Of a stretch of 64,000 nt of DNA, positions 1 to 64,000 are shown piece by piece. The DNA is from Crossaster papposus. Its lineage: Eukaryota; Echinodermata; Asteroidea; Velatida; Solasteridae. Every line of letters begins with the position of its first letter. Within the stretch, counting starts at the first letter, position 1. The DNA lies in assembly GCA_037893245.1 (NCBI GenBank), contig JBAIAA010000656.1:886001-950000 (forward strand), in the 5' to 3' direction. The notes beneath the pieces are model-generated. The model did no database searches. It saw only the letters and a program-made list of their open reading frames with translations, and was not told where the DNA came from. Both the position numbers and the translations under genes were made by a program.

Positions 1-59
1 CAGTGGTAGAATTCTCGCCTGCCACGCGGAAGCCCGGGTTCGATTCCCGGCCGGTGCAA
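1..59 (+). tRNA. tRNA-Gly(GCC) copy, 5' end outside window, 1-bp deletion
   Basis: The first 12 bases lie left of the window. The anticodon arm is followed by GCGGAAGCCC instead of GCGGGAGGCCC, so the anticodon-stem/variable junction has lost one base. The same deletion recurs in copies near 2281, 11161, 11723, 15530, 18065 and 22857, and therefore marks block duplications rather than a sequencing slip. Confidence 0.85.
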
Positions 60-128
60 TTTTGTTAACATGTATTTTTCTAAATATTGTATTTTCAACT
101 GAAATGAGTGTTTAGGAAATCGTGCGAA

Positions 129-199
129 GCACCGGTGGTTCAGTGGTAGAATTCTCGCCTGCCACGCGGGAGGCCCGGGTTCGATTCCCGGCCGGTGCA
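129..199 (+). tRNA. tRNA-Gly(GCC), consensus copy
   Basis: First complete and canonical unit. Acceptor stem GCACCGG pairs fully with CCGGTGC, followed by discriminator A. The anticodon stem CTCGC/GCGGG encloses the loop CTGCCAC, giving anticodon GCC (161-163), which reads GGC and GGU. The T arm CCGGG-TTCGATT-CCCGG is perfect. Except for the acceptor stem it matches the animal tRNA-Gly-GCC consensus I know. A T4 terminator follows at 201-204. The large majority of copies in the array are like this or carry one or two changes. Confidence 0.96.
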
Positions 200-269
200 A
201 TTTTGTTAACATGTATTTTTCTAAATATTATATTTTTAACTGAAATGAGTGTTTAGGAAATCGTGCGAA

Positions 270-340
270 GCACCGGTGGTTCAGTGGTAGAATTCTCGCC
301 TGCCACGCGGGAGGCCCGGGTTCGATTCCCGGCCGATGCA
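270..340 (+). tRNA. tRNA-Gly(GCC) copy with C4-A69 acceptor mismatch
   Basis: The 3' acceptor strand reads CCGATGC instead of CCGGTGC, so base 4 (C) faces A. The variant recurs in many units, usually just downstream of a spacer carrying ATTATATTTTTAACTG. It is therefore a linked unit haplotype spread by array duplication. Internal promoter boxes are intact, so it may still be transcribed; charging and stability are uncertain. Confidence 0.85.
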
Positions 341-410
341 ATTTTGTTAACATGTATTTTTCTAAATATTGTATTTTCAACTGAAATGAGTGTTTAGGAA
401 ATCGTGCGAA

Positions 411-481
411 GCACCGGTGGTTCAGTGGTAGAATTCTCGCCTGCCACGCGGGAGGCCCGGGTTCGATTCCCGGCCGGTGCA
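411..481 (+). tRNA. tRNA-Gly(GCC), consensus copy
   Basis: Sequence matches the 129-199 copy with intact acceptor, D, anticodon and T arms, intact A and B boxes and a T4 terminator. Listed as a second example of the functional-looking class. Confidence 0.95.
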
Positions 482-551
482 ATTTTGTTAACATGTATTT
501 TTCTAAATATTGTATTTTTAACTGAAATGAGTGTTTAGGAAATCGTGCGAA

Positions 552-621
552 GCACCGGTGGTTCAGTGGTAGAATTCTCGCCTGCCACGCGGGAGGCCCG
601 GGTTCGATTCCCGTCGGTGCA
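552..621 (+). tRNA. tRNA-Gly(GCC) copy with 1-bp deletion at T-stem/acceptor junction
   Basis: The 3' part reads CCCGTCGGTGC rather than CCCGGCCGGTGC: one base is lost and one changed, so the last T-stem pair and the acceptor register are disturbed. This 70-nt copy is probably a pseudogene. The same lesion recurs near 2868, 12310, 17383, 19919, 23443 and 27107, always in the same unit context. Confidence 0.8.
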
Positions 622-691
622 ATTTTGTTAACATGTATTTTTCTAAATATTGTATTTTCAACTGAAATGAGTGTTTAGGAAATCGTGCGAA

Positions 692-762
692 GCACCGGTG
701 GTTCAGTGGTAGAATTCTCGCCTGCCACGCGGGAGGCCCGGGTTCGATTCCCGGCCGCTGCA
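692..762 (+). tRNA. tRNA-Gly(GCC) copy with C4-C69 acceptor mismatch
   Basis: The 3' acceptor strand reads CCGCTGC, leaving a C-C mismatch at pair 4-69. Otherwise canonical, with anticodon GCC. The variant recurs near 3011, 4985, 12453, 14428, 17528, 20063, 23728 and 31200. Confidence 0.85.
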
Positions 763-973
763 ATTTTGTTAACATGTATTTTTCTAAATATTGTATTTTC
801 AACTGAAATGAGTGTTTAGGAAATCGTGCGAAGCACCGGTGGTTCAGTGGTAGAATTCTCGCCTGCCACGCGGGAGGCCCGGGTTCGATTCCCGGCCGGT
901 GCAATTTTGTTAACATGTATTTTTCTAAATATTGTATTTTCAACTGAAATGAGTGTTTAGGAAATCGTGCGAA

Positions 974-1044
974 GCACCGGTGGTTCAGTGGTAGAATTCT
1001 CGCCTGCCACGCGGGAGGCCCGGTTTCGATTCCCGGCCGGTTCA
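974..1044 (+). tRNA. tRNA-Gly(GCC) copy with T-stem and acceptor changes
   Basis: The T stem reads CCGGT before TTCGATT, weakening its closing pair, and the 3' acceptor strand is CCGGTTC so that C2 faces U71. It sits directly before the GTC-anticodon copy at 1115, and this two-unit pairing recurs through the array. Likely weak or pseudogenic. Confidence 0.8.
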
Positions 1045-1114
1045 ATTTTGTTAACATGTATTTTTCTAAATATTGTATTTTCAACTGAAATGAGTGTTTA
1101 GGAAATCGTGCGAA

Positions 1115-1185
1115 GCACCGGTGGTTCAGTGGTAGAATTCTCGCCTGTCACGCGGGAGGCCCGGGTTCGATTCCCGGCCGGTTCA
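1115..1185 (+). tRNA. tRNA-Gly body with GTC (Asp-type) anticodon and C2-U71 mismatch
   Basis: The anticodon loop reads CTGTCAC, so the anticodon (1147-1149) is GTC, which would read GAC/GAU (Asp), in an otherwise glycine tRNA body. The 3' acceptor strand is CCGGTTC, giving a C2-U71 mismatch. About 22 copies share the GTC anticodon, with anticodons starting near 1147, 1993, 3401, 6784, 7067, 7489, 8617, 9040, 10027, 10873, 12844, 15241, 17777, 20313, 22569, 23977, 24259, 26515, 27642, 28065, 29193 and 29616. All but the 6784 copy also carry the acceptor mismatch. A pseudogenic lineage is the simplest reading. Confidence 0.82.
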
Positions 1186-4100
1186 ATTTTGTTAACATGT
1201 ATTTTTCTAAATATTGTATTTTCAACTGAAATGAGTGTTTAGGAAATCGTGCGAAGCACCGGTGGTTCAGTGGTAGAATTCTCTCCTGCCACGCGGGAGG
1301 CCCGGGTTCGATTCCCGGCCGGTGCAATTTTGTTAACATGTATTTTTCTAAATATTGTATTTTCAACTGAAATGAGTGTTTAGGAAATCGTCCGAAGCAC
1401 CGGTGGTTCAGTGGTAGAATTCTCGCCTGCCACGCGGGAGGCCCGGGTTCGATTCCCGGCCGGTGCAATTTTGTTAACATGTATTTTTCTAAATATTGTA
1501 TTTTCAACTGAAATGAGTGTTTAGGAAATCGTACAAAGCACCGGTGGTTCAGTGGTAGAATTCTCGCCTGCCACGCGGGAGGCCCGGGTTCGATTCCCGG
1601 CCGGTGCAATTTTGTTAACATGTATTTTTCTAAATATTGTATTTTCAACTGAAATGAGTGTTTAGGAAATCGTGCGAAGCAGCGGTGGTTCAGTGGTAGA
1701 ATTCTCTCCTGCCACGCGGGAGGCCCAGGTTCGATTCCCGGCCGGTGCAATTTTGTTAACATGTATTTTTCTAAATATTGTATTTTTAACTGAAATGAGT
1801 GTTTAGGAAATCGTGCGAAGCACCGGTGGTTCAGTGGTAGAATTCTCGCCTGCCACGCGGGAGGCCCGGTTTCGATTCCCGGCCGGTGCAATTTTGTTAA
1901 CATGTATTTTTCTAAATATTGTATTTTCAACTGAAATGAGTGTTTAGGAAATCGTGCGAAGCACCGGTGGTTCAGTGGTAGAATTCTCGCCTGTCACGCG
2001 GGAGGCCCGGGTTCGATTCCCGGCCGGTTCAATTTTGTTAACATGTATTTTTCTGAATATTGTATTTTCAACTAAAATGAGTGTTTAGGAAATCGTGCGA
2101 AGCACCGGTGGTTCATTGGTAGAATTCTCGCCTGCCACGCGGGAGGCCCGGGTTCGATTCCCGGCCGGTGCAATTTTGTTAACATGTATTTTTCTAAATA
2201 TTGTATTTTCAACTGAAATGAGTGTTTAGGAAATCGTCCGAAGCACCGGTGGTTCAGTGGTAGAATTCTCGCCTGCCACGCGGAAGCCCGGGTTCGATTC
2301 CCGGCCGGTGCAATTTTGTTAACATGTATTTTTCTAAATATTGTATTTTCAACTGAAATGAGTGTTTAGGAAATCGTGCGAAGCACCGGTGGTTCAGTGG
2401 TAGAATTCTCGCCTGCCACGCGGGAGGCCCGGGTTCGATTCCCGGCCGGTGCAATTTTGTTAACATGTATTTTTCTAAATATTATATTTTTAACTGAAAT
2501 GAGTGTTTAGGAAATCGTGCGAAGCACCGGTGGTTCAGTGGTAGAATTCTCGCCTGCCACGCGGGAGGCCCGGGTTCGATTCCCGGCCGATGCAATTTTG
2601 TTAACATGTATTTTTCTAAATATTGTATTTTCAACTGAAATGAGTGTTTAGGAAATCGTGCGAAGCACCGGTGGTTCAGTGGTAGAATTCTCGCCTGCCA
2701 CGCGGGAGGCCCGGGTTCGATTCCCGGCCGGTGCAATTTTGTTAACATGTATTTTTCTAAATATTGTATTTTTAACTGAAATGAGTGTTTAGGAAATCGT
2801 GCGAAGCACCGGTGGTTCAGTGGTAGAATTCTCGCCTGCCACGCGGGAGGCCCGGGTTCGATTCCCGTCGGTGCAATTTTGTTAACATGTATTTTTCTAA
2901 ATATTGTATTTTCAACTGAAATGAGTGTTTAGGAAATCGTGCGAAGCACCGGTGGTTCAGTGGTAGAATTCTCGCCTGCCACGCGGGAGGCCCGGGTTCG
3001 ATTCCCGGCCGCTGCAATTTTGTTAACATGTATTTTTCTAAATATTGTATTTTCAACTGAAATGAGTGTTTAGGAAATCGTGCGAAGCACCGGTGGTTCA
3101 GTGGTAGAATTCTCGCCTGCCACGCGGGAGGCCCGGGTTCGATTCCCGGCCGGTGCAATTTTGTTAACATGTATTTTTCTAAATATTGTATTTTCAACTG
3201 AAATGAGTGTTTAGGAAATCGTGCGAAGCACCGGTGGTTCAGTGGTAGAATTCTCGCCTGCCACGCGGGAGGCCCGGTTTCGATTCCCGGCCGGTTCAAT
3301 TTTGTTAACATGTATTTTTCTAAATATTGTATTTTCAACTGAAATGAGTGTTTAGGAAATCGTGCGAAGCACCGGTGGTTCAGTGGTAGAATTCTCGCCT
3401 GTCACGCGGGAGGCCCGGGTTCGATTCCCGGCCGGTTCAATTTTGTTAACATGTATTTTTCTAAATATTGTATTTTCAACTGAAATGAGTGTTTAGGAAA
3501 TCGTGCGAAGCACCGGTGGTTCAGTGGTAGAATTCTCGCCTGCCACGCGGGAGGCCCGGGTTCGATTCCCGGCCGGTGCAATTTTGTTAACATGTATTTT
3601 TCTAAATATTGTATTTTCAACTGAAATGAGTGTTTAGGAAATCGTCCGAAGCACCGGTGGTTCAGTGGTAGAATTCTCGCCTGCCACGAGGGAGGCCCGG
3701 GTTCGATTCCCGGCCGGTGCAATTTTGTTAACATGTATTTTTCTAAATATTGTATTTTCAACTGAAATGAGTGTTTAGGAAATCGTACGAAGCACCGGTG
3801 GTTCAGTGGTAGAATTCTCGCCTGCCACGCGGGAGGCCCGGGTTCGATTCCCGGCCGGTGCAATTTTGTTAATTTGTATTTTTCTAAATATTGTATTTTC
3901 AACTGAAATTAGTGTTTATGAAATCGTGCGAAGCACCGGTGGTTCAGTGGTAGAATTCTCGCCTGCCACGCGGGAGGACCGGGTTCGATTCCCGGCCGGT
4001 GCAATTTTGTTAACATGTATTTTTCTAAATATTGTATTTTCAACTGAAATGAGTGTTTAGGAAATCGTGCGAAGCACCGGTGGTTCAGTGGTAGAATTTT

Positions 4101-5201
4101 CGCCTGCCACGCGGGAGGCCCGGGTTCGATTCCCGGCCGGTGCAATTTTGTTAACATGTATTTTTCTAAATATTGTATTTTCAACTGAAATGAGTGTTTA
4201 GGAAATCGTGCGAAGCACCGGTGGTTCAGTGGTAGAATTCTCGCCTGCCACGCGGGAAGCCCGGGTTCGATTCCCGGCCGGTGCAATTTTGTTAACATGT
4301 ATTTTTCTAAATATTGTATTTTCAACTGAAATGAGTGTTTAGGAAATCGTGCGAAGCACCGGTGGTTCAGTGGTAGAATTCTCGCCTGCCACGCGGGAGG
4401 CCCGGGTTCGATTCCCGGCCGGTGCAATTTTGTTAACATGTATTTTTCTAAATATTATATTTTTAACTGAAATGAGTGTTTAGGAAATCGTGCGAAGCAC
4501 CGGTGGTTCATTGGTAGAATTCTCGCCTGCCACGCGGGAGGCCCGGGTTCGATTCCCGGCCGATGCAATTTTGTTAACATGTATTTTTCTAAATATTGTA
4601 TTTTCAACTGAAATGAGTGTTTAGGAAATCGTGCGAAGCACCGGTGGTTCAGTGGTAGAATTCTCGCCTGCCACGCGGGAGGCCCGGGTTCGATTCCCGG
4701 CCGGTGCAATTTTGTTAACATGTATTTTTCTAAATATTGTATTTTTAACTGAAATGAGTGTTTAGGAAATCGTGCGAAGCACCGGTGGTTCAGTGGTAGA
4801 ATTCTCGCCTGCCACGCGGGAGGCCCGGGTTCGATTCCCGGCCGGTGCAATTTTGTTAACATGTATTTTTCTAAATATTGTATTTTCAACTGAAATGAGT
4901 GTTTAGGAAATCGTGCGAAGCACCGGTGGTTCAGTGGTAGAATTCTCGCCTGCCACGCGGGAGGCCCGGGTTCGATTCCCGGCCGCTGCAATTTTGTTAA
5001 CATGTATTTTTCTAAATATTGTATTTTTAACTGAAATGAGTGTTTAGGAAATCGTGCGAAGCACCGGTGTTTCAGTGGTAGAATTCTCGCCTGCCACGCG
5101 GGAGGCCCGGGTTCGATTCCCGGCCGGTGCAATTTTGTTAACATGTATTTTTCTAAATATTGTATTTTCAACTGAAATGAGTGTCTAGGAAATCGTGCGA
5201 A

Positions 5202-5272
5202 GCACCGGTGGTTCAGTGGTAGAATTCTCGCCAGCCACGCGGGAGGCCCGGGTTCGATTCCCGGCCGGTGCA
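5202..5272 (+). tRNA. tRNA-Gly(GCC) copy with U33 changed to A
   Basis: The anticodon loop reads CAGCCAC. U33, nearly invariant because it forms the U-turn, is A. The acceptor and T arms are intact. Repeated near 14645, 21979 and 25920 as part of block duplications. Decoding would be expected to fail even if the RNA is made. Confidence 0.8.
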
Positions 5273-5342
5273 ATTTTGTTAACATGTATTTTTCTAAATA
5301 TTGTATTTTCAACTGAAATTAGTGTTTAGGAAATCGTGCGAA

Positions 5343-5413
5343 GCATCGGTGGTTTAGTGGTAGAATTCTCGCCTCCCACGCGGGAGGCCCGGGTTCGATT
5401 CCCGGCCGGTGCA
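5343..5413 (+). tRNA. tRNA-Gly(CCC) isoacceptor-like variant
   Basis: The anticodon loop reads CTCCCAC, so the anticodon (5375-5377) is CCC, reading GGG, still glycine. The acceptor stem GCATCGG/CCGGTGC keeps all seven pairs with a T4-G69 wobble. The A box carries one change (TGGTTTAGTGG) and the B box is consensus. It looks transcribable and foldable. Confidence 0.85.
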
Positions 5414-6610
5414 ATTTTGTTAACATGTATTTTTCTAAATATTGTATTTTCAACTGAAATGAGTGTTTAGGAAATCGTGCAAAGCATCGGTGGTTCAGTG
5501 GTAGAATTCTCGCCTGCCACGCGGGAGGCCCGGGTTCGATTCCCGGCCGGTGCAATTTTGTTAACATGTATTTTTCTAAATATTTTATTTTTAACTGAAA
5601 TGAGTGTTTAGGAAATCGTGCGAAGCATCGGTGGTTCAGTGGTAGAATTCTCGCCTGCCACGCGGGAGGCCCGGTTTCGATTCCCGGCCGGTGCAATTTT
5701 GTTAACATGTATTTTTCTAAATATTGTATTTTCAACTGAAATGAGTGTTTAGGAAATCGTGCGAAGCACCGGTGGTTCAGTGGTAGAATTCTCGCCTGCC
5801 ACGCGGGAGGCCCGGGTTCGATTCCCGGCCGGTGCAATTTTGTTAACATGTATTTTTCTAAATATTGTATTTTCAACTGAAATGAGTGTTTAGGAAATCG
5901 TGCGAAGCATCGGTGGTTCAGTGGTAGAATTCTCGCCTGCCACGCGGGAGGCCCGGGTTCGATTCCCGGCCGGTGCAATTTTGTTAACATGTATTTTTCT
6001 AAATATTGTATTTTCAACTGAAATGAGTGTTTAGGAAATCGTGCGAAGCACCGGTGGTTCAGTGGTAGAATTCTCTCCTGCCACGCGGGAGGCCCGGGTT
6101 CGATTCCCGGCCGGTGCAATTTTGTTAACATGTATTTTTCTAAATATTGTATTTTCAACTGAAATGAGTGTTTAGGAAATCGTGCGAAGCACCGGTGGTT
6201 CAGTGGTAGAATTCTCTCCTGCCACGCGGGAGGCCCGGGTTCGATTCCCGGCCGGTGCAATTTTGTTAACATGTATTTTTCTAAATATTGTATTTTCAAC
6301 TGAAATGAGTGTTTAGGAAATCGTGCGAAGCACCGGTGATTCAGTGGTAGAATTCTCTCCTGCCACGCGGAGACCCGGGTTCGATTCCCGGCCGGTGCAA
6401 TTTTGTTAACATGTATTTTTCTAAATATTGTATTTTCAACTGAAATGAGTGTTTAGGAAATCGTGCGAAGCACCGGTGGTTCAGTGGTAGAATTCTCTTC
6501 TGCCACGCGGGAGGCCCGGGTTCGATTCCCGGCCGGTGCAATTTTGTTAACATGTATTTTTCTAAATATTGTATTTTCAACTGAAATGAGTGTTTAGGAA
6601 ATCGTGCGAA

Positions 6611-6681
6611 GCACCGGTGGTTTAGTGGTAGAATTCTCGCCTCCCACGCGGGAGGCCCGGGTTCGATTCCCGGCCGGTGCA
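6611..6681 (+). tRNA. tRNA-Gly(CCC) variant, fully paired acceptor
   Basis: Same CCC anticodon (6643-6645) as the 5343 copy, here with the canonical GCACCGG acceptor strand, so all pairs are Watson-Crick. A box TGGTTTAGTGG, B box consensus, T4 terminator present. The best candidate in the window for a working tRNA-Gly-CCC. Confidence 0.85.
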
Positions 6682-6751
6682 ATTTTGTTAACATGTATTT
6701 TTCTAAATATTGTATTTTCAACTGAAATGAGTGTTTAGGAAATCGTGCGAA

Positions 6752-6822
6752 GCACCGGTGGTTCAGTGGTAGAATTCTCGCCTGTCACGCGGGAGGCCCG
6801 GGTTCGATTCCCGGCCGGTGCA
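6752..6822 (+). tRNA. tRNA-Gly body with GTC anticodon and intact acceptor stem
   Basis: The only GTC-anticodon copy (6784-6786) whose 3' acceptor strand is the intact CCGGTGC, so no helix is broken. It keeps the A box, B box and T4 terminator. If transcribed it would be a structurally sound chimera: glycine body, aspartate-type anticodon. Whether any synthetase charges it cannot be told from sequence. It may have arisen by gene conversion between a GTC copy and a normal copy. Confidence 0.82.
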
Positions 6823-7879
6823 ATTTTGTTAACATGTATTTTTCTAAATATTGTATTTTTAACTGAAATGAGTGTTTAGGAAATCGTGCGAAGCACCGGT
6901 GGTTCAGTGGTAGAATTCTCGCCTGCCACGCGGGAGGCCCGGTTTCGATTCCCGGCCGGTGCAATTTTGTTAACATGTTTTTTTCTAAATATTGTATTTT
7001 CAACTGAAATGAGTGTTTAGGAAATCGTGCGAAGCACCGGTGGTTCAGCGGTAGAATTCTCGCCTGTCACAAGGGAGGCCCGGGTTCGATTCCCGGCCGG
7101 TTCAATTTTGTTAACATGTATTTTTCTAAATATTGTATTTTCAACTGAAATGAGTGTTTAGGAAATCGTGCGAAGCACCGGTGGTTCAGTGGTAGAATTC
7201 TCGCCTGCCACGCGGGAGGCCCGGGTTCGATTCCCGGCCGGTTCAATTTTGTTAACATGTATTTTTCTAAATATTGTATTTTCAACTGAAATGAGTGTTT
7301 AGGAAATCGTCCGAAGCACCGGTGGTTCAGTGGTAGAATTCTCGCCTGCCACGCGGGAGGCCCGGGTTCGATTCCCGGCCGGTGCAATTTTGTTAACATG
7401 TATTTTTCTAAATATTGTATTTTCAACTGAAATGAGTGTTTAGGAAATCGTGCGAAGCACCGGTGGTTCAGTGGTAGAATTCTCGCCTGTCACGCGGGAG
7501 GCCCGGGCTCGATTCCCGGCCGGTTCAATTTTGTTAACATGTATTTTTCTAAATATTGTATTTTCAACTGAAATGAGTGTTCAGGAAATCGTGCGAAGCA
7601 CCGGTGGTTCAGTGGTAGAATTCTCGCCTGCCACGCGGGAGGCCCGGGTTCGATTCCCGGCCGGTGCAATTTTGTTAACATGTATTTTTCTAAATATTGT
7701 ATTTTCAACTGAAATGAGTGTTTAGGAAATCGTACGAAGCACCGGTGGTTCAGTGGTAGAATTCTCGCCTGCCACGCGGGAGGCCCGGGTTCGATTCCCG
7801 GCCGGTGCAATTTTGTTAATTTGTATTTTTCTAAATATTGTATTTTCAACTGAAATTAGTGTTTATGAAATCGTGCGAA

Positions 7880-7950
7880 GCACCGGTGGTTCAGTGGTAG
7901 AATTCTCGCCTGACACGCGGGAGGACCGGGTTCGATTCCCGGCCGGTGCA
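7880..7950 (+). tRNA. tRNA-Gly body with GAC (Val-type) anticodon
   Basis: The anticodon loop reads CTGACAC, giving GAC (7912-7914), which would read GUC/GUU (Val). Acceptor and T helices are intact; the variable region has GGACC instead of GGCCC. The linked variable-loop change also occurs without the anticodon change in related units (near 3977, 13420, 20889, 24835), so the anticodon mutation came second. Confidence 0.8.
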
Positions 7951-9430
7951 ATTTTGTTAACATGTATTTTTCTAAATATTGTATTTTCAACTGAAATGAG
8001 TGTTTAGGAAATCGTGCGAAGCACCGGTGGTTCAGTGGTAGAATTTTCGCCTGCCACGCGGGAGGCCCGGGTTCGATTCCCGGCCGGTGCAATTTTGTTA
8101 ACATGTATTTTTCTAAATATTGTATTTTCAACTGAAATGAGTGTTTAGGAAATCGTGCGAAGCACCGGTGGTTCAGTGGTAGAATTCTCGCCTGCCACGC
8201 GGGAAGCCCGGGTTCGATTCCCGGCCGGTGCAATTTTGTTAACATGTATTTTTCTAAATATTGTATTTTCAACTGAAATGAGTGTTTAGGAAATCGTGCG
8301 AAGCACCGGTGGTTCAGTGGTAGAATTCTCGCCTGCCACGCGGGAGGCCCGGGTTCGATTCCCGGCCGGTGCAATTTTGTTAACATGTATTTTTCTAAAT
8401 ATTGTATTTTTAACTGAAATGAGTGTTTAGGAAATCGTGCGAAGCACCGGTGGTTCAGTGGTAGAATTCTCGCCTGCCACGCGGGAGGCCCGGTTTCGAT
8501 TCCCGGCCGGTGCAATTTTGTTAACATGTATTTTTCTAAATATTGTATTTTCAACTGAAATGAGTGTTTAGGAAATCGTGCGAAGCACCGGTGGTTCAGC
8601 GGTAGAATTCTCGCCTGTCACGCGGGAGGCCCGGGTTCGATTCCCGGCCGGTTCAATTTTGTTAACATGTATTTTTCTAAATATTGTATTTTCAACTGAA
8701 ATGAGTGTTTAGGAAATCGTGCGAAGCACCGGTGGTTCAGTGGTAGAATTCTCGCCTGCCACGCGGGAGGCCCGGGTTCGATTCCCGGCCGGTGCAATTT
8801 TGTTAACATGTATTTTTCTAAATATTGTATTTTCAACTGAAATGAGTGTTTAGGAAATCGTCCGAAGCACCGGTGGTTCAGTGGTAGAATTCTCGCCTGC
8901 CACGCGGGAGGCCCGGGTTCGATTCCCGGCCGGTGCAATTTTGTTAACATGTATTTTTCTAAATATTGTATTTTCAACTGAAATGAGTGTTTAGGAAATC
9001 GTGCGAAGCACCGGTGGTTCAGTGGTAGAATTCTCGCCTGTCACGCGGGAGGCCCGGGCTCGATTCCCGGCCGGTTCAATTTTGTTAACATGTATTTTTC
9101 TAAATATTGTATTTTCAACTGAAATGAGTGTTTAGGAAATCGTGCGAAGCACCGGTGGTTCAGTGGTAGAATTCTCGCCTGCCACGCGGGAGGCCCGGGT
9201 TCGATTCCCGGCCGGTGCAATTTTGTTAACATGTATTTTTCTAAATATTGTATTTTCAACTGAAATGAGTGTTTAGGAAATCGTACGAAGCACCGGTGGT
9301 TCAGTGGTAGAATTCTCGCCTGCCACGCGGGAGGCCCGGGTTCGATTCCCGGCCGGTGCAATTTTGTTAATTTGTATTTTTCTAAATATTGTATTTTCAA
9401 CTGAAATTAGTGTTTATGAAATCGTGCGAA

Positions 9431-9501
9431 GCACCGGTGGTTCAGTGGTAGAATTCTCGCCTGACACGCGGGAGGACCGGGTTCGATTCCCGGCCGGTGC
9501 A
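9431..9501 (+). tRNA. tRNA-Gly body with GAC anticodon, duplicate of the 7880 copy
   Basis: Same two changes as the 7880-7950 copy, exactly 1551 bp (11 units) downstream. This shows the mutation was copied by an 11-unit duplication. Anticodon at 9463-9465. Confidence 0.8.
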
Positions 9502-12500
9502 ATTTTGTTAACATGTATTTTTCTAAATATTGTATTTTCAACTGAAATGAGTGTTTAGGAAATCGTGCGAAGCACCGGTTGTTCAGTGGTAGAATTTTCG
9601 CCTGCCACGCGGGAGGCCCGGGTTCGATTCCCGGCCGGTGCAATTTTGTTAACATGTATTTTTCTAAATATTGTATTTTCAACTGAAATGAGTGTTTAGG
9701 AAATCGTGCGAAGCACCGGTGGTTCAGTGGTAGAATTCTCGCCTGCCACGCGGGAAGCCCGGGTTCGATTCCCGGCCGGTGCAATTTTGTTAACATGTAT
9801 TTTTCTAAATATTGTATTTTCAACTGAAATGAGTGTTTAGGAAATCGTGCGAAGCACCGGTGGTTCAGTGGTAGAATTCTCGCCTGCCACGCGGGAGGCC
9901 CGGTTTCGATTCCCGGCCGGTTCAATTTTGTTAACATGTATTTTTCTAAATATTGTATTTTCAACTGAAATGAGTGTTTAGGAAATCGTGCGAAGCACCG
10001 GTGGTTCAGTGGTAGAATTCTCGCCTGTCACGCGGGAGGCCCGGGTTCGATTCCCGGCCGGTTCAATTTTGTTAACATGTATTTTTCTAAATATTGTATT
10101 TTCAACTGAAATGAGTGTTTAGGAAATCGTGCGAAGCACCGGTGGTTCAGTGGTAGAATTCTCGCCTGCCACGCGGGAGGCCCGGGTTCGATTCCCGGCC
10201 GGTGCAATTTTGTTAACATGTATTTTTCTAAATATTGTATTTTCAACTGAAATGAGTGTTTAGGAAATCGTCCGAAGCACCGGTGGTTCAGTGGTAGAAT
10301 TCTCGCCTGCCACGCGGGAGGCCCGGGTTCGATTCCCGGCCGGTGCAATTTTGTTAACATGTATTTTTCTAAATATTGTATTTTCAACTGAAATGAGTGT
10401 TTAGGAAATCGTACAAAGCACCGGTGGTTCAGTGGTAGAATTCTCGCCTGCCACGCGGGAGGCCCGGGTTCGATTCCCGGCCGGTGCAATTTTGTTAACA
10501 TGTATTTTTCTAAATATTGTATTTTCAACTGAAATGAGTGTTTAGGAAATCGTGCGAAGCAGCGGTGGTTCAGTGGTAGAATTCTCTCCTGCCACGCGGG
10601 AGGCCCAGGTTCGATTCCCGGCCGGTGCAATTTTGTTAACATGTATTTTTCTAAATATTGTATTTTTAACTGAAATGAGTGTTTAGGAAATCGTGCGAAG
10701 CACCGGTGGTTCAGTGGTAGAATTCTCGCCTGCCACGCGGGAGGCCCGGTTTCGATTCCCGGCCGGTGCAATTTTGTTAACATGTATTTTTCTAAATATT
10801 GTATTTTCAACTGAAATGAGTGTTTAGGAAATCGTGCGAAGCACCGGTGGTTCAGTGGTAGAATTCTCGCCTGTCACGCGGGAGGCCCGGGTTCGATTCC
10901 CGGCCGGTTCAATTTTGTTAACATGTATTTTTCTAAATATTGTATTTTCAACTAAAATGAGTGTTTAGGAAATCGTGCGAAGCACCGGTGGTTCATTGGT
11001 AGAATTCTCGCCTGCCACGCGGGAGGCCCGGGTTCGATTCCCGGCCGGTGCAATTTTGTTAACATGTATTTTTCTAAATATTGTATTTTCAACTGAAATG
11101 AGTGTTTAGGAAATCGTCCGAAGCACCGGTGGTTCAGTGGTAGAATTCTCGCCTGCCACGCGGAAGCCCGGGTTCGATTCCCGGCCGGTGCAATTTTGTT
11201 AACATGTATTTTTCTAAATATTGTATTTTCAACTGAAATGAGTGTTTAGGAAATCGTGCGAAGCACCGGTGGTTCAGTGGTAGAATTCTCGCCTGCCACG
11301 CGGGAGGCCCGGGTTCGATTCCCGGCCGGTGCAATTTTGTTAACATGTATTTTTCTAAATATTATATTTTTAACTGAAATGAGTGTTTAGGAAATCGTGC
11401 GAAGCACCGGTGGTTCAGTGGTAGAATTCTCGCCTGCCACGCGGGAGGCCCGGGTTCGATTCCCGGCCGATGCAATTTTGTTAACATGTATTTTTCTAAA
11501 TATTGTATTTTCAACTGAAATGAGTGTTTAGGAAATCGTGCGAAGCACCGGTGGTTCAGTGGTAGAATTCTCGCCTGCCACGCGGGAGGCCCGGGTTCGA
11601 TTCCCGGCCGGTGCAATTTTGTTAACATGTATTTTTCTAAATATTGTATTTTCAACTGAAATGAGTGTTTAGGAAATCGTCCGAAGCACCGGTGGTTCAG
11701 TGGTAGAATTCTCGCCTGCCACGCGGAAGCCCGGGTTCGATTCCCGGCCGGTGCAATTTTGTTAACATGTATTTTTCTAAATATTGTATTTTCAACTGAA
11801 ATGAGTGTTTAGGAAATCGTGCGAAGCACCGGTGGTTCAGTGGTAGAATTCTCGCCTGCCACGCGGGAGGCCCGGGTTCGATTCCCGGCCGGTGCAATTT
11901 TGTTAACATGTATTTTTCTAAATATTATATTTTTAACTGAAATGAGTGTTTAGGAAATCGTGCGAAGCACCGGTGGTTCAGTGGTAGAATTCTCGCCTGC
12001 CACGCGGGAGGCCCGGGTTCGATTCCCGGCCGATGCAATTTTGTTAACATGTATTTTTCTAAATATTGTATTTTCAACTGAAATGAGTGTTTAGGAAATC
12101 GTGCGAAGCACCGGTGGTTCAGTGGTAGAATTCTCGCCTGCCACGCGGGAGGCCCGGGTTCGATTCCCGGCCGGTGCAATTTTGTTAACATGTATTTTTC
12201 TAAATATTGTATTTTTAACTGAAATGAGTGTTTAGGAAATCGTGCGAAGCACCGGTGGTTCAGTGGTAGAATTCTCGCCTGCCACGCGGGAGGCCCGGGT
12301 TCGATTCCCGTCGGTGCAATTTTGTTAACATGTATTTTTCTAAATATTGTATTTTCAACTGAAATGAGTGTTTAGGAAATCGTGCGAAGCACCGGTGGTT
12401 CAGTGGTAGAATTCTCGCCTGCCACGCGGGAGGCCCGGGTTCGATTCCCGGCCGCTGCAATTTTGTTAACATGTATTTTTCTAAATATTGTATTTTCAAC

Positions 12501-14785
12501 TGAAATGAGTGTTTAGGAAATCGTGCGAAGCACCGGTGGTTCAGTGGTAGAATTCTCGCCTGCCACGCGGGAGGCCCGGGTTCGATTCCCGGCCGGTGCA
12601 ATTTTGTTAACATGTATTTTTCTAAATATTGTATTTTCAACTGAAATGAGTGTTTAGGAAATCGTGCGAAGCACCGGTGGTTCAGTGGTAGAATTCTCGC
12701 CTGCCACGCGGGAGGCCCGGTTTCGATTCCCGGCCGGTTCAATTTTGTTAACATGTATTTTTCTAAATATTGTATTTTCAACTGAAATGAGTGTTTAGGA
12801 AATCGTGCGAAGCACCGGTGGTTCAGTGGTAGAATTCTCGCCTGTCACGCGGGAGGCCCGGGTTCGATTCCCGGCCGGTTCAATTTTGTTAACATGTATT
12901 TTTCTAAATATTGTATTTTCAACTGAAATGAGTGTTTAGGAAATCGTGCGAAGCACCGGTGGTTCAGTGGTAGAATTCTCGCCTGCCACGCGGGAGGCCC
13001 GGGTTCGATTCCCGGCCGGTGCAATTTTGTTAACATGTATTTTTCTAAATATTGTATTTTCAACTGAAATGAGTGTTTAGGAAATCGTCCGAAGCACCGG
13101 TGGTTCAGTGGTAGAATTCTCGCCTGCCACGCGGGAGGCCCGGGTTCGATTCCCGGCCGGTGCAATTTTGTTAACATGTATTTTTCTAAATATTGTATTT
13201 TCAACTGAAATGAGTGTTTAGGAAATCGTACGAAGCACCGGTGGTTCAGTGGTAGAATTCTCGCCTGCCACGCGGGAGGCCCGGGTTCGATTCCCGGCCG
13301 GTGCAATTTTGTTAATTTGTATTTTTCTAAATATTGTATTTTCAACTGAAATTAGTGTTTATGAAATCGTGCGAAGCACCGGTGGTTCAGTGGTAGAATT
13401 CTCGCCTGCCACGCGGGAGGACCGGGTTCGATTCCCGGCCGGTGCAATTTTGTTAACATGTATTTTTCTAAATATTGTATTTTCAACTGAAATGAGTGTT
13501 TAGGAAATCGTGCGAAGCACCGGTGGTTCAGTGATAGAATTTTCGCCTGCCACGCGGGAGGCCCGGGTTCGATTCCCGGCCGGTGCAATTTTGTTAACAT
13601 GTATTTTTCTAAATATTGTATTTTCAACTGAAATGAGTGTTTAGGAAATCGTGCGAAGCACCGGTGGTTCAGTGGTAGAATTCTCGCCTGCCACGCGGGA
13701 AGCCCGGGTTCGATTCCCGGCCGGTGCAATTTTGTTAACATGTATTTTTCTAAATATTGTATTTTCAACTGAAATGAGTGTTTAGGAAATCGTGCGAAGC
13801 ACCGGTGGTTCAGTGGTAGAATTCTCGCCTGCCACGCGGGAGGCCCGGGTTCGATTCCCGGCCGGTGCAATTTTGTTAACATGTATTTTTCTAAATATTA
13901 TATTTTTAACTGAAATGAGTGTTTAGGAAATCGTGCGAAGCACCGGTGGTTCATTGGTAGAATTCTCGCCTGCCACGCGGGAGGCCCGGGTTCGATTCCC
14001 GGCCGATGCAATTTTGTTAACATGTATTTTTCTAAATATTGTATTTTCAACTGAAATGAGTGTTTAGGAAATCGTGCGAAGCACCGGTGGTTCAGTGGTA
14101 GAATTCTCGCCTGCCACGCGGGAGGCCCGGGTTCGATTCCCGGCCGGTGCAATTTTGTTAACATGTATTTTTCTAAATATTGTATTTTTAACTGAAATGA
14201 GTGTTTAGGAAATCGTGCGAAGCACCGGTGGTTCAGTGGTAGAATTCTCGCCTGCCACGCGGGAGGCCCGGGTTCGATTCCCGGCCGGTGCAATTTTGTT
14301 AACATGTATTTTTCTAAATATTGTATTTTCAACTGAAATGAGTGTTTAGGAAATCGTGCGAAGCACCGGTGGTTCAGTGGTAGAATTCTCGCCTGCCACG
14401 CGGGAGGCCCGGGTTCGATTCCCGGCCGCTGCAATTTTGTTAACATGTATTTTTCTAAATATTGTATTTTTAACTGAAATGAGTGTTTAGGAAATCGTGC
14501 GAAGCACCGGTGTTTCAGTGGTAGAATTCTCGCCTGCCACGCGGGAGGCCCGGGTTCGATTCCCGGCCGGTGCAATTTTGTTAACATGTATTTTTCTAAA
14601 TATTGTATTTTCAACTGAAATGAGTGTCTAGGAAATCGTGCGAAGCACCGGTGGTTCAGTGGTAGAATTCTCGCCAGCCACGCGGGAGGCCCGGGTTCGA
14701 TTCCCGGCCGGTGCAATTTTGTTAACATGTATTTTTCTAAATATTGTATTTTCAACTGAAATTAGTGTTTAGGAAATCGTGCGAA

Positions 14786-14856
14786 GCATCGGTGGTTTAG
14801 TGGTAGAATTCTCGCCTCCCACGCGGGAGGCCCGGGTTCGATTCCCGGCCGGTGCA
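14786..14856 (+). tRNA. tRNA-Gly(CCC) variant
   Basis: Copy of the 5343 unit displaced by 9443 bp, with CCC anticodon and GCATCGG acceptor strand. Confidence 0.82.
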
Positions 14857-15501
14857 ATTTTGTTAACATGTATTTTTCTAAATATTGTATTTTCAACTGA
14901 AATGAGTGTTTAGGAAATCGTGCAAAGCATCGGTGGTTCAGTGGTAGAATTCTCGCCTGCCACGCGGGAGGCCCGGGTTCGATTCCCGGCCGGTGCAATT
15001 TTGTTAACATGTATTTTTCTAAATATTTTATTTTTAACTGAAATGAGTGTTTAGGAAATCGTGCGAAGCATCGGTGGTTCAGTGGTAGAATTCTCGCCTG
15101 CCACGCGGGAGGCCCGGTTTCGATTCCCGGCCGGTGCAATTTTGTTAACATGTATTTTTCTAAATATTGTATTTTCAACTGAAATGAGTGTTTAGGAAAT
15201 CGTGCGAAGCACCGGTGGTTCAGTGGTAGAATTCTCGCCTGTCACGCGGGAGGCCCGGGTTCGATTCCCGGCCGGTTCAATTTTGTTAACATGTATTTTT
15301 CTAAATATTGTATTTTCAACTAAAATGAGTGTTTAGGAAATCGTGCGAAGCACCGGTGGTTCATTGGTAGAATTCTCGCCTGCCACGCGGGAGGCCCGGG
15401 TTCGATTCCCGGCCGGTGCAATTTTGTTAACATGTATTTTTCTAAATATTGTATTTTCAACTGAAATGAGTGTTTAGGAAATCGTCCGAAGCACCGGTGG
15501 T

Positions 15502-18500
15502 TCAGTGGTAGAATTCTCGCCTGCCACGCGGAAGCCCGGGTTCGATTCCCGGCCGGTGCAATTTTGTTAACATGTATTTTTCTAAATATTGTATTTTCAA
15601 CTGAAATGAGTGTTTAGGAAATCGTGCGAAGCACCGGTGGTTCAGTGGTAGAATTCTCGCCTGCCACGCGGGAGGCCCGGGTTCGATTCCCGGCCGGTGC
15701 AATTTTGTTAACATGTATTTTTCTAAATATTATATTTTTAACTGAAATGAGTGTTTAGGAAATCGTGCGAAGCACCGGTGGTTCAGTGGTAGAATTCTCG
15801 CCTGCCACGCGGGAGGCCCGGGTTCGATTCCCGGCCGATGCAATTTTGTTAACATGTATTTTTCTAAATATTGTATTTTCAACTGAAATGAGTGTTTAGG
15901 AAATCGTGCGAAGCACCGGTGGTTCAGTGGTAGAATTCTCGCCTGCCACGCGGGAGGCCCGGGTTCGATTCCCGGTCGGTGCAATTTTGTTAACATGTAT
16001 TTTTCTAAATATTATATTTTTAACTGAAATGAGTGTTTAGGAAATCGTGCGAAGCACCGGTGGTTCAGTGGTAGAATTCTCGCCTGCCACGCGGGAGGCC
16101 CGGGTTCGATTCCCGGCCGATGCAATTTTGTTAACATGTATTTTTCTAAATATTGTATTTTCAACTGAAATGAGTGTTTAGGAAATCGTGCGAAGCACCG
16201 GTGGTTCAGTGGTAGAATTCTCGCCTGCCACGCGGGAGGCCCGGGTTCGATTCCCGGCCGGTGCAATTTTGTTAACATGTATTTTTCTAAATATTGTATT
16301 TTCAACTGAAATGAGTGTTTAGGAAATCGTGCGAAGCACCGGTGGTTCAGTGGTAGAATTCTCGCCTGCCACGCGGGAGGCCCGGGTTCGATTCCCGGCC
16401 GGTGCAATTTTGTTAACATGTATTTTTCTAAATATTATATTTTTAACTGAAATGAGTGTTTAGGAAATCGTGCGAAGCACCGGTGGTTCAGTGGTAGAAT
16501 TCTCGCCTGCCACGCGGGAGGCCCGGGTTCGATTCCCGGCCGATGCAATTTTGTTAACATGTATTTTTCTAAATATTGTATTTTCAACTGAAATGAGTGT
16601 TTAGGAAATCGTGCGAAGCACCGGTGGTTCAGTGGTAGAATTCTCGCCTGCCACGCGGGAGGCCCGGGTTCGATTCCCGGTCGGTGCAATTTTGTTAACA
16701 TGTATTTTTCTAAATATTATATTTTTAACTGAAATGAGTGTTTAGGAAATCGTGCGAAGCACCGGTGGTTCAGTGGTAGAATTCTCGCCTGCCACGCGGG
16801 AGGCCCGGGTTCGATTCCCGGCCGATGCAATTTTGTTAACATGTATTTTTCTAAATATTGTATTTTCAACTGAAATGAGTGTTTAGGAAATCGTGCGAAG
16901 CACCGGTGGTTCAGTGGTAGAATTCTCGCCTGCCACGCGGGAGGCCCGGGTTCGATTCCCGGCCGGTGCAATTTTGTTAACATGTATTTTTCTAAATATT
17001 GTATTTTCAACTGAAATGAGTGTTTAGGAAATCGTGCGAAGCACCGGTGGTTCAGTGGTAGAATTCTCGCCTGCCACGCGGGAGGCCCGGGTTCGATTCC
17101 CGGCCGGTGCAATTTTGTTAACATGTATTTTTCTAAATATTGTATTTTCAACTGAAATGAGTGTTTAGGAAATCGTGCGAAGCACCGGTGGTTCAGTGGT
17201 AGAATTCTCGCCTGCCACGCGGGAGGCCCGGGTTCGATTCCCGGCCGGTGCAATTTTGTTAACATGTATTTTTCTAAATATTGTATTTTTAACTGAAATG
17301 AGTGTTTAGGAAATCGTGCGAAGCACCGGTGGTTCAGTGTTAGAATTCTCGCCTGCCACGCGGGAGGCCCGGGTTCGATTCCCGTCGGTGCAATTTTGTT
17401 AACATGTATTTTTCTAAATATTGTATTTTCAACTGAAATGAGTGTTTAGGAAATCGTGCGAAGCACCGGTGGTTCAGTGGTAGAATTCTCGCCTGCCACG
17501 CGGGAGGCCCGGGTTCGATTCCCGGCCGCTGCAATTTTGTTAACATGTATTTTTCTAAATATTGTATTTTCAACTGAAATGAGTGTTTAGGAAATCGTGC
17601 GAAGCACCGGTGGTTCAGTGGTAGAATTCTCGCCTGCCACGCGGGAGGCCCGGTTTCGATTCCCGGCCGGTTCAATTTTGTTAACATGTATTTTTCTAAA
17701 TATTGTATTTTCAACTGAAATGAGTGTTTAGGAAATCGTGCGAAGCACCGGTGGTTCAGTGGTAGAATTCTCGCCTGTCACGCGGGAGGCCCGGGTTCGA
17801 TTCCCGGCCGGTTCAATTTTGTTAACATGTATTTTTCTAAATATTGTATTTTCAACTGAAATGAGTGTTTAGGAAATCGTGCGAAGCACCGGTGGTTCAG
17901 TGGTAGAATTCTCGCCTGCCACGCGGGAGGCCCGGGTTCGATTCCCGGCCGGTGCAATTTTGTTAACATGTATTTTTCTAAATATTGTATTTTCAACTGA
18001 AATGAGTGTTTAGGAAATCGTCCGAAGCACCGGTGGTTCAGTGGTAGAATTCTCGCCTGCCACGCGGAAGCCCGGGTTCGATTCCCGGCCGGTGCAATTT
18101 TGTTAACATGTATTTTTCTAAATATTGTATTTTCAACTGAAATGAGTGTTTAGGAAATCGTGCGAAGCACCGGTGGTTCAGTGGTAGAATTCTCGCCTGC
18201 CACGCGGGAGGCCCGGGTTCGATTCCCGGCCGGTGCAATTTTGTTAACATGTATTTTTCTAAATATTATATTTTTAACTGAAATGAGTGTTTAGGAAATC
18301 GTGCGAAGCACCGGTGGTTCAGTGGTAGAATTCTCGCCTGCCACGCGGGAGGCCCGGGTTCGATTCCCGGCCGATGCAATTTTGTTAACATGTATTTTTC
18401 TAAATATTGTATTTTCAACTGAAATGAGTGTTTAGGAAATCGTGCGAAGCACCGGTGGTTCAGTGGTAGAATTCTCGCCTGCCACGCGGGAGGCCCGGGT

Positions 18501-20573
18501 TCGATTCCCGGTCGGTGCAATTTTGTTAACATGTATTTTTCTAAATATTATATTTTTAACTGAAATGAGTGTTTAGGAAATCGTGCGAAGCACCGGTGGT
18601 TCAGTGGTAGAATTCTCGCCTGCCACGCGGGAGGCCCGGGTTCGATTCCCGGCCGATGCAATTTTGTTAACATGTATTTTTCTAAATATTGTATTTTCAA
18701 CTGAAATGAGTGTTTAGGAAATCGTGCGAAGCACCGGTGGTTCAGTGGTAGAATTCTCGCCTGCCACGCGGGAGGCCCGGGTTCGATTCCCGGCCGGTGC
18801 AATTTTGTTAACATGTATTTTTCTAAATATTGTATTTTCAACTGAAATGAGTGTTTAGGAAATCGTGCGAAGCACCGGTGGTTCAGTGGTAGAATTCTCG
18901 CCTGCCACGCGGGAGGCCCGGGTTCGATTCCCGGCCGGTGCAATTTTGTTAACATGTATTTTTCTAAATATTATATTTTTAACTGAAATGAGTGTTTAGG
19001 AAATCGTGCGAAGCACCGGTGGTTCAGTGGTAGAATTCTCGCCTGCCACGCGGGAGGCCCGGGTTCGATTCCCGGCCGATGCAATTTTGTTAACATGTAT
19101 TTTTCTAAATATTGTATTTTCAACTGAAATGAGTGTTTAGGAAATCGTGCGAAGCACCGGTGGTTCAGTGGTAGAATTCTCGCCTGCCACGCGGGAGGCC
19201 CGGGTTCGATTCCCGGTCGGTGCAATTTTGTTAACATGTATTTTTCTAAATATTATATTTTTAACTGAAATGAGTGTTTAGGAAATCGTGCGAAGCACCG
19301 GTGGTTCAGTGGTAGAATTCTCGCCTGCCACGCGGGAGGCCCGGGTTCGATTCCCGGCCGATGCAATTTTGTTAACATGTATTTTTCTAAATATTGTATT
19401 TTCAACTGAAATGAGTGTTTAGGAAATCGTGCGAAGCACCGGTGGTTCAGTGGTAGAATTCTCGCCTGCCACGCGGGAGGCCCGGGTTCGATTCCCGGCC
19501 GGTGCAATTTTGTTAACATGTATTTTTCTAAATATTGTATTTTCAACTGAAATGAGTGTTTAGGAAATCGTGCGAAGCACCGGTGGTTCAGTGGTAGAAT
19601 TCTCGCCTGCCACGCGGGAGGCCCGGGTTCGATTCCCGGCCGGTGCAATTTTGTTAACATGTATTTTTCTAAATATTGTATTTTCAACTGAAATGAGTGT
19701 TTAGGAAATCGTGCGAAGCACCGGTGGTTCAGTGGTAGAATTCTCGCCTGCCACGCGGGAGGCCCGGGTTCGATTCCCGGCCGGTGCAATTTTGTTAACA
19801 TGTATTTTTCTAAATATTGTATTTTTAACTGAAATGAGTGTTTAGGAAATCGTGCGAAGCACCGGTGGTTCAGTGTTAGAATTCTCGCCTGCCACGCGGG
19901 AGGCCCGGGTTCGATTCCCGTCGGTGCAATTTTGTTAACATGTATTTTTCTAAATATTGTATTTTCAACTGAAATGAGTGTTTAGGAAATCGTGCGAAGC
20001 ACCGGTGGTTCAGTGGTAGAATTCTCGCCTGCCACGCGGGAGGCCCGGGTTCGATTCCCGGCCGCTGCAATTTTGTTAACATGTATTTTTCTAAATATTG
20101 TATTTTCAACTGAAATGAGTGTTTAGGAAATCGTGCGAAGCACCGGTGGTTCAGTGGTAGAATTCTCGCCTGCCACGCGGGAGGCCCGGTTTCGATTCCC
20201 GGCCGGTTCAATTTTGTTAACATGTATTTTTCTAAATATTGTATTTTCAACTGAAATGAGTGTTTAGGAAATCGTGCGAAGCACCGGTGGTTCAGTGGTA
20301 GAATTCTCGCCTGTCACGCGGGAGGCCCGGGTTCGATTCCCGGCCGGTTCAATTTTGTTAACATGTATTTTTCTAAATATTGTATTTTCAACTGAAATGA
20401 GTGTTTAGGAAATCGTGCGAAGCACCGGTGGTTCAGTGGTAGAATTCTCGCCTGCCACGCGGGAGGCCCGGGTTCGATTCCCGGCCGGTGCAATTTTGTT
20501 AACATGTATTTTTCTAAATATTGTATTTTCAACTGAAATGAGTGTTTAGGAAATCGTCCGAAGCACCGGTGGT
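15502..20573. repeat. Tandem duplication of an 18-unit block, period 2536 bp
   Basis: 15502-18037 and 18038-20573 carry the same series of unit variants in register, including GGTCGGTGC acceptors at about 15975/18510 and 16680/19215 and the GTGTTAGAATTC D-arm change at 17339/19875. Inside each copy a five-unit (705-bp) repeat is also visible. Confidence 0.85.
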
Positions 20574-22113
20574 TCAGTGGTAGAATTCTCGCCTGCCACG
20601 CGGGAGGCCCGGGTTCGATTCCCGGCCGGTGCAATTTTGTTAACATGTATTTTTCTAAATATTGTATTTTCAACTGAAATGAGTGTTTAGGAAATCGTAC
20701 GAAGCACCGGTGGTTCAGTGGTAGAATTCTCGCCTGCCACGCGGGAGGCCCGGGTTCGATTCCCGGCCGGTGCAATTTTGTTAATTTGTATTTTTCTAAA
20801 TATTGTATTTTCAACTGAAATTAGTGTTTATGAAATCGTGCGAAGCACCGGTGGTTCAGTGGTAGAATTCTCGCCTGCCACGCGGGAGGACCGGGTTCGA
20901 TTCCCGGCCGGTGCAATTTTGTTAACATGTATTTTTCTAAATATTGTATTTTCAACTGAAATGAGTGTTTAGGAAATCGTGCGAAGCACCGGTGGTTCAG
21001 TGGTAGAATTTTCGCCTGCCACGCGGGAGGCCCGGGTTCGATTCCCGGCCGGTGCAATTTTGTTAACATGTATTTTTCTAAATATTGTATTTTCAACTGA
21101 AATGAGTGTTTAGGAAATCGTGCGAAGCACCGGTGGTTCAGTGGTAGAATTCTCGCCTGCCACGCGGGAAGCCCGGGTTCGATTTCCGGCCGGTGCAATT
21201 TTGTTAACATGTATTTTTCTAAATATTGTATTTTCAACTGAAATGAGTGTTTAGGAAATCGTGCGAAGCACCGGTGGTTCAGTGGTAGAATTCTCGCCTG
21301 CCACGCGGGAGGCCCGGGTTCGATTCCCGGCCGGTGCAATTTTGTTAACATGTATTTTTCTAAATATTATATTTTTAACTGAAATGAGTGTTTAGGAAAT
21401 CGTGCGAAGCACCGGTGGTTCATTGGTAGAATTCTCGCCTGCCACGCGGGAGGCCCGGGTTCGATTCCCGGCCGATGCAATTTTGTTAACATGTATTTTT
21501 CTAAATATTGTATTTTCAACTGAAATGAGTGTTTAGGAAATCGTGCGAAGCACCGGTGGTTCAGTGGTAGAATTCTCGCCTGCCACGCGGGAGGCCCGGG
21601 TTCGATTCCCGGCCGGTGCAATTTTGTTAACATGTATTTTTCTAAATATTGTATTTTTAACTGAAATGAGTGTTTAGGAAATCGTGCGAAGCACCGGTGG
21701 TTCAGTGGTAGAATTCTCGCCTGCCACGCGGGAGGCCCGGGTTCGATTCCCGGCCGGTGCAATTTTGTTAATTTGTATTTTTCTAAATATTGTATTTTCA
21801 ACTGAAATGAGTGTTTAGGAAATCGTGCGAAGCACCGGTGTTTCAGTGGTAGAATTCTCGCCTGCCACGCGGGAGGCCCGGGTTCGATTCCCGGCCGGTG
21901 CAATTTTGTTAACATGTATTTTTCTAAATATTGTATTTTCAACTGAAATGAGTGTCTAGGAAATCGTGCGAAGCACCGGTGGTTCAGTGGTAGAATTCTC
22001 GCCAGCCACGCGGGAGGCCCGGGTTCGATTCCCGGCCGGTGCAATTTTGTTAACATGTATTTTTCTAAATATTGTATTTTCAACTGAAATTAGTGTTTAG
22101 GAAATCGTGCGAA

Positions 22114-22184
22114 GCATCGGTGGTTTAGTGGTAGAATTCTCGCCTCCCACGCGGGAGGCCCGGGTTCGATTCCCGGCCGGTGCA
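22114..22184 (+). tRNA. tRNA-Gly(CCC) variant
   Basis: CCC anticodon in the same unit context as the 5343 and 14786 copies: the preceding spacer has AAATTAGTG and the preceding gene has A33. Confidence 0.82.
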
Positions 22185-25100
22185 ATTTTGTTAACATGTA
22201 TTTTTCTAAATATTGTATTTTCAACTGAAATGAGTGTTTAGGAAATCGTGCAAAGCATCGGTGGTTCAGTGGTAGAATTCTCGCCTGCCACGCGGGAGGC
22301 CCGGGTTCGATTCCCGGCCGGTGCAATTTTGTTAACATGTATTTTTCTAAATATTGTATTTTTAACTGAAATGAGTGTTTAGGAAATCGTGCGAAGCATC
22401 GGTGGTTCAGTGGTAGAATTCTCGCCTGCCACGCGGGAGGCCCGGGTTCGATTCCCGGCCGGTGCAATTTTGTTAACATGTATTTTTCTAAATATTGTAT
22501 TTTCAACTGAAATGAGTGTTTAGGAAATCGTGCGAAGCACCGGTGGTTCAGTGGTAGAATTCTCGCCTGTCACGCGGGAGGCCCGGGTTCGATTCCCGGC
22601 CGGTTCAATTTTGTTAACATGTATTTTTCTAAATATTGTATTTTCAACTAAAATGAGTGTTTAGGAAATCGTGCGAAGCACCGGTGGTTCATTGGTAGAA
22701 TTCTCGCCTGCCACGCGGGAGGCCCGGGTTCGATTCCCGGCGGGTGCAATTTTGTTAACATGTATTTTTCTAAATATTGTATTTTCAACTGAAATGAGTG
22801 TTTAGGAAATCGTCCGAAGCACCGGTGGTTCAGTGGTAGAATTCTCGCCTGCCACGCGGAAGCCCGGGTTCGATTCCCGGCCGGTGCAATTTTGTTAACA
22901 TGTATTTTTCTAAATATTGTATTTTCAACTGAAATGAGTGTTTAGGAAATCGTGCGAAGCACCGGTGGTTCAGTGGTAGAATTCTCGCCTGCCACGCGGG
23001 AGGCCCGGGTTCGATTCCCGGCCGGTGCAATTTTGTTAACATGTATTTTTCTAAATATTATATTTTTAACTGAAATGAGTGTTTAGGAAATCGTGCGAAG
23101 CACCGGTGGTTCAGTGGTAGAATTCTCGCCTGCCACGCGGGAGGCCCGGGTTCGATTCCCGGCCGATGCAATTTTGTTAACATGTATTTTTCTAAATATT
23201 GTATTTTCAACTGAAATGAGTGTTTAGGAAATCGTGCGAAGCACCGGTGGTTCAGTGGTAGAATTCTCGCCTGCCACGCGGGAGGCCCGGGTTCGATTCC
23301 CGGCCGGTGCAATTTTGTTAACATGTATTTTTCTAAATATTGTATTTTTAACTGAAATGAGTGTTTAGGAAATCGTGCGAAGCACCGGTGGTTCAGTGGT
23401 AGAATTCTCGCCTGCCACGCGGGAGGCCCGGGTTCGATTCCCGTCGGTGCAATTTTGTTAACATGTATTTTTCTAAATATTGTATTTTCAACTGAAATGA
23501 GTGTTTAGGAAATCGTGCGAAGCATCGGTGGTTCAGTGGTAGAATTCTCGCCTGCCACGCGGGAGGCCCGGGTTCGATTCCCGGCCGGTGCAATTTTGTT
23601 AACATGTATTTTTCTAAATATTGTATTTTCAACTGAAATGAGTGTTTAGGAAATCGTGCGAAGCACCGGTGGTTCAGTGGTAGAATTCTCGCCTGCCACG
23701 CGGGAGGCCCGGGTTCGATTCCCGGCCGCTGCAATTTTGTTAACATGTATTTTTCTAAATATTGTATTTTCAACTGAAATGAGTGTTTAGGAAATCGTGC
23801 GAAGCACCGGTGGTTCAGTGGTAGAATTCTCGCCTGCCACGCGGGAGGCCCGGTTTCGATTCCCGGCCGGTTCAATTTTGTTAACATGTATTTTTCTAAA
23901 TATTGTATTTTCAACTGAAATGAGTGTTTAGGAAATCGTGCGAAGCACCGGTGGTTCAGTGGTAGAATTCTCGCCTGTCACGCGGGAGGCCCGGGTTCGA
24001 TTCCCGGCCGGTTCAATTTTGTTAACATGTATTTTTCTAAATATTGTATTTTCAACTGAAATGAGTGTTTAGGAAATCGTGCGAAGCACCGGTGGTTCAG
24101 TGGTAGAATTCTCGCCTGCCACGCGGGAGGCCCGGGTTCGATTCCCGGCCGGTGCAATTTTGTTAACATGTATTTTTCTAAATATTGTATTTTCAACTGA
24201 AATGAGTGTTTAGGAAATCGTCCGAAGCACCGGTGGTTCAGTGGTAGAATTCTCGCCTGTCACGCGGGAGGCCCGGGTTCGATTCCCGGCCGGTTCAATT
24301 TTGTTAACATGTATTTTTCTAAATATTGTATTTTCAACTGAAATGAGTGTTTAGGAAATCGTGCGAAGCACCGGTGGTTCAGTGGTAGAATTCTCGCCTG
24401 CCACGCGGGAGGCCCGGGTTCGATTCCCGGCCGGTGCAATTTTGTTAACATGTATTTTTCTAAATATTGTATTTTCAACTGAAATGAGTGTTTAGGAAAT
24501 CGTCCGAAGCACCGGTGGTTCAGTGGTAGAATTCTCGCCTGCCACGCGGGAGGCCCGGGTTCGATTCCCGGCCGGTGCAATTTTGTTAACATGTATTTTT
24601 CTAAATATTGTATTTTCAACTGAAATGAGTGTTTAGGAAATCGTACGAAGCACCGGTGGTTCAGTGGTAGAATTCTCGCCTGCCACGCGGGAGGCCCGGG
24701 TTCGATTCCCGGCCGGTGCAATTTTGTTAATTTGTATTTTTCTAAATATTGTATTTTCAACTGAAATTAGTGTTTATGAAATCGTGCGAAGCACCGGTGG
24801 TTCAGTGGTAGAATTCTCGCCTGCCACGCGGGAGGACCGGGTTCGATTCCCGGCCGGTGCAATTTTGTTAACATGTATTTTTCTAAATATTGTATTTTCA
24901 ACTGAAATGAGTGTTTAGGAAATCGTGCGAAGCACCGGTGGTTCAGTGGTAGAATTTTCGCCTGCCACGCGGGAGGCCCGGGTTCGATTCCCGGCCGGTG
25001 CAATTTTGTTAACATGTATTTTTCTAAATATTGTATTTTCAACTGAAATGAGTGTTTAGGAAATCGTGCGAAGCACCGGTGGTTCAGTGGTAGAATTCTC

Positions 25101-26059
25101 GCCTGCCACGCGGGAAGCCCGGGTTCGATTCCCGGCCGGTGCAATTTTGTTAACATGTATTTTTCTAAATATTGTATTTTCAACTGAAATGAGTGTTTAG
25201 GAAATCGTGCGAAGCACCGGTGGTTCAGTGGTAGAATTCTCGCCTGCCACGCGGGAGGCCCGGGTTCGATTCCCGGCCGGTGCAATTTTGTTAACATGTA
25301 TTTTTCTAAATATTATATTTTTAACTGAAATGAGTGTTTAGGAAATCGTGCGAAGCACCGGTGGTTCATTGGTAGAATTCTCGCCTGCCACGCGGGAGGC
25401 CCGGGTTCGATTCCCGGCCGATGCAATTTTGTTAACATGTATTTTTCTAAATATTGTATTTTCAACTGAAATGAGTGTTTAGGAAATCGTGCGAAGCACC
25501 GGTGGTTCAGTGGTAGAATTCTCGCCTGCCACGCGGGAGGCCCGGGTTCGATTCCCGGCCGGTGCAATTTTGTTAACATGTATTTTTCTAAATATTGTAT
25601 TTTTAACTGAAATGAGTGTTTAGGAAATCGTGCGAAGCACCGGTGGTTCAGTGGTAGAATTCTCGCCTGCCACGCGGGAGGCCCGGGTTCGATTCCCGGC
25701 CGGTGCAATTTTGTTAATTTGTATTTTTCTAAATATTGTATTTTCAACTGAAATGAGTGTTTAGGAAATCGTGCGAAGCACCGGTGTTTCAGTGGTAGAA
25801 TTCTCGCCTGCCACGCGGGAGGCCCGGGTTCGATTCCCGGCCGGTGCAATTTTGTTAACATGTATTTTTCTAAATATTGTATTTTCAACTGAAATGAGTG
25901 TCTAGGAAATCGTGCGAAGCACCGGTGGTTCAGTGGTAGAATTCTCGCCAGCCACGCGGGAGGCCCGGGTTCGATTCCCGGCCGGTGCAATTTTGTTAAC
26001 ATGTATTTTTCTAAATATTGTATTTTCAACTGAAATTAGTGTTTAGGAAATCGTGCGAA

Positions 26060-26130
26060 GCATCGGTGGTTTAGTGGTAGAATTCTCGCCTCCCACGCGG
26101 GAGGCCCGGGTTCGATTCCCGGCCGGTGCA
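26060..26130 (+). tRNA. tRNA-Gly(CCC) variant
   Basis: Fifth CCC-anticodon copy, 3946 bp (28 units) after the 22114 copy, marking a block duplication. Confidence 0.82.
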
Positions 26131-29100
26131 ATTTTGTTAACATGTATTTTTCTAAATATTGTATTTTCAACTGAAATGAGTGTTTAGGAAATCGTGCAAA
26201 GCATCGGTGGTTCAGTGGTAGAATTCTCGCCTGCCACGCGGGAGGCCCGGGTTCGATTCCCGGCCGGTGCAATTTTGTTAACATGTATTTTTCTAAATAT
26301 TGTATTTTTAACTGAAATGAGTGTTTAGGAAATCGTGCGAAGCATCGGTGGTTCAGTGGTAGAATTCTCGCCTGCCACGCGGGAGGCCCGGGTTCGATTC
26401 CCGGCCGGTGCAATTTTGTTAACATGTATTTTTCTAAATATTGTATTTTCAACTGAAATGAGTGTTTAGGAAATCGTGCGAAGCACCGGTGGTTCAGTGG
26501 TAGAATTCTCGCCTGTCACGCGGGAGGCCCGGGTTCGATTCCCGGCCGGTTCAATTTTGTTAACATGTATTTTTCTAAATATTGTATTTTCAACTAAAAT
26601 GAGTGTTTAGGAAATCGTGCGAAGCACCGGTGGTTCATTGGTAGAATTCTCGCCTGCCACGCGGGAGGCCCGGGTTCGATTCCCGGCCGGTGCAATTTTG
26701 TTAACATGTATTTTTCTAAATATTATATTTTTAACTGAAATGAGTGTTTAGGAAATCGTGCGAAGCACCGGTGGTTCAGTGGTAGAATTCTCGCCTGCCA
26801 CGCGGGAGGCCCGGGTTCGATTCCCGGCCGATGCAATTTTGTTAACATGTATTTTTCTAAATATTGTATTTTCAACTGAAATGAGTGTTTAGGAAATCGT
26901 GCGAAGCACCGGTGGTTCAGTGGTAGAATTCTCGCCTGCCACGCGGGAGGCCCGGGTTCGATTCCCGGCCGGTGCAATTTTGTTAACATGTATTTTTCTA
27001 AATATTGTATTTTTAACTGAAATGAGTGTTTAGGAAATCGTGCGAAGCACCGGTGGTTCAGTGGTAGAATTCTCGCCTGCCACGCGGGAGGCCCGGGTTC
27101 GATTCCCGTCGGTGCAATTTTGTTAACATGTATTTTTCTAAATATTGTATTTTCAACTGAAATGAGTGTTTAGGAAATCGTGCGAAGCATCGGTGGTTCA
27201 GTGGTAGAATTCTCGCCTGCCACGCGGGAGGCCCGGGTTCGATTCCCGGCCGGTGCAATTTTGTTAACTTGTATTTTTCTAAATATTGTATTTTGAACAG
27301 AAATGAGTGTTTAGGAAATCGTGCGAAGCATCGGTGGTTCAGTGGTAGAATTCTCGCCTGCCACGCGGGAGGCCCGAGTTCGATTCCCGGCCGGTGCAAT
27401 TTTGTTAACATGTATTTTTCTAAATATTGTATTTTCAACTGAAATGAGTGTTTAGAAAATCGTGCGAAGCACCGGTGGTTCAGTGGTAGAATTCTCGCCT
27501 GCCACGCGGGAGGCCCGGGTTCGATTCCCGGCCGGTGCAATTTTGTTAACATGTATTTTTCTAAATATTGTATTTTCAACTGAAATGAGGGTTTAGGAAA
27601 TCGTGCGAAGCATCGGTGGTTCAGTGGTAGAATTCTCGCCTGTCACGCGGGAGGCCCGGGTTCGATTCCCGGCCGGTTCAATTTTGTTAACATGTATTTT
27701 TCTAAATATTGTATTTTCAACTGAAATGAGTGTTTAGGAAATCGTGCGAAGCACCGGTGGTTCAGTGGTAGAATTCTCGCCTGCCACACGGGAGGCCCGG
27801 GTTCGATTCCCGGCCGGTGCAATTTTGTTAACATGTATTTTTCTAAATATTGTATTTTCAACTGAAATGAGTGTTTAGGAAATCGTGCGAAGCACCGGTG
27901 GTTCAGTGGTAGAATTCTCGCCTGCCACGCGGGAGGCCCGGGTTCGATTCCCGGCCGGTGCAATTTTGTTAACATGTATTTTTCTAAATATTGTATTTTC
28001 AACTGAAATGAGTGTTTAGGAAATCGTGCGAAGCACCGTTGGTTCAGTGGTAGAATTCTCGCCTGTCACGCGGGAGGCCCGGGTTCGATTCCCGGCCGGT
28101 TCAATTTTGTTAACATGTATTTTTCTAAATATTGTATTTTCAACTGAAATGAGTGTTTAGGAAATCGTGCGAAGCACCGGTGGTTCAGTGGTAGAATTCT
28201 CGCCTGCCACGCGGGAGGCCCGGGTTCGATTCCCGGCCGGTGCAATTTTGTTAACATGTATTTTTCTAAATATTGTATTTTCAACTGAAATGAGTGTTTA
28301 GGAAATCGTACGAAGCACCGGTGGTTCAGTGGTAGAATTCTCGCCTGCCACGCGGGAGGCCCGGGTTCGATTCCCGGCCGGTGCAATTTTGTTAATTTGT
28401 ATTTTTCTAAATAATGTATTTTCAACTGAAATTAGTGTTTAGGAAATCGTGCGAAGCACCGGTGGTTCAGTGGTAGAATTCTCGCCTGCCACGCGGGAGG
28501 ACCGGGTTCGATTCCCGGCCGGTGCAATTTTGTTAACATGTATTTTTCTAAATATTGTATTTTCAACTGAAATGAGTGTTTAAGAAATCGTGCGAAGCAC
28601 CGGTGGTTCAGTGGTAGAATTTTCGCCTGCCACGCGGGAGGCCCGGGTTCGATTCCCGGCCGGTGCAATTTTGTTAACATGTATTTTTCTAAATATTGTA
28701 TTTTCAACTGAAATGAGTGTTTAGGAAATCGTGCGAAGCACCGGTGGTTCAGTGGTAGAATTCTCGCCTGCCACGCGGGAAGCCCGGGTTCGATTCCCGG
28801 CCGGTGCAATTTTGTTAACATGTATTTTTCTAAATATTGTATTTTCAACTGAAATGAGTGTTTAGGAAATCGTGCGAAGCACCGGTGGTTCAGTGGTAGA
28901 ATTCTCGCCTGCCACGCGGGAGGCCCGGGTTCGATTCCCGGCCGGTGCAATTTTGTTAACATGTATTTTTCTAAATATTGTATTTTCAACTGAAATGAGT
29001 GTTTAGGAAATCGTGCGAAGCATCGGTGGTTCAGTGGTAGAATTCTCGCCTGCCACGCGGCAGGCCCGGGTTCGATTCCCGGCCGGTGCAATTTTGTTAA

Positions 29101-32100
29101 CATGTATTTTTCTAAATATTGTATTTTCAACTGAAATGAGGGTTTAGGAAATCGTGCGAAGCATCGGTGGTTCAGTGGTAGAATTCTCGCCTGTCAAGCG
29201 GGAGGCCCGGGTTCGATTCCCGGCCGGTTCAATTTTGTTAACATGTATTTTTCTAAATATTGTATTTTCAACTGAAATGAGTGTTTAGGAAATCGTGCGA
29301 AGCACCGGTGGTTCAGTGGTAGAATTCTCGCCTGCCACGCGGGAGGCCCGGGTTCGATTCCCGGCCGGTGCAATTTTGTTAACATGTATTTTTCTAAATA
29401 TTGTATTTTCAACTGAAATGAGTGTTTAGGAAATCGTGCGAAGCACCGGTGTTTCAGTGGTAGAATTCTCGCCTGCCACGCGGGAGGCCCGGGTTCGATT
29501 CCCGGCCGGTGCAATTTTGTTAACATGTATTTTTCTAAATATTGTATTTTCAACTGAAATGAGTGTTTAGGAAATCGTGCGAAGCACCGGTGGTTCAGTG
29601 GTAGAATTCTCGCCTGTCACGCGGGAGGCCCGGGTTCGATTCCCGGCCGGTTCAATTTTGTTAACATGTATTTTTCTAAATATTGTATTTTCAACTGAAA
29701 TGAGTGTTTAGGAAATCGTGCGAAGCACCGGTGGTTCAGTGGTAGAATTCTCGCCTGCCACGCGGGAGGCCCGGGTTCGATTCCCGGCCGGTGCAATTTT
29801 GTTAACATGTATTTTTCTAAATATTGTATTTTCAACTGAAATGAGTGTTTAGGAAATCGTACGAAGCACCGGTGGTTTAGTGGTAGAATTCTCGCCTGCC
29901 ACGCGGGAGGCCCGGGTTCGATTCCCAGCCGGTGCAATTTTGTTAATTTGTATTTTTCTAAATAATGTATTTTCAACTGAAATTAGTGTTTAGGAAATCG
30001 TGCGAAGCACCGGTGGTTCAGTGGTAGAATTCTCGCCTGCCACGCGGGAAGCCCGGGTTCGATTCCCGGCCGGTGCAATTTTGTTAACATGTATTTTTCT
30101 AAATATTGTATTTTCAACTGAAATGAGTGTTTAGGAAATCGTGCGAAGCACCGGTGGTTCAGTGGTAGAATTCTCGCCTGCCACGCGGGAGGCCCGGGTT
30201 CGATTCCCGGCCGGTGCAATTTTGTTAACATGTATTTTTCTAAATATTATATTTTTAACTGAAATGAGTGTTTAGGAAATCGTGCGAAGCACCGGTGGTT
30301 CAGTGGTAGAATTCTCGCCTGCCACGCGGGAGGCCCGGGCTCGATTCCCGGCCGGTGCAATTTTGTTAACATGTATTTTTCTAAATATTGTATTTTCAAC
30401 TGAAATGAGTGTTTAGGAAATCGTGCGAAGCACCGGTGGTTCAGTGGTAGAATTCTCGCCTGCCACGCGGGAAGCCCGGGTTTGATTCCCGGCCGGTGCA
30501 ATTTTGTTAACATGTATTTTTCTAAATATTGTATTTTCAACTGAAATGAGTGTTTAGGAAATCGTGCGAAGCACCGGTGGTTCAGTGGTAGAATTCTCGC
30601 CTGCCACGCGGGAGGCCCGGGTTCGATTCCCGGCCGGTGCAATTTTGTTAACATGTATTTTTCTAAATATTATATTTTAAACTGAAATGAGTGTTTAGGA
30701 AATCGTGCGAAGCACCGGTGGTTCAGTGGTAGAATTCTCGCCTGCCACGCGGGAGGCCCGGGTTCGATTCCCGGCCGATGCAATTTTGTTAACATGTATT
30801 TTTTTAAATATTGTATTTTCAACTGAAATGAGTGTTTAGGAAATCGTGCGAAGCACCGGTGGTTCAGTGGTAGAATTCTCGCCTGCCACGCGGGAGGCCC
30901 GGGTTCGATTCCCGGCCGGTGCAATTTTGTTAACATGTATTTTTCTAAATATTGTATTTTTAACTGAAATGAGTGTTTAGGAAATCGTGCGAAGCACCGG
31001 TGGTTCAGTGGTAGAATTCTCGCCTGCCACGCGGGAGGCCCGGGCTCGATTCCCGGCCGGTGCAATTTTGTTAACATGTATTTTTCTAAATATTGTATTT
31101 TCAACTGAAATGAGTGTTTAGGAAATCGTGCGAAGCACCGGTGGTTCAGTGGTAGAATTCTCGCCTGCCACGCGGGAGGCCCGGGTTCGATTCCCGGCCG
31201 CTGCAATTTTGTTAACATGTATTTTTCTAAATATTGTATTTTCAACTGAAATGAGTGTTTAGGAAATCGTGCGAAGCACCGGTGGTTCAGTGGTAGAATT
31301 CTCGCCTGCCACGCGGGAGGCCCGGGTTCGATTCCCGGCCGGTGCAATTTTGTTAACATGTATTTTTCTAAATATTGTATTTTCAACTGAAATGAGTGTT
31401 TAGGAAATCGTGCGAAGCACCGGTGGTTCAGTGGTAGAATTCTCGCCTGCCACGCGGGAGGCCCGGGTTCGATTCCCGGCCGGTGCAATTTTGTTAACAT
31501 GTATTTTTCTAAATATTGTATTTTCAACTGAAATGAGTGTTTAGGAAATCGTGCGAAGCATCTGTGGTTCAGTGGTAGAATTCTCGCCTGCCACGCGGGA
31601 GGCCCGGGTTCGATTCCCGGCCGGTGCAATTTTGTTAACATGTATTTTTCTAAATATTGTATTTTCAACTGAAATGAGTGTTTAGGAAATCGTGCGAAGC
31701 ATCGGTGGTTCAGTGGTAGAATTCTCGCCTGCCACGCGGGAGGCCCGGGTTCGATTCCCGGCCGGTGCAATTTTGTTAACATGTATTTTTCTAAATATTG
31801 TATTTTGAACTGAAATGAGTGTTTAGGAAATCGTGCGAAGCATCGGTGGTTCAGTGGTAGAATTCTCGCCTGCCACGCGGGAGGCCCGGGTTCGATTCCC
31901 GGCCGGTGCAATTTTGTTAACATGTATTTTTCTAAATATTGTATTTTGAACTGAAATGAGTGTTTAGGAAATCGTGCGAAACATCGGTGGTTCAGTGGTA
32001 GAATTCTCGCCTGCCACGCGGGAGGCCCGGGTTCGACTCCCGGCCGGTGCAATTTTGTTAACATGTATTTTTCTAAATATTGTATTTTGAACTGAAATGA

Positions 32101-32121
32101 GTGTTTAGGAAATCGTGCGAA

Positions 32122-32200
32122 GCATCGGTGGTTCAGTGGTAGAATGGTAGAATTCTCGCCTGCCACGCGGGAGGCCCGGGTTCGATTCCCGGCCGGTGCA
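32122..32200 (+). tRNA. tRNA-Gly(GCC) copy with 8-bp duplication in the D-arm region
   Basis: GGTAGAAT is duplicated, giving GTGGTAGAATGGTAGAATTC, so the D-arm/anticodon-stem connection is 8 bp too long and the copy is 79 bp. The A-to-B-box spacing increases by 8, which Pol III may tolerate, but the folded tRNA should be defective. The only sizeable insertion seen in the array, three units from its right end. Confidence 0.8.
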
Positions 32201-32411
32201 ATTTTGTTAACATGTATTTTTCTAAATATTGTATTTTCAACTGAAATGAGTGTTTAGGAAATCGTGCGAAGCATCGGTGGTTCAGTGGTAGAATTCTCGC
32301 CTGCCACGCGGGAGGCCCGGGTTCGATTCCCGGCCGGTGCAATTTTGTTAACATGTATTTTTCTAAATATTGTATTTTCAACTGAAATGAGGGTTTAGGA
32401 AATCGTGCGAA

Positions 32412-32482
32412 GCATCGGTGGTTCAGTGGTAGAATTCTCGCCTGCCCCGCGGGAGGCCCGGGTTCGATTCCCGGCCGGTGCA
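32412..32482 (+). tRNA. tRNA-Gly(GCC), last complete copy, A37 changed to C
   Basis: The anticodon loop reads CTGCCCC instead of CTGCCAC. The acceptor starts GCATCGG (T4-G69 wobble), as in most units near this edge of the array. Otherwise intact. Confidence 0.85.
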
Positions 32483-32552
32483 ATTTTGTTAACATGTATT
32501 TTTCTAAATATTGTATTTTCAACTGAAATGAGTGTTTAGGAAATCGTGCGAA

Positions 32553-32591
32553 GCATCGGTGGTTCAGTGGTAGAATTCTCGCCTGCCACGC
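32553..32591 (+). pseudogene. 3'-truncated tRNA-Gly at the array boundary
   Basis: Only the acceptor 5' strand, D arm and anticodon loop remain. After CCTGCCACG the sequence switches abruptly to unique DNA (CAATTAATAG). The B box is lost, so this copy should not be transcribed. Confidence 0.9.
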
Positions 32592-33480
32592 AATTAATAG
32601 AATGTGAAATGCACTTAGACCTAAAAGTACATGCCAATAATTTACAATCAGACTGGGTCCCACTTGGGACTCGGAAGATGCGAGCACAAGTTGACTAAGT
32701 TGCCCAACTTGTGCCCAGGTGGGTCCCAGTCAAAACAACAATGTATTGCCCATATTTGCCCAGTTCGTGCCCACTTTGGACCCATTTGTGAAAACTGGGA
32801 CCCATTTGGCCCAGTGAAAACCCAACTGGGTCCCAATTGTTTTGTTTTGCTTGCTGGGTGGAGTTACCGAAATTGGGAACTTAGTTTGAATTATCCTCAC
32901 TAAAGACGAAGCGAGGGATTCGAAAAGGCCATATGGGTGCACCACCCTAATTGAAAGGAGAATTTCTACGCGAGCTCATTTGCATGAAATGTGCCCCCCC
33001 CCCCCCTCAATTTCTTTTGAAAACGGATGCCGTTTGGTAAAAGAAATGGTGGGATTGTGTAAATATAGCATAGGATGAACTCCCTGGTTTTTGAGTTTCA
33101 ATATGAGGGCAGACTTGGCAAAATTAGGGTTGAAAAATGGGTCCTAATTGCCCTAGAATGTGGAGGGTTGCCATTTGTAAAATGGCTGCTTGCAGGCTCG
33201 GGAAGTATCACTTTTCGGGAGGTGAGTTTCTTTTAGTGTGAATATTAAAAAATGTAATTGGCTAACCTACTAAAAATTGAAAAGAAATGGAAAGATAAAG
33301 ACCAAGACAATAATCTGATTGTTGTTTGAGAAACCCCAGTGATGTCGGTGTGCATGAAACTTGGTCGTGAACATTGTTGATTTTACACTGTTTTCAATGG
33401 GACTTGAATTAGGCTGGTGCACCCATATAGTGGCCATAACGTGCCGCCCTCTATCGCCGAGATTTGTTTTAGTTTGACGC
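32592..33480. other. Intergenic, no gene seen
   Basis: Unique sequence right of the array. 32650-32860 is rich in degenerate direct and inverted copies of CTGGGTCCCA-like and TGGGACC-like words; 32994-33007 is a poly-C run. The short reading frames here have no recognisable motif. Confidence 0.6.
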
Positions 33481-33494
33481 GCCATTTATTTTGG

Positions 33495-33506
33495 TTTCGC
33501 GGGAAA
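33495..33506. promoter_or_regulatory. E2F-type site TTTCGCGGGAAA, candidate WDHD1 promoter element
   Basis: TTTCGCGGGAAA is a near-palindromic match to the E2F consensus. About 100 bp downstream a sequence GAGAAG|GTAAAT (exon end about 33608) could be the donor of a noncoding first exon that splices to the acceptor at 39217. E2F control is well known for DNA-replication genes. The link to WDHD1, 5.7 kb away, is inference; no other plus-strand gene lies between. Confidence 0.45.
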
Positions 33507-33916
33507 TGTTGACAACTAGTTCAAGAAACGGTGAAATTTAGTCCGAACGTTCGTTAGAATCTCGATCTTTGGTCAGAGGTGTCGGGCTGTTTAAAAAGTT
33601 TAGAGAAGGTAAATATTAATAATATTAGCTACACCTTGAAAATTCCAGCTCTAATGACATCGACAGTGAAATTGGGAGATTCGCCGTTTAAATCTCCCAA
33701 TGACAATGACAATGTCAATTGTCATGAGCTTTACAGAGTAGAGTCGAGATATTTACGTTAGTCAGGCGGCCCTGGCTAAACTTCAGCATGTTCAGTAGGG
33801 TTTAGTGTGAGTTACTGGACCCTAGGCTAGTCGGGGCTAGGCTAGACATATGCTAGACCATTAGCCTCTGTAATGACCTTTCTAAAACTCACTAAGGTCA
33901 AGTCGCGGAAAATTGT

Positions 33917-33992
33917 CAAAATGGCGGCGCTTACCAACACCAACACGTTTGTCGTCGATGTCAGAACTTTATGGCTTACGACGGAGCTCTAA
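33917..33992 (+). other. YY1-like motif with a 23-codon ORF
   Basis: CAAAATGGCGGC resembles the YY1 site common at animal promoters and overlaps an ATG opening a 23-codon frame that ends in TAA at 33990-33992. It may be part of the same promoter region as the E2F site. No homology recognised. Confidence 0.3.
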
Positions 33993-34128
33993 AGACTGTG
34001 GTTATTTCGGAAGAATAAACCGTAGGCATAAGGCTAAATGTCATCCAAAATCGTAAAATTACGAAAGAGAAAGAAACAGCGACTGAAAAAATGGTCAGTT
34101 TGTGAAAGTGTGCTGCGCTATATACGTA

Positions 34129-34608
34129 CGTGCGTAGCGGATGTCAGACAAGTCGACCGTTGGCGTTGAGACAACGCGACTCGGGACAAGTCGACCGTTG
34201 AGACAACTCGCCCGTTGAGACAACTCGCCCGTTGAGACAACTCGACCTTTGAGACAACTTGACCTTTGTGAGACAACTCGACTCGAGACAAGTCGACCGT
34301 TGAGACAATTCGACTCGAGACAAATATAAAAATTATGAAATAATATTAACGCAACCCCCAGCCTTACATATGTATCACAACCCGGCCCGGAAAAAAACCC
34401 ATAACTCCAAAACGGCGATCAGCCGCCGTCAAAATCCCCGCTACTACTATCCCAAAAGCATGCGAGTCGACTTGTCTCAACGGTCGACTTGTCTTTCCAC
34501 TTATCGGACATACGGTCGAGTTGTCTCAACGGGCGAGTTGTCTCAATGGTCGACTTGTCCCGAGTTGAGTTGTCTCAACGGTCGACTTGTCTGACCCCCG
34601 TGCGTAGC
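34129..34608. mobile_element. Foldback MITE (Mutator-like) with 10-bp target duplication
   Basis: CGTGCGTAGC occurs immediately on both sides (34129-34138 and 34599-34608). The 460-bp element between them begins with GTCAGACAAGTCGACCGTTG and ends with its inverse. Both arms are built from short, irregular, inverted modules of the type GTTGAGACAACTCGACC, with an AT-rich centre. A 9-10 bp duplication is typical of Mutator-like elements. No coding capacity; the reading frame at 34370-34594 is only the arm sequence. Confidence 0.75.
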
Positions 34609-36328
34609 TATAGCTGTACTTCGACGTTTACATTGTTTTTAAACAGTTAATGTTGGGCCGACTTTCCTCATGCAATGTTGCCAAACTTCTTTGTTGACAA
34701 ACTGCAAATTCATTGTACATGTACCTTTACCATGTTAATGTTATTAATGCTTGCTATTTACCCTCTGTTAACAATTTAGGTGTAAGCTTAGTCCGAAAAA
34801 AAACCAAAAACGGTGGTGTCCAGAAATTGTGCACACAATCGACCGAGTGTTCCCTAATTGGTCGTGGCGCAATTAAATAATTCTTGGAAAATCCTAGTTT
34901 AATATTTACGAACTTCTTTTAATAGTAAATGTCATTTATGACCCATGTCAGGTTTCAGTCAATAAAAGGGTAAAAAATTACTAGATTTCACAGGCGTCTG
35001 TAAATTTAATGTGACAGTATTTAAAACTGGTTTTTAAATTAACATTGCAGTGCAGGATCAGGAATGTTGAGGTTTAACGTCCATATAGTAATTATGTGAA
35101 CCAAGTGCTTGTGTGTAAAGCCCCAAATTTATATTTGATGTCAAAAAATTATTGCTTGTATCAAGTTGTATGAATTGGCCCCAGAATTTGTTTACTGTAT
35201 GGCATTCAAATATATGGCTTTTAAATAAAGCTTCACTTCGGTGCCACTGAATTTTTTGTTTTGTTTAAATGTTGGGCCTAACCGGTTTATAAGGAGCATA
35301 AATACACGGCGGGTCTTTTCAAGTGCAGGAAAGAAAATCTAGTTTTATGATTGGCCATTTTTTATTAAGTATTTCCCCGCAATTCACTAACTATCTGTTG
35401 TCTTTCCTCCATGGTATAGCTAATTACGTTAGTCTTACGCGAGAGCTCGGAAGCCATATTGACAAATTTCCGCAAAACGCCCTCTTCGGTTGATTTTCGT
35501 CATTTCATGACAGAGGCTAATGAAGGAATAAGAACACGTACCATGGCATGTGCTTACAAAAGGGGGTTGGTTGGTGGGGGAGGGGGTTGGTTGGTGGGGG
35601 GGGGGGGGGGGGTGGTCGAAAATATAATAAAGCAAGAGTTTTGTTTTTTCCAATTAACCTTTTCGAAAATGCTGAATACTTCTTTTAACCCTAACCCTCA
35701 AGGGGTATTCTGTGACTTCCCTTCCAAACTCATCAGATTGTATTAATTGTCAAAGTGTCAACCTTACTCAGTCTGCTCTTATTCTTCCATGCTCGGTGTG
35801 AGAGATCCATCAGGTCCCCATGCTGCACTTTGTTGCGTGTGGAAGGGTTAAGGTTAAAGGGATCGTACTATACGTTTGGTAATTGGAACCCATTGTTTGT
35901 TTTAATCCTATATAGTTATACATATATACCATAAAACTAAACTGTAAAAAATGCATTTCCAAAGGTGGTAGCGATTTTGAGATATTGCCTAAATTCTGGA
36001 GCGGTTTTGTCCACGCAGGAAGAACAATCTGCATTGGAATACATACTCTGAGAAACGTCACTGCAGTAACGCTTCTCAGATTCAAATTTTTATGGATAAA
36101 AAGTGATATCTTTTTCCATAACCGCACTATATAATTTGGCGCTGCAAATGCCCAAAAGTTGAACACGTTTCTGAGTTCATTTTGAAACTTACGCCGCAAA
36201 ACCGATTCGGAGACCGACATGTATAGCACAACTCGTGAAGCGTTTATGATATTACCAAATTCTCACTACAATCGTGGTTGCTGCCTTGTGCATGCATATC
36301 ATCTAGTAACCACGCCTAGTACATTGTA
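34609..36328. other. Intergenic, no gene seen
   Basis: AT-rich sequence with a G-rich stretch at 35573-35614 (several runs of four or more G, potential quadruplex). 35690-35835 belongs to a dispersed repeat also present at 43147-43229 plus 44049-44085, the second copy being interrupted by a hAT-like element. Short ORFs here look random. Confidence 0.55.
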
Positions 36329-36754
36329 ATATGTGACCTGTCGTCACAAAATGAGCGTAAAGTCGGCAAACTCAAAATTGAGATATGGGTATTTCAAAAT
36401 TCTGTGGAAACAGAGCTTTCCAATGGTATCACTTGGAGGTTCGATACTCAATATTTTTTTTTTTTTATTTGTTAGTCTGGAGTCTTAATACAGAGATTAT
36501 AAGAAAACGGGCATTTCTTGCGAAAAATTGTGTGAATGCGCAAAGAAAGGCATAGTCAAAATTGTCTCAAAAACTAATTTTGTTTTATCTGATCGTCCTG
36601 AAAAATTGGGAATTGATTGTTGGCGATTTAGTCTTATAAACAAAACCATATAATCTTAAAATCGACCACCCCTTCAAATTTTGACTTTGACTGGGCGTAC
36701 TGGGAAATCACTCAGTGCGACTTTACGCTCATTTTGTGATGACAGGTCACATAT
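36329..36754. mobile_element. Non-autonomous TIR element with possible 3-bp target duplication
   Basis: The left end ATATGTGACCTGTCGTCACA and the right end are inverted copies over about 38 bp, with one or two differences. The 426-bp element is flanked by GTA on both sides (36326-36328, 36755-36757). No coding region; superfamily not assigned. Confidence 0.65.
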
Positions 36755-37213
36755 GTACATGTACACTTTTTATTGTTTGATAACGATGCATTCGTGATGC
36801 ATATAGCACCCACGAGGCATCTCAGGTCTAGTCTACATACTGCCTCGCAGCGCCACAACTGGTTTTTTTGGCAACATGCAAATTGTACATCGTCAATGAG
36901 CCATTCATATTTCTCATTTTTCGGATTATATTTTCCCTTTAACCAGTCCGCGCCGGGATTATTTTAACATCGCCGAGCCGACGGGCGGGATTATTTTTTA
37001 CGAAACTCGATCCGAAGCGTGTTCCGGCTGATAGTGCCGGGAAGCACACCCATGCATTTCCGGCCTTGAGCGCTGCTGACATACATTTTCGAACTTGAAC
37101 TTGGAGTGTTTATGCGTCATCCGTTTTGAATTTTGGAAAATTTTTGCGTTTATATACGTCATCCGGCGCGAACTGGTTAAATAACAACTCAAACCACAAA
37201 TTATTAGCAAAAA
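36755..37213. other. Intergenic, no gene seen
   Basis: Between a TIR element and a LINE fragment. A sequence near 36940-37180 (AACCAGTCCGCGCCGGGATT ... GGCGCGAACTGGTTAAATA) resembles 44340-44575 and has inverted ends, so it is probably another short repeat copy. Confidence 0.5.
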
Positions 37214-37214
37214 T

Positions 37215-38778
37215 GCTCTAAAAATCTGGAAACCTTCTTTTAAAAAGAAGGTAGAAAAAGAAGGTAGAAAACATAGAGTTATTGTTGATGGTCATTGTTC
37301 CAACTGGAGTACAGTGCCCTCTGGTGTTCCCCAAGGCTCAATTTTAGGACCTATCCTGTTCTCATTATTCGTTAATGATATCCCTCAGTGCTTAACAAAT
37401 AAATGTTCACTATTTGCCGATGACCTGAAAGTTTTTCGTAAGATTAATGGTCCTGCTGATACATTTTCTTTACAGGAGGACTTGGACAGAATCATGTCTT
37501 GGTCTTCTACTTGGCAGCTATCTCTCAATTTCAATAAATGTAGTGTTCTTTCCCTGTCACTTAAGAAGAAACCCATCAGCGTCACTTATACTCTAGGAGA
37601 TAACATGCTTAAAAGAGTCAGTGTACAGAAGGATCTTGGAATTTTTATTGACAGCAAGCTGACTTTTGTTCCCCATGTAAATTCATTAATTAAAAAGGTT
37701 AATCGTATGTGTGATTTAGTTTGGCGTAACTTCCGCTCACTGAAGAATGAACATGTATTGCGTACTATGTATTGTTCACTTATTAGGCCCCATCTAGAGT
37801 ATTGTACAGTAGTGTTTAATTCAATCTCTGCACACCAGGCTCATAGGATTGAAAGAGCCCAACATCGTTTCCTGAATTTCATGTACAAGAATCTTAACAA
37901 TTTTACCGGTACGAATAATATGGATTACCTTGAGTTATGCGATCTCTACAGACTTCCTACTCTAAAGCACAGAAGAGATGTCAATGATTGTTTGTTTTTG
38001 TATAAACATTTCCATAATTGTTTTCACATTACAGATGCCAACCCTTACAGTTTACACACTCCATCACGACGTCCACAGCATACACCGGAACACATCCTCC
38101 ATGTCCCATGGAGTCGCATTGAGGTGACGAAGCGTGGTTTGGTCTCTAGGATTTCCTCCACCTATAATGGGCTCCATGGGAAATGTGATGTGTTCGGTGC
38201 ACCTTCCCTTAAGTCATTCCGTATACAGGTATCCCGTGCCCTTTCCAACATGTCTGTTTAGTATATGTTTAGCTTTTTTCTGTTGCATTTCACCTCTTGC
38301 CAATAACTTTCTCATAATTGATAATTTCATTCCAAGTTTGTCAGCCCCACACCCCCGACGGGTTTGTATAATTATCAATTGATTAAGTTACATGTATTTA
38401 ATTTGGCCCAGTATAATTATTTTTCTGTCGTATTCCTATCTCTATCTTTGTATTTTTTGCCTACCACTACCCAAGTTTTTGTCTGTTATTCCCCTGCCCA
38501 ACCCACCACTTACATCCTCCTACCCCCTGACCCCAAACCCCTCCCCACCTTCAACCTATCAACCCCCAAACTATCCTCATCCCCTGTTTTGTCCAACTCT
38601 TTGTGTGTTTTACAAAGTAATTTAATACAGTTTGTATATTTTATATCTACAGTGTATATACTTGTTTTATATATAAAGATATATTGTTTGTATGTTTATC
38701 CCATTCCTGTAATTGGCGGTTCCTCCGCTGTTGGAAGTGGTTAATAAATAAATAAATAAATAAATAAAATAAATAAAA
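37215..38778 (+). mobile_element. 5'-truncated non-LTR retrotransposon (Jockey/CR1-like) with (TAAA)n tail
   Basis: The copy enters the reverse-transcriptase domain already downstream of its N-terminal motifs, runs through the ORF end at 38261 and a 3' UTR of about 480 bp, and ends in TAAATAAATAAA (38742-38778). Endonuclease and ORF1 are absent, so it cannot move by itself. Target-site duplication not resolved. Confidence 0.85.
37314..38261 (+). pseudogene. Reverse transcriptase C-terminal fragment of a LINE
   Basis: The open frame (315 codons from the first ATG, extending upstream without stop) contains PSGVPQGSILGPILFSLFVN (RT motif 4 region), the catalytic FADD box (SLFADDLKVF), WSSTWQLSLNFNKC, and the downstream LEYCTVVF thumb-type motif. 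These are ordered as in Jockey/CR1-group LINEs. The N-terminal finger and palm motifs and the endonuclease are missing. The frame has no stop or frameshift up to TAG at 38259-38261, so insertion was recent. It lies upstream of WDHD1 on the same strand and is not part of it. Confidence 0.85.
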
Positions 38779-39217
38779 GAGAACAATTGTAATAAAAATA
38801 TATACAAATAAATAAATATAAAAGTGAATTCGAACCCACAGTGTCATCAATCTTTTTGGGTGAATGCTTTGTGTCGTCAAATTCATGTTGCATTCGCTTT
38901 CGCAAGAACTGGCCTTGGCATGTACAATGTAGTAGCCTGACACTACTTGAGCGGTTAAGTAAAAAAGGTATCTAGAGTCAAGAAAATTTCTTAACAAAAT
39001 TGGAAATGTTTCTCAGTCCCAGATTCAAGTCTTTTCAACATTTTTGCACTGATTGACCTTAATTGACACTGCACAGTATGATCTGAGGACACTTTCAAAT
39101 GAAAGGAATTGAAATATCTTTTTCAGTAACACAAGTTTAATACTGATATAATTTGTATGTCCTTGTCAAACTAAGTTAGAAAGCAGCATTTCACATTGTG
39201 ATTGCTTTTTTCTTTAG

Positions 39218-39246
39218 GATAGTTTGTCATCCACCAATCCTTTGAG
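39218..39246 (+). other. WDHD1: WDHD1 5' UTR segment before the start codon
   Basis: A good acceptor (TTTTTTCTTTAG, ending 39217) precedes 29 bp of leader and the ATG at 39247. There must be at least one upstream noncoding exon; the best candidate is near the E2F site at 33.5 kb. Confidence 0.6.
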
Positions 39247-39435
39247 ATGCCAATGAACAAACAAGAAATGCGGATGGGACATAGCGAGGGACAAACGGAT
39301 GTCTGTTATGAGGAGACAGGGACTCGTATCTTGACATGCGGGAGTGACGGAGACGTCCGAATATGGAAGAGTATGGATGATGATGATCCTGAGTCTATTA
39401 GTGTCGGTGAAGCTGCATTCGCTATTGCAATCAAG
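39247..39435 (+). CDS. WDHD1: WDHD1 coding exon 1 (residues 1-63)
   Basis: Starts MPMNKQEMRMGHSEGQTDVC and contains the first blade motif CGSDGDVRIW, then a DDDD stretch. Donor AAG|GTATCT, phase 0. The first ATG after the acceptor is used because it gives the family's expected N-terminus. Confidence 0.92.
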
Positions 39436-42400
39436 GTATCTAGGCAGAGAGAGAACATTTTTCAAAGACTTCTGCTCCTGTTGTAGCTTGATCTCTGCCA
39501 ATAGAATCCCTATGTTTCCCGGTCCCTATGTTCCCGGTCCCTATGTTCTCCGATCCCTATGTTCCCCGGTCCCTATGCTCCCTGGTCCCTATGTATCTCG
39601 ATCTCTATGTTCCCAGTCTCTATGTTCCCCGGTCCCTATGTTCCCCCAGTCCCTATGTTCCCCCGGTCCCTATGTTCCCCCGGTCCCTATGTTCCCCCGG
39701 TCCCTATGTTCCCCCGGTCCCTATGTTCCCCCGGTCCCTATGTTCCCCCGGTCCCTATGTTCCCCCGGTCCCTATGTTCCCCCGGTCCCTATGTTCCCTC
39801 GGTCCCTATGTTCCCCCGGTCCCTATGCTCCCCAGTCCCTATGTTCCCCCGGTCCCTATGTATCTTGGTCCCTATGTTCCCGATCCCTATGTTCCCTGAT
39901 CCCTATGTTCCTCCGATCCCTATGTTCCTCCGATCCCTATGTTCCTCCGATCCCTATGTTCCTCCGATCCCTATGTTCCCCGGTCCCTATGTTCCCCGGT
40001 CACTATGTTCCCTGGTCCCTATGTTCCCCGGTCACTAACGCACCCCCTGAACATATCAAATGACTTGCCTGCTTAATCCATTAGCATCCAACTGTCTTAT
40101 TTACTTTTGTTTGCTGTTGGATCCAACAGAGTTCAACTTGTGTTATTTACTAGTAACCCAACAGACTAGAATGCGATTCTGAATGCTTTTTGGAATATGT
40201 AAAATGACTTGCCTGCTAAATTCAACAGGGCCCAACAGAAATGTCAAATAGTTGGATCCTGTTTGATTTAGCAGGGTTAGGGTTAAATACAGGTACAATG
40301 TACATGTTTAAGTCTAAATTGAATTGTAGGTTTACAAATACACACCCAGATGTTTGAACATTTATTCATAATCAAATTCTGAATCAAGTACATTTGTTCT
40401 TTACATAGTTGAATTTTTTTTTGTCAACAGAACAATAGACTGTACACTGCCTCAGAAGCCAACACAATCCAGGCTCATACATTTCCAGAGGGAGGCCCAG
40501 ATGGAATTGTGACACGATTCACGTCCCCTGTTACTCACTTCTGTCTGAGTGAGGACGGAGACAAATTACTCGCAGGTGCCAGGTAAACTCAGAGCAATAG
40601 TGGTCTTTGTGCATTGGATAGTTCTTGTAGAAGGAATTGGAGGTTCTAGTTAATGTTTTTTAAATCACATATACATGTAAATAGAACGTGAGGATTTTAG
40701 ATAAATAAAATGCTCACCCGTATTATTGGCGGAGGCCGAATTGTCGGACGTGGCGTCCTTCTTCGGGGCAATTGTTGCTATGTTCCCGAAGGACGCCACG
40801 TCTGAAAATTTGGCCCCTGCCAATAATACGGGTGAGCACTTTATTTATCTAAAATCTTCACGTTATATTGTTATAGTGCTACGCAGCTCCCTTTTTTCTT
40901 TACATGTAAATAGAGATTTGTTATAATTTTACAAATTGATAAAAAGTGACACCTCTACCCTAATTTCCGTGTTTCATCTGTAGTCCAATCTGGCCTGTTA
41001 AAGTCTACAGTTTGGCAGGACAATTCTAAAAGAAAGAACCTCTATACTTGCATGCAGCCAAATCCTGAAATCCAGCCTCGCATAACCGGGTCAACGGCAA
41101 ACCCTTTTTTTGAACAGCTCATTTGTGATGCGATCAAGCAAAATCAGTCTGAAGTACATGTAGGCCTTGGTCATTTTTGAGATTTTTACATATTCTTTTG
41201 TAGCGTACTTCAGGCTCCATTTCAGTGAAAACCCCATGTGAATACGACCTTTGGTTAAAAAATTACAACCATTTGAACACCAGCACATTAAAAATATAGA
41301 AACTGAGAAAATCATGTTTTTGTATCACTTCCCTTCTGAATTTGGTTAAAAGAGTATTTTCATATAAAAGAAAAATATTTTCCCCTTCTGTTTTTGTAAA
41401 AAAAAAGTCAATTTTGATTTTTTTCACCCCTACGAACGTATTTTGGCCCGACCTCAAAACAAGAATTGCCGAGTTCCGACTGATTTTGCTTGATCGCATC
41501 ACATTTAATCAAAATGACTTCCTTCACATAAAGCCAGAATATGGTAAAATTGTCAACTGTTTTAACATACGTATAAAGTTCTGTTGAAAGTAGGGGTGTG
41601 TATTTACGGGTGATTTGGGAACCGGTACCCGATTACAAAAAACACAGGCACTTGTTATTCCTAAAACTTAAATCTCTGAAGTTCCTTTTCAGCTTGTTCG
41701 TAAAGATCGGTGTGCTATTGCAGCAAGATAGAAGTGTTTACAATGAGCTTTGCTTTAAGGTGTGAAATGCAAATTCGTGATCGTCATCAATTTGAAATAT
41801 ATTTTCCTATGTAGCCTGGTTTCATTTTCAATGTTCCCAACAAATGACATTCCAAACCCTTTGCTTTCTTCTTCTGAAAAGTTACATCACGTAGTTTGTA
41901 GAATTGGCAACAGGTACTTGATTCTATAATCTGAGACTGGTTTCTGACATTAACGGGCAGGTATCTGGTCCCGATGTACATTCCTAGCTTTGCCTTGATA
42001 ATGTACAATGCACATTAAATAGGTAAAAACAGTGCGAAGACCCGGTTATTACTGCGTGATAATGACCGGGTTGGGGGATGACCGCTGGTAATGGATCGAG
42101 CCGAAGGCCTTTTTAACGAGACAAATGGTCAAAATGCTCAAAATTACGTGACTTTCCTTTCGGCGATATTTCCAGCGTTTTGTGTTCATGTTTAGGGGCC
42201 ATGTTTTAGCTTATGCATGGTACCCTGTCTCTTCAATATGTGTTGTTATTATAACCCATACTTTGAGACCAGACTAGCTGACCACTGATGCCCACCGTGC
42301 ATAGCAACGCGCTAGCGTTAACAGACGACACGCGCATTTTGAAAAATGCCGCGCGTATAACTATACAAACGTTCTATGCGTACATTTATAGCGCGCAGTA

Positions 42401-45400
42401 TCAAGATTTGACGCGTCCATGTTACAAGTTACCGTAGAACTGTTGCATTTGGCCAATCATTGGCTTACTTGATGCTTGATCAATGCTGGTTCAGGGAATA
42501 TTTATTCGTTTCTTCTTGAAAGCCCATGATATTACTACCTGATAACCCACTCCACGTGATCGAGTCTCGACCAATCAGAAGCCATCAACTCTCCTAGGTA
42601 TTTATTAATTATTCATATTATTCAGCTTTTACCAAGGTGAAATATATTAATTTTATTGCTTTGTTTGATTTTGTTTTAGTGATTTTACCATGAAGTACGT
42701 TGACATTGAAGGCACTAATCCGAAGTCATTTCATGGGCACAATGCACCAATCCTCAGTGTGGCCATCGACCCCCAAAATGAGTACATTGTAAGAAATGTT
42801 TGTACTTGACATGTTTTGTTAATTCATAAATCATACTATACATTTTCAACGTATGGTTTCAACGTAATGTCACAAAATACTACACGAGTAAACTGTAGAA
42901 TGCATTACTCTTACTACACTGGCCTATGAAAATCGTGTAGTATTTTATAGTACGGTGTACTGTACCACAAATGAATGCCTAGGATGTTAGGTTAAACTGT
43001 ATATTTGAAACATCTAGGGAAAAAAGTGCAGTTTTGTCCTTTGAGAAATTATAGATCTGTTAATGACCTAATTAAACACTGACTTTGATCCTAATTATGT
43101 TGTGAATTTATTACAAATAATGTTTTTAATGTGCATATGTATGCAATTAACCCTAACCCTCCAGGGTATTTTGGCTAGAAACCTTGCCAAAGGCATCAGA
43201 TTGCGTTGTTTGTCAAAGTGACTTGGCGGTAAGCTTGGGCGGTTCCAGAAATTTCGGACTTGGTTCCGTTTCAGAAAAAAAGACTCGGTTCTGAGTCGGA
43301 CCCGGTTCCATTAAGTTCAATAAAAAACATAAGTGGTCCCAATCCCGGTCCCGAGCGTACACACACAAATGAGCCAACCTATTTTAACCGGCTGGCTGAG
43401 ACCGTGACTGAGCGAGGATTCTCCGGTTGCACACAAACAATACCCTGTACTAGCTTGCCACCACGCACACATGGTCGGTGTCGGCGACCTGGAAATTTGG
43501 ACCACTCCATTACACGTTTTAGGGAAGAATAAGACGTCTACATTTTTGCTTTGTACGCCGCCCAGGGACAGTGATTGGCAGTAGTAGTGGCCCCCCAACA
43601 TGAATAAATATGGCACATGCAATGCCGCTGCTGATCCTAGGATCAGCAGCAGCATTGCATGTGCCATATTTAATCATGTTAGGGGTCACTACTCCTGTAG
43701 CCGAGTTCATTGGCTGACACACCACGGAAATGTTGCAATGGCTGTGAGCAACGTTGTCAATAGGCTGCATTCTTTCGCGTTATTTGATACACCTTCTTAT
43801 CTTCTCTGTCTGCGGTCAATGCTTACAACGTCGGGACTCAATTTACAGAGTCGGCTTCGGTTAGCGCGCCGTCCTGAGACCGGCTCCACAGAGCAGTTGG
43901 GACTTGGTCTTGGTGATTGGGACTCAGTCTTTTGAAATCGGAACCAACGAAACCGAGTACTCGGTTCCACAGAAGAGTGGACCCGCAGGTCCAGTTCTCA
44001 ATTTGAAACCAGGTAGAACTGGGTAACTGAAGGAACCGCCCTAGCTTACTTAGCGGCAGAGTGCAGTGAGATCCATCAGGTCAGAAGTCTCTAGGTCAAA
44101 CTGCTTCAGAGTCTGTGATCACAGAACACAGCAGGAGCCATCTTTGTCATTGTTCAATGGGGATTAGCTCTCATAGTCTTTAGACAGGGGGTCGTTTTTG
44201 CACTGTTGTTGACAGCTAAATGCATCAAAGTGCACCAGACTTACCTGATGCACTGCGCTGTGTCTGGTAGGGTTAGGGTTAGGGTTAATAGCTCCATCAG
44301 GTAGGAAGAAATGAACAGAGGACAAAATATTGCTAATTTTAACCAGTTCGCACTGGGTTTAATGTGACATTGACTGGGCTCAGGCGCGAAATAGTTTTTC
44401 AGGAACCTCGATCTGAGTTTAGTTCAGGCTGGCATCTCTGGGTAGCACACACTAATGTTTTCGGCCTCGCTCACTGCGAGCATGTTGCTGACCAACATTT
44501 TGGCTTTGCTGTTTTGAATCCCGGAAAAACTTTGCGTGTATAGATGGCATCCGACGCGAACTAGTTAAATAGGTTTATTGTTAGTTTTTTTTTTTATAGA
44601 GGTGTCGGCAGTTTTCAGTGTTGCAACAATTCCATACCGATTTATTCTCTTTTTCACTGCTCTGTGTAGTTGAATCTTTCTCAAACCTTCTCCAAAAGTC
44701 CTATTGTAAACAGACTGAAGGTTGCAGATATGTTGCATTGCATTAAAACTGGATATTTTTTTTTATCTAGGCATCTTCAAGTTGTGATGGGACCCTCAAG
44801 ATTTGGAGCATTGCGGACCAATCCTGGGAGAAATCAGTGACCCTCATTCCTAAATGCAGCGATGTCAGGTAGGTATATGCTTAGTGCATTAACGGCCGAG
44901 GGCGGTGTGACTTACTCATAAGAGCCCGAGGGGGATGTAGCCAATGAAAGGACAGATTGACCTCAATTGATTTAACTGAATTCGTCAGAATCATTAGGAG
45001 TCTGGGAGCCAGCTCTTGGAAATGTGTCTTTTCACCCCTATTAAAGGGGAAAGGGTTTGGCACTTGTATAATTATGGAAGGGGGGTGTCTCTGGAGTATT
45101 TTAAGAGTGTAAGCATCCAAGGTGGCAGCAAAGTACTGTAATTCACCAATCTCTCTAGGTACCCCCGCCTTGCTACTCACATCTACCAAATTTATATTTT
45201 GTAGGAACAAAGTATAGGCTGAGTAAAAAAAGGATTACATCAAAGTCAAGTTTCTCAAAAATACAATAAGTGTGCCTAATATTTCCGGCTATTCTGAATA
45301 GATCATTTAAATTTCATTAATGAAAAGCTGAACATTGCGATTGTGTTAGCACGTGTTTAGTGTTTCCTCCAATCATTACCATTCACAAAAAACATCAATG

Positions 45401-48400
45401 TCTTATCTTAGTCAGGTCAAGATATGGTTTGACCCCAAAAAAATTGCAACAAAAGGTTTTTCAACGGTTTCTAGTAGTATTCGACCTCAGGAATAACATA
45501 CTAAAAGTCGACCAAAATTGAAGGTTCGGAAAGCTGTTATTTTCAAAATGGCGTCCAAGATGGCCGCCGATACATACAAATGACCATAAATCACTTATTA
45601 TCTATCATAGAAACATAATTTTGGTGTCTATCCCATGGTTTCGGGGGTCAGAGAATCCATTGAGACAAGTAAGAACGGTTTGTGATGGTCCAAGAAACCC
45701 CAAAATCCAAGATGGCGTCCAAAATGGCCGCCATAACATTAAAATGGCCATAAGTCACTTATTATCCATCCGAGAAACATAATTGGGGTGTCTATGCTAT
45801 GGTTTTCGGGGTCATAGAATCTATTAGGATAAGTTAGAACGTTAAACAGTGGCTTAGGAAACTACAAAATCCAATATGGCGTCCGAAGGGCCACAAAACC
45901 ACTACAATCTCTCAATAGAGGGCGCACTTTATACAAAGAAAATAAACTTATAATGTATCTCTCTCACCCGTATGGTGGCTACGACCCCCAAGGGGTCAAC
46001 TCAACTATTGGCAGGTCATTGTCGACACGGGGGGAGGGGAGAGTGACAAAGACAAAGTAACAACTTAAAAATAATATCTAGACACACATTCCAAATACCC
46101 ACCACATAATTAAAAATGTTTAAAACGTTGTGTTGTTCATGTCATCTAGCAAATACACATGCAGATATTCGTACCTTCATTTTGATGAGGAATGTAATTG
46201 AGTAAGGATAAATCATCACTCTTCTTCTGTTTCACTGTCAAGTGACTCGTTATATGGATTGTGGCATGTATCAAGTTGGCAAGGTCCACACACACTGTTA
46301 CATGGTAGTCCGTAACCTCTGCAGGTACAGCGAAGAGTGCTACAAGCAGTACAGCAGTTGCAATGAATCAACTTCAGAAGATTACTAGGTGCAGCCTCCA
46401 TATTCGACATCAGTGGAACCAGGTGATTGTCTTCTAATGTCCAGCCCCAGTCTGTGACGTTCATGTCTCCTTCGCTCTCCATCCATTCCATGACTTGGTA
46501 GTATGCTCTGAGGGAGTGGAATTTGGTTGAGGCTGGCGTAGGAGGGAGTCGCTCTGGAGTAACAAAGGATTTCGCATTGGAAATTTTCTTCACGAACAAC
46601 TTGTATCGTAATGATGCAAGTGAGTCATTACAGCTGCCACCAAACATGACAGACATTGCTTTGATACCAAGTTCCTCTATTCGTTCCTTTGGCTGACTTG
46701 GTAGAAGGAAAGTACTAGCACAGGATACCAAAGTGGGGTTGCCTTTCACAAGCTTCTGGAAGACTGATTTCTTTCCGATACCAAATATCCGGGAAGTCGA
46801 ATCGCAACCAGTGTAGGCATGCAGGAAAAGAAGTTGTGAGCATAGATCCTTACCCAGGTCCACTTTCAACTGCTTAATGTTGTACACCTTCAGAGCCTTG
46901 GTTGCATTGTCAGAGCGGAAGTATAGTTCCCTGCTATCTACATCTGCGTAATGCAAGAGTAACACCAATAGGTCAGTGTCTTCTCCAATCAGAGTAGTAG
47001 AATGACGACGAGAAGAATTCACTGCAGCTTTAGCAATATGTACATCTGCATCCCCGGGTGCATTGATGACGGTGCAATTACTCGTCCTCAGTTCCTCACT
47101 AATGAGATTTATGAGTCCCTGCTTATTGCAGTCTCTTGATAAAAACTCATCCTTCTTGCCTGAGAATACTGTGTCTGCATTGAATCTGACAACTGGATGG
47201 GCATTCTGCCCACGTCGCTGGTGTGTATTATCCTTAATTGACGGCCCTCCACCATAGCCGTCAAAAACTACAATTGCAGAACCATAGCGGCGGGTTGTGA
47301 AATCAGCATATGATCGTGCTATTGTGCCATAGCTGTCTCCTGTCTTCCATGGTATCCGATGCACCAAGGAACCACCATCAAGGACGTACTGTTCTGTGTT
47401 CGGTGGGCAGTCTTTCACGGCTTCACTCGACACTTTACTTGCATAATCGGTGATAGCGTGAGCTAGCTGGGGCTTATCAGCCTTCTGGAAGATATTCCTA
47501 GCCTCGAAAAGTGCAGGTGGGAACGGACTGAGCTCATAGCTCATCACCTCTTCTAGTTCAAGCTCCCCTGTTTTTGAAACTACCAGGAACCGCTGAAACA
47601 GCAAAGCAGCATCTATGGTTTGTTCAGGTGCAATTTTCACTTTCGATATCTCTCCCAAAGTCGTAGCTTTCTCTTTCCTTTTGAACGAGACTGTGAAAAC
47701 AGCATGTCCAATCATGTTTGCCATGATTTTCTTCCCAACTGACTCGTATTCATGTACATTCACTCCTGATGAAGCCACTACACCATTCACCACATTTCTC
47801 AACGAAGGATCTGGAGAAAATGGTGTGCAAGTTGCAAGCTTTTCGTTGATCTTTGACACGTCAGATGTGTCTCTCTTGATCCTTGCTTCACTTAAGTCCT
47901 TGTGCTGATCACTGGTGGTAAATGAGAGGTTTGTGAACTCTTGCATTGCACTGTTATACTCCGAGGTCACAGGCATAGACATGGTCCATAGTGAGCGTTG
48001 TTCCTCAGTCATGCCACTACCACGTGTCAAACCACCAGTAGCCTTTAGTGATCTCATCAAGGTCTGTTCTATTACAAGATCAGAGCTGAGGCCGGCCCAG
48101 ACCTTGTCGGTGCGACGAATTACATGGTATCCATCAGTGAAGTTTTTGTAGGTGTCAGGATGCTTGGTTTCAAGACCACTCATTTCTTGCACATAGAAAT
48201 GTGCAGACTTTAAGTAATTGAAATGCCCTGCCGCAGCAAAGATTGGTAAGCAATCAGCAACAGCACGTAGGTGCAATGACCAAGACCCTATGCGATCTGC
48301 GGTAATCAGCATTCTAGCAACTTGTATCATCTTCTGATAGTTTAGCCACAACTGACTGGTCTTAGACCTCCCTTGCAGTTCCTTCCTTTTCTTGTCAATT

Positions 48401-51400
48401 TCCTGTTTGATCGTGGCTATGAGATCAGATGTGTTCGTGCTCTCCAAAGTTCTTTCGCCTGCCAACACCTCAGAGTACATGTCCTCTGCCTGATCAACAA
48501 GCGATGCAAACTCGGGAGTCTCATCTCTCATGGCTGTTACAATAATGCCATTCAGACACTTGTCTACCAGCAGATGTCCACGGAATGCTCTTTGAACCGA
48601 CTTTCCTGTCATCATATGGGTTACAGCATTATCACCATAGACTGTTCCAAGGATTTCGCGAAGTCCAGTTCCTTCCATCAGGGTACCGATTGCCCCCAGC
48701 AAATTCATGAAGGTGTGAAAGCAACCTAAGCGCAAGACAATCCTTTTCAGTGGGCTATCCTGTGGTGCATCGATGATTAGCTCAGCGGCCTTCCAATATA
48801 GGGGCTGATCAAATGTTACGACTGGAGAAACGTGATGCTTTGTTGCCAAATTGCTAAGAAACTCCAACGTAGAAAGAATGCAGATCTTGTCCCCAGAATA
48901 CATGTCTATCATGGGCAGGAAAATCACAGAGGACTGACCAGGATGATCTTTCCCTCGATAAAAAGTGTGCATCATGCCCGGCCAGTTCGGAGTTTCCTGT
49001 CTGAAGCTGAATGCGAGCTCCCAAAGGATGTCAATTCTCATATCAAAGTCAGGAATCAGCTTTGGTAGGTCTTGATATTTCATACTGCGACATACATGCT
49101 TGGCAAAGCGTAGATCTATGATTTCAACTCTCGAATTATCTGTGATTTTCAAGTCTGAAGTATTTCGCCTCGTAATGATGCGGCTCACTTTTTTTGCTGG
49201 TGTCAAAGCAGCAACCATGCCCATTCCGTGAAATGTTCCTTTGCCGTCTATGGTAATGATGTTATGGTCAACATTGTCAGCAGCAAATAGAACTGTAGTG
49301 TCTTGTAGATCAACATTCTTACCCAGGATGTCTGGAGCAACACAACTAGCTGCATTTATTTCAAATCGTAGGACTTCACCATAGGAGGAACTAAAGCCCA
49401 TCTCATGCAGCGTATCTACAAGGAACTTTGAACGATGCAAATGATGTGTTTGTACACCGAGACCGATCTGCAATGGCACAATTGTAGCTCTTGGTCGAAC
49501 TGCCTGGATGATTGCCTGACCAATACTTGCAACTTTACGTCGGTTGTCTGTACCTACAAACAAGGAATCTAACAATAAATGAAGAGTTTCAGGAATGTAG
49601 GCGAGGGTTGAGTCGAGCTTGAGCATCTCAGAACTAGGGTACTGATCAGTCACTGAAGGCACATTAGTCTTGATGTCACTTTTGATGAGCCTTGCAGCTG
49701 TTTCAATGATAGCTCTTTTTTGGGATTCTTCATCACCCTCTTGATGTTTGAAGTATGACCTGAGTATCTCAGATGCCTTTTCTCTCATAGTCACAATGTC
49801 ATGCAGACCTTCACCTTCTGCAATATGAAGAGAGTTTCCATATCTGTCCTTCAATTTGCTTTTGAGGTACTGATTGCCATAGGGAAGTGAATCTTCATCC
49901 GTTAGAAACTCTTTCATCTTGTTACTGAGATCACAAATAGTAAGTTGTTCTTCGTCACGGGTCTCAAGATATGAGCACACTTTTGAGAATGCCTGCTCCA
50001 AATCCAGAGCTTTTGGTCTTCCAGATTTCTTCCGCTTGGATTCAGGCGCACTCTGGAACTTCAGTGGTACATCACGACTAGTCCGGAAATTGCGACTGCA
50101 TGAATGATGATACAAACAATCTGCAGCATGAAGATCGGATCCAAAGTACTCTATGCGACCTTTCACAGAGAAAGACCAATTGTCAGACCTATCATCACAT
50201 GATTCTAATATAGTCTTAACAAATGTATCAGTCTTAACATAACTGTAATCTGAACTCTCCAAAACAATACTATTCCCACAAAACAAGCAATCTGTTTTGC
50301 TGTTGAAGGGACCTAAAGACATTCGAGCACTTCTTTTTACTGAGTTGGATGGTCCACATTTCTGATTCATTTCACTTTTAAAGTTTCTTGGGTTGTTGTA
50401 GAATCTGCGGCATGAAATGTGCACTTTAGTGCCAGGTATGACGACAAGACTGTCACCTCTCTGAGCGCTTGCATGGTTGATGCCATCAGCACCTTTCTGT
50501 CTTATTTGGCAAACATCATCTTCATTGTCATAAGTTTTTGTGCAAATTGGGCAAATATCGCAGTTAACCTTGCTTGAACTCATTGTGAGACCTGCAGGTA
50601 GGAGATAAAGCCAGTTGCAATAGTTCACACATACAGTGCATTGAAGGAAATATAAAAGTCATCATGTTCAATGCTATTCTGCTCAGAGGATTTGTTGAAA
50701 CTGTTGTTCACAAATTATATGAAAACAGTTAGTCCAATAGCTCTCTGGTCCAAGTAATCTCTCTTCGTGGCATCCACAATAAAGGATGGGTGGAACATAT
50801 TTGGATGAGGGATTGGTTAATGTTTTCACTAAGAATTATATATATTAAGGGAAAGGAAGTGTTGAGAGTAGGGCGTAGGTTGAAGTTAGGATTGACACTT
50901 AATACCTAAATCCTCTCCTTCTTTCCTCTTATTGAAAGATAATCGGACCAGTGACCTGTGAGACCAACATTTGTGGGTACATTGTAATCAGGAAACTATA
51001 GCATAATCACATATATTTGTTTTAAATAATTGCAGTTTTTTTTCAATTTTACAAATTTGGGGAATATCTAATTGATTACTTTCATTCAATCAAATCCTAA
51101 AAACAACAGTATGGATATTTTTAGTAAATGGGGAAAGTCAACATATTCTTTACATATTCGTTTTTTTCCTAACAACATGCTCAGTACATCCTTTAACGAC
51201 ATCACCTCCTTGACATAACAACCATGTCAATAAAATATGTAGGCCTAACTTTATCGTTTAGTACTTAATGGAAAAAATGCCCCCCCCCCCCCCATCCACC
51301 AATTATATCACTTGCCTTGATATCTACGTCAGCTCTTTCTGTCGTACTTGTCTGATGTCTTTGTTTAAGTACCTGGGTTACAGTGAATCTACTTGAGTAA

Positions 51401-54400
51401 ATCTTCAAATCTAAAACAAATAACAAATATGCGACATTAAGAATAACTATAGTAATAATTGTTGCAAAGTTGCAGAGTTCCGAACAATGTTTCAAACATT
51501 ATCTAATCATTCTTATCCATTCAAACAAATTTTGGTAAAGAACACGCATGACTTAATCACATATACATGATTATACTTCAGAGAAGGTGAAAAGGATACT
51601 TACATGAACACGTTTACTTGTCCTTGTGATACATTTTACATGTAAATCAAATCTAAAGCTATAGTTCAAATCTAAAGAAATATGTAACAACAAAAAATAT
51701 GCTAATGAATGTTGAAAAAGAAACTTACATTACAGATGTTCCTTTGTCCTCGGTGTGTTATTCTACTTATGGAATGAAGAATTAAACAATGATTTCACTA
51801 GTGTGTAGTCTTCGTTATTGTCTTTCTCTTGCCTGAATTATTTCTCATACATTCCAATGCCTCTCATTAGGTTGACATATATTTGGGCACATTGTGTCAA
51901 ATATCTGAATAAATGATGATGCTGCTTCATGTACGTCGGTTGGTTGTTGCATCGATGATACATTTAACCTGTTACTTAGGTTATATGCTTCAATAGTACA
52001 AGAAAACTACATTTTGTCAGGGGGGAGGGGGGTGAGGCACCTTAAATTTGGGGGGTTTCCTAGGCCACCAATGAACATTTTAACTCATTTCAATGTATTT
52101 TCGCCCCGAAAACCATGAGATAGACACCAAAATTATGTCTCTAGGATGGATAATAAGTGATTTATGGCCATTTTTAGGTATCGGCGGCCATCTTGGACGC
52201 CATCTTGGATTTTAGGGGTTTCCTAGACCATCTACAAACATTCTAACTTGTCTAAATGGATTCTCTGACCCCCGAAACCATGGGATAGACACCAAAATTA
52301 TGTCTCTAGGATGGATAATAAGTGATTTATGGCCATTTTTAGGTATCGGCGGCCATCTTGGACGCCATCTTGAAAATAACGGCTTTCTGAAACTCCGATT
52401 TTGGTCGACTTTTAGTATGTTATTCCTGAGGTCGAATACTACTAGAAACCGTTGAAAAACCTTTTGTTGCAATTTTTTTGGGGTTGGGGTGTTTTTTACC
52501 GTATATTGACCTGACTATCTTGTCTCTTTCCAGCCTGTCAAAAACACTTTGTAGGTTGTCATGGAAACCACAGTCTGGTAAGGTGAGTTTCAGTGTCAAG
52601 ATGAAAATCTCTTTGGAACATATGTGTGCCCGAGGAAAAAGAGTAGCTAGACGATTGCTTTATAAAATATAATCGTATGTCCAAAAATGACATTTCAAGA
52701 AGTCTTTACAAAACAGTACATGTTGCATGTTTTTATAGATTGGTTTGGAAGGTTGTATTGGTTATTCTGAGTCCATACTTTATGTTAATGCGAAGTGAAT
52801 TTCATGATGTCATCAATTTAATTATTATTATTTTTGATTAATAAATACCTAGGAGAGTTGATGGCTTCTGATTGGTCGAGACTCGATCACATGGATCACA
52901 TTATTTTGTAGTAATTGCTCGGCTTTCAGGAAGAAGCGAATAAATGTCCCCTGAACCAGCATTAATCAAGCATCATGTAAGCCAATGATTGGCCGAATGC
53001 AACAGTCCTACGGTAACTTGTAACAAGGACGCGTCAAATCTTGATACTGCGCGCTATAAATGTATGCGTAGAACGTTTGTATCTATATGCGCAGCATTTT
53101 TCTAAATGCACGTGTCGTCTGTTAACGCTAGCGCGTTGCTATGCACGGTGGGCATCAGTAGTCAGCTAGTCTTGTCTCAAAGTATGGGTAATAATAACAC
53201 ATATTGAAGAAACAGGGTACCATGCATAAGCGCCGAAAAAAAAGTCAAGAAATTTGGAGCAATTTCACAATTTTTCTTGTTAAAAAAGTATTTATTAAAG
53301 GGATCAGTGCGAGGACCCGGTCATTACTGCGTGATAATGACCGGGTTGGGGGATGACCGCTGGTAATGGACCTCGCCAAGGATTCCTCAAGGATCCCCTA
53401 GGCACTGTAGCTCGTAAACCTGTGACAGTGAGAAGAATTTACAGTCTATAGAGGTGGGAGGAAAACCCCAAAAGAATATTCTGGCGAAACCCATGAAATA
53501 AGGCAGAGACTGAAAAGCCACGGAATCGTGCAGGGACTGAAAACCCAATTCACATATTGGCCCAGGCAGGATTGGAAATCAGGTCACAGCAGTGGAAGGC
53601 GAGGAACCCCTACGCCAACCTGACTCCTAGGCAGGAATCCAACCCGGGTCAGTGGTGGAAGGCGAGGAAAGAACCACTACGCCAACCTGACTCCTAGGCA
53701 GGAATCCAACCCGGGTCAGTGGTGGAAGGCGAGGAAAGAACCACTACGCCAACCTGACTCCTAGGCAGGAATCCAACCCGGGTCACAGTGGTGAAAGGCG
53801 AGGAACCGCTACGCCAACCCGACTCCTAGGCAGGAATCCAACCCGGGTCACAGTGGTGGAAGGCGAGGAAAGAACCACTACGCCAACCTGACTCCTTGGC
53901 AGGAATCGAACCAATGACTGGGCTAAATCTGCTGCTGGGTGCAGGCTACATGCAGTGAATAGCCATTGTCTGTCGATGGAATAGAATTCTGTGTTCTGGT
54001 ATCGGCTTCACTGGACATGGGGGAATTAGGTTGGCGTAGCGGTTCTTTCCTCGCCTTCCACCGCTGAGACTCTGGTTCGAATCCCTCCTGGGCCAATATG
54101 TAGATTGGGTTTTCAGTCCCTGCCGGACTCTGTGGCTTTCTTCAGGATATTCTTCTGGGGTTTTCCTCCCACCTCTAAAACTGTACCTTCTTCTCATTGT
54201 CTTCTCTCTACAGGTTTCTTCGGGCTTACGAGCTACAGTGCCTATAGGGCGCCTTTGAGGGATTCTTAGTTTCATTACCAGAAAGAATTAATAATAATAA
54301 TAATAACTTGTTTCTTTTTTTCATGTCAGTTCCTGGCCGTTCCCATAGAAAAAGAAATCCAACTATATGAGCGAGATTCCTGGGATGTAGCCTTCACATT

Positions 54401-57400
54401 GACACCTCCAGACGTTGGTGGTTTTATCTCGGTTACTACCTGGTCACCTTGTGGTCAGTTCCTGGCTTCAGGTAACACTGATGGACATATCTGTATATGG
54501 GATGTCAACACCAGAGAGTGCATAGACAGGTAAGCATATGTTGACATTTATGTTTTGTCTGAATGAAGTTCAGAGACTATGCAAATCACTCTTTCTGTAC
54601 GTAGTCTGTCCGTAGTTCATCCGTAGTCAGTCCGTCTGTATGTGTCGTCATTTTGGTTAGTTTAGACAAAATCTAAATAAACTTGAGTCATGGATGCAAT
54701 ATTGTAAACTTCACAAGGTCATTTGAGGTCAAGTTGTAAATCAGGCTGGAATTGTAAAATTTGTCTCAGTTGAAAACCAATTGCAATAAATCTTGGTCAA
54801 ACGTGCAATATAAAAACTTGCATGTGATGGTAATGTTGAAGGTTACACATTGAGGTTAAAGGTTATATGAGGTCAAGTTGTAAGGTGGTCGCGAAAATAG
54901 ACGAGACACGTGGTTCAGGAATACATCCTTGCATAGTTTGTGAAGTGTATCAAGGTATTTGCCAATTGTCTTGGAACTAAATGGTCAAGTATGAATGCCC
55001 ACAAATTTATAAATGAGTCAGTACTAAGTAGCCAATCACAAGTTATAATTTCAAAAATTTGATATTGCGGAAGATGTATCTGGGTAAATTTCACTTTAGT
55101 CCAATTAGGCAGAGATATGCTTGCGTTCTCAAGACAGCAGTTGGTATTTCAGATATCTCTATTGTTTCTTTCAGAACCAAACACAACAAAGGGCTATCCA
55201 TATGTGGCATGGCTTGGCATCCTGCCAATGGGAACGAGATTGTGTATACTGACGTCATGGGGCAAGTGGGTGTGCTAGATAATGTGATACCTCATGACAG
55301 GAAAACTACAAAACAGGTAACCCGACCATAACTCATAATGCCATGGCCCAAAGGTTACGATGTTGGACTCATGTACCATGGTGCGCAAGTTTGAACCCCG
55401 CCAGGAACATGGTGTTTGTTTTGTTGGCCAAGATACTGAACTACAATTACCTCTATCTACCGAGGTTGGTTACATTGGCAACATTAAGTCTTCCCTGTGT
55501 TTCCAGTTGTGTTGATTTTACCAACAGTCTGTCAAGTATCATGCCAGCACCCAACTGGACTGTTTTCATGACCAACAGAGATTTCTACAAAAGCAAATCG
55601 ACACTCAAAGTTTTCCCACCCATTCTTGCAACCTACACACATGTACGCATGTATACAGTATACACATGTACCACACACAGACGTGTTTTACACAACGACC
55701 AAGGATCCCCTGTTGTTTACCTTTGTTCCTGTTCTGTAACCTAACTCAATTCACTTATCGTACACATTACTGACAGAGAAAAATTGAACAAAAGACGAAC
55801 GCTACAGGACTGAAAGGATCTGTTGTTTGTCTATTGTGCTTTTGTCCTTAGGCTTAGGGGGGGGGGGGGGGGACCCGAACCGTGCCTGTACCTCGAACTG
55901 GAAAGCATGGAGGTGTATCGGTTTTTTGGGCACCCCATGCTAACACCGCCATACTTGACGTCGATTACTTCTGTAATCGACGTCATATTTCTGTCATTTC
56001 TTAACCAGGTTCCAATCTTCAAGCAAACTTCATGAGAGTCTCCTCTCTGTATAGTTCTTAGATGCTCGTATTCCTGTCTAATCTTAACCAAGTTGTAATC
56101 TTCAAGCAAACTTCACGAGTCACATCTCTGTAGTTCTAATAATTAGATGCTTGTATTCCTGTCATTTCTCAACCAGGTTCCAATCTTCAAGCAAACTTCA
56201 TGAGAGTCATATCTCTGTATATTTCCTAGATGCTTGTATTCTTGTCATTTCTCCATCAGGTTGCAGTCTCCAAGCAGTCTGCTGATTTGTTTGATGATGA
56301 TGCAGTTGATGAAGATTTTCTTGATGCTGTCACTCAAGCAGAAGTTGAGAACGTTGGGAGTAAATCGACCAATGAGGGAGAGGACGTTGATGACATCATA
56401 CCTACGACGCAACATACACGCATCATGCAGATACAAGACGATGACAATTCAAATGGTAAAAAAATCTAACTTTTTGCATACATATGGAGTCAATTGTATA
56501 ATTGTAGTTATAATTCACTTCCTACTATTAAGGTCAAAACACAAAACACTTCCTCAGATTTGTTAAGGTGTCTAGCACAGCAACTACATCTCCACATCAG
56601 GAGGTTGTGGGTTCGATTCTCACCCGAGTCGGTGATTTTTTTCAAAAGAATCCCTCGGGACAACACTGAGTTTGCAGTGTACACTTTGGTGAAGGGAAAC
56701 AATCTAGTTTTATATTCACATCTTCCGATGCAAATTCCATGTATGAAATAAATCTCCAGAATTACTGACATGCAGCATGGAATAATTCAAATTGGAGTAT
56801 AAAACACAAAGGTTGGGTCTCAAAACATCAGCTAAAAGTTACAGATAACAATGAGCTGATATAATACACATAATGTAGCTTGCAGGTTAATAATAAGCAC
56901 TGTCAATATATTGATATTACTCAATTATTTGATATTATTTAAGGCCGTGCCGGGTACCCGGGTACCCGTAACCCGACCGCTGATTGCGGGTACCCGGCTC
57001 CAATTTATTAATTTTATTACCCGAAACTGCCTTTGTAAATGTTGACACGTTATTTCAGAAAGGCAAGCGTCTTTTATATTCATTGCGTGCGATAAATTGT
57101 TAGAAAACATCTGAGTAAAACGTCTTTACCGACAATTTCCCGATGTCTAGATAGCAGCCTAACGGATGATTGAGCTTTCTTTGTAGTCATTGTGATAAAA
57201 AAATGCCTTTGAAGTCTATTTACCGACAATTCTGACAGCTGCTATGACTTGCGGCTGACATTGTATCAGTGTTTTGTTACAGTTGTCCTTTGAGTAAGTT
57301 TTTCCGAGGTTTACTTTTTGGAAAATGTGCTGAATAACGGACCATACCTGGAATGTGGTTTTGAAACCTGATACTGCAGGAGAGGTATTTGGTTCTATTG

Positions 57401-60400
57401 TATCAACTCTGCGACCAGCCGGGCAGATCTGCGGTCGGCTTTTTTGCTACATTTCGTGTCGGCTCACTCAAAGGATTTAGTTCATTGAACCTTATTTATT
57501 TTGGAAAAAGACGTGCCACTGTAGACGTGCAATTATGGGGAGCGGCAAGTCAATTTATTTACAAACATTTATTACAAGCTGAGAGTAAACTCCACGCAAT
57601 ACGGGATCGCTGTTGACAATCTGGCTCTGAAAACCGCGCACTTAACTTATCTTGTTTTTTTTTTTCACTGGACCGCCAGACTACTTAGAAAAGGGTTTTG
57701 ACTAGACTGCCGCTGTTTTGAGTGACCATAATTTGTTTGCGTCGAACCCGGAGTTGCAAAGTAGGCCCGTGCATTTGTTTAGTTGCAGAATGCAATGGAA
57801 GTAAGCACGCCATGCCAGTGCGGCAGTCGCGCGGCAGTCGCGCGGCAGTCGCGCGGCAGTCGCGCGGCAGTCGCGCGGCAGTTGCGCGGCAGTCGCGCGG
57901 CAGTCGCGCGGCAGTCGCGCGGCAGTCGCGCGGCAGTCGCGCGGCAGTCGCGCGGCAGCTTGCTAGTGGAGTGAGCGGGGATGTACATGCACGTGCCGAC
58001 GCAGTGTATACTTCCGGGTTTTTGTTATGATTCTAATAATAGTCACGGGTACCTGGGTACCCGACCGTGACAGGAATAGGGTACCCGGGTCCCGTACTAC
58101 CCGTAAACGCACACCCTTAATATTATTTTGATATCGATATTGCCGATAGCAATTTTGTAACCATATCAAAATATCGAAGATTTCGATATTGAGAAATGAT
58201 ATAAAACAAAATCATCTGTTGCTTTGATTGGAATTTGTGGTCTCTCTTAATGAAAAACCTTTGGAAATCTAATATATTGATTACTGTATTGCAAATTATA
58301 ATATCGACGATGCTTAGTTAATAGAATCATCTGTATTAGTAATATAGATGCTTCTTGTCCTTAATACTTCCAGCTGGAAGACTCAACCGACATCTTTGTA
58401 AATACGTGTAAGAAGTTCAAGAATGATTGGATGGATTATATTTTTTAGTGAACTTTCTGATAAATTCATTGCTGTTTTTTTTTCCTTAGATGGTAGTTGT
58501 CGTGCCGGTGATGATGGTGCAAGTATCATGTCTGGTGTCACTGATGCCGTGGTACCTCAACAGACTAATTATCAAGGACCTCAACCTACACCCCTACAGA
58601 AACCGTTCATTTCTGCTGCTACCCCAGTACACCTGTCTAGTAGATTCATGGTAAGAGGTTATTCTCCCACTACATCTGTCCAGTAGATTCATGGTAAGAG
58701 GTTATTCTCCCAGTACACCTGTCCAGTAGATTCATGGTAAGAGGTTATTCTCCCAGTACACCTGTCCAGTAGATTCATGGTAAGAGGTTATTGTCCCAGT
58801 ACACCTGTCCAGTAGATTCATGGTAAGAGGTTATTCTCCCAGTACACCTGTCCAGTAGATTCATGGTAAGAGGTTATTATTCCAGTACACCTGTCCAGTA
58901 GATTCATGGTAAGAGGTTATTCTCCCAGTACACCTGTCCAGTAGATTCATGGTAAGAGGTTATTCTCCCAGTACACCTGTCCAGTAGATTCATGGTAAGA
59001 GGTTATTCTCCCAGTACACCTGTCCAGTAGATTCATGGTAAGAGGTTATTGTCCCAGTACACCTGTCCAGTAGATTCATGGTAAGAGGTTATTCTCCCAG
59101 TACACCTGTCCAGTAGATTCATGGTAAGAGGTTATTATTCCAGTACACCTGTCCAGTAGATTCATGGTAAGAGGTTATTGTCCCAGTACACCTGTCCAGT
59201 AGATTCATGGTAAGATGTTATTCTCCCAGTACACCTGTCCAGTAGATTCAAGGTAAGAGGTTATTCTCCCAGTACACCTGTCCAGTAGATTCATGGTAAG
59301 AGGTTATTCTCCCAGTACACCTGTCCAGTAGATTCATGGTAAGAGGTTATTCTCCGAGTACACCTGTCTAGTAGATTCATGGTAAGAGGTTATTGTCCCA
59401 GTACACCTGTCCAGTAGATTCATGGTAAGAGGTTATTGTCCCAGTACACCTGTCCAGTAGATTCATGGTAAGAGGTTATTCTCCCAGTACACCTGTCCAG
59501 TAGATTCATGGTAAGAGGTTATTCTCCCAGTACACCTGTCCAGTAGATTCATGGTAAGAGGTTATTCTCCCAGTACACCTGTCCAGTAGATTCATGGTAA
59601 GAGGTTATTGTCCCAGTACACCTGTCCAGTAGATTCATGGTAAGAGGTTATTATTCCAGTACACCTGTCCAGTAGATTCATGGTTAGAGGTTATTCTCCC
59701 AGTACACCTGTCCAGTAGATTCATGGTAAGAGGTTATTCTCCCAGTACACCTGTCCAGTAGATTCATGGTAAGAGGTTATTCTCCCAGTACACCTGTCCA
59801 GTAGATTCATGGTAAGAGGTTATTCTCCCAGTACACCTGTCCAGTAGATTCATGGTAAGAGGTTATTCTCCCAGTACACCTGTCCAGTAGATTCATGGTA
59901 AGAGGTTATTCTCCCAGTACACCTGTCCAGTAGATTCATGGTTAGAGGTTATTCTCCCAGTACACCTGTCCAGTAGATTCATGGTAAGAGGTTATTCTCC
60001 CAGTACACCTGTCCAGTAGATTCATGGTAAGTGGTTATTGTCCCAGTACACCTGTCCAGTAGATTCATGGTAAGAGGTTATTCTCCCAGTACACCTGTCC
60101 AGTAGATTCATGGTAAGTGGTTATTGTCCCAGTACACCTGTCCAGTAGATTCATGGTAAGAGGTTATTCTCCCAGTACACCTGTCCAGTAGATTCATGGT
60201 AAGAGGTTATTCTCCCAGTACACCTGTCCAGTAGATTCATGGTTAGAGGTTATTCTCCCAGTACACCTGTCCAGTAGATTCAAGGTAAGAGGTTATTCTC
60301 CCAGTACACCTGTCCAGTAGATTCATGGTAAGAGGTTATTCTCCCAGTACACCTGTCCAGTAGATTCATGGTAAGTGGTTATTGTCCCAGTACACCTGTC

Positions 60401-63341
60401 CAGTAGATTCATGGTAAGTGGTTATTGTCCCAGTACACCTGTCCAGTAGATTCATGGTTAGAGGTTATTCTCCCAGTACACATGTCCGGTAGATTCATGG
60501 TAAGAGGTTATTGTCCCAGTACACCTGTCCAGTAGATTCATGGTAAGAGGTTATTGTCCCAGTACACCTGTCCAGTAGATTCATGGTAAGTGGTTATTGT
60601 CCCAGTACACCTGTCCAGTAGATTCATGGTAACAGGTTATTATCCCAGTACACCTGTCCAGTAGATTCATGGTAAGAGGTTATTCTCCCAGTACACCTGT
60701 CCAGTAGATTCATGGTTAGAGGTTATTCTCCCAGTACACCTGTCCAGTAGATTCAAGGTAAGAGGTTATTCTCCCAGTACACCTGTCCAGTAGATTCATG
60801 GTAAGAGGTTATTATCCCAGTACACCTGTCCAGTAGATTCATGGTAAGAGGTTATTCTCCCAGTACACCTGTCCAGTAGATTCATGGTTAGAGGTTATTC
60901 TCCCAGTACACCTGTCCAGTAGATTCAAGGTAAGAGGTTATTCTCCCAGTACACCTGTCCAGTAGATTCATGGTAAGAGGTTATTCTCCCAGTACACCTG
61001 TCCAGTAGATTCATGGTTAGAGGTTATTCTCCCAGTACACCTGTCCAGTAGATTCATGGTAAGAGGTTATTCTCCCAGTACACCTGTCCAGTAGATTCAT
61101 GGTAAGAGGTTATTGTCCCAGTACACCTGTCCAGTAGATTCATGGTTAGAGGTTATTGTCCCAGTACACCTGTCCAGTAGATTCATGGTAAGAGGTTATT
61201 GTCCCAGTACACCTGTCCAGTAGATTCATGGTAAGAGGTTATTCTCCCAGTACACCTGTCCAGTAGATTCATGGTTAGAGGTTATTCTCCCAGTACACCT
61301 GTCCAGTAGATTCATGGTAAGAGGTTATTCTCCCTGTACACCTGTCCAGTAGATTCATGGTAAGAGGTTATTGTCCCAGTACACCTGTCCAGTAGATTCA
61401 TGGTAAGAGGTTATTGTCCCAGTACACCTGTCCAGTAGATTCATGGTAAGAGGTTATTCTCCCAGTACACCTGTCTAGTAGATTCATGGTTAGAGGTTAT
61501 TCTCCCAGTACACCTGTCCAGTAGATTCATGGTAAGTGGTTATTGTCCCAGTACACCTGTCCAGTAGATTCATGGTAAGAGGTTATTCTCCCAGTACACC
61601 TGTCCAGTAGATTCATGGTTAGAGGTTATTCTCCCAGTACACCTGTCCAGTAGATTCATGGTTAGAGGTTATTCTCCCAGTACACCTGTCCAGTAGATTC
61701 ATGGTAAGTGGTTATTGTCCCAGTACACCTGTCCAGTAGATTCATGGTAAGAGGTTATTGTCCCAGTACACCTGTCCAGTAGATTCATGGTAAGAGGTTA
61801 TTCTCCCAGTACACCTGTCCAGTAGATTCATGGTTAGAGGTTATTCTCCCAGTACACCTGTCCAGTAGATTCATGGTTAGAGGTTATTCTCCCAGTACAC
61901 CTGTCCAGTAGATTCATGGTAAGTGGTTATTGTCCCAGTACACCTGTCCAGTAGATTCATGGTAAGAGGTTATTGTCCCAGTACACCTGTCCAGTAGATT
62001 CATGGTAAGAGGTTATTGTCCCAGTACACCTGTCCAGTAGATTCATGGTAAGTGGTTATTGTCCCAGTACACCTGTCCAGTAGATTCATGGTAACAGGTT
62101 ATTATCCCAGTACACCTGTCCAGTAGATTCATGGTAAGAGGTTATTGTCCCAGTACACCTGTCCAGTAGATTCATGGTAAGATGTTATTATCCCAGTACA
62201 CCTGTCCAGTAGATTCATGGTAAGTGGTTATTGTCCCAGTACACCTGTCCAGTAGATTCATGGTAACAGGTTATTATCCCAGTACACCTGTCCAGTAGAT
62301 TCATGGTAAGAGGTTATTCTCCCAGTACACCTGTCCAGTAGATTCATGGTAAGAGGTTATTCTCCCAGTACACCTGTCCAGTAGATTCATGGTTAGAGGT
62401 TATTCTCCCACTACATCTGTCCAGTAGATTCATGGTAACAGGTTATTGTCCCAATACAGGGTTCTTTTCAGCGTGACTTGCAAATATTTGCATACACGTA
62501 TAGGTTTCACCGCGTACAATTGTCCCCGGCCCTGTGTAGTTTCACTACTGACCTCTACACATGCTTTAGATTTTATGGCGTGTAGTAAATGACTTGATAT
62601 AACGCACTGAATGCAGAGAGAACAAAATGCCATAGACGGCAGAATGTTGTAAATAACATGTAAATAACGGTGCTAAATTTAAATCTGACATGCTTTCTGT
62701 TATCAAAGGCTGGGTATTTTTTAGGTCATAGCTCAAATAAAAAGGCAGTTTAAGCTTTAAATTCAGTCCTGAACACATATAAACAGTGCCGTCTTGTGAA
62801 ATAAATGAATGCTGATTGTCACATGCTGACACCAGAGGTGACAGCCATTGGCAAAATTGTGCCTGTTCAGGAGTCATGGAAATAACAGAATTACATATTC
62901 CTTACTACTTTTACTTTCTGATTTATACTATTTATTTAAAATACGTGTAGTTCATGTAAGCATATAAAAGATTACAAATTTCAATAAATCTGAAAGTCAA
63001 AAAAGAAATCTTCCCACTGGGTTTTGCATTTGTTGTGCTACCACCTGTTTCAAGTTTTGTCTCTTCTTTTTAGATTGCCTCGCATGTTTGTTTGCTGGAA
63101 AACTTATGATAGCCCTAAGCTACCATTTGCCGCAATTTTTGTTTTCTGAATTACAGAAGTGGAATTCCATTGGAATCGTCCGTTGCTATGACACTGAAGA
63201 TGAATCTTCTATTGATGTTGAATTCCATGACACGTCCGTTCATCATGCCATCCATTTTGACAACCAGCTGAATCGCACAATGGCAGATCTCTCAAGTGAA
63301 GCTGTGCTGTTAGGAAGCGAGTCCGATGGAGATGTATCGAG
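39247..63341 (+). CDS. WDHD1: WDHD1/AND-1 (Ctf4 family), 5' ten coding exons, partial
   Basis: AND-1/Ctf4 is a trimeric replisome hub that ties the CMG helicase to DNA polymerase alpha-primase in the nucleus. Exons 39247-39435, 40431-40582, 42680-42788, 44771-44868, 52534-52582, 54330-54529, 55175-55316, 56260-56455, 58490-58650 and 63157-63341 all have GT-AG borders and matching phases. They join to 493 codons plus 2 nt without a stop. Residues 1-313 form the N-terminal WD40 propeller (CGSDGDVRIW, ASSSCDGTLKIW, TTWSPCGQFLASGNTDGHIC are blade signatures). Residues 314-410 are an acidic linker. From about 415 the SepB-like middle domain begins (KWNSIGIVRCY, VEFHDTSVHHA). Order and content follow vertebrate WDHD1 closely. 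The remaining middle domain and the C-terminal HMG box lie past the right edge. Intron 4 carries a nested antisense transposon; introns 7-9 carry splice-site duplications. Confidence 0.94.
39505..40037 (+). repeat. 17-bp minisatellite in WDHD1 intron 1
   Basis: About 30 copies of CCCTATGTTCCCCCGGT, near-perfect at 39640-39830 and degenerate towards both ends (CCGATCCCTATGTTCCT variants). Because 17 is not a multiple of 3, all three plus frames give Pro/Tyr/Ser-rich open frames; these are not genes. Confidence 0.93.
40431..40582 (+). CDS. WDHD1: WDHD1 coding exon 2 (residues 64-114)
   Basis: Acceptor TTTGTCAACAG, donor CAG|GTAAAC, phase 2. Encodes NNRLYTASEANTIQAHTFPE and PDGIVTRFTSPVTHF, the strongly conserved second blade of the family. 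Confidence 0.92.
40685..40864. mobile_element. Near-perfect palindromic MITE in intron 2
   Basis: AACGTGAGGATTTTAGATAA at the left and its inverse at the right. The whole 180 bp forms one long hairpin through the CACCCGTATTATTGGC arms and GACGTGGCGTCCTTC inner arms, with a loop near 40770-40785. No coding content. Confidence 0.8.
41125..41503. mobile_element. Non-autonomous TIR element in intron 2
   Basis: TGTGATGCGATCAAGCAAAA at the left is inverted at the right (41478-41503) over about 28 bp. The centre is AT-rich. Target duplication unclear; family unknown. Confidence 0.65.
42031..42610 (+). repeat. About 0.58-kb interspersed repeat, copy A (intron 2)
   Basis: Begins with a palindromic end (GACCCGGTTATTACTGCGTG / ATAATGACCGGGT) and ends near CTCCTAGGTATTTATTAAT. 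The body reappears inverted at 52840-53225, with the palindromic end at 53304-53372. Together they look like two copies of one element family in opposite orientations, 10.8 kb apart. Confidence 0.75.
42680..42788 (+). CDS. WDHD1: WDHD1 coding exon 3 (residues 114-150)
   Basis: Acceptor TTTGTTTTAG, donor ATT|GTAAGA, phase 0. Encodes SDFTMKYVDIEG and FHGHNAPILSVAIDPQNEYI, a GH dipeptide blade start. Confidence 0.92.
43222..44056. mobile_element. hAT-like foldback element with 8-bp target duplication (intron 3)
   Basis: CTTGGCGG (43222-43229) and CTTAGCGG (44049-44056) flank 819 bp. The ends are inverted copies TAAGCT(T/A)GGGCGGTTCC. Inside, GGTTCCG/GGACCCG-rich arms and a perfect central palindrome (43612-43674, centred on GATCCTAGGATC) make a foldback structure. 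Eight-bp duplications and the GGGCGG-type end fit hAT. It interrupts a dispersed repeat whose uninterrupted relative is at 35690-35835. No transposase. Confidence 0.75.
44268..44287 (+). repeat. Short interstitial TTAGGG tract
   Basis: Three TAGGGT units in a row in intron 3; similar two-unit tracts occur at 35690 and 43149 on the other strand as part of a dispersed repeat. Too short to be a telomeric remnant. Confidence 0.6.
44771..44868 (+). CDS. WDHD1: WDHD1 coding exon 4 (residues 151-183)
   Basis: Acceptor TTTTTTTATCTAG, donor CAG|GTAGGT, phase 2. Encodes ASSSCDGTLKIWSIADQSWE and KCSDV. Its downstream intron (44869-52533) houses the 7.1-kb transposon. Confidence 0.92.
44881..45405. other. 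Intron 4 upstream of the transposon, nothing recognised
   Basis: Host intron sequence with no repeat or gene I can identify; a 109-codon antisense frame has no family features. Confidence 0.5.
45409..45890 (+). repeat. Left terminal inverted repeat of the transposon
   Basis: Inverse of 52025-52517 with scattered differences and a 15-20 bp indel near the tip. Carries repeated AAGATGGCGTCC/AAGATGGCCGCC words (about 45545, 45709, 45871) and the paired TCCATCCGAGAAACATAATT-type subrepeat. Confidence 0.85.
46216..50628 (-). CDS. Academ-like transposase with XPG/FEN1-like nuclease region, intact 1470-codon ORF
   Basis: Probably cuts and moves the surrounding element in the nucleus. One unbroken frame. 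The real start is probably codon 16 (ATG at 50583): it directly precedes MSSSKVNCDICPIC, and CTCCTACCTGCAG|G just upstream reads as a splice acceptor of a leader exon. Residues 24-85 and 110-185 hold CxxC/H-type zinc-binding clusters (CDICPIC, CLFCG, CLYHHSC). About 1115-1300 resembles the PIN/XPG fold: VVFDGYGGGPSIKD (N-type Asp box), APGDADVHIAKAA and GEDTDLLVLLLHY (I-type acidic boxes), YTGCDSTSRIFGIGKKSVF (third Asp and helix-hairpin-helix-like turn). Residues 1421-1455 form a dense Cys cluster (CNCC..C....CTC.....C...CGPC). Family assignment is from motif pattern, not a search. Intact frame implies recent activity. Confidence 0.72.
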   Translation of the reverse strand: MNYCNWLYLLPAGLTMSSSKVNCDICPICTKTYDNEDDVCQIRQKGADGINHASAQRGDSLVVIPGTKVHISCRRFYNNPRNFKSEMNQKCGPSNSVKRSARMSLGPFNSKTDCLFCGNSIVLESSDYSYVKTDTFVKTILESCDDRSDNWSFSVKGRIEYFGSDLHAADCLYHHSCSRNFRTSRDVPLKFQSAPESKRKKSGRPKALDLEQAFSKVCSYLETRDEEQLTICDLSNKMKEFLTDEDSLPYGNQYLKSKLKDRYGNSLHIAEGEGLHDIVTMREKASEILRSYFKHQEGDEESQKRAIIETAARLIKSDIKTNVPSVTDQYPSSEMLKLDSTLAYIPETLHLLLDSLFVGTDNRRKVASIGQAIIQAVRPRATIVPLQIGLGVQTHHLHRSKFLVDTLHEMGFSSSYGEVLRFEINAASCVAPDILGKNVDLQDTTVLFAADNVDHNIITIDGKGTFHGMGMVAALTPAKKVSRIITRRNTSDLKITDNSRVEIIDLRFAKHVCRSMKYQDLPKLIPDFDMRIDILWELAFSFRQETPNWPGMMHTFYRGKDHPGQSSVIFLPMIDMYSGDKICILSTLEFLSNLATKHHVSPVVTFDQPLYWKAAELIIDAPQDSPLKRIVLRLGCFHTFMNLLGAIGTLMEGTGLREILGTVYGDNAVTHMMTGKSVQRAFRGHLLVDKCLNGIIVTAMRDETPEFASLVDQAEDMYSEVLAGERTLESTNTSDLIATIKQEIDKKRKELQGRSKTSQLWLNYQKMIQVARMLITADRIGSWSLHLRAVADCLPIFAAAGHFNYLKSAHFYVQEMSGLETKHPDTYKNFTDGYHVIRRTDKVWAGLSSDLVIEQTLMRSLKATGGLTRGSGMTEEQRSLWTMSMPVTSEYNSAMQEFTNLSFTTSDQHKDLSEARIKRDTSDVSKINEKLATCTPFSPDPSLRNVVNGVVASSGVNVHEYESVGKKIMANMIGHAVFTVSFKRKEKATTLGEISKVKIAPEQTIDAALLFQRFLVVSKTGELELEEVMSYELSPFPPALFEARNIFQKADKPQLAHAITDYASKVSSEAVKDCPPNTEQYVLDGGSLVHRIPWKTGDSYGTIARSYADFTTRRYGSAIVVFDGYGGGPSIKDNTHQRRGQNAHPVVRFNADTVFSGKKDEFLSRDCNKQGLINLISEELRTSNCTVINAPGDADVHIAKAAVNSSRRHSTTLIGEDTDLLVLLLHYADVDSRELYFRSDNATKALKVYNIKQLKVDLGKDLCSQLLFLHAYTGCDSTSRIFGIGKKSVFQKLVKGNPTLVSCASTFLLPSQPKERIEELGIKAMSVMFGGSCNDSLASLRYKLFVKKISNAKSFVTPERLPPTPASTKFHSLRAYYQVMEWMESEGDMNVTDWGWTLEDNHLVPLMSNMEAAPSNLLKLIHCNCCTACSTLRCTCRGYGLPCNSVCGPCQLDTCHNPYNESLDSETEEE
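50629..52024 (-). other. Transposon 5' region (leader and promoter of the transposase)
   Basis: Between the ORF and the right terminal repeat. AT-rich with a poly-C run at 51281-51293. Likely contains a noncoding leader exon and intron for the transposase; no further gene seen. Confidence 0.5.
52025..52517 (-). repeat. Right terminal inverted repeat of the transposon
   Basis: Two copies of a subrepeat of about 170 bp (GGACGCCATCTTG at 52194 and about 52364), then the tip reading outward to TTGACCTGACTA. The tip contains CTGAC, a good branch-point match, with its A at 52514, 20 nt before exon 5. Confidence 0.85.
52534..52582 (+). CDS. WDHD1: WDHD1 coding exon 5, 49-nt small exon (residues 183-199)
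   Basis: Joins exon 4 in phase 2 to give SLSKTLCRLSWKPQSGK, matching the conserved CRLAWQPKSGK region of the family. Donor AAG|GTGAGT. Only 16 bp of host intron (TCTTGTCTCTTTCCAG) separates the acceptor border from the transposon end. Confidence 0.9.
52840..53372 (-). repeat. About 0.55-kb interspersed repeat, copy B (intron 5), inverted relative to 42031-42610
   Basis: Shares, in inverse, CTCCTAGGTATTTATTAA, GCGCGCAGTATCAAGATTTG and CAACGCGCTAGCGTTAACAG words with copy A. The palindromic end is at 53304-53372. A stretch near 53225-53300 differs from copy A. Confidence 0.75.
53376..53935 (-). mobile_element. tRNA-derived SINE with tandemly multiplied tRNA-like heads (intron 5)
   Basis: Read on the minus strand: five or six tRNA-like head copies spaced 65-67 bp (B-box positions about 53907, 53840, 53775, 53708, 53641 and a diverged one near 53570), then one SINE body to about 53376. 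Heads carry TGGCGTAGTGG (A box) and GGTTGGATTCC or GGTTCGATTCC (B box). Same family as 54029-54306. Confidence 0.8.
54029..54306 (+). mobile_element. tRNA-derived SINE with (AAT)n tail (intron 5)
   Basis: A box TGGCGTAGCGG (54032-54042) and B box GGTTCGAATCC (54074-54084) in a tRNA-like head, a body of about 180 bp (GGGTTTTCAGTCCCTGCCGG onward), and an AAT tail. It ends about 23 bp before exon 6, so it abuts that exon's polypyrimidine tract. The antisense ORF of 109 codons here is a SINE artefact. Confidence 0.85.
54330..54529 (+). CDS. WDHD1: WDHD1 coding exon 6 (residues 200-266)
   Basis: Acceptor TTTTTTTCATGTCAG, donor CAG|GTAAGC, phase 2. Encodes FLAVPIEKEIQLYERDSWDV, then SVTTWSPCGQFLASGNTDGH and ICIWDVNTRECIDR, a textbook WD blade. 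A SINE tail ends about 23 bp upstream. Confidence 0.93.
54530..55174. other. WDHD1 intron 6, simple diverged repeats only
   Basis: 54600-54640 has CGTAGTC-type short repeats; 54720-54900 repeats the phrase GAGGTCAAGTTGTAA. No gene or element identified. Confidence 0.5.
55175..55316 (+). CDS. WDHD1: WDHD1 coding exon 7 (residues 266-313)
   Basis: Acceptor TTGTTTCTTTCAG, donor CAG|GTAACC, phase 0. Encodes GLSICGMAWHPANGNEIVYT and GQVGVLDNVI, the last blade of the propeller. Confidence 0.92.
55317..55980. other. WDHD1 intron 7, 5' part
   Basis: Includes a tRNA-like B box phrase near 55390-55405 (GTTTGAACCCC), a poly-G run at 55857-55872 and a perfect inverted repeat TGACGTCGATTAC/GTAATCGACGTCA at 55957-55986. 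No gene seen. Confidence 0.5.
55982..56277 (+). repeat. 84-bp tandem repeat: four copies of the exon 8 acceptor region
   Basis: Copies of TCATTTCTCAACCAG|GTTCCAATCTTCAAGCA place AG|G junctions at 56009, 56093, 56177 and the real exon start 56260 (spacings 84, 84, 83). The real copy reads GTTGCAGTCTCCAAGCAG. Copies 1 and 3 keep an AG-G acceptor; copy 2 has AAG|TT. Using any upstream copy meets an in-frame stop within 9 codons. Confidence 0.88.
56260..56455 (+). CDS. WDHD1: WDHD1 coding exon 8, acidic linker (residues 314-379)
   Basis: Acceptor CATTTCTCCATCAG, donor ATG|GTAAAA, phase 1. Encodes VAVSKQSADLFDDDAVDEDF and a Glu/Asp-rich stretch ending QDDDNSNG, matching the acidic linker of WDHD1. 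The acceptor region is the last of four 84-bp tandem copies. Confidence 0.9.
56941..58119. mobile_element. hAT-like element with TATTATTT target duplication (intron 8)
   Basis: ATATTATTT flanks both sides (56932-56940, 58120-58128). The ends are related inverted sequences (AAGGCCGTGCCGGGTACCCG left; AAGGGTGTGCG then GGGACCCGGGTACCC on the inverse right). The 1179-bp interior has no transposase frame, so it is non-autonomous. It contains an internal 11-bp minisatellite. Confidence 0.65.
57818..57959 (+). repeat. 11-bp GC-rich minisatellite, 13 copies
   Basis: CGGCAGTCGCG repeats with an exact 11-bp period from 57821 to 57953, with one GTTGCG variant. Every unit has GCGCG, so the tract is very CpG-dense. 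The Arg/Gly/Ser-rich open frames on both strands are by-products. Confidence 0.92.
58490..58650 (+). CDS. WDHD1: WDHD1 coding exon 9 (residues 379-432)
   Basis: Acceptor TTTTTTTCCTTAG, donor ATG|GTAAGA, phase 0. Encodes QGPQPTPLQKPFISAATPVH then LSSRFM, the conserved entry into the SepB-like domain. Its last 29 bp plus the donor are the seed of the 89-copy minisatellite that follows. Confidence 0.92.
58622..62455 (+). repeat. 43-bp minisatellite of 89 copies, each containing the exon 9 donor site
   Basis: The unit CCAGTACACCTGTCCAGTAG ATTCATG|GTAAGAGGTTATTCTC starts in the last 29 bp of exon 9 and includes its 5' splice site. The first (authentic) GT is at 58651 and the last at 62435; 3784 bp is exactly 88 x 43. 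Variants include GTTAGA, GTAACA, and ten GTAAGT copies (about 60029, 60115, 60372, 60415, 60587, 61532, 61704, 61920, 62048, 62221), the last linked to TTATTGTCCC. The second and last copies share CACTACATCTG. Confidence 0.96.
62456..63156. other. WDHD1 intron 9, 3' part, nothing recognised
   Basis: Unique AT-rich sequence between the minisatellite and exon 10. Short antisense frames have no family features. Confidence 0.5.
63157..63341 (+). CDS. WDHD1: WDHD1 coding exon 10 (residues 433-494)
   Basis: Acceptor TCTGAATTACAG, donor GAG|GTGAGA, phase 2. Encodes KWNSIGIVRCYDTEDESSID, VEFHDTSVHHAIHFDNQLN and ADLSSEAVLLGSESDGD of the SepB-like domain. The next exon lies beyond the window. Confidence 0.92.
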
Positions 63342-63519
63342 GTGAGATGATCATTTGGATTTATGGTTTGTGTCTCGGACCTTTGTGCATGCGCCGCTGC
63401 ATGATGTAATCATGCTAGCATATTACACAAATAAAGCATTGCACATTCTTTGTCAACATTGTGGTATTGTGATGTGAGTATATATTATATGTATTGTGTT
63501 TTGCGATAGTTGCAGATAC

Positions 63520-63670
63520 TATTATTAGAAAAACCCTAAAAGAATATCCTGGGGGAAAACTAGAAGTCGGGGCAGTCACTGAAAACCCAAACCACATATT
63601 GGCCCAGGCGGGATTCCAACCCGGGTCACAGCGGTGGAAGATGAGGAAAGAACCGCTATGGCTAGAGCGG
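63520..63670 (-). mobile_element. SINE fragment, same family as in intron 5
   Basis: On the minus strand it has the head (CACCGCTGTGACCCGGGTTG), then GGCCAATATGTGGTTTGGGT and the start of the body. Truncated after about 130 bp. Confidence 0.75.
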
Positions 63671-64000
63671 TGAAAGAACCAGGAGTGCGTTCGACTTGCG
63701 CGAACTGTTTGCGTGAATGTTCATCTAGGTTTTGAGTTGGCGCCAGTTGAAGTGGGACGATATTTAAAAAAAATTGATTTCAAAATGTTTGCACCCAGTG
63801 ACGGTGACATTTATTGGTTAACTGCTGCACCAATTTTATTGTCAAACTCATTATTTTTCTTTACAAATATCCTGTGACTGCCAAAACAATCCACAGTTTA
63901 TAACAAAAAGTATGAAACGTAACTCAAAACCGTGAAAAGAAAACAGTCGTCTGCTAACTTTTCCGCCATCTTAAATATACGACACTGGCCAACAGCGAAC
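63671..64000. other. WDHD1 intron 10 start, no feature
   Basis: Follows the exon 10 donor and SINE fragment; no exon recognised before the window ends. Confidence 0.5.

Follow-up and report, generated by a model that had tools for sequence, protein, structure and literature searches.

The 5′ splice site of exon 9 in WDHD1 (AND-1/Ctf4) opens a tandem array of 89 units of 43 bp, each with a GT donor of its own. The array is very probably a mirage-type minisatellite, that is, the product of neutral duplication across the exon end, in which the decoy donors are tolerated and the exon-proximal donor is used. Mirages are minisatellites across exon–intron boundaries, described in amphioxus for Adh3, the globins BflGb6 and BflGb9, and troponin C, and reported there to leave splicing undisturbed (PMC3087553; PMC3902484). 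The array lies in the window, a 64,000-nt stretch of contig C656 (positions 886001-950000), within a gene that spans C656:925247-986797. Six further junction-crossing arrays are present in the same gene, a setting that the preliminary description of this DNA missed.

The host gene is intact. It has 22 exons and 1117 codons with no internal stop, as the host of a mirage should have. Exons were placed with a human WDHD1 sequence as guide, except that exons 19 and 20, to which the human query gave no match, were placed solely by reading frame and splice signals. Spliced together, exons 1-18 encode a product of 897 residues that matches the Pfam families PF24817, PF12341, and PF20946, which are the first WD40 domain of WDHD1, Mcl1_mid, and Ctf4_C. 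Exons 6-10 match WDHD1 chains in the PDB, the best being 6xty (E 7.9e-78), and this match takes in the amino acids that the repeat unit encodes. A 382-aa WDHD1 query against the assembly gave 13 matches, all on C656, corresponding to one gene copy; instability in length, between alleles and somatically, is a further trait of mirages. When the exon 9 end and exon 10 were used together as a protein query, three short unnamed fragments were returned.

Several repeats in the gene and the window lie away from splice junctions or differ in kind. A 17-bp minisatellite with 32 copies occupies window 39507-40037 in intron 1, about 70 bp past the exon, and does not cross the junction. Two tandem pairs of 164/165 bp (window 45544-45884 and 52052-52372), by eye apparently inverted relative to each other, flank about 6 kb of intron 4 and may be the two ends of a DNA transposon. 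Intron 19 contains two copies of one stretch, separated by about 10 kb, whose translated frames are identical (C656 ~971140-972100 and 981190-982150). The first half of the window (1-32591) is a tandem array of a 141-bp unit with a tRNA gene, 231 copies of which are in the window, and TRF extends it upstream to C656:879146, through sequence in which some letters are N. In its first 2 kb, 12 of 13 genes read as tRNA-Gly(GCC) and one as tRNA-Asp. An Rfam search of window 32000-64000 found tRNAs only.

Table 1. Gene parts and tandem arrays in and around WDHD1, in window coordinates unless a contig is named.
Feature	Position	Strand	Description
WDHD1 coding exons 1-9	39247..58650	+	frame-joined splice sites, human protein as guide
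WDHD1 exons 1-3	39247-39435, 40431-40582, 42680-42788	+	
WDHD1 exons 4-6	44771-44868, 52534-52582, 54330-54529	+	
WDHD1 exons 7-9	55175-55316, 56260-56455, 58490-58650	+	
WDHD1 exon 10	63157..63341	+	genuine acceptor directly before
Exon 9 array, unit 1	58623..58665	+	28 nt of exon 9 end, genuine donor GTAAGA at 58651, 15 nt of intron
Exon 9 array, 88 later 43-bp units	58666..62449	+	intronic, one decoy GT donor each
Exon 9 array, partial last unit	62450..62458	+	CCCAATACA, 9 bp, counted by TRF
Exon 8 acceptor array	55986-56276	+	83 bp x 3.5; genuine copy last
Exon 9 donor array	58623-62458	+	43 bp x 89.2
Exon 13 donor array			123 bp x 30.9
Exon 15 acceptor array			161 bp x 4.7
Exon 18 acceptor array			189 bp x 2.4
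Exon 20 donor array			92 bp x 9.5
Exon 22 acceptor array			108 bp x 2.5
Second array of the 43-bp unit	C657:100725-101362 (L009 4726-5363)	-	14 full units and a partial one

The exon 9 array was called by TRF with a period of 43, 96% matches, and 0% indels. Read in register, positions 58623-62449 hold 89 full units, all of exactly 43 bp. As in a mirage, the unit consists of an exon end and the adjacent intron with the splice site, here 28 exonic and 15 intronic nucleotides. Thirty-one units are identical to the 43-bp consensus, 35 differ from it at one position, 20 at two, two at three, and one at four. Hence 86 of the 89 units have at most two differences, as in a homogenised minisatellite-like tandem array, and the 89 units amount to 20 distinct sequences. 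With 89 near-identical units, a statistical test for the reality of the array was deemed unnecessary. Within the array, the search for higher-order repeats gave a best lag that is not significant (p=0.235). Units 2 and 89 have two variants in common that are absent from all other units, as if the ends of the array had escaped homogenisation. The partial unit at the far end is a 9-bp near-match to the unit start, and this near-match may be a trace of the original microhomology.

The exonic part of the unit is genuine protein-coding sequence. Across the junction of exons 9 and 10, ATPVHLSSRFM|KWNSIGI aligns to STPLHLTHRFM|VWNSIGI of the WDHD1 chain 6xty. Since this part of the unit is real, conserved WDHD1 coding sequence, the array derives from exon 9 and not the reverse. 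The preliminary description had taken the repeat for a minisatellite grown from an exon–intron junction, and the units do start inside exon 9 and cross its donor. It had also counted 88 extra copies without net indel, which both TRF and the in-register reading reproduce. Eight coding exons lie upstream on the exon map, in agreement with its numbering of exon 9, and the alignment bears out its statement that the unit holds the conserved coding end of this exon.

The GT dinucleotide is kept in all 89 donors. Five donor 9-mers occur: ATGGTAAGA (ATG/GTAAGA) in 56 units, ATGGTTAGA (ATG/GTTAGA) in 15, ATGGTAAGT (ATG/GTAAGT) in 10, and AAGGTAAGA (AAG/GTAAGA) and ATGGTAACA (ATG/GTAACA) in four each; GTAAGA or GTAAGT is thus present in 70 of the 89 units. 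Donor strength was scored as the number of matches to CAGGTAAGT, of which the genuine exon 9 donor has six out of nine. By this measure 14 units outscore the genuine donor, 19 fall below it, and 56 have its score, a group that contains the genuine donor itself. Computed pairing energies with the 5′ end of U1 are -8.8 kcal/mol for GTAAGT and -9.5 for AAG/GTAAGA, compared with -8.0 for the genuine type, and the two weak donor types reach -4.1 and -5.0 kcal/mol. The ten GTAAGT copies thus pair better with U1 than the genuine type, as had been noticed before. The donor positions are not conserved in excess within the array: four of the nine donor columns vary versus 10 of the 34 others (Fisher p=0.44). 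Because the donor columns of the extra units vary like the other columns, no selection is seen to keep the decoys, and they are therefore read as tolerated passengers.

Reading of the frame distinguishes the first donor from the rest. Donors 2 to 89 all lead in frame to one TAG that starts 34 nt past exon 9. This stop sits in the second unit, its last base 8 nt before the GT of the second donor, which is where the preliminary description had placed it for use of any later donor. By the same frame reading, stops also follow when exon 9 is skipped or when an array microexon of 23 nt or 10 nt is used. The claim that only the first site is productive holds for the frame, as donor 1 is the only one of the 89 predicted to leave it open.

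We then inspected the remaining tandem repeats of the gene. The WDHD1 span contains 17 TRF arrays with a period of at least 30 once overlapping calls are removed. An array was regarded as junction-crossing if it starts or ends inside an exon and crosses its splice site. Seven of the 17 are of this kind, three at donors and four at acceptors, as listed in Table 1. Random placement of the arrays gives an expectation of 1.58 (p=0.0007), and when the given exon 9 array is left out, six of 16 cross a junction versus 1.47 expected (p=0.0024). For exons 1-18, the fraction is 5/11 at a period of at least 30 (p=0.004; 4/10 without the exon 9 array, p=0.0145), and it is weaker at a period of at least 10, with 5/16 (p=0.010; 4/15 without that array, p=0.042). 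This enrichment covers one gene, which was picked because of its exon 9 array. The acceptor of exon 21 has, by eye, a degenerate two-copy duplication that is outside the count of seven. The exon 13 array contains 31 donors, including the genuine one, all of which are GTRAGT, and its 30 spacings are all 123 bp. The genuine copy is the first unit in the donor arrays and the last unit in the acceptor arrays, an arrangement that the open frame requires. The donor arrays have 89.2, 30.9, and 9.5 copies and the acceptor arrays 4.7, 3.5, 2.5, and 2.4, a difference that is suggestive only (exact two-sided p=0.057 for three versus four arrays in WDHD1 alone).

The mitochondrial contig C1841 indicates the kind of genome that hosts these arrays. 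Its COX1 has TGA inside the frame. Compared by eye with mammalian COX1 in the PDB, the ten AAA codons of this gene fall on Asn (7), Lys (2), and Glu (1), and the 24 ATA codons fall on Ile (16), Val (4), Leu (2), and Met (2). We take this codon usage to be that of the echinoderm code (translation table 9). Downstream of COX1 come ND4L and then COX2, and ND1 lies upstream on the opposite strand, according to the frames and confirmed by Pfam. Ahead of COX1 are tRNA-Leu, tRNA-Tyr, and tRNA-Leu on the minus strand and tRNA-Gln on the plus strand. This is presumably the echinoderm gene order, most like that of sea stars. Judged from this contig, the WDHD1 arrays sit in an echinoderm-type genome, not in that of an amphioxus. 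Their host is not a cephalochordate as it is for the known mirages, a difference that concerns the host group and not the structure.

Arrays elsewhere in the assembly were approached through other genes. A PF00133 profile search of contigs gave 29 rows, seven of which were left out as they are on contig C8, a bacterial-type contig whose COX1 and tRNA synthetase frames are long and lack introns and which belongs to a symbiont or a contaminant. Among the 22 matches on four contigs, each part of the profile is hit no more than once, save for small overlaps between neighbours, and there are no tandem exon copies; a search of this type would miss short exonic repeats or arrays with little exon per unit, and the copies of WDHD1 exon 15 are visible to it. 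On C154, TRF calls no array in a 3-kb stretch that holds six AARS1 exon matches. On C657, an RCC1-repeat gene shows an exon end and donor in five copies, 115-117 bp apart, to which we give little weight because the stretch sits among gene fragments. This gene may or may not be NEK9, as its NEK9 matches are weak and its best PDB matches are UVR8 and HERC. The minus strand of C657:96000-105999 (L009) is a collage of gene pieces within 10 kb, comprising RCC1-repeat exons, a 43-bp array, an AARS1 piece, a reverse transcriptase frame, and a DPM2-like exon.

The 43-bp array in this collage is the second array of the exon 9 unit, and seven of its 14 full units are of types missing from the window array. 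It adjoins a truncated AARS1 copy that is 92-93% identical to AARS1 on C154 and frame-shifted relative to it. The C657 copy starts inside an exon, and the C154 gene retains the upstream exons. We considered and rejected a location of this array at the AARS acceptor: the intact exon on C154 starts further upstream, and the C657 copy is cut within the exon, which means that the array does not lie at a splice site of AARS1. As the copy is broken within an exon, DNA of the array or of one of its alleles was apparently joined to a broken gene copy elsewhere.

We propose that a local tandem duplication covering the last part of exon 9 together with its donor founded the array, perhaps via the 9-bp near-repeat CCCA(G/A)TACA at both ends, and that repeat turnover would then have enlarged it to 89 copies. 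Splicing would go on from donor 1, the exon-proximal one, because no other of the 89 is predicted to join exons 9 and 10 in frame and because recognition presumably concerns the exon as a whole. With this donor in use, the duplication would be tolerated and the extra donors would be passengers; the most reasonable inference is that exon definition ignores them. The same process would have struck the six other junctions of WDHD1. The duplication mechanism, the use of donor 1, and neutrality are in this way inferred from sequence. A broader reading, which we regard as unlikely though worth stating, is that tandem duplication in this echinoderm lineage is biased to exon–intron junctions and that the resulting arrays are asymmetric, large at donors and small at acceptors. 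Donor arrays would grow large since the genuine donor, transcribed first, prevails, and acceptor arrays would stay small since all extra copies come ahead of the genuine acceptor. If this is true, WDHD1 is a natural experiment in which first-come choice of splice sites is challenged by 118 decoy donors at two exons, and larger donor than acceptor arrays, if found genome-wide, would be a neat sign of such choice.

Functional accounts of the array agree less well with the data than neutral duplication with tolerated decoys. The preliminary description suggested regulated unproductive splicing, in which use of a later donor would lead to a stop and to decay of WDHD1 mRNA and so set its level. The single TAG reached from all 88 later donors fits this idea, as do the 14 donors that match U1 better than the genuine one and the stops reached through a 23-nt or 10-nt array microexon or through skipping of exon 9. 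There are also precedents, as human boundary repeats are described as affecting splicing (PMC2812944) and an intronic minisatellite of C. elegans is linked to alternative splicing (PMC4039745). However, intronic sequence free of selection is expected to contain stops, the same account would have to hold for the array of exon 13 and the others, and the decoy donors show no preferential conservation (p=0.44), with 19 of 89 weaker than the genuine one. The suggestion is thus not supported, and we consider it improbable. The same lack of excess conservation and the same 19 weaker donors speak against its other suggestion, that the array titrates U1 snRNP or serves as an RNA-level sink. A GT in every unit, GTAAGA or GTAAGT in 70 of them, and the further 31 GTRAGT donors of exon 13, genuine one included, would provide such a sink, but it is general knowledge that U1 is abundant, and the array is in the transcript of a single gene. 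We give titration a minimal probability.

The two structural alternatives are both very unlikely. Were the repeat a transposable or satellite element inserted at the junction instead of a local duplication, the second array on C657 with its 14 full units would be readily explained. Against insertion, the 28 exonic nucleotides of the unit encode conserved WDHD1 residues, and the unit was matched on C656 and C657 only, in a search that scores only its top candidates and passes over very frequent words. In addition, the C657 array, next to an AARS1 exon cut in its coding part, looks like a later transfer. Long tandem arrays are generally prone to assembly error, and the exon 9 array might be an artefact of this kind. 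Yet its units differ, with 20 distinct sequences among them, the frame of the gene is intact across it, and a query with the flanking exon is matched in full at one place only.

Taken as a mirage-type minisatellite, the WDHD1 array adds an echinoderm-type genome to a phenomenon known from amphioxus and, in milder form, from human duplicated genes. Its copy number is far above that of known cases for which numbers are at hand, and seven junctions of one conserved replication gene are affected. Exon 9 contributes 88 and exon 13 contributes 30 extra donors, 118 in total. As many of these equal or exceed the genuine donors, WDHD1 offers a direct test of 5′ splice site choice. It bears on how an exon settles on one 5′ splice site when near-identical decoys are present, and on whether duplications of 5′ and 3′ sites are tolerated unequally.

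Among the matches listed in the open literature, a scope outside which most subscription papers lie, we found no junction-spanning repeats in an echinoderm. The tandem repeats of the amphioxus huntingtin gene are described in a text whose relevant part does not mention junctions (PMC2206037). We rejected the view that junction-spanning repeats are confined to amphioxus, as minisatellites at exon–intron boundaries are reported in human segmental duplications, with 27 intron modifications, and can generate novel introns and alternative splicing patterns (PMC2812944). These internal tandem repeats share with WDHD1 their position at exon–intron boundaries of genes; they differ in having units of 30 bp on average in four copies and in being often polymorphic (PMC2812944). 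The potato RdRp case likewise ties a tandem genomic duplication to splicing structure, but an intron was gained there, and in WDHD1 the extra units are inside an existing intron and the open frame takes in no new exon (PMC4974935). In lancelet PGBD5, repeats of 60 and 108 bp overlap splice sites, and as in WDHD1 both 5′ and 3′ sites carry tandem repeats; unlike those of WDHD1, they are imperfect and have few copies, the 108-bp one being a triplication (PMC3902484). The closest likeness is to the amphioxus mirages, whose tandem units likewise combine an exon end with its splice site and occur at both donors and acceptors. In the globin mirage the boundary units are excluded from homogenisation (PMC3087553), which resembles the variants shared by WDHD1 units 2 and 89. 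The BflGb6 mirage has six and three copies in two haplotypes, compared with up to 89 in WDHD1, where an echinoderm-type genome carries seven such arrays in one gene.
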